Assembly: GCA_026874595.1 (NCBI GenBank)
Contig: CM049319.1
Location: 53,270,917-53,334,916 of the forward strand
Direction: 5' to 3'
Source of the DNA: Sipunculus nudus
Taxonomy: Eukaryota > Annelida > Sipuncula > Golfingiida > Sipunculidae
DNA length: 64,000 bases
In this document: piece by piece, positions 1 to 64,000 of the stretch
Numbering within the stretch: position 1 is the stretch's first letter
Layout: the number at the start of each line of letters is the position of its first letter
The notes under the pieces: model-generated
The model's database searches: none
What the model was told of the DNA's origin: nothing
What the model saw: only the letters and a program-made list of their open reading frames with translations
Position numbers and translations under genes: made by a program

Positions 1-1359
1 TTTGTTTCCTGTGAGCACTGTTCATATAATTTTCATATCATGCACACATAAGGATTTCAGCTTTTTAGTTTAGAAAGCTGAAAGAAATTGGCCAAAAATT
101 GTAGCTTTTATTAATGTTTTCTATGAGACCATGTCAGACCTTAGCTCTCCCCAGCCCCTCTTGAGTCACTTGTATGTTGACCTTGTTGACCTTTCAGCAA
201 ATTATGCAGGCTTGATGCGAGGCATACACTGGGACAACCAGGCAGCTTATGGCCAGCCACACTTGATCCAGGTGTCCAACCCAAGTCATCTAGTAGTTTT
301 AACTTACAATAAACAATAAATTAAATATAATAAATATTTATTGGTTTTTAATAACAAATTAAAGAAAAATAGAAAAGGAATTTGTTAGTTGATAATAACA
401 GGAAATTAACTTGCAATTACTGATGATATAAGAATCTTGTATCAATTGATAGAATGTCACGTATTCCAAATAACACCATGCAGTCACCTATGGTATTTTT
501 CAGTTCAATTTTCATGATAAAAAAAAATAAATCATATTATTCATTACTAATCATTAGGGATCATATGAAGGAAATTAATGATAGACAAAGATGCAGTTGA
601 TAATATTTATCTAGATTCCTGCTGTGTCTAGTGTGTAGATTGATGTGAAATTAGTCCAAAATGAATATATTACATTTATTTTTTTTTTTAATATGAATAA
701 TTGCCATAAAACAAGGTTCTTATGATCATTATATAAATGTGTGAATTTTGTATATTCTGGATTCTCAACATCACTGTTTGGTGAAAACTGAATAAATACC
801 AGACATGGTGCAAATACTTTGCAAATGTATGTGAATACGAATATGAATATGTACTCCATTATAAAATTTCTTGCATAAGAATGGGAATTCAGGTAAAAAT
901 GAAAGTATATGAATACCAGCGCAAATACTTTCAAAATGTATTCATGGATGCATTCATGAATATATTCTTTGATATTATTTATAATCATTTCAGTTGTGTT
1001 TTATTTTAAAAAATCATACAATTCTCTTATTATTTTTAATAAAAATTATATTTGGGACAATTTGTAATTATTTTTAATAAATAGTTAAACTCTTATATTA
1101 TATGTTCTGCTTATAAGTTATATGGCCAAGTCAAAATCTGTGTGACAGTAGCACTCCATTCGTTAATAAAATAAATGAAATCAATCCTCTTCCCTGTCTC
1201 CAAAGATACTATCAAAATCATACATAAGCTAAACACCCACAACTCATAATAAAGCTTATATTTATTTCCACACAAAACAAGCATGTGCCTCATTTCTAAA
1301 TCATATTTTTTTATCATATATAACAGCTGAGCGCTGTGACCCATAGGTCCCTTGTTTTA
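1..1359 (+). mobile_element. Family A dispersed element, 3' part
   Basis: The first 1.36 kb matches, with scattered differences, the stretch from about 62396 to 63645. Its last part (about 780-1359) also matches 23440-23990. It ends with CAGCTGAGCGCTGTGACCC, ATAGGTCCCTTGTTTT, the 3' terminus seen in other family A copies. The short ORF 131-319 is inside the element and is not a gene. No coding capacity is visible. Confidence 0.8.
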
Positions 1360-1627
1360 TACTCTAATTGATGATTATGCATGCACAGTTTTTTTTTAAA
1401 AGTTAGTAATATTGACAATTGCTGCTGCAGACCTTCATTGTTTTGATACAAATAAAACTATGATATTTAAATTATATTTAATCATATCAAATGTAGCATC
1501 CAATGTGCACCACAGTGAGTATACACCTCATTTTAAAGAAGTTCTAAGCTAATTTTCCTCTTTCATTAGGTACACATTGTTTCCTTTACTCCTCACACAG
1601 CGGTCATACACTGCACGCATTCTAAAT

Positions 1628-1842
1628 CTCCTTTGTTTTAACCGCTGCCTTGTATAGCACTGGCTCTGTGCCAGAACTGGTATAATCAGACCAAAGAGAG
1701 CAGGGTGTTGTAGGTTTTAAACCATGGAGCTGGTCGGACAATGGGATATCATGCTCTCATTGGCTGGATTACAATTATTTAATTGGCCTGATGATGAAAC
1801 TGGAGAATCTTGCTATATAAAGCAGCGGTTAAAACGAAGGAG
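1628..1842. mobile_element. Family F inverted-repeat element (MITE-like)
   Basis: The outer 31 bases are inverted repeats of each other with few mismatches. The left arm reads CTCCTTTGTTTTAACCGCTG... and the right arm ends ...CAGCGGTTAAAACGAAGGAG. Total length is about 215 bp and there is no ORF. A related but diverged copy is at 8703-8876 and shares the inner motif TATAATCAGACCAA. A non-autonomous DNA transposon is the likeliest reading. The transposase family is unknown. Confidence 0.65.
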
Positions 1843-3574
1843 GTCTGGAACGCCTGAAGTGTATTAATATAACCACTATGTAAGGAGTGTAATTGTTTCC
1901 TATACCTGTTTAGGTTCCTTGAGGAGTATTTATCATTCTTTTCTTATTGTAGTAAAGTAGTATTGGCTAGTTTATAGAGTAGAGTCAAACCTAGTCCATA
2001 CATTGACCTTCATGTCCTGTGGGTCCATGGTCCAAATGTAAACTCATTCTAGAAACTATTGCACCAGATATGTGTGATAGGTCCTGGGGCCTCAGTTGAA
2101 ATGACAGGTACAGCATTTGTTTAACTTCGTCAGTTAAGGCCTGAGCCACCCCGGCATGTGATATACTGATGCATGTGGTCAGACAAGTGCTGCCCATCAA
2201 TCCAACTATCATTACAAATCTGTTGAGATAGGTGCTGCAATGAAATTACGTTTGGCTCATGGACCATAATGTCCGTCCAGCAGAGATTTTTTAAAGGATA
2301 CAAAAGTTAATGTATAGACAGAATGAAACCTGACTTGTTTGATGAACTTTCTTAATTGAAATTAATGATCTTAAATTGCATTCATAATGACCTGGTGGGC
2401 TTCCATATTTTGTACATGCACCATCATAGCAGGTCTCGAGTACAGGTGTCATTGTATTTTATGTAGTATTAGATTGTTTATTGTGGTAAAAGATTGATAT
2501 AAATATGAATATATATGAATATATAGATTGAGGAGTTTTCATCTATATTTAGCCAGAAATATTTGAATGTTCCAGTTCATTGACCTAGAATTTCCTTCCT
2601 TATTGCAATAAGAAAGATTTCAATAATCCTCACAACTTTAACAGTTTTCAAGTTTATATTAAATGAATCGCTTAATGTCTATGTGATTATTATTTCTAGA
2701 ATTGTTCCCCTCTTCTGAGGAATGGGTTTGTCTGTCTGTCCGTCTGTCAGGTTTTTGTTTTTGTACAAATACTTTCCTAAATATTATCCGATTTCATTCA
2801 TATTTAGGTCAGTAATTGCTATCATGCATACCTGGGTTGGGAATTGATTTTGGAGTGTCTGTATCACAAGCTCCAAAACAAACAAGTATTTTCCATTTTG
2901 TTCCCAATTCACAACAAAAATTATGACATGTTGAGACATCTTCAGGGGACAATGAAAACTAAAACACAGGTACTATGATATGTGGAGACATCTACAGGGG
3001 AAAATAAAACTAAAACATATTCAGAAGGCAAGCATGAAGATCACGGGAAGCTAAAAAAACAAGAGGCACAAGGGGGGGACATAATATCCATTAATTTACT
3101 TGTTATCTTTATAGATAATTACCATCATCATTCCTTTGAATGGAAAATGCTGTGTAAACCTTTCATGTCCACTTGGGTGCATATACGGTGAAACCTCTGT
3201 ATTAGGTCAACTCTCTAGTATGGACACCTCTCTATTTCAGACACATGATCATGAGGTGATCCTATTATAAAGACATTCAGAAGATTTTGTCCATTAATTC
3301 TCTAATTTCATTGTGAAAAACGAATAATCTAAAATCAGGTACAACTTTTCTGTGAAGTATACTAATTTTAAAATGGATATAGAGGAGACATGAAATAAAT
3401 GAAAATAGTTTTAGACACAAGTGAATCAATAAGATTTTTGTATTTATGATCCAATTAATTAGCTGCCAGTTGCATGCAGGCATAGTACATAGTATCAATG
3501 AGAAATGTCACATGGTAATAAATGCCGATCTTTAAATTTATTAATTTGTTAATATATAATATTATCTTAAACAG
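1843..3574 (+). other. Upstream intron remainder of synaptojanin
   Basis: Nothing conserved as protein is visible here. It holds one family C element (2700-3112) and, at 3187-3245, a few units of the CACCTCTCTATT(A/T)CAGACAC type that form the large array at 33 kb. The rest is AT-rich and looks unconstrained. Confidence 0.5.
2700..3112 (+). repeat. Family C dispersed repeat, copy 1
   Basis: It shares an extended colinear match with 30745-31110: GTCTGTCTGTCC-like head, CCCAATTCAC, ATTATGACATGTTGAGACAT, CTTCAGGGGA, and an AAGGGGGGACA tail. Within it the segment GTGGAGACATCT(T/A)CAGGGGAAAAT is itself present twice in tandem. There is no coding capacity. The two copies lie in the same orientation. 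Confidence 0.7.
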
Positions 3575-3842
3575 GAGATGACCAAGTGCTGTATCTTGTC
3601 TTGGTGACGGGATGCGTGTCTGTGGGCAAAGTCAAAGACTGTGAAGTGTTCCGCATCACATCCACTACACTCCTATCTCTACGTAACCATCCCAGTGATG
3701 AGGAGAGGATCCTCGAAGTCCGCAAGCTGTTGAGTTCTGGGACTTTCTACTTCGCGTGGTCATCAACGGGGGCACAGTTTGATCTCAGCCTCTGTGCACA
3801 GAGAAAAATGCAGGACCACTCAACAGACAATCGCTTCTTCTG
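3575..3842 (+). CDS. Synj: Synaptojanin exon A (SAC domain, N-terminal part)
   Basis: The exon opens after the acceptor TTAAACAG with two bases of a split Gly codon, then reads [18 protein letters not shown] and ends in TDNRFFW, with the Trp codon split across the next junction. The donor is GTAAAG. It encodes the part of the SAC domain that begins LVLVTGC in known synaptojanins. It is the first exon visible. The reading frame is open to the acceptor without a start codon, so earlier exons must lie upstream of the window. The GTG at 3586 is an internal Val codon and not a start. Confidence 0.95.
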
Positions 3843-6800
3843 GTAAAGCCCTGTATATTGTTCTTATGAAAATCACCTCTTTAGTGTTAAATAATAAACA
3901 ACTTTTGCACATAACTTTGTCTCTGTGATAAAGAAAGAAAGCCCCTGCCACAAAGCTTTCTCTGCAGATATATTCATATCTGGATGCTGTGCTCAGATAA
4001 TTTTTGTGTAACCTTCCCACACCCATAGAGAATGCTGACAGGTTTACTCCTCAAATGTTTGTCAAAACTGCTCAGGGGGCCTGCCATTTTGTGTCCACAC
4101 TAAAATTCGGATGTGTCGTAGTATGATGTAATCATGGGTAGCCTGTTAGTATTGTTAATTAATCCTTTTTCAGTATATTTTTCTATCAGTAGATTTTAAA
4201 AGTTTGCCGCACTTTTTCTCCCCAGGAATCGTACACTTCATCTTCATCTGCAAAGATTCAATATCAGCACATCTGATTGGCTGATGAAGGTAATGTGTGG
4301 CGGTGTGGAGATACGCACAATCTATGCTGCGGATAAGCAGGCCAAGGCTTGTCTGATATCTCGACTGAGCTGTGAGAGGGCAGGTACTCGCTTTAATGTC
4401 CGAGGAGTTAACGATGACGGTCACGTCGCTAATTTTGTTGAAACTGAGCAGGTAATCATTTTGTCCTTGTTACACAGTGTTCTTGCATTGTAGTCTCGGA
4501 TATCTATATTATTTCTTACAGCAATTCCTCTTATGAGCAGCAGTCTTCAGGAAAAGTTTCATACGAATTCCCTCGTGGATCTTTAGACAGTGTTTGAAAG
4601 GAATTCCAAGATTGCTGCCTGGTGGTCATTTTGGATTTCTGAAAGATCTAAATTTCAAGAGTAAATCTACTGATAGTCTAATTTGGTTTCAGTTTATTTC
4701 CATTTTTGTCATCATTTGTGTAAAGCTAGACCAAGTAATTCTTGTGCTTTTTGACAAAATAAGATTTGTTATCATGTTTCTTTTTCAAATCAGCTTTAAA
4801 AATTCCCCAGCAGTTGCTTTTATGGTTCTTGAGCTAACAGAATAATAATAGTAATCTGTAGATTCTAGTTGAAAATGTGATGGGTTTTATTTGTTTAACT
4901 CAGTATTTGCAGGTGATACTAAAATTTGTGTTACTTGTTTAATTTATTTTCAGGTGATATTGAGGTATGTGTTACCTGTATACCTCATTATTTCCAGGTA
5001 ACACTGAGATGTGTTGTACCCGTTTTCTGAATTTCCAGGTGATAATGAGGTATGTGTTACCTGTTTAACTCATTATTTCCAGGTAATCTTTTTGGATGAC
5101 CAGGTTGCCTCCTACGTTCAGATCAGAGGTTCGGTGCCATTGTTTTGGGAGCAGCCAGGGTTTCAGGTTAGGTGTTTTGCATTCTCTGTACATTTTTATA
5201 CGCCCATCTATGACGGGACATATAATGTTATACCCACGATCTGTTTGTCCGTCAACTTTTAGTGTCCCCTCAATAACTTGCTTTGGCTTTGATGGTTTTT
5301 ATAGGAAACTCACCATAGCTACTTACCAAATAGATAATCTTGCCTGAGTTTTATTATGGGCAATTATGTTTTATTATTTTAATCTGCGCATATTTGATTA
5401 GGTAAGAGGTCACTGGGTTACTTTGTGGTGTCGCCATGAAAACTTACTAGGAATCTGATTGATTTTTAATATAACTCAACAGAAATATTAATCAATAAAA
5501 TATCTCACCTAAGTCTGATTTCATGCATTTTCAGTGAGGTTTGAGGTCACCAGTCTTTGGCAGTGCCGTTATGATCTACCAAAAATTTTATGTATTTGCA
5601 AGAAACTCATTAAGAATATTACCAATACAGTTTCTCAGCTCTGTTACATTCTCAGCAAAATTCATGCATGTTTAATGAGGTCAGAGGTCCCAAGATATGT
5701 GATGGGCACCACATGCAGTGCTCCTGCAGAACATGTAGGATATTTCCTCTAACACAACCTGTGTTTGGATCACCATAACTTTGTTTTAAATGACAATATT
5801 AATGGAGTATCACTGATTTATATCTATTTCAAATGTACTTGGCCAGGAAAGAAAAAGGGATCATCATGATAGTATAGTCTGCGTAGGTGCATTATTTAGG
5901 GATCAATTTTGTGCAGCTGAAACAGCACAGGAGAACATGGATACAGTACCCAGGCATTTAGTCTTTAAGACAAAACAATGTTAAAAACTCAGAATAAATT
6001 GGAAAAGAAGCACAGAAATAATAGTGAAAGAAAAAAATGACAGTATAAAAGTTTTGGTGACAAGACATTGTTTACGGATCACATGACATCATTTACAACA
6101 AATCACCAGCATCAGATATGGCTGTCATTTATCTGAACAGCTTACCAGACATTTTTGTTTTGATAAATGATTGTTTTGCAGATTTTGCTGCCCCTGAGTA
6201 CCAGACATTATCAGAAACTGATAGACACAAATTAATTAAGCCCGCCAAGCTAAATGTTTGCAACAGTATTTTTGTTATTTTCTACCAATTCAATTTTGGT
6301 ATCATGTTAAATCTGGTAAATATGCATTGATTATCACACTTATTACTGTTTATTTGCTTGGAACTACATGATCTTTCATCTATTTTGTGCAGATTTTTTT
6401 CATTGTTTCATCTTAGATAAACCATCAAAATTTTTGTTTTCAGTTTTGGATATACAAATTTTCCAATTAATGGTGTTTGGATGAATGACTGTCTGCTATA
6501 CTTGTATCAAGTGGTTGAATAGGGTTCTATCACTATTATAAAATCTGTGAGAAGATATAAAGGCATGTTTATTAAAACCACAAATATGCAAAAAAAAACA
6601 GTTTTGTGAATGTTCTCCTCAGCTTGTACAGAATTCATGGTCTGGCTCTCAATATTTGCATGGCTATTTCAGGTGGGCTCTCACAAAGTCAAGATGTCAC
6701 GTGGGTATGAGGCATCAGCCCCTGCTTTTGATCGTCACCTGTCACTACTTAAACAGCGTTACGGGGACCAGCTGATCGTTAACTTGCTGGGCAGTAAGGA

Positions 6801-9800
6801 GGGGGAGCATATGCTGAGTATGCAGTTTCAGGTATCAGTGAATTTATCTTTATTAACAGTAAAATGGTACCCTTCTGCCAAATTCCGCTTCTTCTCAAAT
6901 GAACCTCTTCTGTTTGGGCTCTGTGGGACAGCTGGGACTACTTGTCTCAACTGTCAGATTTTAAAATCAAACTTGAAATTATATTTCAAGGAAACACCTT
7001 CTGTTTACATTTTACATGCGCATGCTCACAAAATATCATTTATTCCGTGAAGTCCTTACCACAAAAAAAAACCCATGTTCATATAATTTTCCTTGAAACA
7101 GTTCATATCCAACTTATTTGAACAGATGTTCACCCTATTCACTATGTTTATACCTACGCCATCTATGTATGTAGATGCCCCAGTGAATTTTGATGCCCTA
7201 AAAACATGACCAGCCGTGCGCAGTGTGGTTAAATAGCTGTACTGCTTGATCTGAAATTGGGTATGTACCAGTTGCACACAGTACTGATAGTGCCATCTGC
7301 AGTACCCATATTTAGAGTTGAATTAAGGGGTAGTATTTAATTTCATGGCGAAAATGCTGGTTACCTGTAGCAGATGTGGCAGAGACTGCTATGCTAGAGT
7401 TGGATGACCCAGTCACCTCAGACACTGCTTAAAAACTGGTCCCCATGCATGGTGCTAACATTGCTTCCTGAGATAAAACGTTGCCTGAAGTCTAGTGTTA
7501 TATTCTTTTTCATTTACTTTTCAACAAAAAATAAAAACAGCTCATTTATGCTAGTAACACTTGGTTGTACCCACTGTGTCTAATTCTAGAATCAACATGT
7601 GCAATAAAGGGCAAACATTAACTGTCTGCAACTAAAGGCACCTAAAGGTTTGAAACATATTTACACTACCAAGTTTGTGGCAGCTATGCTTTCAAAGATC
7701 TTGATTCAGTTAGCTGCTCTGGTGTCTATTTTATGAACAGTGTGCAAGCCTGCAAGTGTTTGGGCTGAAATCAATGCCAATCAAATCCAACAGACAAAAT
7801 GTAAATAACACTATTCACAGGCCGTCTGAACAAGAACACTTGTGCAACAGAAATGAGACTTATGATCCTTTATTTGATTGGTCAAATTCTTGAACAAGAA
7901 CTAAAACCAGGCATGCACAGGCAGCTGTGTAAAACAAGTTGATAGGAGTCATTTGATTGGTTCCAATGCCTTGTTCATTATTCATGAAATATATGCCAGA
8001 GTGGCTTGCTGAATTAAGGTCTGCGAAAGCATAGCTGTGACAGATTTGGTTGTATGGAGATGGGTTCCACTTATTACCTTATATTAAAATCTGAGCATCA
8101 TGGGTCACTTATTTCAGTAAGGATTTTATAAGTTCCTGTAAAACCCAGGATCACAGCAATGCTTGTTTGCTTGTAGAATCACCACAAGGCTTCAGCCCAT
8201 GTTCACGATATTCCACACGTCGCATTTGATTACCACGTGGAATGTAGAGGAGGAAACATGAAAAACCTTGTCAAGCTACGCGACAAGAGCAAGAAGGCTC
8301 TCCAGGAATATGAATACTTTCACTCCAACGGACAGAACATTACCAGGTAATCTTGGTCAGATTTTAATGGAAAAATATGAAGAACAAACCCCTGTAGACT
8401 TATCACTCCAAAGTACACATAAGTAGTGTTGTTAGGTCATACCAAAACGGTGGAGAAAAGACGAATTTCTGGTAGAGTTTTATACCCATTAATGCAGGTA
8501 AGCATGATTCAGCCGAACATTCACTAGCATGGGCAAAGCTGACTGTCCCTACTTCATCAGCTGATATCCGCTATGGATGCCCTTTAATGTGATTATTGAA
8601 CAATAGGAGGCTACAATTGTAATTGCTGCATGTCAGGATATGCCGTGCGCTCCTCACAAAGTAGTTATAATTCTATACAGCATTTGTCCCGGATCCCTTT
8701 ATTGTGAAACCTCTGCTTTGTATAGCAAGATTCTTTAAGGTTCTACCACCAGGGGGAGCACAGAGCAAAGAGTTATAATCAGACCAATGAGAGCATGGTA
8801 TCACATTCCTCCAAATTTTGCCTGTTGTTCAAACCTGGATAATCTGGCTATACAAAACATCAGTTATACAAAAAGAGTTCTGGGATGACAGCAGTGTATA
8901 ACTGCTATGTCAGGAAAGTACATGTGCTGCAGATTTATTCATTTGTAAAATGTGATGTAGGTCTGTGAATGAGAGATCAGTTCTAATACAAAACACTGCT
9001 ATCTGCAACAGTTTGTCTTTTCATATTCTTAAAATTTACATATTTTTCCCAATTCAGCAACACTCTTTAAAGAAAAGTCTGTAAATAATACCAGGATGGA
9101 AGGTTACATAAAGCTTTGTGCTCAGTACACACTTAACTTTACTGAGTGAGGGGGCTTGGCAGGCATGACACAAGGGGGCGCTAGTTGTTAACCTGCAGTT
9201 TTTCAGGCAGGCAGTCATTTACTACCTCCACACACAAGAGCATCAATATTAGTGATATCACAGGCTTAACAGTAACAACTGATTTTCTGTTGCAGCCAGC
9301 AGACGGGAACAATCAGGACAAACTGCTTGGATTGTTTAGACAGAACTAATGCTGTGCAGGCCATGTATGCTCTGGAGGTATGTGCAGGTGTTAGTAGGTC
9401 CTGTGGTTGGCTTCATAATCACAAAACTGAAATTTTGACTTATTCATTTTGAATGTTTCATTTTTGTGACCTCAGACCTATAAAATCCAAGGTCAGCAGT
9501 ATTTGTATTTATTGTAAAATAAGAATAAATCCCACAATGCTTCATTTATTTCTTTAGCAGTCATTGTATAATGACCTGTGTCACAGTTGATATATATCCA
9601 CAGTGATTACCTCATGTTTTGACAATAATTTATCATTGCATGGGCAGATTCTGTTACATAGGAAACATAGTATTTTTGTGAACCACTTTTATTTTATCAA
9701 ATGTGATACAATATTTATGCTACCAAATTGTTGGACAAGTTAAAAAATGTGTGAACTTGACCCTTGTGGCCTTGTTAAGGATAAAAATATGCTTCAAAAC

Positions 9801-12800
9801 AAAGGGTCCAGTTGTAGAGGGGGGGGGGGGGGGGGGGAGGATGCACAGTCTGGGGATACTATACCATTTCTGATTCCAGAAATTTCTGGTTATTATTTGC
9901 TTTTCCACCTATGATTTTACAGGTTTTGCCAAAACTACTGGAGAGCCTGAGCCTGGCTGACAAACCACAGATGGTGTCACGTTTTGTGGAGGTGTACAAG
10001 CAGATGTGGTCACAGAACGGTGACCACGTCAGCAGGATTTATGCTGGTACCGGGGCCCTTGGAGGTGGCAGGTCCAAGGTATGTGATTGGCTGTCAAAGA
10101 CATGGGTTAAAAATCATGATCAGATGTGTTCCTGTTTGGGCTATAACGATGCATACATTACCTCATGATACATAGTTTATTACTTTATTTTTCTGACAGG
10201 ATTGTATGAGATCCATCTGTATACAATACATATAAGTTTATAACTGTAAAGATAAAAAATATAAACTAATTATATTATGTTTATTTGATTAATTTATGTT
10301 GCCACAACCCTTGATCACAGTTCTACCTTATTCAATAGATAAATGTCAAGGTCTAAAGCAGGGTGCTCGTATAATTGTACATCATAGCTATAAGTGCACT
10401 ACAGGTGCTATGCTTGGATGAACCCCTGTATGCAAAATAAGGCTGTGTTTTTTTACGCTTGTCTATGACGGAAAGTTTTATGGTATCCAACAGTCCCTCC
10501 GTCTTAGCATCCATCCTTCGATCGTAGCATCGTCCATTAGGTTCACTGTCACCACGATAACTTACCGGGGCTTTGATGGATTTTCACAAAACTCAACAAT
10601 AAATACTTGGCAATAGATTATCCCACCCAAGTTTCAATTATGGGCAGAATCCATGCATATCTAATAAAGTCATTGGTAACTAGTCTAGGTTGTGGTGAAG
10701 CCACAATAACTCGCCAGGAATAGGATGAATTTTGAAAAAAAACTCAACAGAAATAGTGATCAATATAATGTCTCACCTAAGTTCAATTTCCAGCAAAATC
10801 CATGCATATTTATTGTGGTCAGAGGTCACTAGAATTTAGTGGCTCCATGATGACTTAGCAAAAATCTTAAACTCATAATGCATATTAAACAATACAGTTT
10901 CTCACCTGTATTATATTCTCTCAAAATTCACATATATTTTATAAGGTCAGATGTCACAAGCTATGTGACGGGCATATAATGCACCATTTATGGTGCTCAT
11001 GTTGGGGTCATAGCATAGACATAAAAATTAAAACATGTTCTAAAATTTATTAACATAAAATCAAGAGCTCACAGGAAAAAAGACACTGACCATATGATCT
11101 TGTAGACATAAGGCTATGTCTCCATTGTCTGTGGTAGCCGTTGCAGACGTATTGCAGTTGAAGCATCAAGGGTAAACTTGATTTAACATGCATTAAATGA
11201 TCAAGTAGGATAATCAGCACATTTAGAGTTATGTTTAGAATGAGATGCCTCTGGCTATCCTAGAACCAGTGTCACATGCATCTTTAAGAAAACATCCTAA
11301 GAACTGTCTTATTCACATGTTTTTTCTAAACCTGTTATTATTAGTAAAATATATAAAATTAACCTTTTTATTAAATACCATTTTGTAATACCTTAACAAA
11401 ATATGAATGTTTTTTGTAATAAATTATATAGCATCTTAAATCTGTCAATCACATAAAAACAATTAAGTATTTTGTGTAATATAAATGAATATGATAATAA
11501 TAATAACAATAATAATAATAATTTGGTATTAACTTTTCCTGTAGCTAAACGGCAAGGTAATTAAAATTTTACAGTTTATGTGATGTTGAACTGAGGCAAT
11601 GGTGCAGCTGAAACATATTGCTTACATTTAAGAACCACATATGTTTGTTCTTGCAATCACGACATAGTGATTGATTTGTTGCCAAGCAGAGTGAAACCAG
11701 CCTTATCATTAACATTTTGCATTTATCACCCCGCTTTATGTTTGTGGGATGGTCATCATGTTTCCCAAAACTGCCAAGTTGTTCAGCAGTTTATATAATA
11801 CCACTAACAGCGGCATATTGAAGAAAACACAACACTAAATCTTGTTAGATGTCAGTAATGGACTAGCTCTGGTGACTAATCATGAACCGAGTGGATTCCT
11901 GACATTTGCTCGATATAACATCATGTGACAGTTTGAGGTGGTTATTCAGATATACAAAAATCAATTTTTAATTACAGGAGATGGTTCAGGTATCTGTCCA
12001 GTTCTTCACTGGGAAACATCCTTAATTATATAAGTTAACTAAGTTGGAGGATGTTAGGTAGTGCTGATTTCAGAGTACCGGTAATACGACTTCAAATAAG
12101 ATGCAGTTTTGAGGGCCATACAGGGGTACAGGGCTGCCATCTGTCATTTAGGTTCAGAACAAATTGAATGCAACTTTATGTATAATAAACAGCCATGCCC
12201 ATGGCAGGTTGAGGTAAAATATTCTTGATGGCATTCATTGACTGGTCTTTGGACCAGATTTGAGACTGATTTTAGGAGAGTAATAATAGAATGACATCCA
12301 CTCAACTATTAGATATAATCAGTTGTTAATTGTTTTGGCGGTAAAAGGTAGTCATTTAAGTTTTTGTAAAGAAGGCAACAACTCTGGTTCTCATTCAAAA
12401 ACACCCATCTTGTATCTCAGCTATATTTATTTAAAAAAAAACAGTTGCATTAAACTATCCCTAATTATGCAATTTTTTCGTTAGACTATTAATTTATGAT
12501 AAATAAATATTGTTTCTGTTATTAACTAACTCATATTGGTGACTTATGGTGTTCTGTTAACAATCCACATATTATATTTATGTCACATTTGTCTGAAAAT
12601 CACAAATCACATTAATGATGTTAATATCAGTACCACAAATGATTTTTAAATCAGATATTTCTTAGAATAGGGCACAGGAATTTATCATCTCTAACGGTAG
12701 AAATGTTAGTGAAAGGGGACAGTTTTAACAAGCAGTAATATTCAAAATACCAAAATGAATCTTGTTTTCATGCAAGATATTTTTAAATCAGATACAGGAA

Positions 12801-15800
12801 TACATCATTTGACAAGGAAAGTAACGTTAAACGGGCTGATTCCCATATCTGACGTCTGTTAACTTAAGATAATTTCTTGAATCTTTGATTAAAATAGCCC
12901 AGAAAATGCCAGTCCCACGGAACACACAGGATGACCATTTTGTTTATATCCATGTGTTTATAACATATGGGGGCCCACCAAAATAATCAAAACACTTATC
13001 TGACAGCAAGTCAGATAAACTAGGATTCTGCAATTGGCTTTTGGCCACTTGTGACCATTCAGCATCTGCATTTATGCAACCAACCACCTTAGGATGCATG
13101 GTTTTTCCTTTTGTCAACACTTGTGTGTTTACTAACAGCTTGTAGATAAACAAGCTCATATATCAGTCAAAGATGCATTGTAAGAACTCTTCTAAATAGG
13201 AATTACATAGAGTTCACTAATTTATACACAGATTAAGCCAAAAATCACAAAAATTCCTTAGAAAAAGTAAATGAATAGCCAGCTTTAATAATCAGGGACA
13301 TTTTGAAGGTGACCGAGGTGAGGTCTTCTGTGTCTAAAGTTGCAGTTCAAACGTTCACTCAGTTGGTGAGTTTTGTATTGGGCATGTTGTGCACATGCAT
13401 GTAAAGTCAAGCACAGGAATTTGACAGACTTATCTTTAAAGGTCAAGACTTCACATGAAATGTTCAGGTACATCTCAACAGTAATGGAGGAACTCATCTA
13501 ACTTCTGTACATACTTTGGTATAATGTATATACATAGCAACCATGAAATGATAATTAGTATCAGGGGTCATAATAACCCCTTTCTGCCTGTCTCAGACAA
13601 GCAAACACATGAATGGAAAGGCATTTTTAGCGAACCTGTGAGCTTATGCGATGGCACAGCGTCGTCCGTCCGCCATCAGCCATCCACCGTTGTCTGTACG
13701 TTAACCCATGCTATCTCAGAAACCGTCAGAGCTAGCAGCTCCAAATTGCATGTAAGAATCAGTTACATGTCAAACTCCATCTTATTGAGCTTATTTTTTG
13801 GGTATCTGCATTAACTTAGATTTTATAGGGAAAAATCTTGAAAACCTTTAAAAATCTTCTTCTCCGAAATTGTTAAGCCAAATCGTCCAATATTTCACAA
13901 AAATGATCCGTGGAACAGCCTTTTTCAAGTTTGTTCGAATGGTTCCAGTTCGGAGATTTTTGGCCAAGTTACAGTAGGTTGAACTTAGTCATCTGTCCAA
14001 AAAAGCATACTAAAATTATAAACTCAGAAACAGCTGGAGCTATCATCACCAAATTTTATGCCAATGTTTGTCACATATGTCACATTTGAAATTGAGTTAT
14101 TGGTGGCGCCACCTTCATTGATCTGTTTTTTACAAGCAAAAATGTAATTTTAGATTCTTCTAGCTTATACACTCTTTTATGATGAAACAGTTAAGCTGAT
14201 TGGTTTAAACTTTACAAGAATTATTCTATGGTAGTGTTCTGCTGGTTTTATAAGAATAGATTGGGTAAATGCAGCTTTAAAAAGGCAGTGTAGCCAATTG
14301 AAAACAGATTTGACAACATGTTGAGTTTCAGCAGCCAAGTCAAGAGGTCACTCAATACAACCAGGTGGGGGTCCAGACATTACCATGGCAACTGACCTAG
14401 CTCTGTCTGGTGTCTAGACAATGTGTCTAGACGTCTAGACACATTGTCTAGATGCAGAATTCCCATATTAGAACTATTGGAAGTATATCTTTCAACTGTT
14501 TGAAAAAACTTGGTTTGCATTTTTGGTGAAACTGTTAGCTTATGCAATGGTGTGGCGTCGTTCGTCTTCCATCGTCTGTCATGCATCATAGCTATCTCAA
14601 AAAGGGCAGGAGCTAGAATCACCATATTTTTTGCAAAAAAATTGTCATTTAAAAAATTCTATTGGATTTTGCTTATTTCTTGGCTAACTGCATTTTCTAA
14701 GATTTTAAAGGGAAGAAGCTAAAAAACATTAAAAAATGTTCTTCTCTGAATCCATCTTGCCAAATTGTCCATTCATCTTTCCCAATAATCCTCCCTGGTG
14801 AAAAGAACATATCTGGAATATCCTGACTGATACATTCTAGTTTTAAAATGTCCTAGTCCAAAACTTGCAGGTCCAAAACGTCCATTTTGCTGAAATCATA
14901 ATGAATAAGGTAGATATGCAGGACATAAGAGGATCAATATTAGATTTTAAAAATAAACCTCCATTCATACTTCCAAACTTTGCACTGGTTCGCATTAGGC
15001 CTGTAGGCCTTGTTCATTTTGAACCAATCTGGTGGAAAGGTGAACATCCAGATTTTCCCTGCATCACTATTAATGAAAAATTATAATACACAAAAATGAA
15101 ATTTTTGCTCAAATAATGGTAACTTGGAAACCCCAAGCTACACTGGTGCCCTGCGCTATTAATAAGTATTATTGATTCACATCACTGATGAAATTACACA
15201 GCTCTGTGATTTGCATAGCAGCAGACCCATAATTGAGCCATCTATTAGTCTAAACTCCAGCCTCATTCTTATTTTTAAAAAATGATACATTATACGGTAC
15301 TCAGACCTATATTCAGTCACAGCCACATAACAAAAAAATTGCTGGGTGTCGCCATTAGGACGCTGCACCATAACAACACGGGTTAACCATTCCTCATAAA
15401 CGTCAAAAGAAGAGTGTTTTATTGAAAATTTGATACGATGATAGGATGCATCTATAGCGAAAAGGCTAAATTTTCTTGCAGAAAAGCAAAATTAGAATTA
15501 TGCATTTCTGTTTGAAATGTTACTAATTCAAAGTTTTATGCACCCTGAACATCAAAATGAAAAGAAAAATGTTGGACTTTTAAGCTGAAAGACCTGGATA
15601 TAGCAGACAGAGAGAAATAACCATATAATGACATGATCAGCTTTGACCTGCTATAATTGCTTGCCGTTTAAACCAGCATGATATTTGAATAATCTTGACC
15701 TTGCAATAACCTTGACCTTTGTCTTGCTCTGACACTTTAAGAATGTCTAAACAATCCCAGGATTCTCTTCTGTTGATGCATCATCCTGCATCTTGAAATT

Positions 15801-18800
15801 AAAAAAAAACGCAGACCCTAGACCCTAAACATCGTCCAAAGCATGAGCTTTCAACATTAACTGATGCAGAATGGTAGTTTGAATATTGTGGCCTGTATGA
15901 TAAAGCTGATTTGTGTAACATGTATAAAAAAACCCTGACTGTATTGCCAGCATATCTTGCCAGAGTGTGAGATGTGTTCTGTACAGTCATTATACTCTGT
16001 TTCATCAGCCTGTGTCCACCTGTTTTTTTTTTTAATTTTCTTAAAAGTTTATCATTTAAAATAATATCAAACAAAGCTGCACATAGAAGTATCCGCCTAC
16101 TATGGAAAATGAAAATTTTACAATAAATCTCCAGTTGATGTTTCACAAACTTTTGGACTCATTACAGTGATCTGACATATCAGATGTGTCCTTGCATGAG
16201 TAACCATCTTTTCATGTGTTTACATGACATCATCCAATCAGCAGCTGATTTTGAGGCTGATTTTGCATGTGGCCAATAACCTTGACTGATAATATATAAA
16301 TAGGGCTAATATGTACTGACATATCGTAAAATGTAGACTTATTTCTCAAATTTCAAAAGGATTCTTGTTTCTTAAATAAGGTCTAAAGTATATATGTATT
16401 TATTTACCTTATTTAGAATTAGAGCTTTAATCTTTAATCTAGGCTACATTATCATTTTACCTTTGAAATGTAACTAATAAAATTTTGTTATAAAAAACAG
16501 GTTGACATGAGGGGATGGAACAGACTATATCCTGTATGTCCTTCTCATTGGTCTCCATTCATTCCTTTTATAACTCCATCCACAGGATTCCCAGCTATCC
16601 TTGAAATAAATGAGCCACTGCTAATGAGGTTTCCTTACCTCTGTTCATAGATAAGTCATGCCATTTGATTGGTACTCTCATTTCTAAACAAAGCATTTAA
16701 TTGAATGTGGTTTTTAGCATGTATCTACTCCCAAAGAAGGGGGAAATAAAGGGGTGTTTCCATGTTTGTGTATATTTATGTGTGTGAAAAAATAGGTGTT
16801 TCCATGTGCCCCTACATGGGTGAACAGGTAGACTGATATATTTGTACAGTGGATGGAGCAGGCCTTCCACAAAAAGATGGTGAAGTGATGTCATTTTACT
16901 TCAAATCCCTAAGTTCATGCAGACCCTATGCGTGAAAATTGCTCCTTTGCGGTTTTCATGCTTATACGCATTAATGCTGACAGACACATGGAAACACCCA
17001 AGTTACAAAATCATATGGATGATTTTTCAGGCATATACGCATATACCATACATGGAAACATCCCTTAATTGTCCTTAAATTTTCAAAATTCATCAGGGAA
17101 AAATTATTGAGTTTAATAGTCATGGAATGATTGGAACCTTTTCCACTGAAAACTGCTTTCAAATTATGGTATGCTTTGTGGTGTATGACGACCACAGAGT
17201 TGGCACAGGTCCTTCAATTCCTTTACAATGAAAGTATTGTGGGTTTCATCTATCATACCGGTACTAGGTCAAACCTGTGATAACCAGCTCTGATTGGTCA
17301 GAACATTTTTTGCTGTGTGCCAACATTCAGCAAACTCCGCCATTGAATGCAGTGGTTACGTGGAATGAGTTACAGAACAAATGTTGCATGACCAGGGTGT
17401 TGGGGTGTGTGTCATGATTCTTCCTAGAGTGGGAGTGTAAAGAACACCTAAATGTCACAAGACTGTGCTGCTTCTCTGTTTCAGAACCGACGACAAGTTT
17501 CCCAGGTAGTTGTAAAAAAGCTAGTGTAAATAAGATGCTATGCTTACAGTGAGATCTGCATCTTTATTCAGCCAATGCAAATTTTCTTCTCAGAAATTTT
17601 CACCAGCCTTCTCATGATTGACATAAAAAAAATTTCTACTGGGTTGAAATATGAAAGTCGAGTCCCTTTTAGGCTTATTTTGTTTGCATCTAGTGTCTGC
17701 CTTAAATATTACCCTGAACAGATGCTGTAATGAGGAAAGGGCCCATCTATTACTGTATATCTCTGAAAAGAGGCCTATTTGAGTATAACCTGGGGTATGT
17801 TTTAGTACTTGATATATCGTGAATCTGTTAAAATCTCAAGAATCATCAGACTCCTGCTTTTCGGCTACATGGGTATTTGAATATTCTGCTGTGCAAATCA
17901 TCTGTTAATACAGATGAGACAGGTAACAGTAAAAGCTTGAAATTTTCTTTATATTTATGTAATACACAATGGCACCCCGGGTTTGTGACCACCCCACAAT
18001 TGCGACCACCCCCACCTTACTACCACTCTTGTCAGTCCCCAAGGCGGCCGTTATTGTGGGGTTTCACTGTATCAACATTTGCATATAGAAAAAGAAAAGA
18101 TGAGATTAATTATCAATATATGTCAGAAAAGACAAATATATGCTGCCAGGAGGTGCAGGTGTATTAATATGCCATTGTACTACTTTAAAAAGAGAATCAC
18201 CAGTGCCCATGGTGATACAAGATATTTAATAATTATTATGTAACTATTGTGTAGAAAGAGGATGCAGATCTCATATTTATATACATATCTACCCTCATCA
18301 GCACTACTGCTGTCTTTAAATCTAACTATTTGAAGTTGCTGGTGGTTCATCTTTACTCATCATTTCCATACTAAGTACTGTAGGTACAGGATGCTTACTT
18401 TCAAATTTTCTAACCCTTGATCATCTGATACTTGATGGTACCAGAATGAAGTTGTTTCAAAATCTAAGACACACATTATGTTAGTATTCTTTGCTTGCTT
18501 TAGGATTATTTGGTGGAAGCAGGCTATTATTTCTATTTCTATTGCTGCTGAAAAAAATGAATGGAAGGAATGGCCTCCACGGGGCTGAAATACATTTAGA
18601 TTCTAGTAATTTACACTTTTCAAACTTTATTCTTTCTTAGATTATATTTCTTAAATATTCCAAGAGATATTTGAATATATATAAATAAGGTTATTCCCAT
18701 TTTGCATTCATGTTTACTCTCTTATATTGAATTTATAATTCATGAATGAGAACAGCTGTACAACAAACTGAGAAGAAATTATCCTTTATTCACATCTGGC

Positions 18801-21800
18801 TTTGAATCTTAAATTTAACAAACACATCCCAGATTCCACACTATTATCCTCGCATAATTTGTCTTCCATCCCATGATCACTCCTTGACATATCTAATATT
18901 GAGACAAAAACACAGATGAACACACAGACAAACATTGAAGAAAATAAAGCTGCTGAAAAACATGGGTGAAAACATAACCACCATCAAACATGGGTGAAAG
19001 CATAACCACCTACAAACATAGGTGAATAAATAACCACCAACAAACATGGTTGAAAACATAACCACCGACAAAAATGGAAGATAACATAACCACCAACACA
19101 CATAGGTAAAAACTTAATCACCAACAAACATGGGTGAAAACATTACCACCAACAAACATGGGTGAAACATAACCTCCAACAAACATAGGAAAAAACATAA
19201 CCACCATGGAATTGGGTGAAAACATAACCACCAACAAACATCAGAGAAAACAACCACCAACGCACATGGGTGAAAACATAACCACAATCACACATGGGTG
19301 AAAACATTACCACCAACAAACATGGATGAAAACATTACCACCAACAAACATTGATGAAAACATAACCACCTACACACATGGGTGAAAACATAACCACCTA
19401 CACACACAGGGTGAAAACATAACCACCAACAAACATGGGTGAAAACATAACCTCCTACAAACATAAGTGAAAATATAACCAACAACAAACATGGGTATAA
19501 CATAACCACCAACAAAAGTTTATATGAAAGCTTGACCACCAACAAACAAGGGTTTAAACATTACCATCAACAAACATGGAAGAACACATAATCACCAACA
19601 CACATGGGTGAAAATATAACCACCTACAAACATGCGTGAAAACAGTACCACCAACAAACATGGATGAAACATAACCACCAATAAATATGGATGAAAACAT
19701 AAACACCAACAAACATTGGTGAAAATATAACCACCAACAAATGTGGGTGAAAACATAACCACCCACAAGCATGGATGAAAACATAACCACCAACAAACAT
19801 GGGTTAAAGCATGGCCATTTAAAAAACATGGGTGAAAACATAACCACCAAAAATGGGGATGAAAACATAACCACCTAAAAACACTTGTTTAAACATAACC
19901 ACCTAATATAATGGGTGAAACCATTACCACCTACAAACAATGGTGAAAACATAACAAACTACATAAATGGGTGAAAACATAACCACGAATTAACATGTAT
20001 GAAAACATAACCACCTACACACATGCATGAAAACATGACCACCTACAAACATGTGTGAAAACATAACCACCTACAAATATGGCTGAAACGTAACCACCTA
20101 CAAACATAAACGAAACATAGAAACCAATAAACATTGGCTAAAACATGACCACCAAAAAAAATAGGTGAAAACATAACCACCAAAAACATGGATGAACATG
20201 TAATCACCTACAAACACTGGTTAAAACATAACCACCTACAAACATGGGTGAAAACATAACCACCTACAAACACTGGAGAAAACAAATCCAATTTCAAACA
20301 TGGATGAAAATAAAACCACCTACAAACATGGCTGAAGACTAAAATATAACCTCTGTTATACTGCTTGCAGAGGTGCTGGTTTATTACCTCATATTGTAAC
20401 TGCTTCCTTGTTCCAACTGTAAAATTTTGCTCAGGTCTCCTGTGTCTTAAACTTAATTTCTGTTTTGGACTCTTCCATTGTGTTTTATAACTATTCTAAC
20501 TTGTGTCTCCCTCTGGTTGACCATTGGGTGACTAGTCTTACTGGTTCAGGTTTGTGAGGAGTTTGGTTGATTTAACTGGGTATATTTATCAGATTGTGGC
20601 GGTTTGTGTGGTAATAAGAGTATATCCTACTGTATTATCATATAACATGATAGTTATGTCTAACATTGATGCCTTGTTATGTGTGAATTAACACATATCA
20701 CACATTTAATTTTAGAGTATTCTGATGTTGCCATGCATATCAATCAGTATAATATTGCAATTGCTTTAAAGCGCCATCTGCTGGTCATTAAGTAAATCTA
20801 TTTAACTTTACAGAATGATACAGAAAATTCTATGGTGTATCTTCATTTGAAATTACAACAGTGACAATAAGATGAATAAATCAGCAAATAAGTACTAGTA
20901 TTATTCAAGCTTCAGTTTGATAAGATATAAAATAATAACAAAGAATAGTTTAATGAATGACCTCTAGATGGGGCTTTTGTGCAATTGGGATGTTACTGTG
21001 AATGATAATTACCATAAGTACTGTTCTGGATCTTCATTCTCAGCCAGTGCATATCAAGCCAATGCATATCTAGCATGCGCTTATTAATATCACTGAGCAC
21101 TTGTCTAAATCCAGTGCTGTTTGATAAACACTAATGAATAGAATACTTATTTGTCTGTATATACACAGTCTTGCCAAGTATCCTGCACATACTATAACAT
21201 ACATTGCTTCATAATTCACTTTTCAGTCTGATATGTTCATTCTAATGATCTTTAATGTTTGTAAATGATCAGTGTTTTTTTTAGGTAATTAATCCCTTGT
21301 TTAAAAATTAATTCTTAATAAACAGCATTGATTAATTATACACACATGATTATTTTATTATTTTTTTGTCATTCTTGATTCACATTCTCAGTTTCATTCA
21401 GAGTATATCAAAATCCAGACATCAATTGTGTGATTGACAGTAAAAATCTCACGGTACTATTTTACATGCATTTACTCCCTTTTTAGACATATATAATTTA
21501 AAAACAATAAAGTATGATTGCATAATATATTTGGAAAGTGTACATTTGAATAGAATAATATTGATATTATCAAATTTGTTAAACATGTGATTTTAAATGA
21601 TCAAAAATATGTAGCATTACATTTAAATGGCTCAGTGCTGCTTTAAATTGCTTTGCAAGAGCTTATTTCAGTAATTGCTGATATGATTTTAAAAGGATTT
21701 TCTTTACATAGTTTATGGTACATGGTTTGTGTTATGTTTTACCAGGCATCAGATGCTGCAAGATCAGCTTCAAGGACAATTCAGAACAACTTCCTGGACA

Positions 21801-24800
21801 GCAGCAAGCAGGAGGCAATTGACCTGCTGTTACTAGGCAACACCCTCCGCAGTGAACTTGCTGACAAGTCCAGGGCACTATTGTCAACCACAGAATTTCA
21901 TGGTAATTTCTGAACCACAAAGGTTATGATAAATTCCAAAATAATATAATTTCTGAAGGCAAAGTTTTATCAGTCACATGGCAAATTATTCATGGTTCTG
22001 ATATCCATTAACTTGAATCTGAACTGTGTTTAGTTAGGGTAGAATGACAGTCTCTTTGTATAGTGGGAAGTTGGTTTTGTCAACATAAATGTTTAACAGA
22101 CCCCTTTTTTAAATAGGTTACTCCTTTTTAGCTCAGCTGACTATAAGTTATCTGAGCTATAGTCGTGGTCCTTTGTCCGTCGTCCGTCCATCCGGCCGTC
22201 CCTCAGTTAACACGGCACGTTCAAAAACCGTTGGAACTACAAATCCAAAATTCTGCATACCATTAGATTTCCCTAAAATCTCCTACCATACCGAAAATTG
22301 GGTCATAAGGACTTTGTTCCTTCAAGATTTTAAGAAAAAAACTCCGTTTTCCATAAAAAAGCCATTGTTACACTTTAAGGCTGCCTAATATCAAAACCAC
22401 TGATCTGTTTTCGATCATATTTAGTATTCATATTCTTCCATACATTTTCTGTGCACATACCAAAAATTAGGTCAGTATTGGGTATTATTTTGAAGTTATG
22501 GGCCCAAATATAATGCAATTTTTTAAAAATCAGGAAATATATTTGCTCACTTAACATGAGAATTGCTGAAGCTTGAGACTTTTTTCAGGAATATAACTTT
22601 ATTTAATCAAGATTCAATTGTTTACCCAAAATTAGATCAGAATTTTGAAAATTTTTCAAGTTATTAGCATAAATAAAAAATCAATACCTTAAATTTTGTA
22701 CAACTTTGGCAATGGCACGTTTTGATTTAATTTTCACAGCATATATACATAAGGATTTAATCTTTTAAAATCTGAAATTTTAAAGGAATTGTTTGAAAAG
22801 AGTAGATTTTATTCAAGTTTTCATACACCATGTCAAGTGTTGTTTACATCTAGCCCACCTAGTAGTACAGCCTTCACTTGCATTATATAACCCACCCCAG
22901 GCAGCTTGCCTTGGCTCAGCTTGGCCACTACTAGCAGGCTTCCCCTCTGCCCTGCATCCCCCCCCCCCCCAGCTGGAGCATAAACTAGATGAATATTATA
23001 ATTTTCTGTATTTTATTTTATTCTTGGCTATGCTGCATTTTAGTTTTTGTATTGTACGACCAGGGTTACAGTGATAAAAGTGCACATTTAATTGTGTCCA
23101 CAAAGTGATGTATTGCTATGAAGGTGTGGATGTTCATCAGATAAGTAATGCTTTACTTCAGAAGACTAAAACTTCACCAGGTTTGAAATTGACTATTAAT
23201 TCCAGTACTTAATTATAGCTGAGATTGTAATTAGCATAATGATATTGTTTATCCCTCATTCAACCAACAGTGTGTATACTTTAGTTTTAACTTATATTTT
23301 AATTTATATTTTCAGTTTTTTTTTATTACAAATTATAACACTTGTAAATAAAAAAAAGGAATCAGATAAAAACTATTAATGGAAAAATGGATATGCTAAA
23401 ACATAGCTTATATATAAACTTTAATGCATTATTCCCTTGATGCGAATACTTTGCAAATGTTTTTGAATATGAATATAAATATGTACTCCATTATAAAATT
23501 TCTTGCATAAGAATGGGAATTCAGGTAAAAATGAAAGTATTTGAATACCAGTGCAAATACTTTCAAAATGTATTCATGAATGCATTCATGAATATATTCT
23601 ATAATATTATTTTAATAATAATTTCAGTTATATTTTATTTAAAAAAATGATATGATTCTCTTATTATTTTTAATAAAAATTATATCTGGCACAATATTTG
23701 TTATGAAATTTTAATAAATAGTTAAACTCTCATCTTATATGTGCTGCTTATCAGTTATATGGCCAAGTCAAAATCTGTATGACAATAGCACGCCATTTGT
23801 TAATAAAATAAATGAAATCAATCTCTTCCCTGTCTCCAAAGAAACTATCAAAATCATATATAAGCTAAACACAACTCATAATACAGCTTATATTTATTTC
23901 CACACAAAACCAGCATGTGCCTCATTTCAAAATCATATTTTTTATCATATATAACAGCTGAGCGCCGTGACCCATGGGTCCCTTGTTTTATGAATTAATA
24001 AAGAAAAAGATGCTAATTACTCTTTTTCATGATTTTTTTACAGCACTCTTTTTTTACCACTTTATACAGTAAAAGAGTCTGTGATATAATATTTCTAACC
24101 TGCTATAACAGTGCAGTTTATAGAAAGACAAGACATTTCACAATTTCTGTGTGTGCAAGGTTCAGCATGTACCAGAATGTGTTGGAAATGCTGTTTTCTA
24201 CATGTGAGTGAGTTTATGTGCTGGTGCACTGAGAGATGTGTGATTAAATCAAGCTTCAGTCTTAAAATATGTTTTGATTACCAGAAAGTCAAGCTTGAAT
24301 TTGATAGACTTGCATTAATCAGGGCTGTGTTTGGATATGTAACCAAGTGAGTGGAGATGACAGGATCTCTGATAAGCACGGATGGTCTGTCCGAGTGAAC
24401 CTGGTGGCATGTTTTGGTGGTTGGCCAGGGTGACAATAGAGATGCAATCTTGTTAGGAAGGTATGAAAAAAGCAAGGTTCAGAATGGGCCCATGAAAGAA
24501 AAACACAAATTTCTTGAAAAGATTATTTTTCTTGCCCCACCCCAATATGCTTCTTACATATGGTGAAAAAAAATTTCCAGGGAGTCAGGCAAGAAAATTT
24601 TACTTGTTATTATAAAGAAAATGTTTATAATGACAAGAATTTTTCTTCTTCTGTTAAGATCATATTTCTTGCTATCAAAAAAACATATCTGATGGCAAGA
24701 AATGATATCTTGGGATATTATGATGAAGGACATGTTCTTATGATAGGATAATATATCTTGTCTTTAGGTAATCTAGATATTTTTTTCTTGACTTTAAGCA

Positions 24801-27800
24801 TGCTGCCTATGAATAAAGAAAAAACCTCTTGAGGATTTCTTCTCAACAGAATATTTTCTTTGGATAGGTAGTATAATCCCTTCAAAAAATTAGTTAATTA
24901 TATTCAGAAATGAAAAAGTGAAGGGAGTGAGGCCATAAAAATCTTTAAATATTTTAAAATGTTCTTACTTTCAGTGTCTCCCGCCATTTTGAAGGGTGTC
25001 CTGTCCCGTCACAAAGAGTACACTTACTCGTCAAACATCCGCGTGTCCGTGGGAACCTGGAACGTAAACGGTGGCAAACATTTCCGCAGCATAGCGTTCA
25101 AACATGAATCACTGACTGACTGGCTGCTAGATCTGCCCAAACTCACTCAACAGACGAGACCAGGTAAGATCAGATGTTGACGTAGGCTGAAGAAGTAAAT
25201 ATACCTCAGAGCAGGTAAGATCAGATGTTGACGTAGGCTGAAGAAGAAAATATACCTCAGACCAGGTAAGATCAGATGTTGACGTAGGCTGAAGAAGAAA
25301 ATATACCTCAGACCAGGTAAGATCAGATGTTGACGTAGGCTGAAGAAGTAAATATACCTCAGACCAGGTAAGATCAGATGTTGACGTAGGCTGAAGAAGT
25401 AAATATACCTCAGACCAGGTAAGATCAGATGTTGACGTAGGCTGAAGAAGAAAATATACCTCAGACCAGGTAAGATCAGATGTTGACGTAGGCTGAAGAA
25501 GAAAATATACCTCAGACCAGGTAAGATCAGATGTTGATGTAGGCTGAAGAAATAAATATACCTCAGAGCAGGTAATACTAAATATGGTGTTCCATGTAAT
25601 AAGCGCCCCAGCTCTCTCAAAATTTATTTTTAACCAATTGTTTTGTACCCAAACAAGCGTAACAGTGACCATAAGTGCTGCTAAATATTTTAAGGTGAGA
25701 ATGGTTCAGTGAGCTGACTCGCATATCCATGTGGGTGCTTATTATCGTGGGAGCCCTCATTACATCAAATATGGTATAAGCTTGCATTGTGATTGTGTTT
25801 TCACCTCAAAGTTGTGTGTCTGCTCCTGTTTGTCTGTTTATGGATTGTTTCTACTGGTGTTCTCTGTCCTACGAGTACTTTCATGTCATATCCCTGCACC
25901 CTTATTGAACCCTGACAGATTTTTAGCTCAGCTTACTGAATGTCATCAGAGCTATAGTGATCACTCTTTGTCCGTCGTCTGTCCAACTGTCTGGTTATCC
26001 ATCCGTTAACCAAGCACAAATCATACAGCTGGACCTGGAATCTTTATATTTGACATGCCTGGAGGTCCATGAAAAAATCTCCTCTGTTACCCATATCCTC
26101 CAAACAATTGAATGGGGATACCACATACATAATTTGGCATTCAGATGATAAAATTCCTTTTGTGAATGTCTTCCTTGTCAGCTGAGTGTCATGACCCATG
26201 GGTCACATGTTTTCTCCCAGTTTCTAGATACTCCTCTGAGGAGCTGCTAATTTGCATTCATACTAAAACACAGATGTCAGAGGTTGCATGTAGAAATAAT
26301 GGGTAGTTATATTATATGGTTTTTCACTCTTCATGGCATACAGTCCCTGACTGTCTTTTTTTACTTATGTTTACAGAGCTTCTTGACATGACAGTGGACT
26401 ACAACCAGCCTGTTGACATCTTTGCCATTGGATTTGAGGAGATTGTGGATCTCAACGCCAGCAATATCATGAGTGCCAGGTATGTACTGTGGTGGCTTCA
26501 TATTCGCTAGTTCAAAATTTCGCGTTTTCCATATTTTCAATGTTTGGCGAAGGTTCCATTTTTGCGATCTTACCCCATTTAAAATAATCTTCACAAAGTA
26601 ATCAAATATAATATGAATTAATTATATCAAATTATATGTACACAAATTCTTAATAATTGATTGGAATCCAAGGTAACATCGAAGGATATTTTTCATCAAT
26701 AGCATATAATTTGAAAGATCTGATGTAATTGAATGTCAAGCTGTGAACATAGTAGATATATTATTACTTATATTAATCATTAATCCTTTTGAATTGCCTT
26801 CCATGATGGGGCTTCTTATTCGTGGTTTTATTTTTGCGAAAATTCTCCTTTCACAAATATTTTGAATTTGAAGCCTTCATGACTTCAACTTTCAGTAAGT
26901 ATCACAGAGAATACCTTATGATTAGAAGATATTATTTTTAGACAAATTTACTTCTGTTTTGTATTTTCAGACAGTTTTATACTTTTTTTTCATGCATACC
27001 CTTTTATAATCTTTTTTTGACAATTTTGAAATTATTTTCTCTATCAGAACAGCTTTTGATGTTATTTTAAGTATAAGCGTGTTTTCAGCTGGTCGTCATG
27101 GTACATGTTTTTCAGCACGACCAATCAGAAGGAGTGGGGGATTCAGCTGCAGAAGTTTATATCTCGAGAACACAAGTACATTCTCCTGACATCCGCTCAG
27201 CTGGTCGGCGTCTGTCTGTTCATCTTCATTCGACCTCAACATGCTCCATTCATCAGGTAGGACTCAAGGCTGATACCCAATACAGTTCTATCTCCATTCA
27301 TCAGTCAACACATTAGACTGGTACCCTGGACATTTTAGAGACACTGTTACAGACCCATTCCTGTTAATCAGTCATGTATATTGGCATCCACCATTCTATG
27401 ATCAAGAAACATCTCTTGGACCTTGATAAGTATAAATGAATCACTTAAAGAAGGAAAGAATATGAACCTTTTCCAGCTTAGCTTTGTGGGGTGGCCAGGA
27501 ATACTTGCCTCAACTTCAAAATTAGAATTTATTACATTTTCAAGAAAACACTTTCTGTTTACATGTCACATGTGAATGCTTTCAAAAATATTACTTATGC
27601 CATTAAGTCCTTACCACAAAAACAACCATGTTTATGTTATTTGTGTTGAAACAATTCTCTTCTAACATATTTGAAGGGACTGCATATCCCTCTTCTCTAA
27701 ATTTATACCTACGCTGCTGATTTAAGTAGAAGCCTTGGTGCATTGTGGGGCTAGGATTTCTATGCCCACAAACCATAACCAACAGAGTTGTTACCTAGAT

Positions 27801-30800
27801 ATCTTGGTTGTGATATACAAGATATACTGGATAACAGTTTATTCCATTGTTCATTCCAGAGATGTTGCTGTGGACACAGTGAAGACTGGCCTAGGGGGCG
27901 CTGCAGGCAATAAGGGTGCGGTTGCGATTCGGTTCGTCATGCGGAGTACCTCCCTCTGCTTTGTTTGTTCACATTTTGCTGCGGGACAGTCACAAGTTAA
28001 AGAACGTAACAGCGACTACCATGAAATCTCACAGAAAATCGCATTTCCCATGGTAGGTGACTTTTTAAGGTATTTTTCTTTGAATGGAAAGAAATATCAA
28101 TTTTTTTGAAATTTAATAAAATGTTCATTTATTTACCAGGGTTTTCAAACATTCTAAAAATGAAGTAGAATTTTTGTGAGTTACTTTTGAATATTTCAGA
28201 CTATCCTCAGAGTAAAAGGAAATCCACAGATAGAATATTCTCAAAATATGTATGTTTAAACATGCTTTAACATTAGACATTACTGCAACAGTGAATGATA
28301 TAAGTGTAAAGTATAAAAATAAAATTTGGTAGTGATCTTAAGAGAAAATGAACACACATTAGCCCCATATGCGGAGTAAAACCAAGAATCTAGTCAAGAC
28401 GACTTTAGCAATACCAGTTTAGTAGTAGACTTCTGCAGTTGAAAATGCATATCTTTTAAAAAAATCATAGTAAAGGTTCAAACTATTCCATCAGTGTATA
28501 TCAGGGGATAACATAATGTTCCCTTCTTTGATTTTTTGCCATTATTATATAAGATAATTTACGTTAAACATGGGGACTGTTTAACAGAGGTAAAGGAGAA
28601 CATAGGGACTTTGAAACATAGGTACCAGGAAACATAGGTACCAGGAAACATAGATACCAAGAAACATAGGTACCCAGGTATGGGGGGAACAAAGGTACCA
28701 AGGATGATAGGTATGCTCCCTCCTGTAGGCAATTTGTGTCTTTGGCAGCAATGAGGTTTTTTCTTATGATGACAACCAATCAGAGAGAGCAGCTGATCCT
28801 GGCAGCCAATCAAGCGGCAGCATCGATGGTGCATGTATATGAACAGGCACTTCAGTCTAATTTTTTGTTTTTGTGCTAAAGCACCTGGCCATCCTGTAAA
28901 TTTTTTTTTTTCCAATCAGGGTAAAATCAGGCCCAAATGATAACATTTTTACTTTGTTATATTTCTTCTTCAACCAGCATATTCACTTGAATGGTCAGAT
29001 TGTCCATAATGACTGCTTGATCAATTGATCTAAAAAAAATAATTTTCCCCGCCACAGAGATGGGCCAAAATTTTGCCCTGTTCATGTTTAATTATTTCAT
29101 TAAAGGGAAAGAGGCCAGAGCAGCAATACACAAATTATTGCTGAAGACCTGGTGCACATTCACCATAAAATAAAAACTGATATGAGTAAAATGAGAGTAG
29201 AGATTCAATATATAGTGATAACAATAGAACAATAAGGATAATTGGTTTGGCCTCAGTGAGCTTGACCATTGATTTTATCAGATGATTTGTTCATTATTAT
29301 GTCTGACACTGATTTTGTATTCTGGTGGTTTCTCAACAGGAAGCGTGTATGGTGAGTGTTAGAGATGCATGTTGTTAATGTGTGTAGTGTCAGTCCTGTG
29401 CTTCATGGCTTATTGACATGTGATCGGGACTAAATATGGCCGCAAAGGTTATAATATATGTATGCTTGCAACAGTAAAGATGAAGCATGAAACATGAATA
29501 ATGTAGATTATTACTGAACAATGTAGGCTACTGAAGCAACTCTGTGAAGCACTGCCCTAGTCATGTTTTGTGAATACTGTGAATATTATGTTAAATAAGC
29601 CATTCAGTCATACACGTGTCTTTGTCTCAGGTGATATTTAGTCACGTATTACAATAGTAACATGGCAGGCTTCTGTACTAACATCAACCACTCAGTCACA
29701 CAGACTACTTAGTCACAGTGTAAGGTTCTCACACAAATTTAGAAAATACAACACAGGTATGAAATCTTAAATCCACCAGAATGCTGTCCTTATCTAGAAA
29801 AATCGGTCAATATTGAGTAAAATCTGTGCATATTGTCAGTCCTTGGATAAAGCTTAACTTAATCCATCTCATTATCACTCTTGGTTTTACTATCTCATGC
29901 TTAGTCTCCCTCACCTGACCAGGATCCAGGACAAGCTATGATTAAGTGTTCCATTGCTTTATTTTGGACTTAAAAAATAGAGAATATACTACAACAATAG
30001 ATGAACAAATGGGAATAGTATGACATTTACTATAATATAGTTATTTTAATTAGGACTGTACCTTATAATACCACTCTGTTTCCAGACTTTACCCCAGAAG
30101 AGCCTTATTTCAGTTCACAATTAGAGATTAAAAACAACCCAGCACCCTCTCAGGTGGAGTTGGCAGATAGTTTTGTCCATCACCTGTCATTATACTGTCA
30201 ACTCTAAGTCCATATTTACAGCCCTGTTTGTTTTCTAAAGATTAGGATATGTGTGCTGAATGCTATTTGTGATGTCAGCTTTTTGTGAGCAATTGCATGG
30301 CCAGGTAGCTGTTAAAATCCTCATGTTGTAGTTATACAATGTAGTCATTCTTTATGTCCTTCACTTTAACTGAAAAACTTTCTAGACATGGCAGCAGTTA
30401 CAGCAAAGGAGATCTTGATTGACCGCAGTGCATAACTGCTGTTGGAGTGTAGGTAGCTGTGAAATGCATATGTATTTGTAAAAATTGTATTAGTTTGTCA
30501 TTTGGTTCTGCATGTGTACACCTATTAAACACACTATAAAGAATTATACAAAAGCATGCCATGCTGAAGTTCCTGTAACCCTGATTACTAACTGTAAACT
30601 GTTCCATTTTCTGGGTTATCGTTTTATTTTTAAAAAAGGCGGGGGAATTTACATGCACACTCTGCATGTGCCTAAAATGTATGACAGATGCCATGAAATC
30701 ATGGATGGTATGCTTTGTGTACATGTATTGAGTTTCAGGTTTATTGTCCCCGCCCATTGGGGATATTGATTTGGTTCTGTCTGTCTTTCTGGCCATCAGT

Positions 30801-33800
30801 TTTTGTTTCTGTGCAGTAACTATCATAAAAATTATCTAATTTCATTCAAATTTTGGTCAGTGAGTGCACTTTTGCATACCTTGGTTCGGATTGGTTTAGA
30901 GTGTCTGTCTAAAAATTATTATCATCAGCTCCAAACCAAACAAAAAATTTCCCTTTTGTTCCCAATTCACCAAAAAAATTATGACTTGTGGAGACATCTT
31001 CAGGGGAAAATGAAAACTTACACACAGGCACTATGACATGTGGAGACATCTTCAGTGGAAAATAAAAACTAAAATATATTGAGAAGGCAAAAGGGGGACA
31101 ATAAGAGGTGGAAGCGGGGCACTTTAATTCCATGAATTTGCTTGTTATGTATTGGTTTCATGTATAATGGAGCTATACTAGTACTCTGTCAGCTTCAAAT
31201 TATAGTTTCACCATTTGTCCTCAGAGGGAAGGAAAGGGGGGGGGGGTGCATTGATAACCTCTAGTATTAAACTACCGGTAGTCATTAAAATTAACCATTT
31301 TCTTTACATGTAAAAAAAAAGATAAAAATTATCAGGGCTTTCAGAAAAACAGGCTTATCAATCTGTGATGATTGAAACCTCTTTTAGACACCTTTATCTG
31401 GGGGTCCAAGCGCACGTTTCTGGCTGTTTGACCAAGGGGATCAAAGTTGGTTCTTGTAGCAGTCACTGACCATTGCAGACTGCCAGTCTTACCAGCCAGC
31501 TGTGTAAACACTGCTGACAGCTGAACCTTACATTTCTCCATAATCAAATAATCATACAATGACACAATATCTAACCATTAAAACGATGCAATTATGATGC
31601 AAAATGTCATTCTAAGTTATATTGAATTATACATATGGTAATGCTTCAAAGTTTGTCACAAATCCTGTCCAATTTGGTTGCTCCAAAATCCCATTTGACT
31701 CTCCAAAATTTGGCCTGAGTGTCCCTGACTCTCCAGTTTTATTCCTATTGAAAGGAATACAGGATATACAGATATGTGCAATAGATGATGCTTTACAGTA
31801 ATAATAAGTTGAGCTAAGTATGTACACTATGAAGCCAAGTTATTATTAGTTTATCCAGCAATATCATTGTAAAGCTTGTATGCTATCAAGTAAACCTATC
31901 AGCTCCAGCACCCTGCTGTGGTTTAGTCACATTAACCAATTATGTGTCATTAACTGTCAATCAAATAACTGCTTTATAGAAAACCAGTAATAATAAGCTG
32001 AATCAGGTGAAGCAAGGGTTTATCTGTTGTATTCTAAGAATATACTAAGGGCAGATTCTAAGTTCTAAATAAATACTGTACTCTTTTGTGTATTGGTCTA
32101 ACTTTTGTATAAGTCCATATGGTTTTGGGTAAATGCATGCTAGATATGGGAACCATGCTTGATTTAAAAAAAAAATGGATGTCATCAGTATTTGGGTTTG
32201 TATGGTCATGTTATGCATTTACTTCTGTTTTGTGCAAGTATTTTATTGTGAAAGGCTTAAGCTTGACATTGTAAATATGAAAATGTTATATTCAGAGTGG
32301 CACTGGCAAATGTATTATGTGTGTTGTTACAGGTATTATCTGTTGCTCTTTAGGTAGAGTCTTAAAGTCTATTCCTATATAATCAGTAGCCTATACTCCA
32401 TAATATAAACTAGATGTAGCAGTGAAAAAAATATGTTCATTGGATCCTGTTGCTGTTGATTTCTAGGTTATATAATTTGGAATTTACAATATATCACAAT
32501 AGGCATTGTCTATTTGGTGAAGAAATTTTATTGAAATTTTGATTAAACATTCATCTATGAATCTTTTCAATTTACTTCATTTCTCCACGCTTTTTCAGGT
32601 ATATTTATTTCATTTCAATCAAACTTCTGATTGTATGGTGGCATTTCATCTGATCCTATTAATTGAAATTAACTCTACATTTTCCAGATATTTGCATTCT
32701 GTGATATATGAGTGTTACTGTATTACATAACACTATATAAACACAGCCCCCACTCTTGCTGTGATTAAATTATGTACTTTGTGTTGTGGTACAGGGCCGT
32801 TCCTTGCATGCTCATGATTACATCTTCTGGTGTGGGGACTTCAACTACCGGATAGACTTGCCAAACGAAGAAGTGAAGGATCTGATCAAACAGCAGAACT
32901 GGGGGGCACTGCAGGCATGTGACCAGCTTATACAGCAAAAAGAAGCAGGCAATGTGAGTACACAAAAACCTCTCCTTACAGACACCTCGCTGTTACAGAC
33001 GCTTCTCTATTACAGACACTTATCTACTACAGACACCTCTAATACAGACACCTCTATAAAAGACACCTCTGTTTTACAAACACTTCTATGTTTGCAGACA
33101 CCTCTCTATCACAGGAACTTGTAAATTACATTAAATTCCCTATTATAGACAACTCTGTATGACAGACACCCCTATATAACAAACACATCTCTATAATACA
33201 GACACCTGTCTATTACAGACACAGCTCTTTTTCTGATACCCCTGTATCACAGACACTCCTCTATTACATACACATTTCTGGTACAGATGTCTCTGTATTA
33301 CAGACACTTCTTGATTATAGGTACCTGCCTATTACAGACACATCTCTATTACAGTATTACAGACACTTCTCTATTACAGGCACCTCTCTATTACAGACAC
33401 TTCTCAATTACAGACACCTCTCTATTAAAGACACCTCTCTATTACAGGCACCTCTCTAATACAGGCATCTTTGATTACAGGTACCTGTCTATTACAAGCA
33501 CATATCTTTTACAGTATTCCGTACACTTCTCATTTACAGACACGTCTTATTTTACAGACACCTCTCAATTACGGACATGTCTTATTTTACAAAAACCTCT
33601 CAATTACAGACACCTCTCTATTAAAGACACCTCTCTATTACAGACACCTCTTGATTATAGGTAACTGTCTGTTACAAGCACATCTCTATTACAGTATTTC
33701 AGACACTTCTCTATTACAGACACTTCTCTATTACAGACACCACTCTATTACAGACACCTCTCTATTACAGGCACCTCTCTTTTACAGAAACCTTTTGATT

Positions 33801-35266
33801 TTAGGTAACTGTCTGTTACAAGCACGTCTCTTTTACAGAAATACAGACCCCTCTCTATTACAGACACCTCTCTATTACATACACAACTATTCTAAACAGC
33901 TCGATCTCAATTACAGGCACGTCTTGATTACAGGCACCTGTCTATTACTTACACTTCTCTATATCAGGGTCATTTTCCTGAGAATTTTCATGAGATTCAG
34001 TTCATGATTGCATGAGTCATGTTGTGAACAAACAAACACACAAACAGGCACAAGAACGGGGCTGAATACACACCCACCTGGTAGAGACAAATATAAGATT
34101 TGACACACGTGTAAAATCTGACAAAAGTTCATGAATGCTGATCAATATGTACTTTGTTACTTGTCCGCACCCAAACCATGGTGATTATTGGATTAAGATT
34201 AGGGTTGTGGGTGTACCAGGATTTATAGTCCGTTCCAGTACCCCTGTCCACCTGTTTTTTCGCGATTATTTATTTGTGAACCAAAGAACGCCAAAACTTT
34301 TTGACCTTGGGGAAGAAAGAGGAAAAAGTGTTATTAACTATTATGGAAAGAATAGCCTACCTTATGTAATTTTCCTGTAAACAATTTAAAACCATTTTAT
34401 GAGTAACTAGTCTATTCTTTAGCGACATCTTGCCACTAATCTGATAAATGGGCATATCAGGGGATAGTGATGAGGTCATAATAGACGTGACGTACTAAAG
34501 AGGCACCAACATTCACGGTACCAATAATCAAGAGCTGCCGACCTCTGTTTACAGCGAGAATTGTATTCTTCGCGTGCATGCGCTTCACTGTTACGTCACA
34601 TTACTTTATATCCAAATCCAAGGAGGATAAACAATGGCCGCATATTAGGGACGCCATGAACCACGGATATATATGAGACATGTCAGCCAGGCCGTAAAGT
34701 AAATAATATTTATATCTTAAGTAGGTAAGGTACCAAAAATTACGCTTTTGCCTCTTTATGCCAATGGTGCAAATTTTGTTTGCCAAATTTGTCTTATGTA
34801 GAGATAATCACGAAAAATCAGGTGGACAGGGGTACAGGAACGGACTATAGTTAAATGCTAATTGAGAACAAACCATGTATGCTTTGTATTATTTTTTTAT
34901 TCCCTTGGATCACAAACAGAAAAAAAGCATGTGATCTTAAATTTGACATTTTTTGTGACATTTGCAAAGCATTATACCAAGCAAACGGTATAGAAAATAG
35001 TATTATTATTGTTATTATTATTGTAGGGTTATAGAAGTTGTTGATGGCAGATAAAAGTAAAACAGTGTGAAAATCAGGGTTTCTGTTATTATTATATCCA
35101 TCCTTGCTTTTACAGGTATTTAATGGTTTCAATGAAGGCAGACCAGACTTTGCACCAACCTACAAGTATGACTTGTTCTGTGATGATTATGACACAAGTG
35201 AGAAGAACCGGGTTCCTGCCTGGACAGATCGAGTCCTGTGGAGGAGGCGCCCTCTACCATTGACAG
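3575..35266 (+). CDS. Synj: Synaptojanin, partial gene (14 exons plus one candidate microexon)
   Basis: This gene encodes a synaptojanin, which removes phosphates from PI(4,5)P2 and other phosphoinositides. In characterised animals it acts on endocytic membranes, notably to uncoat clathrin-coated synaptic vesicles. Joining 3575-3842, 4226-4451, 5083-5166, 6673-6831, 8177-8346, 9296-9377, 9923-10078, 21746-21902, 24975-25163, 26377-26479, 27116-27256, 27860-28052, 32795-32953 and 35116-35266 gives 746 codons without a stop. Every junction is AG/GT and every phase agrees. The translated order is the SAC domain (catalytic [12 protein letters not shown] near residues 309-320 of the visible part), then the 5-phosphatase domain (GTWNVNGG near 460, [29 protein letters not shown]). 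The first SAC exons, the SDHRP motif, the RRM-like region and the proline-rich tail are not in the window. The SAC-plus-5-phosphatase order separates it from OCRL/INPP5B and from SAC1. I cannot tell whether it equals vertebrate SYNJ1, SYNJ2 or their common ancestor, and a single invertebrate gene is likely. Confidence 0.96.
4226..4451 (+). CDS. Synj: Synaptojanin exon B (SAC domain)
   Basis: Acceptor TTTTTCTCCCCAG, donor CAG/GTAATC. The first base completes the Trp of exon A. The translation contains [38 protein letters not shown] and [14 protein letters not shown], one of the most conserved stretches of synaptojanin and SAC1-type phosphatases. The GTRF and [14 protein letters not shown] segments form part of the SAC core fold. 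The exon ends in phase 0 after 75 full codons. Confidence 0.96.
4900..5082 (+). repeat. Tandem splice-acceptor cassettes upstream of exon C (41-44 bp units)
   Basis: Four consecutive units of alternating 41 and 44 bp each end in a pyrimidine-rich (T)TTTCCAG or TTTGCAG followed directly by GT. The AG ends fall at 4912, 4953, 4997, 5038 and finally 5082, which is the true acceptor of exon C. Units share GTGATA-TGAGGTATGTGTTACC. This is a local minisatellite made from the 3' splice region itself. Confidence 0.8.
5083..5166 (+). CDS. Synj: Synaptojanin exon C (SAC domain)
   Basis: This is a short 28-codon exon, phase 0 at both ends. Its translation begins [19 protein letters not shown] and ends LFWEQPGFQ, the [13 protein letters not shown] signature of SAC domains. 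The acceptor TATTTCCAG/GTAATC is the last of a series of tandemly duplicated acceptor-like cassettes immediately upstream (about 4900-5082). Only the last leads into conserved protein sequence, which fixes the exon start at 5083. Confidence 0.95.
5194..5735 (+). repeat. Family B dispersed repeat, copy 1
   Basis: It begins with TATACGCCCATCTATGACGGG and ends near GTGATGGGCACCACATGCAG. It matches 10448-11005 colinearly (CTATGACGG head, GGCTTTGATGG, ACTCAACAGAAATA, CAGTTTCTCA, GTGACGGGCATATAATGCA tail). It is non-coding, and the head has the GTCCGTC-rich start common to mollusc interspersed repeats. Confidence 0.7.
5736..6672 (+). other. Intron between exons C and D, non-repetitive remainder
   Basis: No gene, RNA or named repeat is recognised. 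The sequence is AT-rich. The short open frames (for example 6118-6330) have no recognisable similarity and no neighbouring splice logic with the synaptojanin phases. Confidence 0.4.
6673..6831 (+). CDS. Synj: Synaptojanin exon D (SAC domain)
   Basis: Acceptor GGCTATTTCAG, donor CAG/GTATCA, 53 codons, phase 0/0. The translation starts [20 protein letters not shown] and continues to [19 protein letters not shown]. The AFDRH segment and the [12 protein letters not shown] block are typical of synaptojanin SAC domains. The frame stays open for about 70 codons on either side, but only the part between the splice sites is conserved. Confidence 0.95.
6895..7200 (+). repeat. Family E dispersed repeat, copy 1
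   Basis: It matches 27465-27745: the GGGACTACTTGTCTCAACT region, ACACCTTCTGTTTACAT, GTCCTTACCACAAAAA, and TTTATACCTACGC occur in the same order in both. There is no ORF of note. Both copies lie in synaptojanin introns in the same orientation. Confidence 0.65.
7668..8050. mobile_element. Long terminal-inverted-repeat element (about 383 bp)
   Basis: The left end (ACCAAGTTTGTGGCAGCTAT...) is the approximate reverse complement of the right end (...ATAGCTGTGACAGATTTGGT). The inverted similarity continues for about 75-80 bases with mismatches, including ATTCAG and CTCTGG blocks. The middle carries two TGATTGGT motifs. No ORF is present, so this is a non-autonomous, MITE-like element. Target-site duplication is unclear. 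Confidence 0.65.
8177..8346 (+). CDS. Synj: Synaptojanin exon E (SAC domain, before the catalytic loop)
   Basis: Acceptor TTGCTTGTAG, donor CCAG/GTAATC. The translation includes [20 protein letters not shown] and ends [11 protein letters not shown], with a split Ser codon (AG+C). The FDYH motif and the step to FxSNG match the segment that precedes the CX5R active site in this family. There are few long open frames around it, and it was located by homology plus phase (56 codons plus 2 nt). Confidence 0.93.
8703..8876. mobile_element. Family F inverted-repeat element, diverged copy
   Basis: The left arm GAAACCTCTGCTTTGTATAG and the right arm GGCTATACAAAACATCAGTT are inverted to each other. The inner TTATAATCAGACCAATGAGA matches the copy at 1628-1842. 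It contains CACCAGGGGGAGCAC, a CTCF-like string. Confidence 0.55.
9296..9377 (+). CDS. Synj: Synaptojanin exon F (SAC catalytic CX5R motif)
   Basis: Acceptor TTTTCTGTTGCAG, donor GAG/GTATGT, 1 nt plus 27 codons. It encodes [18 protein letters not shown] followed by [17 protein letters not shown] is the SAC-family CX5R(T/S) catalytic signature, with the nucleophilic Cys and the Arg both intact. The SAC domain is therefore predicted to be an active 4-/3-phosphatase, unlike vertebrate synaptojanin-2-type proteins or INPP5F, where activity must be judged case by case. Confidence 0.96.
9819..9837 (+). repeat. Poly-G run of 19
   Basis: An uninterrupted G homopolymer lies about 85 bases before exon G. 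Such runs form G-quadruplexes readily and are often mis-sized in assemblies. Confidence 0.9.
9923..10078 (+). CDS. Synj: Synaptojanin exon G (SAC domain, C-terminal part)
   Basis: Acceptor TGATTTTACAG, donor AAG/GTATGT, 52 codons, phase 0/0. It contains [20 protein letters not shown] and [14 protein letters not shown]. The [15 protein letters not shown] block is the conserved end of the SAC catalytic domain. The next exon is 11.7 kb away. A run of 19 G (9819-9837) lies about 85 bases upstream of the acceptor. Confidence 0.95.
10448..11005 (+). repeat. Family B dispersed repeat, copy 2
   Basis: It carries the head GCTTGTCTATGACGG and the tail GTGACGGGCATATAATGCAC, and matches 5194-5735 throughout. 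It is non-coding and sits in the 11.7-kb intron between exons G and H. Confidence 0.7.
11006..13617 (+). other. Intron G-H, unassigned 2.6 kb
   Basis: No gene is seen. It contains a (AAT)n-type microsatellite at 11494-11523 and a weak internal duplication around 12645 and 12781 (both TTTTAAATCAGATA followed by a CAGGAAT block). The reading frames are short and uninformative. Confidence 0.45.
11494..11523 (+). repeat. AAT microsatellite
   Basis: A run of ATA/AAT triplets with one interruption (ACAAT) spans 30 bases. Confidence 0.85.
13618..14280 (+). repeat. Family D dispersed repeat, copy 1
   Basis: The head ATTTTTAGCGAACCTGTGAG is followed by CTTATGCGATGGCACAGCGT and CGTCCGTC, then AGAGCTAGCAGCTCCAAATT. 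The same order recurs at 14511. There is no coding capacity. Internal similarity to the second copy includes the ATCTCAGAAACCGTCAGAGC region. Confidence 0.7.
14413..14452. repeat. Perfect 40-bp palindrome
   Basis: The 40 bases read identically on both strands. Each 20-base half is TCTAGACAATGTGTCTAGAC or its reverse complement, and each half contains TCTAGA-type inner palindromes. There is no spacer at the centre (ACGT). It lies between two family D copies. Confidence 0.95.
14511..15070 (+). repeat. Family D dispersed repeat, copy 2
   Basis: It starts GCATTTTTGGTGAAACTGTT and continues AGCTTATGCAATGGTGTGGC and GTCGTTCGTC, the same layout as 13618. Both copies have the same orientation and are separated by about 230 bases that contain the 40-bp palindrome. 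Confidence 0.65.
15071..16735 (+). other. Intron G-H, unassigned 1.7 kb
   Basis: No gene, RNA gene or repeat family is recognised. The longest minus-strand frame (15799-16146) has no recognisable motif. Confidence 0.4.
16740..17070. mobile_element. Possible inverted-repeat element (about 330 bp)
   Basis: AAAGGGGTGTTTCCATGT near the left end and ACATGGAAACATCCCTTAAT near the right end are inverted to each other. A second inner pair (GGTGTTTCCATGTG at 16796 and CACATGGAAACACCC at 16985) nests inside. It is non-coding, and the arms are imperfect. Confidence 0.45.
17071..18950 (+). other. Intron G-H, unassigned 1.9 kb
   Basis: No gene is seen. There is a short stretch resembling degenerate mollusc repeat text around 17965-18070 (CACCCCGGGTTTGTGACCAC, then CCACAATTGCGACCACCCCC). 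It is similar in style to the CACCTCTCTATTACAGACAC repeats but not alignable by eye. Confidence 0.4.
18955..20345. repeat. 28-bp minisatellite, about 50 copies
   Basis: The unit is AAAACATAACCACC then AACAAACATGGGTG (28 bp), imperfectly repeated for 1.4 kb with frequent single-base changes and occasional 27- or 29-bp units. Because 28 is not a multiple of three, the long minus-strand frames over it are artefacts of low stop density. It is entirely intronic to synaptojanin. Confidence 0.92.
20346..21745 (+). other. Intron G-H, final 1.4 kb
   Basis: No gene is recognised before the exon H acceptor. AAGCGCCATCTGCTGGTCAT at 20770 reads, on the minus strand, as a CTCF-like motif. The rest is AT-rich. 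Confidence 0.4.
21746..21902 (+). CDS. Synj: Synaptojanin exon H (end of the SAC domain)
   Basis: Acceptor GTTATGTTTTACCAG, donor ATG/GTAATT, 52 codons plus 1 nt. The translation has [20 protein letters not shown], then [20 protein letters not shown]. [22 protein letters not shown] is diagnostic for synaptojanins and closely related SAC proteins. After this the sequence enters the linker between SAC and 5-phosphatase domains. Confidence 0.96.
22958..22970 (+). repeat. Poly-C run of 13
   Basis: A C homopolymer inside the family A copy. It is a likely length-variable site. Confidence 0.9.
23571..23594. repeat. 24-bp perfect palindrome inside family A
   Basis: Each half is TATTCATGAATG or its reverse complement. 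The same palindrome is intact at 63334-63357 and carries one mismatch in the copy at about 940-965. Confidence 0.85.
23991..24974 (+). other. Intron H-I remainder
   Basis: No gene is recognised. The open frames 24029-24350 and 24560-24751 show no motif and no consistent splice signals in synaptojanin phase. Confidence 0.4.
24975..25163 (+). CDS. Synj: Synaptojanin exon I (linker and start of the 5-phosphatase domain)
   Basis: Acceptor TCTTACTTTCAG, donor CCAG/GTAAGA. A variable linker ([18 protein letters not shown]) is followed by [18 protein letters not shown], the first conserved 5-phosphatase motif with the metal/phosphate-binding Asn residues, and by [17 protein letters not shown]. The donor region has been amplified eight-fold as a 51-bp minisatellite directly downstream (25160-25575), so several downstream copies carry an identical CAG/GTAAG. 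Reading past the first donor meets a stop after about six codons, which supports 25163 as the exon end. Confidence 0.95.
25160..25575 (+). repeat. 51-bp minisatellite duplicating the exon I donor (8 units plus remnant)
   Basis: Each 51-bp unit contains ACCAG/GTAAGATCAGATG, then TTGACGTAGGCTGAAGAAG and ATATACCTCAG. GT dinucleotides of the donor recur at 25164, 25215, 25266, 25317, 25368, 25419, 25470, 25521 and (degenerate) 25572. Units are nearly identical, so the expansion is recent. Because 51 is 17 codons, both minus-strand frames stay open across it and give meaningless repetitive ORFs. Confidence 0.95.
25919..26213 (+). mobile_element. Family A element, short internally deleted copy (295 bp)
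   Basis: It begins ATTTTTAGCTCAGCTTACTG, continues with TTGTCCGTCGTCTGTCC, and ends TTGTCAGCTGAGTGTCATGA then CCCATGGGTCACATGT. Both termini of family A are present, but more than 1.5 kb of interior is missing relative to 22124-23990. Confidence 0.8.
26377..26479 (+). CDS. Synj: Synaptojanin exon J (5-phosphatase domain)
   Basis: Acceptor TTATGTTTACAG, donor CCAG/GTATGT. It starts with the last two bases of a Glu codon, then [20 protein letters not shown] and [13 protein letters not shown]. The DIFAIGFEE(I/M)V motif carries the catalytic Glu of the inositol 5-phosphatase family. It ends two bases into a Ser codon. Confidence 0.95.
26480..27115 (+). other. Intron J-K
   Basis: It is AT-rich and unrecognised. 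Around 26506-26575 and 26815-26860 similar words recur (ATTCGC(T/G)AG, TTTTGCGA, GGTTCCATTTTTGCG). They resemble degenerate copies of a 'TTCGCGTTTTTGCGAAA' style invertebrate repeat, at low confidence. Confidence 0.35.
27116..27256 (+). CDS. Synj: Synaptojanin exon K (5-phosphatase domain)
   Basis: The acceptor is ACATGTTTTTCAG/C at 27115. An alternative AG at about 27088 (GTGTTTTCAG) is in the wrong place for the conserved STTNQK start. The translation reads [20 protein letters not shown], then [20 protein letters not shown] and QHAPFI, with a split Arg codon. This is the LVGVCLFVFIRP strand of synaptojanin 5-phosphatases. The donor is ATCAG/GTAGGA. Confidence 0.94.
27465..27745 (+). repeat. 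Family E dispersed repeat, copy 2
   Basis: It matches 6895-7200 in order (TTGCCTCAACTTC, ACACTTTCTGTTTACATGT, AAGTCCTTACCACAAAAAC, ATTTATACCTACGCTG). It is non-coding and sits just before exon L. Confidence 0.65.
27860..28052 (+). CDS. Synj: Synaptojanin exon L (5-phosphatase domain)
   Basis: Acceptor TTCATTCCAG, donor ATG/GTAGGT, 1 nt plus 64 codons. It contains [20 protein letters not shown] and [20 protein letters not shown], followed by [16 protein letters not shown]. These are the GNKG(A/G)V and SHxAAG motifs of the 5-phosphatase family, with the catalytic-site His. It ends FPM in phase 0, directly before the candidate microexon. Confidence 0.96.
28605..28680 (+). repeat. 16-bp tandem repeat
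   Basis: The unit GAAACATAGGTACCAG occurs about four to five times with small changes. It is intronic. Confidence 0.8.
29340..29351 (+). CDS. Synj: Candidate 12-nt microexon of synaptojanin (Glu-Ala-Cys-Met)
   Basis: Between exons L and M, which both meet in phase 0, the sequence TGGTGGTTTCTCAACAG/GAAGCGTGTATG/GTGAGTGT (spaced here by slashes) holds 12 nt between a good acceptor and a near-consensus donor. Inclusion would add four residues after FPM and before GRSLH, in a surface loop ahead of the GDFNYR motif, without shifting the frame. Seen directly: the splice signals and length. Inferred: that it is spliced. It could be a chance pairing in a 4.7-kb intron. Confidence 0.45.
30745..31150 (+). 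repeat. Family C dispersed repeat, copy 2
   Basis: It begins TTGTCCCCGCCCATTGGGGA and contains GTGGAGACATCTTCAGGGGA twice, as the copy at 2700-3112 does. It ends AAGGGGGACAATAAG. Non-coding. The CCCGCCCATTGGGGA head has a short dyad (CCCC/GGGG). Confidence 0.7.
31151..32794 (+). other. Intron L-M, remaining 1.6 kb
   Basis: No gene is recognised. It holds a poly-G stretch at about 31237-31247 and otherwise AT-rich sequence up to the exon M acceptor. Confidence 0.4.
32795..32953 (+). CDS. Synj: Synaptojanin exon M (5-phosphatase catalytic core)
   Basis: Acceptor GTGTTGTGGTACAG, donor AAT/GTGAGT, 53 codons, phase 0/0. The translation starts [20 protein letters not shown], then [16 protein letters not shown] and [22 protein letters not shown] is a defining 5-phosphatase motif, and the Asp and Asn are both present. 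A 17-bp acceptor-like tandem array begins about a dozen bases after the donor. Confidence 0.96.
32965..33975 (+). repeat. 17-bp acceptor-like minisatellite (about 55-60 units)
   Basis: The consensus is CACCTCTCTATTACAGA, imperfectly repeated over 1 kb, starting about a dozen bases after the exon M donor. Each unit resembles a 3' splice site (pyrimidine run, then TTACAG). A few units of the same sequence type occur at 3187-3245 in another intron, so the seed is a dispersed mollusc-type repeat rather than synaptojanin sequence. Confidence 0.92.
34226..34847. mobile_element. MITE with about 46-bp terminal inverted repeats and TA duplication
   Basis: The left end begins TAGTCCGTTCCAGTACCCCT and the right end finishes AGGGGTACAGGAACGGACTA. 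The inverted match runs about 46 bases, through GTCCACCTG and TTTTTCG, with three or four mismatches. TA flanks both ends (34224-34225, 34848-34849), as expected for a Tc1/mariner-type or related TA-targeting element. It is 622 bp long with no transposase, hence non-autonomous. Confidence 0.82.
35116..35266 (+). CDS. Synj: Synaptojanin exon N (5-phosphatase, PAWTDR motif); last exon seen
   Basis: Acceptor CCTTGCTTTTACAG, donor ACAG/GTGAAC, 50 codons plus 1 nt. The translation contains [19 protein letters not shown] and [20 protein letters not shown](S/A)WTDR(V/I)L is the second signature motif of the family. The following exon, expected to carry the YGRAELKTSDHRPV-type segment, is not found anywhere up to 64000. 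The domain is thus split by an intron of at least 28.7 kb, unless the assembly is broken. Confidence 0.95.
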
Positions 35267-35329
35267 GTGAACTAAATATTTAGATTCCGTCAGAAAAAGT
35301 AAAATTTAATTTTTTGTTTCCCGGACAAA

Positions 35330-35405
35330 ATCTGTGAATATTTAATAAGGTCAGAGGTCACCAGGCTTGTTTGTGATATTGCAGTGTTAACTTACCTGGA
35401 ATATC
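35330..35405 (+). repeat. Family B fragment
   Basis: TAATAAGGTCAGAGGTCACC and the following TGTTAACTTACCTGGAAT match the middle of family B (compare 5640-5690 and 10660-10730). It is a short fragment just after the last visible exon. Confidence 0.5.
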
Positions 35406-36235
35406 AGGGCCTGCTCCTCCTCAAAACATTTTTAGCCATAATTGTAGCAAAATTAATTTTATTTTAGCCAAATTCTTGTTTTTATAATCAAAGAACGGAC
35501 CTGTCCAAAAGTCTAAACGTTTCCAAAAGTTGACAATGTGACATGAAACATTGATCATCAGGGCTGTGTACATTTAAAAAGGCCTATAAGGAGCTGTCTT
35601 TCACAGGGTACTGTGTTTTGTTCCTACACAACAATAAAAAATTGTTAAAAAGGAAGTGAATGCAGAATGCCCCGGTAATTTCATCTCACGTTTGTGAAAG
35701 AGACTGACGATGTGGTGACCATGGAAACAGCACAAACATAAAAGGTCCAACCCCATGGCTATCCTCCTTTGAAAAAGCTTTAGCTGATGTCCAAAAGAAA
35801 CTTGGGAGTTTTTTTGTTACATTGTACAAATTTGACCTAGGTCATGATAGTTTATTTGCATAATATGCGCGGGATGCTTGAGGGGTACCTGGGGGGGAAC
35901 ATGTGGAAATAATCATATGCATGAAGTGCCTAGGCCAAAACTGATGATGTCTGTTGGAATCCCTATGCAAATTATTTAGTGTTGTGCATACTCTCAGTCG
36001 ATAAGCATTCAACAGTCACCTATTTGATGAATAAACACATGACTGCACAAATGCAAATCATCACCTGGTGTGCATATTATTTACCAATTAGCATACACTG
36101 ACACAAATTTTACAGCGCAACTGTCATGCCCATGTGTTCCTGAGCAGTGCATTTAAAGACACGGCCTGCAGTGGTCCATTTCTGGCTTGGTTTCATTATG
36201 GAAGATGGACATTAACAAGATTAACTGTGCACATT
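35406..36235 (+). other. Unassigned start of the long 3' intron
   Basis: No exon of the remaining synaptojanin sequence is seen here. The sequence has no long open frame and no repeat family I can match inside the window. Confidence 0.4.
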
Positions 36236-37530
36236 ATTAGCTCAGCTGACTGTAAGTCATCTGAGGTATAGGTAAGGTGCTTTGTCTGTCCGGTCGTCCG
36301 TTAGCAGGGCACAAATCATAACTGCTGATTCTAGAAGCCTGTAACTAAAAACTTATGAAGGTCCATAAAAAATCTCCTTGAATACCTGAAATTAGGTCTT
36401 TGCGACCTATATCCTCTGAGCTATGGGACTTGTAAGTACCCCCTAGAATAATAAAAAATTTGATACAAAACCTCCAATAACGTGATAATTTAGCATGGAT
36501 TGTCATGAAATTTGCCTTGAATATTGACCATGACCAGTTTAGGGAGTTCCCTGAAAAGTGGTGGCGCCACCTGTATTTTTTGTTATTTTAACGAATATTA
36601 TTCAATTTTTTTAACTATAAAAAGGACAACAATCATGTCAGTTTCTCAGCTGTGATTCTATCTTGTGTCCCAAAACCTGGTGTATTTATTGATCACAAGT
36701 GGATGCCCTACAGTAATCACCCTGTCTGTCTGTCTGTCCATCCGTTTATCCACACAAATTTGTTTCCAGATGATAACTCCAGGTGGATTGACTTATGGAT
36801 TTCAAACACGACTTACAAATGGTCCACCACTAAAGGAGAACCTGTATGAAATTTGGGTCATGAGGTCAAAGGTCAGGGTCACAAGACTCACTTATTTAAA
36901 AAGATTATGGCTGCATTTTAAGCCAAGCTTTACATCCCAAACTTTTCATCTAGCACATTTAGCTGACTTGGCAATATTGGGAGAGCATAAATGAATTTGA
37001 AGGTCAAAGGGGCCATCTGTTCACAAGTTAGTTTCCAGATGATAACTCCAGTTTAGTTTGACATATTGGTTTCAAACTTAATTTATATATGGCTCACAAC
37101 TAAAGTGAAAACCCTGTTGCTTTATGTGTCCAAAGGTCAGTGGTCAAGGTCACAGGACCGATTTCTTTAAAAGGAATGTGCATGCATTTCAAGCCAAACT
37201 TTTCATCACAGACCTTCCATCTTCAAGATATTACTCACCTGCCGATAGGGGAAGATTCTTTTCGATTTGGGGTTATAGGGTCAAAGGTCAAGGTCACAGG
37301 GCTGATCCATTCACAAATTAGTTTATGGATGATAATTCTGCATCAGCCAGACAGATTGGCTTCAAACTTGATCTATTAATAACCCACCAATTAAGTAAGA
37401 AACATTTTGATTTTCAGGGTCCAGAGGTCAAAGGTGAAGGTCACAGGACTGTCATTCTGAAAAATTTCTTCAATATATCCTGATAGACAAATACAACTGA
37501 GCCTTGAGTCCCCTGGGTCCCTAGTTTGTA
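36236..37530 (+). mobile_element. Family A element, 1.3-kb subtype
   Basis: The head is TTAGCTCAGCTGACTGTAAG then TCATCTGAGGT, followed by GTCTGTCCGGTCGTCCGTTA. The tail is AACTGAGCCTTGAGTCCCCT, GGGTCCCTAGTTT. The interior contains repeated blocks of GTCAAAGGTCA(A/G)GGTCACAGG about every 240 bases (near 36868, 37134, 37277, 37425), each preceded by a TTCCAGATGATAACTCCA-like block. The element therefore contains internal tandem sub-repeats. Confidence 0.75.
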
Positions 37531-37671
37531 ATTTTTACACTGAATTTCTTTGACATTGGGCAAGACATTTAATCTTCTCTTAGAATTTCATCATTTAAAA
37601 TTTTCTTTCGCCATTCTGGCTGGACTTACGTTTTGGCAAAGTATTATATAAGACACATGGGCCCTGAATAT

Positions 37672-37789
37672 GATTGATTCAAATAAAACAATACAGAAAT
37701 ATAAATCAGTATGATATCTCAATTGAGCACATTCAATGAGGACAGAGGTCACCAGACGTTGGTGGTGGTGCCCTGCTGACTAAACAGAT
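37672..37789 (+). repeat. Family B 3' fragment
   Basis: ATACAGAAATATAAATCAGT and GAGGACAGAGGTCACCAGAC match family B interior text. It is interrupted at 37790 by a family A head, so A inserted into B here. Confidence 0.5.
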
Positions 37790-38155
37790 TTTTAGCTCAG
37801 CTGACTTTCAGTCATGCTGAGCTATAGCCATCACTCTTTGTCCGTCGTCCGTCTGTCCGTTAACTAGGCACAAATCGTAACCGCTGGACCTAGAATCTTG
37901 TAACTTGACATTCTGAGAGGTCGATAAAAAATCTCCTTGGAAACCAGAAATTAGGTCTCTGTTACCCATATCCTTCAAGCTATGGGGCCCCAAAGTACCC
38001 CCCAGAATAGTCAAAAATTTCATACAAAAACTTCAATATCTCATTAACTACATCACTGCTGGTCATGACTTTTGACATACATTTTAATTATGAGATGGTC
38101 CATCAGTTCCTGCAGACTGGTGGTGCCACCTGTATTTTTCGATTTTTGCGAATTT
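37790..38155 (+). mobile_element. Family A element, 5' part only
   Basis: TTTTTAGCTCAGCTGACTTT, the hairpin partner AGTCATGCTGAGCT, and TTGTCCGTCGTCCGTCTGTC identify the head. The match to 36236-36600 (GGCACAAATCGTAAC..., GGTGGTGCCACCTGTATTTT) continues to about 38150, then stops abruptly at the first GCTTGCCGG hairpin of the satellite block. Confidence 0.7.
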
Positions 38156-38384
38156 TTTGCTTGCCGGAAATCTTCGATTTCGGCAAGCATGTTCGTCAGT
38201 TGCGTATGTCTTTTTGTCTCTTTGTCTCTTTGTTGCTTGCCGGAAATCTTCGATTTCGGCAAGCATGTTCGTCAGTTGCGTATGTCTGTTTGTTGCTTGC
38301 CGGAAATCTTCGATTTCGGCAAGCATGTTCGTCAGTTGCATATGTCTGTTTGTCTCTTTGTCTGTTTGTTTGTTTGTTTGTTTG
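38156..38384 (+). repeat. Hairpin cluster 1 (three GCTTGCCGG hairpins)
   Basis: Three units carry arms GCTTGCCGGAAATC and GATTTCGGCAAGC separated by TTC, at 38159-38188, 38235-38264 and 38295-38324. Each is followed by ATGTTCGTCAGTTGC(G/A)TATG and (T)GTCTGTTTGT. A TTTG run closes the cluster. It marks the left edge of the satellite block. Confidence 0.85.
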
Positions 38385-39568
38385 TCACGACTCTCCAGGT
38401 CACACTTTTGCATCAATCAACTTGAAACTTACAGGCTTGATTGACAAACCGATTTCTAGGTGCCCTATTGTTTTTGGTCAACATTGCTCCAAGGTCAAGG
38501 GTCAAGGTCACGACAGGTATGGTTAACGGTTTTTGCACTATAACTTCGCCATAAATAGGCTTATCCACTTCTGCAATAGCTCATTTTTTTCGTCATCACC
38601 TGGCCTTTCTTTTGACATGTAGCTTACTTAAATTTGCCGTTACCATGGTTACATTTTTTTGGGCAAAAATCATGGAAATTGGAAATAACACGACCTTTTT
38701 TTGTAACTTTGTCAATTTTTAAGCTACAGACGTCTGGTTTTGGTCATTATGTACCTTATAGGCAGCTTGACATGATAAAACTGAAAGTCTCGCCAAATCT
38801 CGCACCATTTCTTGCCAAACGAGAGTTTCCGAGATTTCATTAATTATGACCTACAGGCCGCATTTTTTTAACAGTGGCTTTGAAATTGATATATTTTCTG
38901 TCATTTATAAATATCTCGAAATCAATTTTTCATTTTTGGGAAATAGCCACCAGGGGGCGTGGTACATGAAACACTGTAACATATCATTTTTCTGCAATAT
39001 CTAAAAAAATATTAAACGTGACACCATTTTTTTTGTGGTATCTGAAACTAGGAACATTGGCTAATTGCTCCGCACATGTAGCTTTGTACTGCCGTTACCA
39101 TGGTTACCAAATTTTGGGGTAAAACGTGACAACTTGAAAATACGAAGTTTACCTGCTTCTATCTCTGTTGATATTTGCCATAGAAAGGTCTGGTTTTCGG
39201 CGTTAGACAGCATCCGTCTAGTTCTTAGTCATTCAATCGCAAGTCTCGTCATATCTCGCACCGTTTCTCGTGAAACGAGAACACGTGACCATTCAAAGAA
39301 ATGCCTATAATTCTGTCATTTTTCACGCTACAGACACATGGTTTGCAGCGCTGGATAGCAGCTGACACTCGCAGTCACATTCAGGGGTCACATTGTTAGT
39401 CTCGTCAAATCTGGCGCCGTTTTTCGCCAAACCACGAAGACACGTGCCGTCGCCGCAAGTGGCGGCAGGGTCCTTGCGGTGGGCGGCCGGCGTGTGCAGA
39501 GGTCCGTGACGGCCTCTCCGGGCCCCATCTATTATCATACATGTTGGAGGCACAGTCACAACTTTATT
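38385..39568 (+). repeat. Module X, copy 1 (about 1.2 kb)
   Basis: It is nearly identical to 43516-44677 and 55391-56574. Landmarks in order are CACGACTCTCCAGGTCACA, AGGTCAAGGGTCAAGGTCAC, GTTACCATGGTTAC (38639 and 39094), AGCCACCAGGGGGCGTGG (38945), paired TCTCG/CGAGA dyads, and GTGGCGGCAGGGTCC. The 154-residue frame that is open in copies 2 and 3 is interrupted in this copy, which speaks against coding. Confidence 0.85.
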
Positions 39569-39780
39569 GCTTGCCGGAAATCTTCGATTTCGGCAAGCAT
39601 GTTCATCAGTTGCGTATGTCTGTTTGTCTCTTTGTTGCTTGCCGGAAATCTTCAATTTCCGCAAGCATGTTCGTCAGTTGCGTATGTCTGTTTGTCTGTT
39701 TGTCTGTTTGTTGCTTGCCGGAATCAGAGATTTCGACAAGTATGTTGATCAGTTCCGTTTGTTTGTTTGTCTGTATGTCC
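39569..39780 (+). repeat. Hairpin cluster 2
   Basis: GCTTGCCGG hairpins are at 39569-39598, 39637-39666 and (degenerate) 39713-39740, joined by GTTTGTCTGTTTGTCTG spacers. It follows module X copy 1 as clusters follow copies 2 and 3. Confidence 0.85.
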
Positions 39781-40720
39781 CCGCTCTACAGGCCACAATT
39801 TTGCACCAATCGTCCTGATACTTATAGATAGAGTGTATAATCGGTTCTTCTCGGAGCCTATTGTTTTTGGTCATGATCGGTCAAGGGTCAAGGTCAGGGT
39901 CACCAAAAAGCTCAAAAACGGTTTTTTCTTCATACCTTCGTCAAAAATAGCCGTAGGCACCTAATCTGTAGCCCGTTTTATTTGCCACTGCATGGCCACT
40001 TCCAACACTGCAAAATTGCCTCATTTCGCTGTTACCATGGTTACGCAATTTTGGGGAGAAATCATGGAATTTCGTGATATTTTTCAAATTTGCAGCAATT
40101 TTACTGATTCTGAGATATTTTATGTAACATAAGAATATCTCGAAACGGGTTTTTCAGATTTTGGAAATGGCCGCCAGGGGGCGGTGCAGATGAAAAAACA
40201 TGAAAATTTGTTTTGGTGCCATACCTCCAGAACTATTAAACATTGGGCCATTTCCATCACAGCACCTTAAACTAGGGTCCATGGGCTTATTTTTGCGCAT
40301 AGGTGCCAAAGTGCGCTATTGCCAGATTTCTCTATTTTTGGGGTAAAACCTTTGAATTTTGAAAATATGCAGTTTTCAGCTTCTAACTCTGTCAGTTTTT
40401 ATGCTAGAGAGGTCAAAATTTTTGCATCTTGTAGCCCTTGGTGAGTTCTCGGTGATCCAACCAAAAATCTTGCAAAATCTCGCACCGTTTCTCGTCGAAT
40501 GAGATTTCGCGATTTCACGGTGACATGCCCTATAGGCCACAGATATGCAGGCATCCTTTTGAAACTGATACATACCACGAAGACACGTGCAATTGCCGCA
40601 AGTGGCGACAGGGTCCTTACGGTGGGCAGCCGGCGTGTGCAGCGGTGCGTGTCGGCCTTTCGGGGCCCTATCTATTATCATACATGTTGGAGGCACAGTC
40701 CAGACTTTATTACTTGTATT
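39781..40720 (+). repeat. Module Y, copy 1
   Basis: It shares AAAATCGGTTCTTCTCGGAG-type text (here TAATCGGTTCTTCTCGGAGC) and CCTATTGTTTTTGG with 56700-58090. It contains GTTACCATGGTTAC (40031), TGGCCGCCAGGGGGCGGTGC (40168) and TCTCGTCGAATGAGA. It ends with the same GGTCCTTACGGTGGGCAGCC to GTTGGAGGCACAGTC segment that ends module X, then a hairpin at 40721-40750. Confidence 0.7.
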
Positions 40721-41427
40721 ACTTGCCGGAAATCTTCGATTTTCGAAAGCATGTTGGTCACCCGTGTATGTTTGTTCCTTCATCTTATGTATTATCCTAA
40801 TATCTCAAAAATTTTTTTCATTTTCCCGATATGGCCGCTAGGGGGCGCTGCACTTGACCCTTCCAAAAAAATCAGTTTTTGAACATATTTCCGTAAGAGT
40901 AAACCTATATTACACAAACTATAGCTTATTTTCTTTCTCTTGGTCTTCTTCAAAACATTGTCAAGTCACCTGGTGTCCATCTAGTGTCACTTTGTCAGTA
41001 TGTCTGTCTGTTTGTCATTTATCCTCATATTCGCCTGCTTGCTAGTTTTTGCACTTTAGATATAGCAATCAACAAGTCAGATATGTGGACGAATCCTTTT
41101 GAAACTATTACATCTTATGTCATACACTAATATCACGAAACGCATTTGTCGTCTTCAGGATATGTCCACTAGAGGGCGCTGCAGTCGAACATATCCAGTA
41201 TATCATTATTTGGCCATATCTCCAAAATTATAAGCCTCAATTACATAAACTATAGCTTATTTTCTTCCTCTGAGTCTTCTCCATAACCTGATTAAGTCAT
41301 CTTGTCTCCATCTTGTGTCCCTTTGTAAGTTTGTCTGTTTGTTTGTCAGTTGTCCTCAAATTCGCCGGCTTTTTGGTTCTTGAGTCTCACTGATAGCATT
41401 CTACAGGCCACTGTTTTGAAAGGATCA
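40721..41427 (+). repeat. Diverged sub-repeats of the satellite block
   Basis: Two copies of the 'ATATC(T)CGAAA... GGATATGGCCGCTAGGGGGC ... CTATAGCTTATTTTCTTCC' sub-unit are present, with CTCF-like strings at 40832-40851 and 41163-41182. They are related to the halves of the 1122-bp unit. Confidence 0.65.
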
Positions 41428-42671
41428 TTTTTAGCTCAGCTGACTTTCAGTCATTCTGGGCTATAGCGATGGGTCTTTGTCCGTCGTCCTTCAATCTGTC
41501 CATCCTGCTGACCGGCCGTCCGTCTGTTAGCAGGGCACAAATCGTAACTGTACGGGCTAGGGTCATGAACCCTATGTAGTCTTAGAGGTTCTAAAATGAT
41601 CTCCTTGCAAACCTGAAATTAGGTCACTGACCTATATTCTCGAAGTTACAGGGTGTGTATGCACCCCCCAGAAATAATTCTTTTAGCTAAAATTTTCATC
41701 CAAAAACTTCCATCTTTCACATACAGCTCATCTACCAACAGGGGAAGAACCATAATTATTTTGAAGTCAACAGGTCAAAGGTCAAGGTCACAGGAGTCCC
41801 TTTATTTAATGCCTGTGGATGCATTTTAAGCCAAATCTTTCATCCCAATTCTTTGAATTTTTACATATATTTCACCTTCTAAGAGGGAGAAGAATCCTAT
41901 AGATTTTTAGGTCACAAGATCAAAGATCAGGGTCACAGGATCCAATTTTTTTAAAAGGTTGTGAAAACATTTCAAGCTAGACATTTCATTCCAAACTTCC
42001 CAGCACTGATATCGCTTCTCTGCCAACAGGGGAACAGACCTGTTGAATTTGAGGTCAAAGGTGAAGTTCACTGCACCCACTTTTTGTGTGGAGTCATTTT
42101 CAGGAAACTTTTCAATCTATACCTTCCATTTGTCATATATGGCTGACCTACCAATAGGAGAAGAAGCCTATCGATGTCGAGTTCAAAAGGTCAAAGGTCA
42201 AGGACACATTACTTAATTATTCTAAATGGTTGTGAACATTTTGCAAGTGAAACTGTTCAACCCAAACCTTCAGTCTTTCACATATGCCATATCTATGCAT
42301 CACTCAATTTGGTTCAAACTTCATATTTATAAGCACCCGTTTCTCAATAATTCTTGCATGGATTTCCTTGATTTTTGCTATATATTTTGATCTTATATTT
42401 GCCCTTTTTGTTGTTTCTTTTGAGACTGACAGGTATCAAGCAAGCTATGGGAATAGTTACCGATAGCTTAACAATCATTCATTTTTCCTAAGACCATCAA
42501 GTCACTGTGTTTTAACCAGACATAGGTGATGTATATTGCTGTTGTCGTAGAAAATTTCAAAATATTGGCAAATTGGTTCTTCAAAATGTGACTGGAAGTT
42601 GTGAATCTCAGCCCATGATGTGGCAGGTCATGCTTGGCAGCTGAGCGTCATGACCCATGGGTCACTTGTTA
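41428..42671 (+). mobile_element. Family A element inserted in the satellite block (1.24 kb)
   Basis: The head is TTTTTAGCTCAGCTGACTTT at about 41428. The tail is GGCAGCTGAGCGTCATGACC then CATGGGTCACTTGTT at 42636-42671. On the left the satellite text breaks at TTTTGAAAGGATC, and on the right it resumes with AAACTATTACATCTTAC, the text that normally follows in intact sub-units. The interior repeats GGTCAAAGGTCAAGGTCACA blocks. It is non-coding. Confidence 0.82.
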
Positions 42672-43446
42672 AACTATTACATCTTACATCTTACAGTAAT
42701 ATCTCGAAACAGATTATTCATTTTCTGGATATTGCCAATAGGGGGCGTTGCACTCGCCTCTCCCCTATATATATTTCTTTGCCATATCTACAAAACTATA
42801 AACTTCAATTACAAACACTATGACTTATTGTCTTCCTTTGAATCTTCTCCATAATCTGAGTTAGTCATCTGGTCTTATTCTTGTGTCACTTTTTCAGTAT
42901 GTCTGTCTGTTTGTCAGTGATCCTCTATTTCACCTGCTTGCTGGATCTTGCGTCTTACAGTTAGCAATCTTCAGGCCACAGTTTTTCAGTATGTCTGTTT
43001 GTTTGTCAGTGATCCTCATTTTCGCCTGATTGCTGGATCTTGCGTCTTACAGTTAGCAATCTTCAGGCCACAGTTTTGAAGGAATCCTTTTGGAATTGGA
43101 ACATCTCTTACAATAATATATACATTTTGGAACATTTCTTACAATAATATCTCAAAAGAAAATTTTTTATTTTTGGGATATGGCCGCTAGGGGATGCTGC
43201 GGTAGAGCCTCCACACCATATCATTTTTTGGCCATATCTCCGACATTATAAACTCTACCTTCACTTGTAGTCTGTTTTCTCAGGTGTGTCAGTATATTTG
43301 TCTGTTTTGAGCTATGTCTGATTTCATGTTCTTTTGTGTGATATATGTCGTTCAACAGGCCAAACGTTCCAGCAATCGCTTTAAAAGTCATTCAATTGAT
43401 AGAAAACCATCAGTTTGTCCTGTTTCTCCATTTGTCTGTCATTTAA
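42672..43446 (+). repeat. Diverged sub-repeats after the family A insertion
   Basis: CTCF-like strings lie at 42732-42751 and 43181-43200. A 64-bp direct duplication (CAGTATGTCTGTTTGTCAGT to AGGCCACAGTTTT) lies at about 42895-43075. The text ends CCGGCAAGCTCTCGACCTAT, a half-hairpin that precedes module X copy 2. Confidence 0.6.
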
Positions 43447-44677
43447 GTCCGGCAAGCTCTCGACCTATGGTCGTCTAGTTTGTTTGTTTGTTTGTTTGTT
43501 TGTTTGTTTGTTTGTTTGTCACGACTCTCCAGGTCACATTTTTGCATCAATCAACTTGAAACTTACAGGCTTGATTGACAAACCGATTTCTAGGTGCCCT
43601 ATTGTTTTTGGTCAACATTGCTCCAAGGTCAAGGGTCAAGGTCACGACAGGTATGGTTAACGGTTTTTGCACTATAACTTCGCCATAAATAGGCTTATCC
43701 ACTTCTGCAATAGCTCATTTTTTTCGTCATCACCTGGCCTTTCTTTTGACATGTAGCTTACTTAAATTTGCCGTTACCATGGTTACATTTTTTTGGGCAA
43801 AAATCATGGAAATTGGAAATAACACGACCATTTTTTGTAACTTTGTCAATTTTTAAGCTACAGACGTCTGGTTTTGGTCATTATGTACCTTATAGGCAGC
43901 TTGACATGATAAAACTGAAAGTCTCGCCAAATCTCACACCATTTCTTGCCAAACGAGAGTTTCCGAGATTTCATTAATTATGACCTACAGGCCGCATTTT
44001 TTTAACAGTGGCTTTGAAATTGATATATTTTCTGTCATTTATAAATATCTCGAAATCAATTTTTCATTTTTGGGAAATAGCCACCAGGGGGCGTGGTACA
44101 TGAAACACTGTAACATATCATTTTTCTGCAATATCTCAAAAAATATTAAACGTGACACCATTTTTTTTGTGGTATCTGAAACTAGGAACATTGGCTTATT
44201 GCTCCGCACATGTAGCTTTGTACTGCCGTTACCATGGTTACCAAATTTTGGGGTAAAACGTGACAACTTGAAAATACGAAGTTTACCTGCTTCTATCTCT
44301 GTTGATATTTGCCATAGAAAGGTCTGGTTTTCGGCGTTAGACAGCATCCGTCTAGTTCTTAGTCATTCAATCGCAAGTCTCGTCATATCTCGCACCGTTT
44401 CTCGTGAAACGAGAACACGTGACCATTCAAAGAAATGCCTATAATTCTGTCATTTTTCACGCTACAGACACATGGTTTGCAGCGCTGGATAGCAGCTGAC
44501 ACTCGCAGTCACATTCAGGGGTCACATTGTTAGTCTCGTCAAATCTGGCGCCGTTTTTCGCCAAACCACGAAGACACGTGCCGTCGCCGCAAGTGGCGGC
44601 AGGGTCCTTACGGTGGGCGGCCGGCGTGTGCAGCGGTCCGTGACGGCCTCTCCGGGAGGCACAGTCACAACTTTATT
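43447..44677 (+). repeat. Module X, copy 2
   Basis: It opens with ten TTTG units (43478-43519), then is colinear and nearly identical with copy 1. The copies differ at isolated bases, such as CTCAAAAAAT here and CTAAAAAAAT in copy 1 at 39001. The 154-codon frame 43980-44444 is open here but resembles no protein. A 23-bp segment (GCCCCATCTATTATCATACA...) present in copies 1 and 3 before the hairpins is missing here. Confidence 0.85.
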
Positions 44678-44888
44678 GCTTGCCGGAAATCTTCGATTTC
44701 GGCAAGCATGTTCGTCAGTTGCGTATGTCTGTTTGTCTCTTTGTTGCTTGCCGGAAATCTTCGATTTCCGCAAGCATGTTCGTCAGTTGCGTATGTCTGT
44801 TTGTCTGTTTGTCTGTTTGTTGCTTGCCGGAATCAAAGATTTCGGCAAGCATATTACTCAGTTGCGTATGTCTGTTTGTCTGTTTGTC
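44678..44888 (+). repeat. Hairpin cluster 3
   Basis: GCTTGCCGG hairpins at 44678-44707, 44745-44774 and 44822-44850 are separated by GTCTGTTTGTCTG spacers. They link module X copy 2 to the first 1122-bp tandem unit. Confidence 0.85.
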
Positions 44889-47800
44889 TGTTTGTTTGTT
44901 TGTCACCACTCTCCTGGCCACAATTTTGCCACAATCACCTTGAAACTTACAGGGATGATGAAAAACATAATGTCTAGGTGCCCTATTGTTTTTGGTTAAA
45001 ATAGGTCAAAGGTCAAAGGTCAAGGTCACGACAGGTATGGTTAACGGTTTTTGCACTATAACTTCGCCATAAATAGGCTTATCCACTTCTGCAATAGCTC
45101 ATTTTTTTCGTCATCACCTGGCCTGTCATCTGATGTGTAGCTGACTCAAATTTGAAGTAACCATGGTAACAAATTTTTGGGGAAAAGTCATGATATTCGA
45201 AAATAAGGGGTCTAATTTTTGTAACTTTGTCAGTTTCAAAGCTAGAGTGATCTAGTTTTTTGCATCAGGTAGCATTCAACTAGTACTACAAGATTTTATA
45301 AAAAGTCTTGCAGTATCTCGAAAAATATCTCATGAATAGAGATATTTCGAGATTTCATTCATCTTGCGCCGAAGGCCACATTATTGCAGGAATCTTTTTG
45401 AAACTGACATATCATAAGTCCTACACTAGTATCTCGAAATGGTTTTTTCATTTTTTGAATATGGCTGCTAGGGGGCGCTGCACACGAACCTCACACACAT
45501 ATCATTACATTGGCCATATCTCTAAAACCCAAAGCCTCAATTACATAAACTATAGCTTATTTTTTCCCTCTGAGTCTTCTCCATAAACTGATGATGTCAT
45601 CTGGTCTCAATGTTGTGTCACTTTGTCATTGTGTCCGTCTGTTTGTCAGTTGTCCTGAAATTCGACTGCTTGCTCTTGCGTCTCACATATAGCATTCTAC
45701 AGGCTACAGTTTTGAAAGAATCCTTTTGAAACTATTACATCTTAAGTCTTACACTAATATCTCGAAACCAATTTTCCATTTTCCGGATATGGCCGCTAGG
45801 GGGCGCTGAACTCGAACCTCTCCCAACATATCATGCTTTGGCAATATCTCCAAAACTATAAACCTCAGTTACATAGACTGTAGCTTTTTTCTTCCTTTGA
45901 GTCGTCTCCATAATCTGGAGTAGTCATCTGGACTCAGTCTTGAGTCACTTTGTCAGTGTGTCCGTCTGTTTGTCAGTTGTCCTCAAATTCGCCTACTTGC
46001 TTGTTCTTGTTTGTTTGTTTGTTTGTCACCACTCTCCTGGCCACAATTTTGCCACAATAACCTTGAAACTTACAGGGATGTTGGAAAACATAATTTCTAG
46101 GTGCCCCATTGTTTTTGGTTAAAGTAGGTCAAAGGTCAAGGTCGAGGTCGTCAAAACTTCTCAAAACGTTTTTTTCTTCATATCTTTGTGACTATTAGTC
46201 GTATCTACTTCAACAATAGCTCATTTTAATCGTCATTCCAAGGCCTGTCATCTGGTGTGTAGCTGACTCAAATTTGCCGTAACCATGGTTACAATTTTTT
46301 GGGGAAAAGTCATGATATTCGAAAATAAGGGGTCTAATTTTTGTAACTTTGTCAGTTTTAAAGCTAGAGTGATCTAGTTTTTTGCATCAGGTAGCATTCA
46401 ACTAGTACTACAAGATTTTATAAAAAGTCCTGCAGTATCTCGAAAAATTTCTCGTGAATAGAGATGTTTCGAGATTTCATTCATCTTGCGCCGAAGGCCA
46501 CATTATTGCAGGAATCTTTTTGAAACTGACATATCATAAGTCCTACACTAGTATCTCGAAATGGTTTTTTCATTTTTTGAATATGGCTGCTAGGGGGCGC
46601 TGCACACGAACCTCACACACATATCATTACATTGGCCATATCTCTAAAACCCAAAGCCTCAATTACATAAACTATAGCTTATTTTTTCCCTCTGAGTCTT
46701 CTCCATAAACTGATGATGTCATCTGGTCTCAATGTTGTGTCACTTTGTCATTGTGTCCGTCTGTTTGTCAGTTGTCCTGAAATTCGACTGCTTGCTCTTG
46801 CGTCTCACATATAGCATTCTACAGGCTACAGTTTTGAAAGAATCCTTTTGAAACTATTACATCTTAAGTCTTACACTAATATCTCGAAAGCAATTTTCCA
46901 TTTTCCGGATATGGCCGCTAGGGGGCGCTGAACTCGAACCTCTCCCAACATATCATGCTTTGGCAATATCTCCAAAACTATAAACCTCAGTTACATAGAC
47001 TGTAGCTTTTTTCTTCCTTTGAGTCGTCTCCATAATCTGGAGTAGTCATCTGGACTCAGTCTTGAGTCACTTTGTCAGTGTGTCCGTCTGTTTGTCAGTT
47101 GTCCTCAAATTCGCCTACTTGCTTGTTCTTGTTTGTTTGTTTGTTTGTCACCACTCTCCTGGCCACAATTTTGCCACAATAACCTTGAAACTTACAGGGA
47201 TGTTGGAAAACATAATTTCTAGGTGCCCCATTGTTTTTGGTTAAAGTAGGTCAAAGGTCAAGGTCAAGGTCGTCAAAACTTCTCAAAACGTTTTTTTCTT
47301 CATATCTTTGTGACTATTAGTCGTATCTACTTCAACAATAGCTCATTTTAATCGTCATTCCAAGGCCTGTCATCTGGTGTGTAGCTGACTCAAATTTGCC
47401 GTAACCATGGTTACAATTTTTTGGGGAAAAGTCATGATATTCGAAAATAAGGGATCTTATTTTTCTAACTTTGTCAGTTTTAAAGCTAGAGTGATCTAGT
47501 TTTTTGCATCAGGTAGCATTCAACTAGTACTACAAGATTTTATAAAAAGTCTTGCAGTATCTCGAAAAATATCTCGTGAATAGAGATATTTCGAGATTTC
47601 ATTCATCTTGCGCCGAAGGCTACATTATTGCAGGAATCTTTTTGAAACTGACATATCATAAGTCCTACACTAGTATCTCGAAATGGTTTTTCATTTTTTG
47701 AATATGGCTGCTAGGGGGCGCTGCACACGAACCTCACACACATATCATTACATTGGCCATATCTCTAAAACCCAAAGCCTCAATTACATAAACTATAGCT

Positions 47801-50800
47801 TATTTTTTCCCTCTGAGTCTTCTCCATAAACTGATGATGTCATCTGGTCTCAATGTTGTGTCACTTTGTCATTGTGTCCGTCTGTTTGTCAGTTGTCCTG
47901 AAATTCGACTGCTTGCTCTTGCGTCTCACATATAGCATTCTACAGGCTACAGTTTTGAAAGAATCCTTTTGAAACTATTACATCTTAAGTCTTACACTAA
48001 TATCTCGAAAGCAATTTTCCATTTTCCGGATATGGCCGCTAGGGGGCGCTGAACTCGAACCTCTCCCAACATATCATGCTTTGGCAATATCTCCAAAACT
48101 ATAAACCTCAGTTACATAGACTGTAGCTTTTTTCTTCCTTTGAGTCGTCTCCATAATCTGGAGTAGTCATCTGGACTCAGTCTTGAGTCACTTTGTCAGT
48201 GTGTCCGTCTGTTTGTCAGTTGTCCTCAAATTCGCCTACTTGCTTGTTCTTGTTTGTTTGTTTGTTTGTCACCACTCTCCTGGCCACAATTTTGCCACAA
48301 TAACCTTGAAACTTACAGGGATGTTGGAAAACATAATTTCTAGGTGCCCCATTGTTTTTGGTTAAAGTAGGTCAAAGGTCAAGGTCGAGGTCGTCAAAAC
48401 TTCTCAAAACGTTTTTTTCTTCATATCTTTGTGACTATTAGTCGTATCTACTTCAACAATAGCTCATTTTAATCGTCATTCCAAGGCCTGTCATCTGGTG
48501 TGTAGCTGACTCAAATTTGCCGTAACCATGGTTACAATTTTTTGGGGAAAAGTCATGATATTTGAAAATAAGGGGTCTAATTTTTGTAACTTTGTCAGTT
48601 TTAAAGCTAGAGTGATCTAGTTTTTTGCATCAGGTAGCATTCAACTAGTACTACAAGATTTTATAAAAAGTCTTGCAGTATCTCGAAAAATTTCTCGTGA
48701 ATAGAGATATTTCGAGATTTCATTCATCTTGCGCCGAAGGCCACATTATTGCAGGAATCTTTTTGAAACTGACATATCATAAGTCCTACACTAGTATCTC
48801 GAAATGGTTTTTTCATTTTTTGAATATGGCTGCTAGGGGGCGCTGCACACGAACCTCACACACATATCATTACATTGGCCATATCTCTAAAACCCAAAGC
48901 CTCAATTACATAAACTATAGCTTATTTTTTCCCTCTGAGTCTTCTCCATAAACTGATGATGTCATCTGGTCTCAATGTTGTGTCACTTTGTCATTGTGTC
49001 CGTCTGTTTGTCAGTTGTCCTGAAATTCGACTGCTTGCTCTTGCGTCTCACATATAGCATTCTACAGGCTACAGTTTTGAAAGAATCCTTTTGAAACTAT
49101 TACATCTTAAGTCTTACACTAATATCTCGAAAGCAATTTTCCATTTTCCGGATATGGCCGCTAGGGGGCGCTGAACTCGAACCTCTCCCAACATATCATG
49201 CTTTGGCAATATCTCCAAAACTATAAACCTCAGTTACATAGACTGTAGCTTTTTTCTTCCTTTGAGTCGTCTCCATAATCTGGAGTAGTCATCTGGACTC
49301 AGTCTTGAGTCACTTTGTCAGTGTGTCCGTCTGTTTGTCAGTTGTCCTCAAATTCGCCTACTTGCTTGTTCTTGTTTGTTTGTTTGTTTGTCACCACTCT
49401 CCTGGCCACAATTTTGCCACAATAACCTTGAAACTTACAGGGATGTTGGAAAACATAATTTCTAGGTGCCCCATTGTTTTTGGTTAAAGTAGGTCAAAGG
49501 TCAAGGTCAAGGTCGTCAAAACTTCTCAAAACGTTTTTTTCTTCATATCTTTGTGACTATTAGTCGTATCTACTTCAACAATAGCTCATTTTAATCGTCA
49601 TTCCAAGGCCTGTCATCTGGTGTGTAGCTGACTCAAATTTGCCGTAACCATGGTTACAATTTTTTGGGGAAAAGTCATGATATTCGAAAATAAGGGATCT
49701 TATTTTTCTAACTTTGTCAGTTTCAAAGCTAGAGTGATCTAGTTTTTTGCATCAGGTAGCATTCAACTAGTACTACAAGATTTTATAAAAAGTCTTGCAG
49801 TATCTCGAAAAATATCTCGTGAATAGAGATATTTCGAGATTTCATTCATCTTGCGCCGAAGGCCACATTATTGCAGGAATCTTTTTGAAACTGACATATC
49901 ATAAGTCCTACACTAGTATCTCGAAATGGTTTTTTCATTTTTTGAATATGGCTGCTAGGGGGCGCTGCACACGAACCTCACACACATATCATTACATTGG
50001 CCATATCTCTAAAACCCAAAGCCTCAATTACATAAACTATAGCTTATTTTTTCCCTCTGAGTCTTCTCCATAAACTGATGATGTCATCTGGTCTCAATGT
50101 TGTGTCACTTTGTCATTGTGTCCGTCTGTTTGTCAGTTGTCCTGAAATTCGACTGCTTGCTCTTGCGTCTCACATATAGCATTCTACAGGCTACAGTTTT
50201 GAAAGAATCCTTTTGAAACTATTACATCTTAAGTCTTACACTAATATCTCGAAACCAATTTTCCATTTTCCGGATATGGCCGCTAGGGGGCGCTGAACTC
50301 GAACCTCTCCCAACATATCATGCTTTGGCAATATCTCCAAAACTATAAACCTCAGTTACATAGACTGTAGCTTTTTTCTTCCTTTGAGTCGTCTCCATAA
50401 TCTGGAGTAGTCATCTGGACTCAGTCTTGAGTCACTTTGTCAGTGTGTCCGTCTGTTTGTCAGTTGTCCTCAAATTCGCCTACTTGCTTGTTCTTGTTTG
50501 TTTGTTTGTTTGTCACCACTCTCCTGGCCACAATTTTGCCACAATAACCTTGAAACTTACAGGGATGTTGGAAAACATAATTTCTAGGTGCCCCATTGTT
50601 TTTGGTTAAAGTAGGTCAAAGGTCAAGGTCAAGGTCGTCAAAACTTCTCAAAACGTTTTTTTCTTCATATCTTTGTGACTATTAGTCGTATCTACTTCAA
50701 CAATAGCTCATTTTAATCGTCATTCCAAGGCCTGTCATCTGGTGTGTAGCTGACTCAAATTTGCCGTAACCATGGTTACAATTTTTTGGGGAAAAGTCAT

Positions 50801-52430
50801 GATATTCGAAAATAAGGGATCTTATTTTTCTAACTTTGTCAGTTTTAAAGCTAGAGTGATCTAGTTTTTTGCATCAGGTAGCTCTCAACTAGTACTACAA
50901 GATTTAATTACAAGTCTTGCAGTATCTCGTAAAATATCTCGTGAATAGAGATATTTCGAGATTTCATTCATCTTGCGCCGAAGGCCACATTATTGCAGGA
51001 ATCTTTTTGAAACTGACATATCATAAGTCCTACACTAGTATCTCGAAATGGTTTTTTCATTTTTTGAATATGGCTGCTAGGGGGCGCTGCACACGACCCT
51101 CACACAGATATCATTACATTGGCCATATCTCTAAAACCCAAAGCCTCAATTACATAAACTATAGCTTATTTTTTCCCTCTGAGTCTTCTCCATAAACTGA
51201 TGATGTCATCTGGTCTCAATGTTGTGTCACTTTGTCATTGTGTCCGTCTGTTTGTCAGTTGTCCTGAAATTCGCCTGCTTGCTCTTGCGTCTCACATATA
51301 GCATTCTACAGGCTACAGTTTTGAAAGAATCCTTTTGAAACTATTACATCTTAAGTCTTACACTAATATCTCGAAACCAATTTTCCATTTTCCGGATATG
51401 GCCGCTAGGGGGCGCTGAACTCGAACCTCTCCCAACATATCATGCTTTGGCAATATCTCCAAAACTATAAACCTCAGTTACATAGACTGTAGCTTTTTTC
51501 TTCCTTTGAGTCGTCTCCATAATCTGGAGTAGTCATCTGGACTCAGTCTTGAGTCACTTTGTCAGTGTGTCCGTCTGTTTGTCAGTTGTCCTCAAATTCG
51601 CCTACTTGCTTGTTCTTGTTTGTTTGTTTGTTTGTCACCACTCTCCTGGCCACAATTTTGCCACAATAACCTTGAAACTTACAGGGATGTTGGAAAACAT
51701 AATTTCTAGGTGCCCCATTGTTTTTGGTTAAAGTAGGTCAAAGGTCAAGGTCAAGGTCGTCAAAACTTCTCAAAACGTTTTTTTCTTCATATCTTTGTGA
51801 CTATTAGTCGTATCTACTTCAACAATAGCTCATTTTAATCGTCATTCCAAGGCCTGTCATCTGGTGTGTAGCTGACTCAAATTTGCCGTAACCATGGTTA
51901 CAATTTTTTTGGGAAAAGTCATGATATTCGAAAATAAGGGATCTTATTTTTCTAACTTTGTCAGTTTTAAAGCTAGAGTGATCTAGTTTTTTGCATCAGG
52001 TAGCTCTCAACTAGTACTACAAGATTTTATTACAAGTCTTGCAGTATCTCGTAAAATATCTCGTGAATAGAGATATTTCGAGATTTCATTCATCTTGCGC
52101 CAACGGCCACATTATTGCAGGAATCTTTTTGAAACTGACATATCATAAGTCCTACACTAGTATCTCGAAATTGTTTTTTCATTTTTTGAATATGTCTGCT
52201 AGGGGGCGCTGCACACGACCCTCACACAGATATCATTACATTGGCCATATCTCTAAAACCCAAAGCCTCAATTACATAAACTATAGCTTATTTTTTCCCT
52301 CTGAGTCTTCTCCATAAACTGATAATGTCATCTGATCTCAATGTTGTGTCACTTTGTCATTGTGTCCGTCTGTTTGTCAGTTGTCCTGAAATTCGCCTGC
52401 TTGCTCTTGCGTCTCACATATAGCATTCTA
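44889..52430 (+). repeat. 1122-bp tandem array, about 6.7 units
   Basis: Unit starts (the TTTG run before TCACCACTCTCCTGG) are at about 44889, 46012, 47134, 48255, 49377, 50499 and 51621, with a period of 1121-1122 bp. Units 2-6 differ at only a handful of positions. Each unit contains a DR1-like AGGTCAAAGGTCA, GTAACCATGGTTAC, a TCTCG dyad hairpin, and two diverged halves each with a CTCF-like string (GGCTGCTAGGGGGCGCTGC and GGCCGCTAGGGGGCGCTGA). The period is divisible by three, so the same 60- and 92-codon frames recur in each unit without being genes. Units 6-7 accumulate changes, and similarity decays after about 52430. Confidence 0.95.
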
Positions 52431-53220
52431 TAGGCCACAGTTTTGACGGAATCCTTTTGAAACTATTACATCTTATGTCTTACACTAATATCTAGAAATA
52501 AATTTTTCATTATAGGGATATGGCCACTAGTGGGCGCTGCACACGACCATCACACACATACCATTGTATTGGCCATATCTCTACACCCAAAACCTCAGTT
52601 ACATAAACTTTAGCTTATTTTCTTCCTTTGAGTCTTCTCCTTAACCTGATTAAGGCATCTGGTTTCAATCTTCTGTCACTTTGTCAGTGTGTCCATCTGT
52701 TTGTCCGTTATCCTCAAAGTCGCCTGCCTGCTGGTTCTTACGCTTTACATATAGCATTCTACAGGCCACAGCTTTGACGGAATCCTTTTGAAACTGGGAC
52801 ATCTCATGTCATACACTGATAATACGAAACGCATTTGTTGTCTTCGAAATATGTCCGCCAGAGGGCACTACAGTCGAGCCTCCCAAGTATATCATTAATT
52901 CGCCATACCTCCAAAACTAAAAATCTAAATTACATAAATTATAACTCATTTTCTTCCTTTGAATCTTCTCCATAACTAGGTTAAGTCATCTGGTGTCAAT
53001 CTTGTCTCACAAAGTCAGTATGTCTGTCTGTTCGTCTTTTGTTGTCAGCTTTGTCTGCTTGCCTGTTCTTTTGTCTCATATGTCATTCTACGGGCCACAT
53101 ATTCTCAGCAATGTCCCTGAGGGTCATTCCATTAATAGAAAACCAACAATATGTTCTGTCTCTCCGTCTGTGTTTCACTTCCGATTTCCGGCAAGCGTTC
53201 GACCTATGGTCGTCTAGTTT
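52431..53220 (+). repeat. Diverged end of the tandem array
   Basis: Two older sub-unit copies carry CTCF-like strings at 52521-52540 (TGGCCACTAGTGGGCGCTGC) and 52852-52871 (TGTCCGCCAGAGGGCACTAC). The stretch ends GATTTCCGGCAAGC with GACCTATGGTC, a half-hairpin. Confidence 0.65.
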
Positions 53221-53570
53221 GTTTGTTTGTTTGTTTGTTTGTTTGTTTGTTTGTCACGACTCTCCAGGTCACATTTTTGCATCAATCAACTTGAAACTTA
53301 CAGGCTTGATTGACAAACCGATTTCTAGGTGCCCTATTGTTTTTGGTCAACATTGCTCCAAGGTCAAGGGTCAAGGTCACGACAAGTATGGTTAACGGTT
53401 TTTGCACTATAACTTCGCCATAAATAGGCTTATCCACTTCTGCAATAGCTCATTTTTTTCGTCATCACCTGGCCTTTCTTTTGACATGTAGCTTACTTAA
53501 ATTGGCCGTTACCATGGTTACATTTTTTGGGCAAAAATCATGGAAATTTGAAATAACACGACCATTTTTT
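53221..53570 (+). repeat. Module X, truncated copy
   Basis: It matches the first about 330 bases of module X (TTTG run, CACGACTCTCCAGGTCAC, AGGTCAAGGGTCAAGGTCAC, GTTACCATGGTTAC at about 53509). It then passes without a break into the 149-bp array at the 'TTTTTAAGCTAG' step. Confidence 0.75.
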
Positions 53571-55180
53571 GTAACTTTGTCAGTTTTTAAGCTAGGCAGA
53601 TCTAGTTTTCGGCATTTTGTTCCACATTACCAGCTTGACACGACAGAACTAAAAGTCACGCCAAATCTCGCGCCATATCTCGTCAAACGAGAAAAAACGA
53701 GACTTCGCGGAAATGCTCATAACTCGGCGACTTTTACAGCTGGACAGGTCTGGTTTTCGGCATTTCGTTCCACCAATCAAGCTTGACACAACAGAGCTGC
53801 AAGACAGGCCAAATCTCGCACCGTATCTCGTCAAACGAGAAAACACGGGATTTCACGGAAATGCTTATAACTGGGCCAGTTTTACAGCTAGACACGTCTG
53901 GTTTTCGGCATTTAGTTCCTCTAGACCAGCTTGACACGACAGATATGCAAGTGCCGGTACCATGGTTACATTTTTTGGGCAAAAATCATGGAAATTGGAA
54001 ATAACACGACCTTTTTTTGTAACTTTGTCAGTTTTTAAGCTAGGCAGATCTAGTTTTCGGCATTTTGTTCCACATGACCAGCTTGACACGACAGAACTGA
54101 AAGTCACGCCAAATCTCGCGCCATATCTCGTCAAACGAGAAAAAACGAGACTTCGCGGAAATGCTTATAACTCGGCGACTTTTACAGGGAGACAGGTCTG
54201 GTTATCGGCATTTCGTTCCACCAAACAAGCTTGACACGACAGAGCTGCAAGACAGGCCAAATCTCGCACCGTATCTCGTCAAACGAGAAAACACGGGATT
54301 TCACGGAAATGCTTATAACTGGGCCAGTTTTACAGTTAGACACGTCTGGTTTTCGGCATTTAGTTCCACTAGACCAGCTTGACACGACAGATATGCAAGT
54401 CTGGCAAAATCTCGCGCCATATCTCGTCAAACGAGAAAACACGAAATTTCACGGAAATGCTTATAACTCGGCCAGTTTTACAGCTAGACACTTCTGGTTT
54501 CCGGCATTTCCTTCCACATGACCAGCTTGACACGATAGATGTACAAGTCAGGCCAAATCTCGCACCCTATCTCGTCAAACGAGAAAACACGAGATATCAC
54601 GGAAATGCTCATAACTCGGCGAGTTTTACAGCTGGACAGGTCTAGTTTTCGGCATTTTGTTTCACATGTCCTGCTGGACATGACAGAACTGAAAGTCAGG
54701 CCGAATGTCGCACCGTATCTCGTCAAACTAGAAAACATGAGATTTCACGGCATTGGTTATAACTCGGCGAGTGTTACAGATAGACACGTGTGGTTTTCGG
54801 CATTTTGTTCCACTAGACCAGCTTGACACGACAGACATGCATGTCAGGCAAAATCTCGCACCGTATCCCGTCAAACGAGAAAACACGAGATTTCACGGAA
54901 CTGCAGCTAGACAGGTCTAGTTTTCGGCATTTAGTTCCACATGACCCGCTTGACATGACAGAACTCCAAGTCAGGCACAAGCTCGCACCATTTCCCGTCA
55001 AACGAGAAAACACGAGATTTCATGCAAATGCTTATAACCCAGCGGCTTTTATAGCTAGACAGGTCTAGTTTTCGGCATTTCATATCATTTGGCCAGCTTG
55101 ACATGACAAACCTGAAAACGTGTCACTGCTTCTTGTCAAACGAGATTAACGGGATTTCATGAAAAAATTTTGAACTTGGT
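53570..55180 (+). repeat. 149-bp tandem array, about ten units
   Basis: Each unit has TTTTACAGCTAGACA(G/C)GTCT, GGTTTTCGGCATTT(C/A)GTTCC, CAGCTTGACACGACAGA, then a dyad: outer arms AAATCTCG and CGAGATTT, inner arms TCTCGT and ACGAGA around CAA. The unit period is 148-149 bp. A larger 447-bp period (three units) is visible because the segment with GTTACCATGGTTAC-like text recurs at 53509 and about 53956. The repeated frames on both strands are not coding. Confidence 0.88.
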
Positions 55181-55390
55181 CCCTTTTACACTAGAAAGAT
55201 ATGCAGCTGTTAAAGGTCAGCATGCATAAATAAACATATTATCCGTTTCTGCTGCCCCCACATTGTTGCTCATTCATATGACTGTTTCTACATGCACTCT
55301 CTGTCTATCTGTCTCTATCATTTCCATTTCCGGCAAGCGCGTGACCTCTGGTCATCTTGTCTCTTTGTCTGTTTGTTTGTTTGTTTGTTT
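55181..55390 (+). repeat. Junction between the 149-bp array and module X copy 3
   Basis: It contains TTTCCGGCAAGCGCGTGACC and TCTGGTC, again a half of the GCTTGCCGG hairpin, then a TTTG run. It is the same kind of junction as at 43447 and 53183. Confidence 0.6.
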
Positions 55391-56574
55391 GTCACGACTC
55401 TCCAGGTCACACTTTTGCATCAATCAACTTGAAACTTACAGGCTTGATTGACAAACCGATTTCTAGGTGCCCTATTGTTTTTGGTCAACATTGCTCCAAG
55501 GTCAAGGGTCAAGGTCACGACAGGTATGGTTAACGGTTTTTGCACTATAACTTCGCCATAAATAGGCTTATCCACTTCTGCAATAGCTCATTTTTTTCGT
55601 CATCACCTGGCCTTTCTTTTGACATGTAGCTTACTTAAATTTGCCGTTACCATGGTTACATTTTTTTGGGCAAAAATCATGGAAATTGGAAATAACACGA
55701 CCATTTTTTGTAACTTTGTCAATTTTTAAGCTACAGACGTCTGGTTTTGGTCATTATGTACCTTATAGGCAGCTTGACATGATAAAACTGAAAGTCTCGC
55801 CAAATCTCGCACCATTTCTTGCCAAACGAGAGTTTCCGAGATTTCATCAAATATGACCTACAGGCCGCATTTTTTTAACAGTGGCTTTGAAATTGATATA
55901 TTTTCTGTCATTTATAAATATCTCGAAATCAATTTTTCATTTTTGGGAAATAGCCACCAGGGGGCGTGGTACATGAAACACTGTAACATATCATTTTTCT
56001 GCAATATCTCAAAAAATATTAAACGTGACACCATTTTTTTTGTGGTATCTGAAACTAGGAACATTGGCTTATTGCTCCGCACATGTAGCTTTGTACTGCC
56101 GTTACCATGGTTACCAAATTTTGGGGTAAAACGTGACAACTTGAAAATACGAAGTTTACCTGCTTCTATCTCTGTTGATATTTGCCATAGAAAGGTCTGG
56201 TTTTCGGCGTTAGACAGCATCCGTCTAGTTCTTAGTCATTCAATCGCAAGTCTCGTCATATCTCGCACCGTTTCTCGTGAAACGAGAACACGTGACCATT
56301 CAAAGAAATGCCTATAATTCTGTCATTTTTCACGCTACAGACACATGGTTTGCAGCGCTGGATAGCAGCTGACACTCGCAGTCACATTCAGGGGTCACAT
56401 TGTTAGTCTCGTCAAATCTGGCGCCGTTTTTCGCCAAACCACGAAGACACGTGCCGTCGCCGCAAGTGGCGGCAGGGTCCTTACGGTGGGCGGCCGGCGT
56501 GTGCAGCGGTCCGTGACGGCCTCTCCGGGCCCCATCTATTATCATACATGTTGGAGGCACAGTCACAACTTTAT
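55391..56574 (+). repeat. Module X, copy 3
   Basis: It is nearly identical to copies 1 and 2 over 1.2 kb. The 154-codon frame (55853-56317) is open as in copy 2. The CTCF-like AGCCACCAGGGGGCGTGG is at about 55951-55970. Confidence 0.85.
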
Positions 56575-56720
56575 TGCTTGCCGGAAATCTTCGATTTCGG
56601 CAAGCATGTTCGTCAGTTGCGTATGTCTGTTTGTTGCTTGCCGGAAATCTTCGATTTTCGCAAGCATGTTGATCACCCGCGTATGTTTGTTTGTTTGTTT
56701 GTCTGTCTGTTTGTCTGTAT
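56575..56720 (+). repeat. Hairpin cluster 4
   Basis: GCTTGCCGG hairpins are at 56575-56604 and 56635-56664 (the second ends GATTTTCGCAAGC), followed by a TTTG/TCTG run. Confidence 0.85.
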
Positions 56721-58090
56721 GTACACGCGCTAGAGGCCACAGTTTTTAAGCAATCGCTCTGAAACTTTAACATTAAGTGTAAAATCGGTTCTTCTCGGAG
56801 CCTATTGTTTTTGGCCTTGACCGTTCAAAGGTCAAGGTCAGGGTTACCAAAAACCCTTAAAACAGATTTTTCTTCATATCTTCGTCAATAATAATCGTAG
56901 CTGCTAAATCTGTAGCTCATTTTGTTCCTCATTATGTTAGCTTTCCATGTGCTGACAAATATGTCCGGTCAATGGTTACCATGGTAACGTATTTTGGGGG
57001 GAAAATCAGAAATTCGAAAATTTCCCTCCAAATTTCTCATTTTTTAAGTTAGAGAGGCCTAGTTTTTTGCAATGCGTAGCATTTAATATGCTCTGTGCGA
57101 AATTAATGTAAGTCTCGCAAAATCTCGTGCCATGTGTCGTCAAATGAGACTTTTCGAGATTTCATTAAAAACGATTTAGAGGTGGCAGTTTTACAGCTAA
57201 GGTTCTAAAAGTGACATATTTTCTGTTTTTCTGTATTATCTCGAACTTGTTTTTTCATTTTTTGAAATTAGCCACCAGGGGGCGTGGTACTGGAAACACT
57301 GCAACTTACCATTTTTCTGCAATACCAAAAATAATATTAAACGTGGCACAATGTTTACTGTCTTATCTGAAACTAGGATCGTCGGCTTATTCCTGCGTAC
57401 ATGTAGCTTTGCGCTGCTGTTACCATGGTAAGCAAGTTTTGGGGTAAAACTTGGCAATCTGAAAATAATAAGTTTTTTGCTTCTATCTCTGTAAATATTT
57501 ATACTACAAGTGTCTAGTTTTCTGCATGAGGTAGCATTCCCTTGTCACTAATGCAGTTAATTGCAAGTCTCGTAGAATCTCGCTCTGTTTTCCGTCAAAC
57601 GAGAAATTACGAGATTTCACAGAAATGCTTATAACTTGGTCACCTTTTCGGCTAAAGAGGAGCAGTTTTCAGCATTTTGTTGCGTTTTGGGAGCTTAACA
57701 AGATAATAACTTATATCTCGCCACATCTCGTACCATCTCCCGCCAAACGAGAATATTCGAGAATTCGAACAAATGTCTATATCTCTGTCATTTTAATGCC
57801 AGAGATTTTATTTTTCTATTGTTCAAGATTCACTTGACTAGTTTGAAGTGACAAAATTGAATATCTCGTCATATCTCGCATCATTTCTTGTCAAACGAGA
57901 ACATGGGACCATTCAAAGATACGCCTATAATTCTGTTATTTTAATGCTGAAGACCTTTAGTTTTCAGCATTCGATAGCGTCTAACACTCTCGGTCACATT
58001 ATGTGTTTATATTGTAAGTTTCGTCAAATCTGGGATCGTTTTTTCTTCAAATAAAAAAGTACATCCTATTGCCGTGACCATAAGTGGCGG
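56721..58090 (+). repeat. Module Y, copy 2, and diverged continuation
   Basis: AAAATCGGTTCTTCTCGGAG and CCTATTGTTTTTGG match copy 1 at 39840. It includes GTTACCATGGTAAC (a perfect palindrome, 56976-56989), AGCCACCAGGGGGCGTGG (57270), and several TCTCGTC/ACGAGA dyads. Similarity fades after the AAGTGGCGGCAG text near 58080, the right edge of the satellite block. Confidence 0.7.
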
Positions 58091-58429
58091 CAGTATGTGA
58101 TAGTAAATGTCGGCAGGGGCATTACACTTGACAGTTGGAGCCGTGTTCTATGGGTGTGCGATGGCCCATGAAGAAGACTTCTATTGTGTTGTTATCGTCT
58201 TCCTTTGATTGCTGCTTCGTAAGCTTCACAGACCAGCGCCAACCACCTGGTTGCCATGTGTCCTCAATGTAAACAACCTTTGCTGTTTTCCTTTCCCTAA
58301 GATATGTATGGTAGCCTGTTCACTTGTCCTTAGATTGTTTATTGTTGGTGTATTGAAGTAAAATAAAATGCCAGGTTTTCCTGCATATTGATTGTAAATT
58401 GAATAAAATCATACAAGAACCAACCAATG
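58091..58429 (+). other. Unassigned spacer
   Basis: Neither coding nor repeat text is recognised between the satellite block and the 365-bp array. Confidence 0.4.
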
Positions 58430-59935
58430 TTCTATGACCACTATTTCAGATTTGAGATCAGAACAATTGATTTCTGCATAAACCACTATGACCAGATTTG
58501 ATAAACTTTAAAGTGGTCTATATTTTTTTCTGAAGAAGTTGAGCTATATGCTTGGAGATGCCAGCCAGTGGGTGTGAATGGATTGCAATGAAACCCAAGC
58601 CAGGTGTTTGTGAAGAGTCTGGTGGAGATGAAGGGGGCCAATACCTATTTGACTGTGTATAAGCATAAACTGGCCTGAAATCAGGTTTCTGGGGGCTTGA
58701 AATTTTTGTTTGTGGGAACAGGGTAATATTTTCTTGTTTCCCTGTATATACACCCTAAACTGGGCCTAATGACACCAAAACCAGGTTTGTGGGACCATCA
58801 GTACAGATTTGAGGGGGGAAAATGGATTTTCTCTGTATATCACTATGTTCACTGTGTCCAGATTTGGAAATTCAAACTGGTCCTAATTTTTTTTCTGATG
58901 GAGTTGAGCCAAATGCTTTGAGATACCAGCCAGTGGGTGTAAATGGATTGCAATGATACCAAACCAGGTGTGTGTGTTGGGTTTTGTGGAGATGAGGGGG
59001 GCCAGAACCTATCTGACTGTGTATAAGCATAAACTGGCCTGAAATCAGGTTTCTGGGGGCTTGAAATTCTTGTTTGTGTCAACAGGGTAATATTATCTTG
59101 TTTCCCTGTATATACACCTTGAATTGGGCCTAATGACACCTAAACCATGTTTTAGGGACCATCATTACAGATTTGAGGTAAAAAAATGGATTTTCCCTGT
59201 ATATCACTATGTTCACTGTGTCCAGATTTGGGAATTCAAACTGGCCCTAATTTTTTTTCTGAGGGAGTTGAGCCAAATGCTTGGTGATGCCAGCCAGTGG
59301 GTGTAAATGGATTGCAATGATACCCAAACCAGGAGTGTGTGTTGAGTTTTGTGGGGATGAGGGGGGCCAGAACCTATTTGACTGTGTATAAGCATAAACT
59401 GGCCTGAAATCAGCTTTCTGGGGGCATGAAATTTTTGTTTGTGGGAACAGGGCAATATTATCTTGTTTCCCTGTATATACACACTAAACTGGGCCTAATG
59501 ACACCAAAACCAGGTTTGTGGGACCATCAGTACAGATTTGAGGGGAAAAAATGGATTTTTTCTGTATATCACTATGTCCACTGTGTCCAGATTTGGAAAT
59601 TCAAACTGGCCCTAATTTTTTTTCTGAGGGATTTGAACCAAATGCTTTGAGATTCCAGCCAGTGGGTGTAAATGGATTGCAATGATAGCCAAACCAGGTG
59701 TGTGTGATGAGTCTGGTGGAGATGAGGTGGTCTAAAACACTATTTGCCTGTGTATAATAAGCCATATACTGTCCTCAGCTGAAATCAGCTTTCTGGGGGC
59801 TTGAAATGTTTGCTGGTGGGAACAAGGTAATATTATCTTGTTATCATGGATATACACCCTAAAATGGGTCTAAGAACACCAAATACATGCATGTTGGACC
59901 ATGAGTACAGATTTGAGGTAACAAATTGTCTGTCT
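58430..59935 (+). repeat. 365-bp tandem array, about four units
   Basis: CCAGCCAGTGGGTGT recurs at 58561, 58926, 59290 and 59655, a period of 364-365 bp. Other unit landmarks are GCATAAACTGGCCTGAAATC, CCCTGTATATACACCCTAAA and CACTGTGTCCAGATTTGG. The units differ by scattered substitutions, and the last is the most diverged. It is unrelated in sequence to the 1122-bp and 149-bp repeats. Confidence 0.92.
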
Positions 59936-60094
59936 ATAAATTAAAAAAAATCAAATATCAAACTGTTATAAACATGTATCAATATATTTAATAAAATCTC
60001 TTTTCATCCAATGAATTGCATCTTATTTTTTTATAAATAAACCATGATATTCAATTACATCCAGTAATAAAAAATAAAAATAAAATGAATAAAA

Positions 60095-60130
60095 GTTTTT
60101 TTGTTTTTGTTTTTTTTTTTGGGGGGGGGG
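60095..60130 (+). repeat. Poly-T then poly-G tract
   Basis: T-rich runs are followed by ten G. A likely length-variable site. Confidence 0.85.
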
Positions 60131-60139
60131 TGTTTGTGT

Positions 60140-60361
60140 TTTTTTTGCAGTAAAATCCAGGCTTCTCTTTGGATCCCGGCGGTGGGCGAGGGTACAATGG
60201 ACATCACACAACATTTGAAAGAACATTTTTTTCTGCTGTTATTGGATGACCAAGTCTCTATGAATTTAAAAAAAAATATTTATTCCGTTAATCAAGATGA
60301 CAGTGAAAATGACCCTATTTTGTCAATCATTCACCACTCTTTTCGAGCGTTCATCGAATAA
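60140..60361 (+). other. Unrecognised short ORF in a GC-richer stretch
   Basis: An open frame reads from the region after the T/G tract to a TAA at 60359-60361. From ATG 60197 it gives MDITQHLKEHFFLLLLDDQ and continues for about 55 residues with an acidic segment and IIHHSFRAFIE at the end. TTTTTTTGCAG at 60150 could be an acceptor. It resembles no part of synaptojanin and no family I know. It may be a terminal exon of another gene, part of an unknown element, or chance. Confidence 0.2.
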
Positions 60362-61101
60362 GAAAGAGCCCGTCCCACCGCATTTCCTGCGAGGGTTCGT
60401 TTCTTCAGAGTCCAAACATTCCTACAGGGGCGGGGTTTAGTCCATCTCGTCTTAAATTTGTGTCCGGGGCACGGCAAACATTATGAAAGCGGACAAAAAC
60501 TTTCATACGGCTGGTAAATGCGTTTATATGTAAACGCGGGGAATTCCCGGACAATTCACGGAGAGATTTTATATGCAATGATACTTTTAATTACACGTTA
60601 AAATCATTTAAAATCTACCACTATATTACTCTAAAGACATTTATTCACTGTTAAATTACCGAAATAATAACCAGCGCAAACAATGTGGGACTGCCACTAA
60701 CACCAATCTGGATCACCAGCTAACATTGACTACCGATCTTACATCAGACGAAAACGCTAAACACTATATATTTTTTCAACAGTTTACTGTGCAAACCGTA
60801 ACAAAACCATGCAGGATATCAAATTTACAGGTTCTTAAGGAAATATGATACAAAACATAAATTGTACCTTTGCTCACATTTAATAATATCATCATGATGA
60901 ATTCTCCGCGAATTCTCCAGCTGTCCGCGTTATAGATGTATATGTATTTATTAATGACAAAAATTGACATACAATTTTATGGATACCCGTATAATTGCGG
61001 TTTTCTGGACCGTCCCAGCCCACAGGTAGGATAATATGGATTCCCGACAATATTCTAATGACCGTTCCCTAAGCTGGAACGGGCTAAGAAGGTCCCTGTC
61101 A
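60362..61101 (+). other. Unassigned GC-richer 740 bp
   Basis: This stretch has more CpG than its surroundings (GCGAGGGTTCG, GGGGCGGGGTTT, TAAACGCGGGGAATTCCCGG). No gene is recognised. The GGGGAATTCCC string is a perfect short palindrome around EcoRI-type GAATTC. A promoter is possible but unsupported. Confidence 0.35.
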
Positions 61102-63645
61102 TTTTTAGCTCAGCTGACTATAAGTCATCTGAGCTATAGTCGTGGTCCATTGTCCGTCGTCCGTCCGTCTGTCCGTCCGTCCGTCCGTCCGTCCGTCCGT
61201 CCGTCCGTCCGTAGATGTGGCACGTTTTGAAACCGTAAGACCTAGGAATCCAAAATTCAGCATAATGTTAGATGTCCCAAAGATCTCCTACCAAGCCGAA
61301 AACTGGGTCTTTGCGACTTCGTTCCTTTGAGAAATTTAGGAAAAACCTCAATTTTTTATTAAAAACCTATTTTCACACTTCAGGACTGCCTAATATCCAA
61401 ACCACTCATCTGTTTTCCCTCATATTTACCATAAATATTCTTCTATATAGTTCCTATGTACATGCCAGAAATTATGTCTGTATTATATAATTTAAAAAAG
61501 TTATGGACCCAAACATAATGCATTTTGTAAAAAATCAGGAAAGATATTTGATCACTTAACACAAAACTTGTTAAAGCTGTGGACTTTTTTTCCAGTAATA
61601 TAACTTTAATTTATCAAAATTAAATTGTATACCCAAAATTAGATCAAAATCTTTTAAATTTTTTAAAATATTAACAAAAATAAAAAATTGGTACCTTAAA
61701 TTTTGCCCAACTTTGACCATGGCACATTTTTTTCCTGTAAGTACTGTGGATTTAATTTTCTCAGCATGTTTTTATTAGCATTTTGTCTGTTAACACCAAA
61801 AATTTGAAACCAGTTGATAAAAAACTGTAGATTTTATTCAAGTTTTCAAGCACCATGTAACAAATTGTTTACATCAAGCTAGTGTTATGCAGTTTTCAAG
61901 AGCTCAGCTCCCCAGCTTCAGCTCTCAGTTCCTAAAATTTGGCATACAATTAGATGTCTCCAAAATTCCCTACCATGCCAAGAATTTGGTCACTAGGACT
62001 TAATACCTTCGAGATATTAATGAAAAACTTCATTTTTCCATTAAAAACCTATTGTTACACTTCAAGACTGCCTAATATCAAAACCACTGATGTGACTTTA
62101 ATCATATATAATATACATATTTTTCTATACATTCTCTATGCATATGCCAGAAATGATGTCAGTATTGCGTAATTGTTTTAAGTTATGGGCCCAAACATCA
62201 AGAAATCAAGAAATATATTTACTCCCTTAACAAGGGGATTGCTGAAGCTAGAGTTTTTTTGCCAGGGATGTAACATTATTTAATCAAGATTCAATTGAAT
62301 ACCCCAAATTAGTCCTGAATTTTTCAAATTTTATATGTAATTAGTATAAATATAAAATTAGTACCTTAAATTTTGCCCAACTTTGACCATGGCACATTTG
62401 TTTCCTGTGAGCACGGTTGATATAATTTTCATATCATGCTTACAAGGATTTCAGCTTTTTAGTTTAGAAAGCTGAAAGAAATTGGCCAAAAATTGTAGCT
62501 TTTATTAATGTTTTTATGAGACCATGTCAGACCTTAACTCTCTCCAGCCCCTCTTGAGTCACCTGTATGTTGACCTTGTTGAACTTTCAGCAAATTATGC
62601 ATGCTTGAGGCGAGCCATACACTGTTGCAGGTAGGCAGCTTATGGCCAGCCACAGTTGATCCAGGTGTCCAACCCAACTCATCTAGTAGTTTTAACCAAC
62701 AACATAACAATTAACAATAAATAAATAAATTTTTTATTGTTTTTTAATAACAAATTAAAGAAAAATAAAAAAGAATTTGTTAGTTTATAATAACAGGAAA
62801 TCAACTTGCTGTTACTGATGATAAAAGAATCTTGTATCGATGGATAGAATGTCACGTACTCCAAATAACACCATGCAGTCACCTATGGTATTTTTCAGTT
62901 CAATTTTAATGATAAAAAAGTAAATCATATTATTCATTACTTATCATTAGAGATCATATGAAGGAAATTAATGATAGACAAAGATGCAGTTGATATTATT
63001 AATCTAGATTCCTACTGTGTCTAGTGTGTACATTGATGTGAAATTAGTCCAAAATGAATATATTAATTTTTTTTTTTTTTTTTTAATATAAATAAAAGCC
63101 ATAAAACCAGGTACTTTTGATCATAATTTAAATGTGTGAATTTTGTATATTCTGGATTCTCAACATAATAGTTTGGTGAAAACTGAATAAATGCCAGTAA
63201 TGGTGGGAAAACTTTGCAATTGTATTTAAATACGAATATGAATATGTACTCCATTATAAAATGTCTTGCATAAAGAATTGGAATTCAGGTAAAAATGAAA
63301 GTATATGAATACCAGTGCAAATACTTTCAAAATGTATTCATGAATGCATTCATGAATATATTCTTTAATATTATTTTAATAATCATTTCAGTTATATTTC
63401 ATTTTAAAAAATCATAAGATTCTCTTATTATTTATAATAAAAAATTATATTTGGGACGATATTTGTAATTTTTTTAAAATAAATAGTTAAACTCTTATAT
63501 CATATGTTCTGCTTATAAGTTATATGGCCAAGTCAAAATCTGTGTGACAATAGTACTCCATTTGTTAATAAAATAAATGAAATCAATCCTCTTCCCTGTC
63601 TCCAAAGATAATATCATAATCATACATAAGCTTAACACCAACAAT
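61102..63645 (+). mobile_element. Family A element, longest copy, 3' end missing (2.5 kb)
   Basis: The head is ATTTTTAGCTCAGCTGACTA, TAAGTCATCTGAGCT, then (CCGT)n at 61152-61212. It contains two related internal blocks (61255-61735 and 61935-62400: TACCAAGCCGAAAA/TACCATGCCAAGAA, CTTTGACCATGGCACATTT), i.e. an internal duplication of about 680 bp not present in 22124-23990. From 62396 it matches 1-1260. The match stops near AAGCTTAACACCAACAA, before the expected CAGCTGAGC terminus. Confidence 0.78.
61152..61212 (+). repeat. (CCGT)n microsatellite in the family A head
   Basis: CCGT/GTCC is repeated about 13 times with two interruptions. It is the expanded form of the GTCCGTCGTCCGTCC text in all family A heads. 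Confidence 0.9.
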
Positions 63646-64000
63646 ATTTTTTAGATATTTATTGTTTTGCAGATTTAAAAGATATATTTTTGGGGTAAAA
63701 AATAAATAAACATTTGTATGCATGATGTGGTGTTATCTGACAAGATTGAGATTTATGATGATGCAATTGAGAATTATGAATCATCTTTTATATTCAGATA
63801 TATATGTTATATTGAAAATGTATAGAAATATAAACTTAAATTTAAAAAAAATTGATGTGATAAAAAAGTGAGGATTTATTACAAACATTTGTTCATTATT
63901 TTCCTGCATCAGCAGAATTTGAGATCAGGCTTTGTTTGCCATGTTTTATGTTGTTAATTAGTTATATTTCAACTGTAAACATTTCATAAAAAAACATATA
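63646..64000 (+). other. Unassigned right edge
   Basis: AT-rich sequence after the family A match ends. Nothing is recognised. Confidence 0.4.

What the first reader, a model, noticed from the sequence alone, without database searches (positions are those of the whole stretch)
38900..57290. About two dozen CTCF-like motifs in one satellite block, all in the same orientation
Known: the bilaterian CTCF core consensus is close to TGGCCACCAGGGGGCGCTA. Seen: every module of the 20-kb block carries such a string on the + strand. Examples are 38945, 40168, 40832, 41163, 42732, 43181, 44078, 45462, 45790, 46584, 46912, 47705, 48033, 48827, 49155, 49949, 50277, 51071, 51399, 52193, 52521, 52852, 55951 and 57269. 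The flanks diverge between modules far more than this string does: variants such as CCACCAGGGGGCG, CCGCTAGGGGGCG, CCAATAGGGGGCG and CCACTAGAGGGCG keep the core. Inference: the repeats may spread or concentrate CTCF sites, forming a boundary inside or near the synaptojanin gene.
Basis: partly seen in the sequence, partly recalled or inferred. Interest (0 to 1): 0.85.

Follow-up and report, generated by a model that had tools for sequence, protein, structure and literature searches.

The report
Jumping DNA carrying CTCF-like sites
A non-coding rolling-circle jumping element in this mollusc-like genome carries rows of same-facing CTCF-type DNA signals and has scattered thousands of them across the chromosomes, including about two dozen inside a synaptojanin intron, so it may be shaping how the genome folds.

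Summary
In detail: all 24 listed strings are present, all on +, each at 15 bits or more with an approximate CTCF matrix; shuffles of the block give 0.1. A flank profile with the core blanked out finds the same 24 modules.

The block is a cluster of HINEs (non-autonomous Helentrons) with subTIRs, terminal palindrome and T-rich target, supported by one insertion compared with empty copies. The core lies in their ~330-bp central monomers. Genome-wide the exact word set occurs 5,808 times against 1 for the reversed pattern. In loci chosen without the core, 111 of 123 full monomers score 15 bits or more.

On ancestral branches the core is the slowest 19-bp window; on terminal branches it changes at about the flank rate. 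The motif thus seems kept in propagating lineages and mostly decays after insertion. A likely CTCF orthologue with 11 fingers exists.

CTCF binding, and any boundary in synaptojanin, are untested. New variant of a known kind: TE-borne CTCF-like sites, here on a Helentron.

The parts
38155..58130 (+). Cluster of HINE (non-autonomous Helentron) elements in one orientation; ends approximate
   Evidence: subTIRs, 3' palindromes and 24 central monomers; outer limits judged by eye
38944..38962 (+). CTCF-like core 1
   Evidence: 22.7 bits
40168..40186 (+). CTCF-like core 2
   Evidence: 27.3 bits
40832..40850 (+). CTCF-like core 3
   Evidence: 26.0 bits
41163..41181 (+). CTCF-like core 4
   Evidence: 23.7 bits
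42732..42750 (+). CTCF-like core 5
   Evidence: 18.8 bits
43181..43199 (+). CTCF-like core 6 (degenerate, GGGGATG)
   Evidence: 15.9 bits
44078..44096 (+). CTCF-like core 7
   Evidence: 22.7 bits
45462..45480 (+). CTCF-like core 8
   Evidence: 18.7 bits
45790..45808 (+). CTCF-like core 9
   Evidence: 26.0 bits
46584..46602 (+). CTCF-like core 10
   Evidence: 18.7 bits
46912..46930 (+). CTCF-like core 11
   Evidence: 26.0 bits
47705..47723 (+). CTCF-like core 12
   Evidence: 18.7 bits
48033..48051 (+). CTCF-like core 13
   Evidence: 26.0 bits
48827..48845 (+). CTCF-like core 14
   Evidence: 18.7 bits
49155..49173 (+). CTCF-like core 15
   Evidence: 26.0 bits
49949..49967 (+). CTCF-like core 16
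   Evidence: 18.7 bits
50277..50295 (+). CTCF-like core 17
   Evidence: 26.0 bits
51071..51089 (+). CTCF-like core 18
   Evidence: 18.7 bits
51399..51417 (+). CTCF-like core 19
   Evidence: 26.0 bits
52193..52211 (+). CTCF-like core 20
   Evidence: 15.3 bits
52521..52539 (+). CTCF-like core 21
   Evidence: 22.9 bits
52852..52870 (+). CTCF-like core 22
   Evidence: 21.3 bits
55951..55969 (+). CTCF-like core 23
   Evidence: 22.7 bits
57269..57287 (+). CTCF-like core 24
   Evidence: 22.7 bits
38159..38188 (+). HINE 5' subTIR with paired inverted repeat (further GCTTGCCGGAA starts at 38235, 38295, 39569, 39637, 39713, 44678, 44746, 44822, 56576, 56636)
   Evidence: 38155-38195 folds at -13.3 kcal/mol, z -6.5
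43449..43479 (+). HINE 3' end: subTIR remnant + palindrome CGACCTATGGTCG + TCTAG/T
53183..53218 (+). HINE 3' end: subTIR + palindrome CGACCTATGGTCG + TCTAG/T
   Evidence: weak hairpin, z -1.9
55326..55360 (+). HINE 3' end, TGACCTCTGGTCATCTTG variant
35116..35268 (+). Synaptojanin 5-phosphatase exon upstream of the block ([16 protein letters not shown]); limits approximate
   Evidence: by motif only
32765..32962 (+). Synaptojanin 5-phosphatase exon; limits approximate
   Evidence: PF22669, E 6.6e-14
27726..28109 (+). Open frame holding a synaptojanin 5-phosphatase exon
   Evidence: PF22669, E 3.2e-19
6610..7050 (+). Open frame holding a synaptojanin SacI-domain exon
   Evidence: PF02383, E 1.5e-8

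Best explanation
The block is a cluster of HINEs, non-coding Helentrons moved by rolling-circle transposition with a protein supplied by relatives. Their central ~330-bp monomers each hold one CTCF-type binding site in a fixed orientation. Transposition, plus tandem growth of the central repeats, has spread an estimated order of ten thousand such sites through the genome, mostly as same-facing arrays. The host CTCF orthologue most likely binds the better-matching copies. The core is retained in propagating element lineages more than any other 19-bp part of the monomer, so binding probably helps the element (for example by keeping its chromatin open or recruiting cohesin in the germ line). Once inserted, most copies change at about the flank rate. 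Young same-facing arrays such as this one would then act as one-sided barriers to loop extrusion. Shown: element class, dispersal, orientation, ancestral constraint, CTCF gene. Inferred: binding, benefit to the element, effect on folding.
For: Motif: 24 strong sites, all +, against 0.1 in shuffles. Checks without selection on the core: a core-masked profile finds the same 24 modules; by eye 40 of 40 loci fetched by an upstream 27-mer carry a recognisable core (40 of 100 listed places fetched); over loci chosen by flank (40 of 100 listed), by core-masked search (5 of 58 hits) or by element 3' end (20 of 100 listed), 111 of 123 full monomers score 15 bits or more (82 of 89; 29 of 34). Dispersal: 3,080 + 2,728 exact words against 0 + 1 for the reversed pattern; 26 of 30 separately fetched word loci match the core-masked profile. 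Element: HINE anatomy; 1,853 + 1,670 3' ends against 0 + 0; empty site in 10 of 10 aligned copies of the target repeat (10 of 40 listed); no stop-to-stop frame over 109 aa in the solitary copy; 143 Helitron_like_N matches, several in open frames over 2,000 aa. Orientation: among the first 100 listed words, 48 of 49 neighbouring pairs within 5 kb share a strand, 0 of 10,000 label shuffles reach this. Constraint in the core-free set of 82 distinct monomers: ancestral-branch changes 1.21 per core column against 2.20 in flanks, rank 1 of 153 windows, p 0.017; terminal branches 3.32 against 3.30. Accepted core changes cost the CTCF matrix less than when whole positions are permuted (p 0.015; 0.024 with CpG sites kept apart). 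Host: a likely CTCF orthologue with 11 fingers; finger 3-5 base-contact residues identical to human in 12 of 12; CTCF words with G at position 7, seen in 0 of 124 and 1 of 82 distinct monomers, occur 153 + 140 times genome-wide against 1 + 0.
Against: No binding or contact data exist here. The matrix is approximate and recalled. Position 5 (C), which CTCF needs, changed 13 and 11 times, mostly to T as CpG decay gives; over all 19 positions matrix information and change do not correlate (rho -0.20, p 0.42). Over all branches the core is not significantly slower in the core-free set (p 0.16, rank 25 of 153), and a first flank-anchored test ranked it 23 of 285. For ancestral events alone the matrix-cost test is not significant (p 0.06, and 0.22 with CpG kept apart), whereas for terminal events it is (p 0.004 and 0.024), and without CpG columns terminal branches hint at weak constraint (ratio about 0.75; p 0.059, 0.15): this sits badly with a clean 'kept in the lineage, neutral after insertion' story. 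A second segment, TTTGGCCATATCTCCAAAA, is as slow as the core over all branches. Fingers 6 and 7 differ from human at 5 of 8 contact residues. Of 20 loci chosen by the 3' end, 6 have no monomer hit and 8 no full monomer in the 2.6-3.6 kb taken, so the core is not a feature of every element with these ends.
Confidence: 0.6

Rival explanations
1. The core is kept for the element's own replication, for example as a binding site of the Helentron Rep/helicase or as a signal in the tandem repeats, and only resembles a CTCF site.
For: Constraint is on ancestral branches, as expected for any element function; a neighbouring segment is also slow.
Against: The best kept positions C4, C7, A9, G10, G13 and G14 are spaced as in CTCF sites; accepted changes favour CTCF-tolerated positions. 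The signals proposed for Helentrons are the subTIRs and stem loops at the ends (PMC4067079, passages).
Confidence: 0.2
2. Host-selected boundary: the synaptojanin cluster, and others, are preserved by the organism as insulators.
For: A same-facing array of 24 sites inside a gene, a strong barrier design by analogy with vertebrates; terminal changes are biased to CTCF-tolerant positions.
Against: Terminal-branch change is close to flank change (ratio 0.93; 1.01). The family has members on at least 15 contigs, so this cluster does not stand out.
Confidence: 0.1
3. Neutral hitch-hiking: the founder monomer happened to contain a CTCF-like word; copying and gene conversion keep it, with no binding or selection.
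For: Terminal branches at the flank rate; non-significant overall rate test in the core-free set (p 0.16).
Against: Core ranks 1 of 153 on ancestral branches in two overlapping data sets; matrix-cost test p 0.015 and 0.024.
Confidence: 0.2
4. Another C2H2 zinc-finger protein from the large set in this genome binds the core, for example as a silencer of the element.
For: 446 C2H2 matches to the CTCF query, dense on contig C16.
Against: No sequence link to this motif; CTCF-type words that the family hardly uses are also far above chance.
Confidence: 0.06

Closest known systems
Cg_HINE elements of the Pacific oyster (PMC7492417; passages and section 7 read)
   Same: 5' subTIR with complementary IR, GTCY-type microsatellite, central tandem repeats, 3' subTIR and palindrome, T-rich insertion, wide dispersal
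   Different: Oyster monomers are mostly 140-180 bp; here ~330 bp with a CTCF-like core. CTCF occurs 0 times in that paper's main text. Sequence homology of monomers not tested
HINE / DINE-1 Helentron families (PMC4067079; passages read)
   Same: subTIR near the 5' end, 3' palindrome, T-rich target, no target duplication, no coding
   Different: 3' subTIR ends about 21 nt before the element's last base, closer than the 38-60 bp given for mite HINEs
Rodent SINE B2-B4 carrying CTCF sites (PMC7520972; passages read)
   Same: A non-autonomous transposon family adds many CTCF sites to a genome
   Different: Retrotransposon with ChIP-proven binding, normally one site per copy (recalled); here a rolling-circle DNA element with several same-facing sites per copy and no binding data
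ISX Helitron of Drosophila miranda (described in PMC6598467; passages read)
   Same: A Helitron spreads binding sites for a chromatin complex
   Different: Dosage-compensation complex on one chromosome; here CTCF-type sites genome-wide
CTCF-like motif at Euprymna scolopes TAD boundaries (PMC9023564; passages read)
   Same: CTCF-type motif in a mollusc
   Different: Not tied to a transposon in the passages read; motif direction not identified according to PMC10658182 (passages)

Membership tests
HINE (non-autonomous Helentron) | subTIR of about 11-15 bp next to the 5' T-rich junction | tested here: met
   TT|GCTTGCCGGAA(A)TC at 5' ends in the window and arrays scanned
HINE (non-autonomous Helentron) | Inverted repeat paired with the 5' subTIR | tested here: met
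   GCTTGCCGGAAATC-TTC-GATTTCGGCAAGC; fold z -6.5
HINE (non-autonomous Helentron) | Microsatellite and central tandem repeats | tested here: met
   GTCT/GTTT run then monomers
HINE (non-autonomous Helentron) | 3' subTIR followed by a terminal palindrome | tested here: met
   GATTTCCGGCAAGC then CGACCTATGGTCG; such ends 3,523 times against 0; hairpin energy only weak (z -1.9)
HINE (non-autonomous Helentron) | Insertion in T-rich DNA without target duplication | tested here: met
   One insertion (L090) compared with 10 empty copies; only one join was searched
HINE (non-autonomous Helentron) | No coding capacity | tested here: met
   Longest stop-to-stop frame 109 aa in L090; no family search of it was run
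HINE (non-autonomous Helentron) | Autonomous partner with shared ends | not tested
   Helitron_like_N loci exist; their ends were not fetched
CTCF binding site | Match to the CTCF matrix above chance | tested here: met
   matrix recalled and approximate
CTCF binding site | Cognate CTCF with conserved base-contact fingers | tested here: inconclusive
   Fingers 3-5 identical in 12 of 12 contacts, fingers 6-7 in 3 of 8
CTCF binding site | Variation concentrated at CTCF-tolerant positions | tested here: inconclusive
   Matrix-cost test p 0.015/0.024; rank correlation over 19 positions p 0.42, without CpG positions p 0.043
CTCF binding site | Occupancy in vivo or binding in vitro | not testable with these tools
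   -
Chromatin boundary | Hi-C insulation or loop anchor | not testable with these tools
   -
TE-derived CTCF site family (SINE B2 type) | Carrier is a SINE retrotransposon | tested here: not met
   Carrier is a HINE

The most novel reading that the evidence does not exclude
A Helentron lineage keeps a CTCF site as its own tool: the element is selected to bind the host's main loop-anchor protein during its propagation, and as a by-product it supplies most of the strong CTCF-type sites of the genome as same-facing arrays. Loop architecture in this lineage would then be largely written, and continually rewritten, by a rolling-circle transposon.
Probability: 0.28. Interest if true: 0.88.

Novelty: new variant of a known kind. 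Interest (0 to 1): 0.65.

Why it matters
Whether CTCF and motif direction organise spiralian genomes was open in 2023: one review says the only in-depth study was in a squid and that no motif directionality was identified (PMC10658182, passages), another that it was the only study implicating loop extrusion in a spiralian (PMC10658181, passages). Thousands of near-identical sites in known orientation, with intact and decayed copies side by side, are a natural experiment: Hi-C and CUT&RUN over these arrays would show whether CTCF is bound and whether barriers are one-sided. It would also be a case, outside mammals and outside SINEs, of a transposon spreading CTCF sites, with signs that the benefit is to the transposon. 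I saw no report of CTCF sites on Helitrons or Helentrons in the listings for 'Helitron + CTCF' (20 of 38 papers listed), 'CTCF + rolling-circle' (15 of 37), 'CTCF + bivalve + Hi-C' (4 of 4), 'CTCF + transposable element + mollusc' (15 of 22), the same with 'oyster' (10 of 14) and 'Helentron + transcription factor binding' (7 of 7). These were judged from titles, abstract openings and term counts; passages were read in eight papers. Preprints and most subscription papers are not held.

Tried and rejected
Plain satellite array: rejected, because a solitary 1,989-bp copy with HINE ends and an empty site exists. Selection of genome loci by the core: a real risk, since the L075-L088 arrays were chosen around listed word or flank hits, so I repeated the test on loci chosen by flank, by core-masked search and by 3' end. 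The smaller first repeat (48 distinct monomers) pointed the same way but was not significant (ancestral ratio 0.61, rank 3, p 0.09); the larger one was. The sets overlap. The per-event shuffles (0 of 5,000) were too lenient because events at one position are not independent; I rely on the permutation of whole positions. Haemocyanin search to tell bivalve from gastropod: no match, but no control rang either, so it says nothing firm. No gene tree was made for the CTCF candidate. Conservation was counted by Fitch parsimony on FastTree trees without bootstrap; gene conversion between copies could blur branch assignment.

Full report
WHAT IS THERE. Twenty-four CTCF-like 19-mers lie at 38944-57287, all on +. 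They score 15.3 to 27.3 bits with an approximate matrix recalled from memory, against a mean of 0.1 such hits in 20 dinucleotide shuffles of the block and 3 in the rest of the window. At 90% flank identity they form 11 module types; the 45462/45790 pair recurs as a ~1,122-bp unit (coordinates). A profile built from the flanks of those 11, with the core blanked out, recovers the same 24 modules in the window and no other hit below E 0.25. The 148-bp repeat at 53.6-54.9 kb has no core.

WHERE IT SITS. Open frames at 6.6, 27.7 and 32.8 kb match the SacI and 5-phosphatase domains. A third 5-phosphatase exon, recognised by PAWTDRVLW only, is at about 35.1 kb. A DUF1866 match, recalled as the domain that follows the phosphatase in synaptojanin, is at C14:53351424, about 80.5 kb from the window start. 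All are on +. The block is therefore inside the gene, in an intron after the 35.1-kb exon. The next exon downstream was not located.

WHAT CARRIES THE MOTIF. The block contains repeated TT|GCTTGCCGGAAATC-TTC-GATTTCGGCAAGC starts followed by GTCT/GTTT runs, and GATTTCCGGCAAGC...CGACCTATGGTCGTCTAG|TTT ends or variants. In locus L090 one copy stands alone: 1,989 bp with four monomers, all in one direction. Searching the genome with its two flanks joined gave 40 listed matches of 85-90% identity (40 of 3,197 candidates scored), all spanning the join. Ten were fetched and aligned and show an uninterrupted T-rich site with no duplication. This is the HINE plan as described for mite, Drosophila and oyster elements (PMC4067079 passages; PMC7492417 passages and section 7). 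The longest stop-to-stop frame in L090 is 109 aa. Helitron_like_N domains occur at 143 places, several in open frames above 2,000 aa, so a protein source exists; shared ends were not tested.

HOW MANY. CCRCYAGRGGGCGCTG occurs 3,080 + 2,728 times in 1.43 Gb, against 0 + 1 for the reversed pattern. Of 30 word loci fetched separately (of 100 listed), 26 match the core-masked profile at E below 1e-5 and 4 do not. In loci chosen without the core, 33 of 123 full monomers hold such an exact word and 111 of 123 score 15 bits or more; the share is lower (29 of 34) in the loci chosen by the 3' end. A rough product (5,808 x 26/30 x 123/33 x 111/123) gives about 17,000 CTCF-grade sites; the samples come mostly from contig C1, so only the order of magnitude should be trusted. 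Hits of a core-masked consensus lie on contigs C1-C14 and C17, 16 of the 58 at one identical top score, a sign of recent spread; some of these are close together on C1 and may be larger duplications (40 of 2,926 candidates scored). Among the first 100 listed words, 48 of 49 neighbouring pairs within 5 kb share a strand.

IS THE CORE SPECIAL. (1) Forty flank-anchored loci: all 40 keep a recognisable core by eye, which ranked only 23 of 285 windows by majority frequency. (2) Distinct monomers, some from loci chosen near a core: with 97, core 3.6 changes per column against 5.4, p 0.010, rank 4 of 153; with 124, 5.1 against 6.9, p 0.029, rank 5 of 153, and without CpG columns 3.9 against 6.7, p 0.003. 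(3) 82 distinct monomers from loci chosen without the core: over all branches 4.5 against 5.5, p 0.16, rank 25; without CpG columns 3.5 against 5.3, p 0.027. Splitting by branch, the core is rank 1 of 153 on ancestral branches in both the 124 set (1.63 against 3.14, p 0.004) and the 82 set (1.21 against 2.20, p 0.017), while on terminal branches it is near the flanks (3.47 against 3.73; 3.32 against 3.30). Without CpG columns the terminal ratio is about 0.75 (p 0.059; p 0.15), so weak constraint after insertion is not excluded. A smaller core-free subset of 48 gave rank 3, p 0.09. The sets share loci. Accepted core changes lower the CTCF matrix score less than when whole positions are permuted, with CpG positions kept apart: p 0.0011 in the 124 set and 0.024 in the 82 set. 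In the 124 set this comes from terminal events (p 0.024) more than ancestral ones (p 0.22, only 31 events). Against the reading, C5 changes often through CpG decay, matrix information and change do not correlate over all 19 positions (rho -0.20, p 0.42; without CpG positions -0.53, p 0.043), and a segment 46 bp downstream is as slow over all branches.

THE HOST PROTEIN. The best match to the CTCF finger region is one open frame at C11:67037824, 54% identical over 226 residues; the next by E-value is 40% (150 of 1,988 candidates scored). Its 801-aa frame has 11 C2H2 fingers and matches CTCF chains first in the PDB set (E 1.3e-113). No tree was made. Helix positions -1, 2, 3 and 6 of fingers 3, 4 and 5 are identical to human (12 of 12); finger 6 keeps 1 of 4 and finger 7 keeps 2 of 4 (human finger 3 read from the alignment). 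That fingers 3-7 read the core is recalled. Words with G at position 7 (CCAGYAGRKGGCGCYR), a letter seen there in 0 of 124 and 1 of 82 distinct monomers, occur 153 + 140 times against 1 + 0, so CTCF-type words are enriched apart from this family, although some listed ones are near-identical neighbours and may lie in other repeats. A similar site is in the window at 20769 (-).

MECHANISM. Shown: a dispersed HINE family carries one CTCF-type site per monomer, in one orientation, and ancestral lineages preserve it. Inferred: the CTCF orthologue binds it; binding aids the element; young arrays act as directional barriers. The near-flank rate on terminal branches makes host preservation of most single copies unlikely. 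So the cluster in synaptojanin is better seen as a load of potential CTCF sites brought by a transposon than as an old boundary; whether it insulates is open.

PLACEMENT. What it works like: TE-borne CTCF site expansion as with rodent SINE B2 (PMC7520972, passages), and Helitron-borne spread of binding sites as with ISX (PMC6598467, passages). What it is: a HINE family. The combination was not seen in the searches listed under Why it matters.

Noticed in passing
Genome contigs C16 (about 23-62 Mb), C7, C9, C11: The CTCF finger query returned 446 C2H2 zinc-finger matches, many in dense clusters: a large zinc-finger gene set.
   Followed up: no
window 37800-58100: Besides the CTCF-like cores the block holds 16 matches per strand to GTWACCATGGWWAC (recalled resemblance to RFX X-boxes) and 12 GGTCAAGGTCA words, all on + (recalled resemblance to nuclear-receptor sites); the rest of the window has 0 and 2.
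   Followed up: partly
monomer, about 46 bp downstream of the core start: TTTGGCCATATCTCCAAAA is a second slowly changing segment of the monomer.
   Followed up: no
G000:C1:7643437-7658865: Head-to-head arrays: 11 minus-strand words followed by 4 plus-strand words, the one mixed cluster among 51 in the listed hits.
   Followed up: no
G000:C1 about 63-67 Mb: The listed flank 27-mers crowd in this part of the contig, including what look like larger duplications.
   Followed up: no
window 53581-54904: 148-bp tandem repeat without the core inside the same HINE cluster, perhaps alternative cargo.
   Followed up: no
window 58523-59925: 365-bp tandem repeat of another kind just after the block.
   Followed up: no
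window 20769-20787 (-): TGACCAGCAGATGGCGCTT, a canonical-looking CTCF-type site outside the repeat block, 22.5 bits.
   Followed up: partly
L094-L103 and flanks of L090: The target of the solitary HINE is itself a dispersed repeat with 40 copies listed at 85-90% identity.
   Followed up: partly
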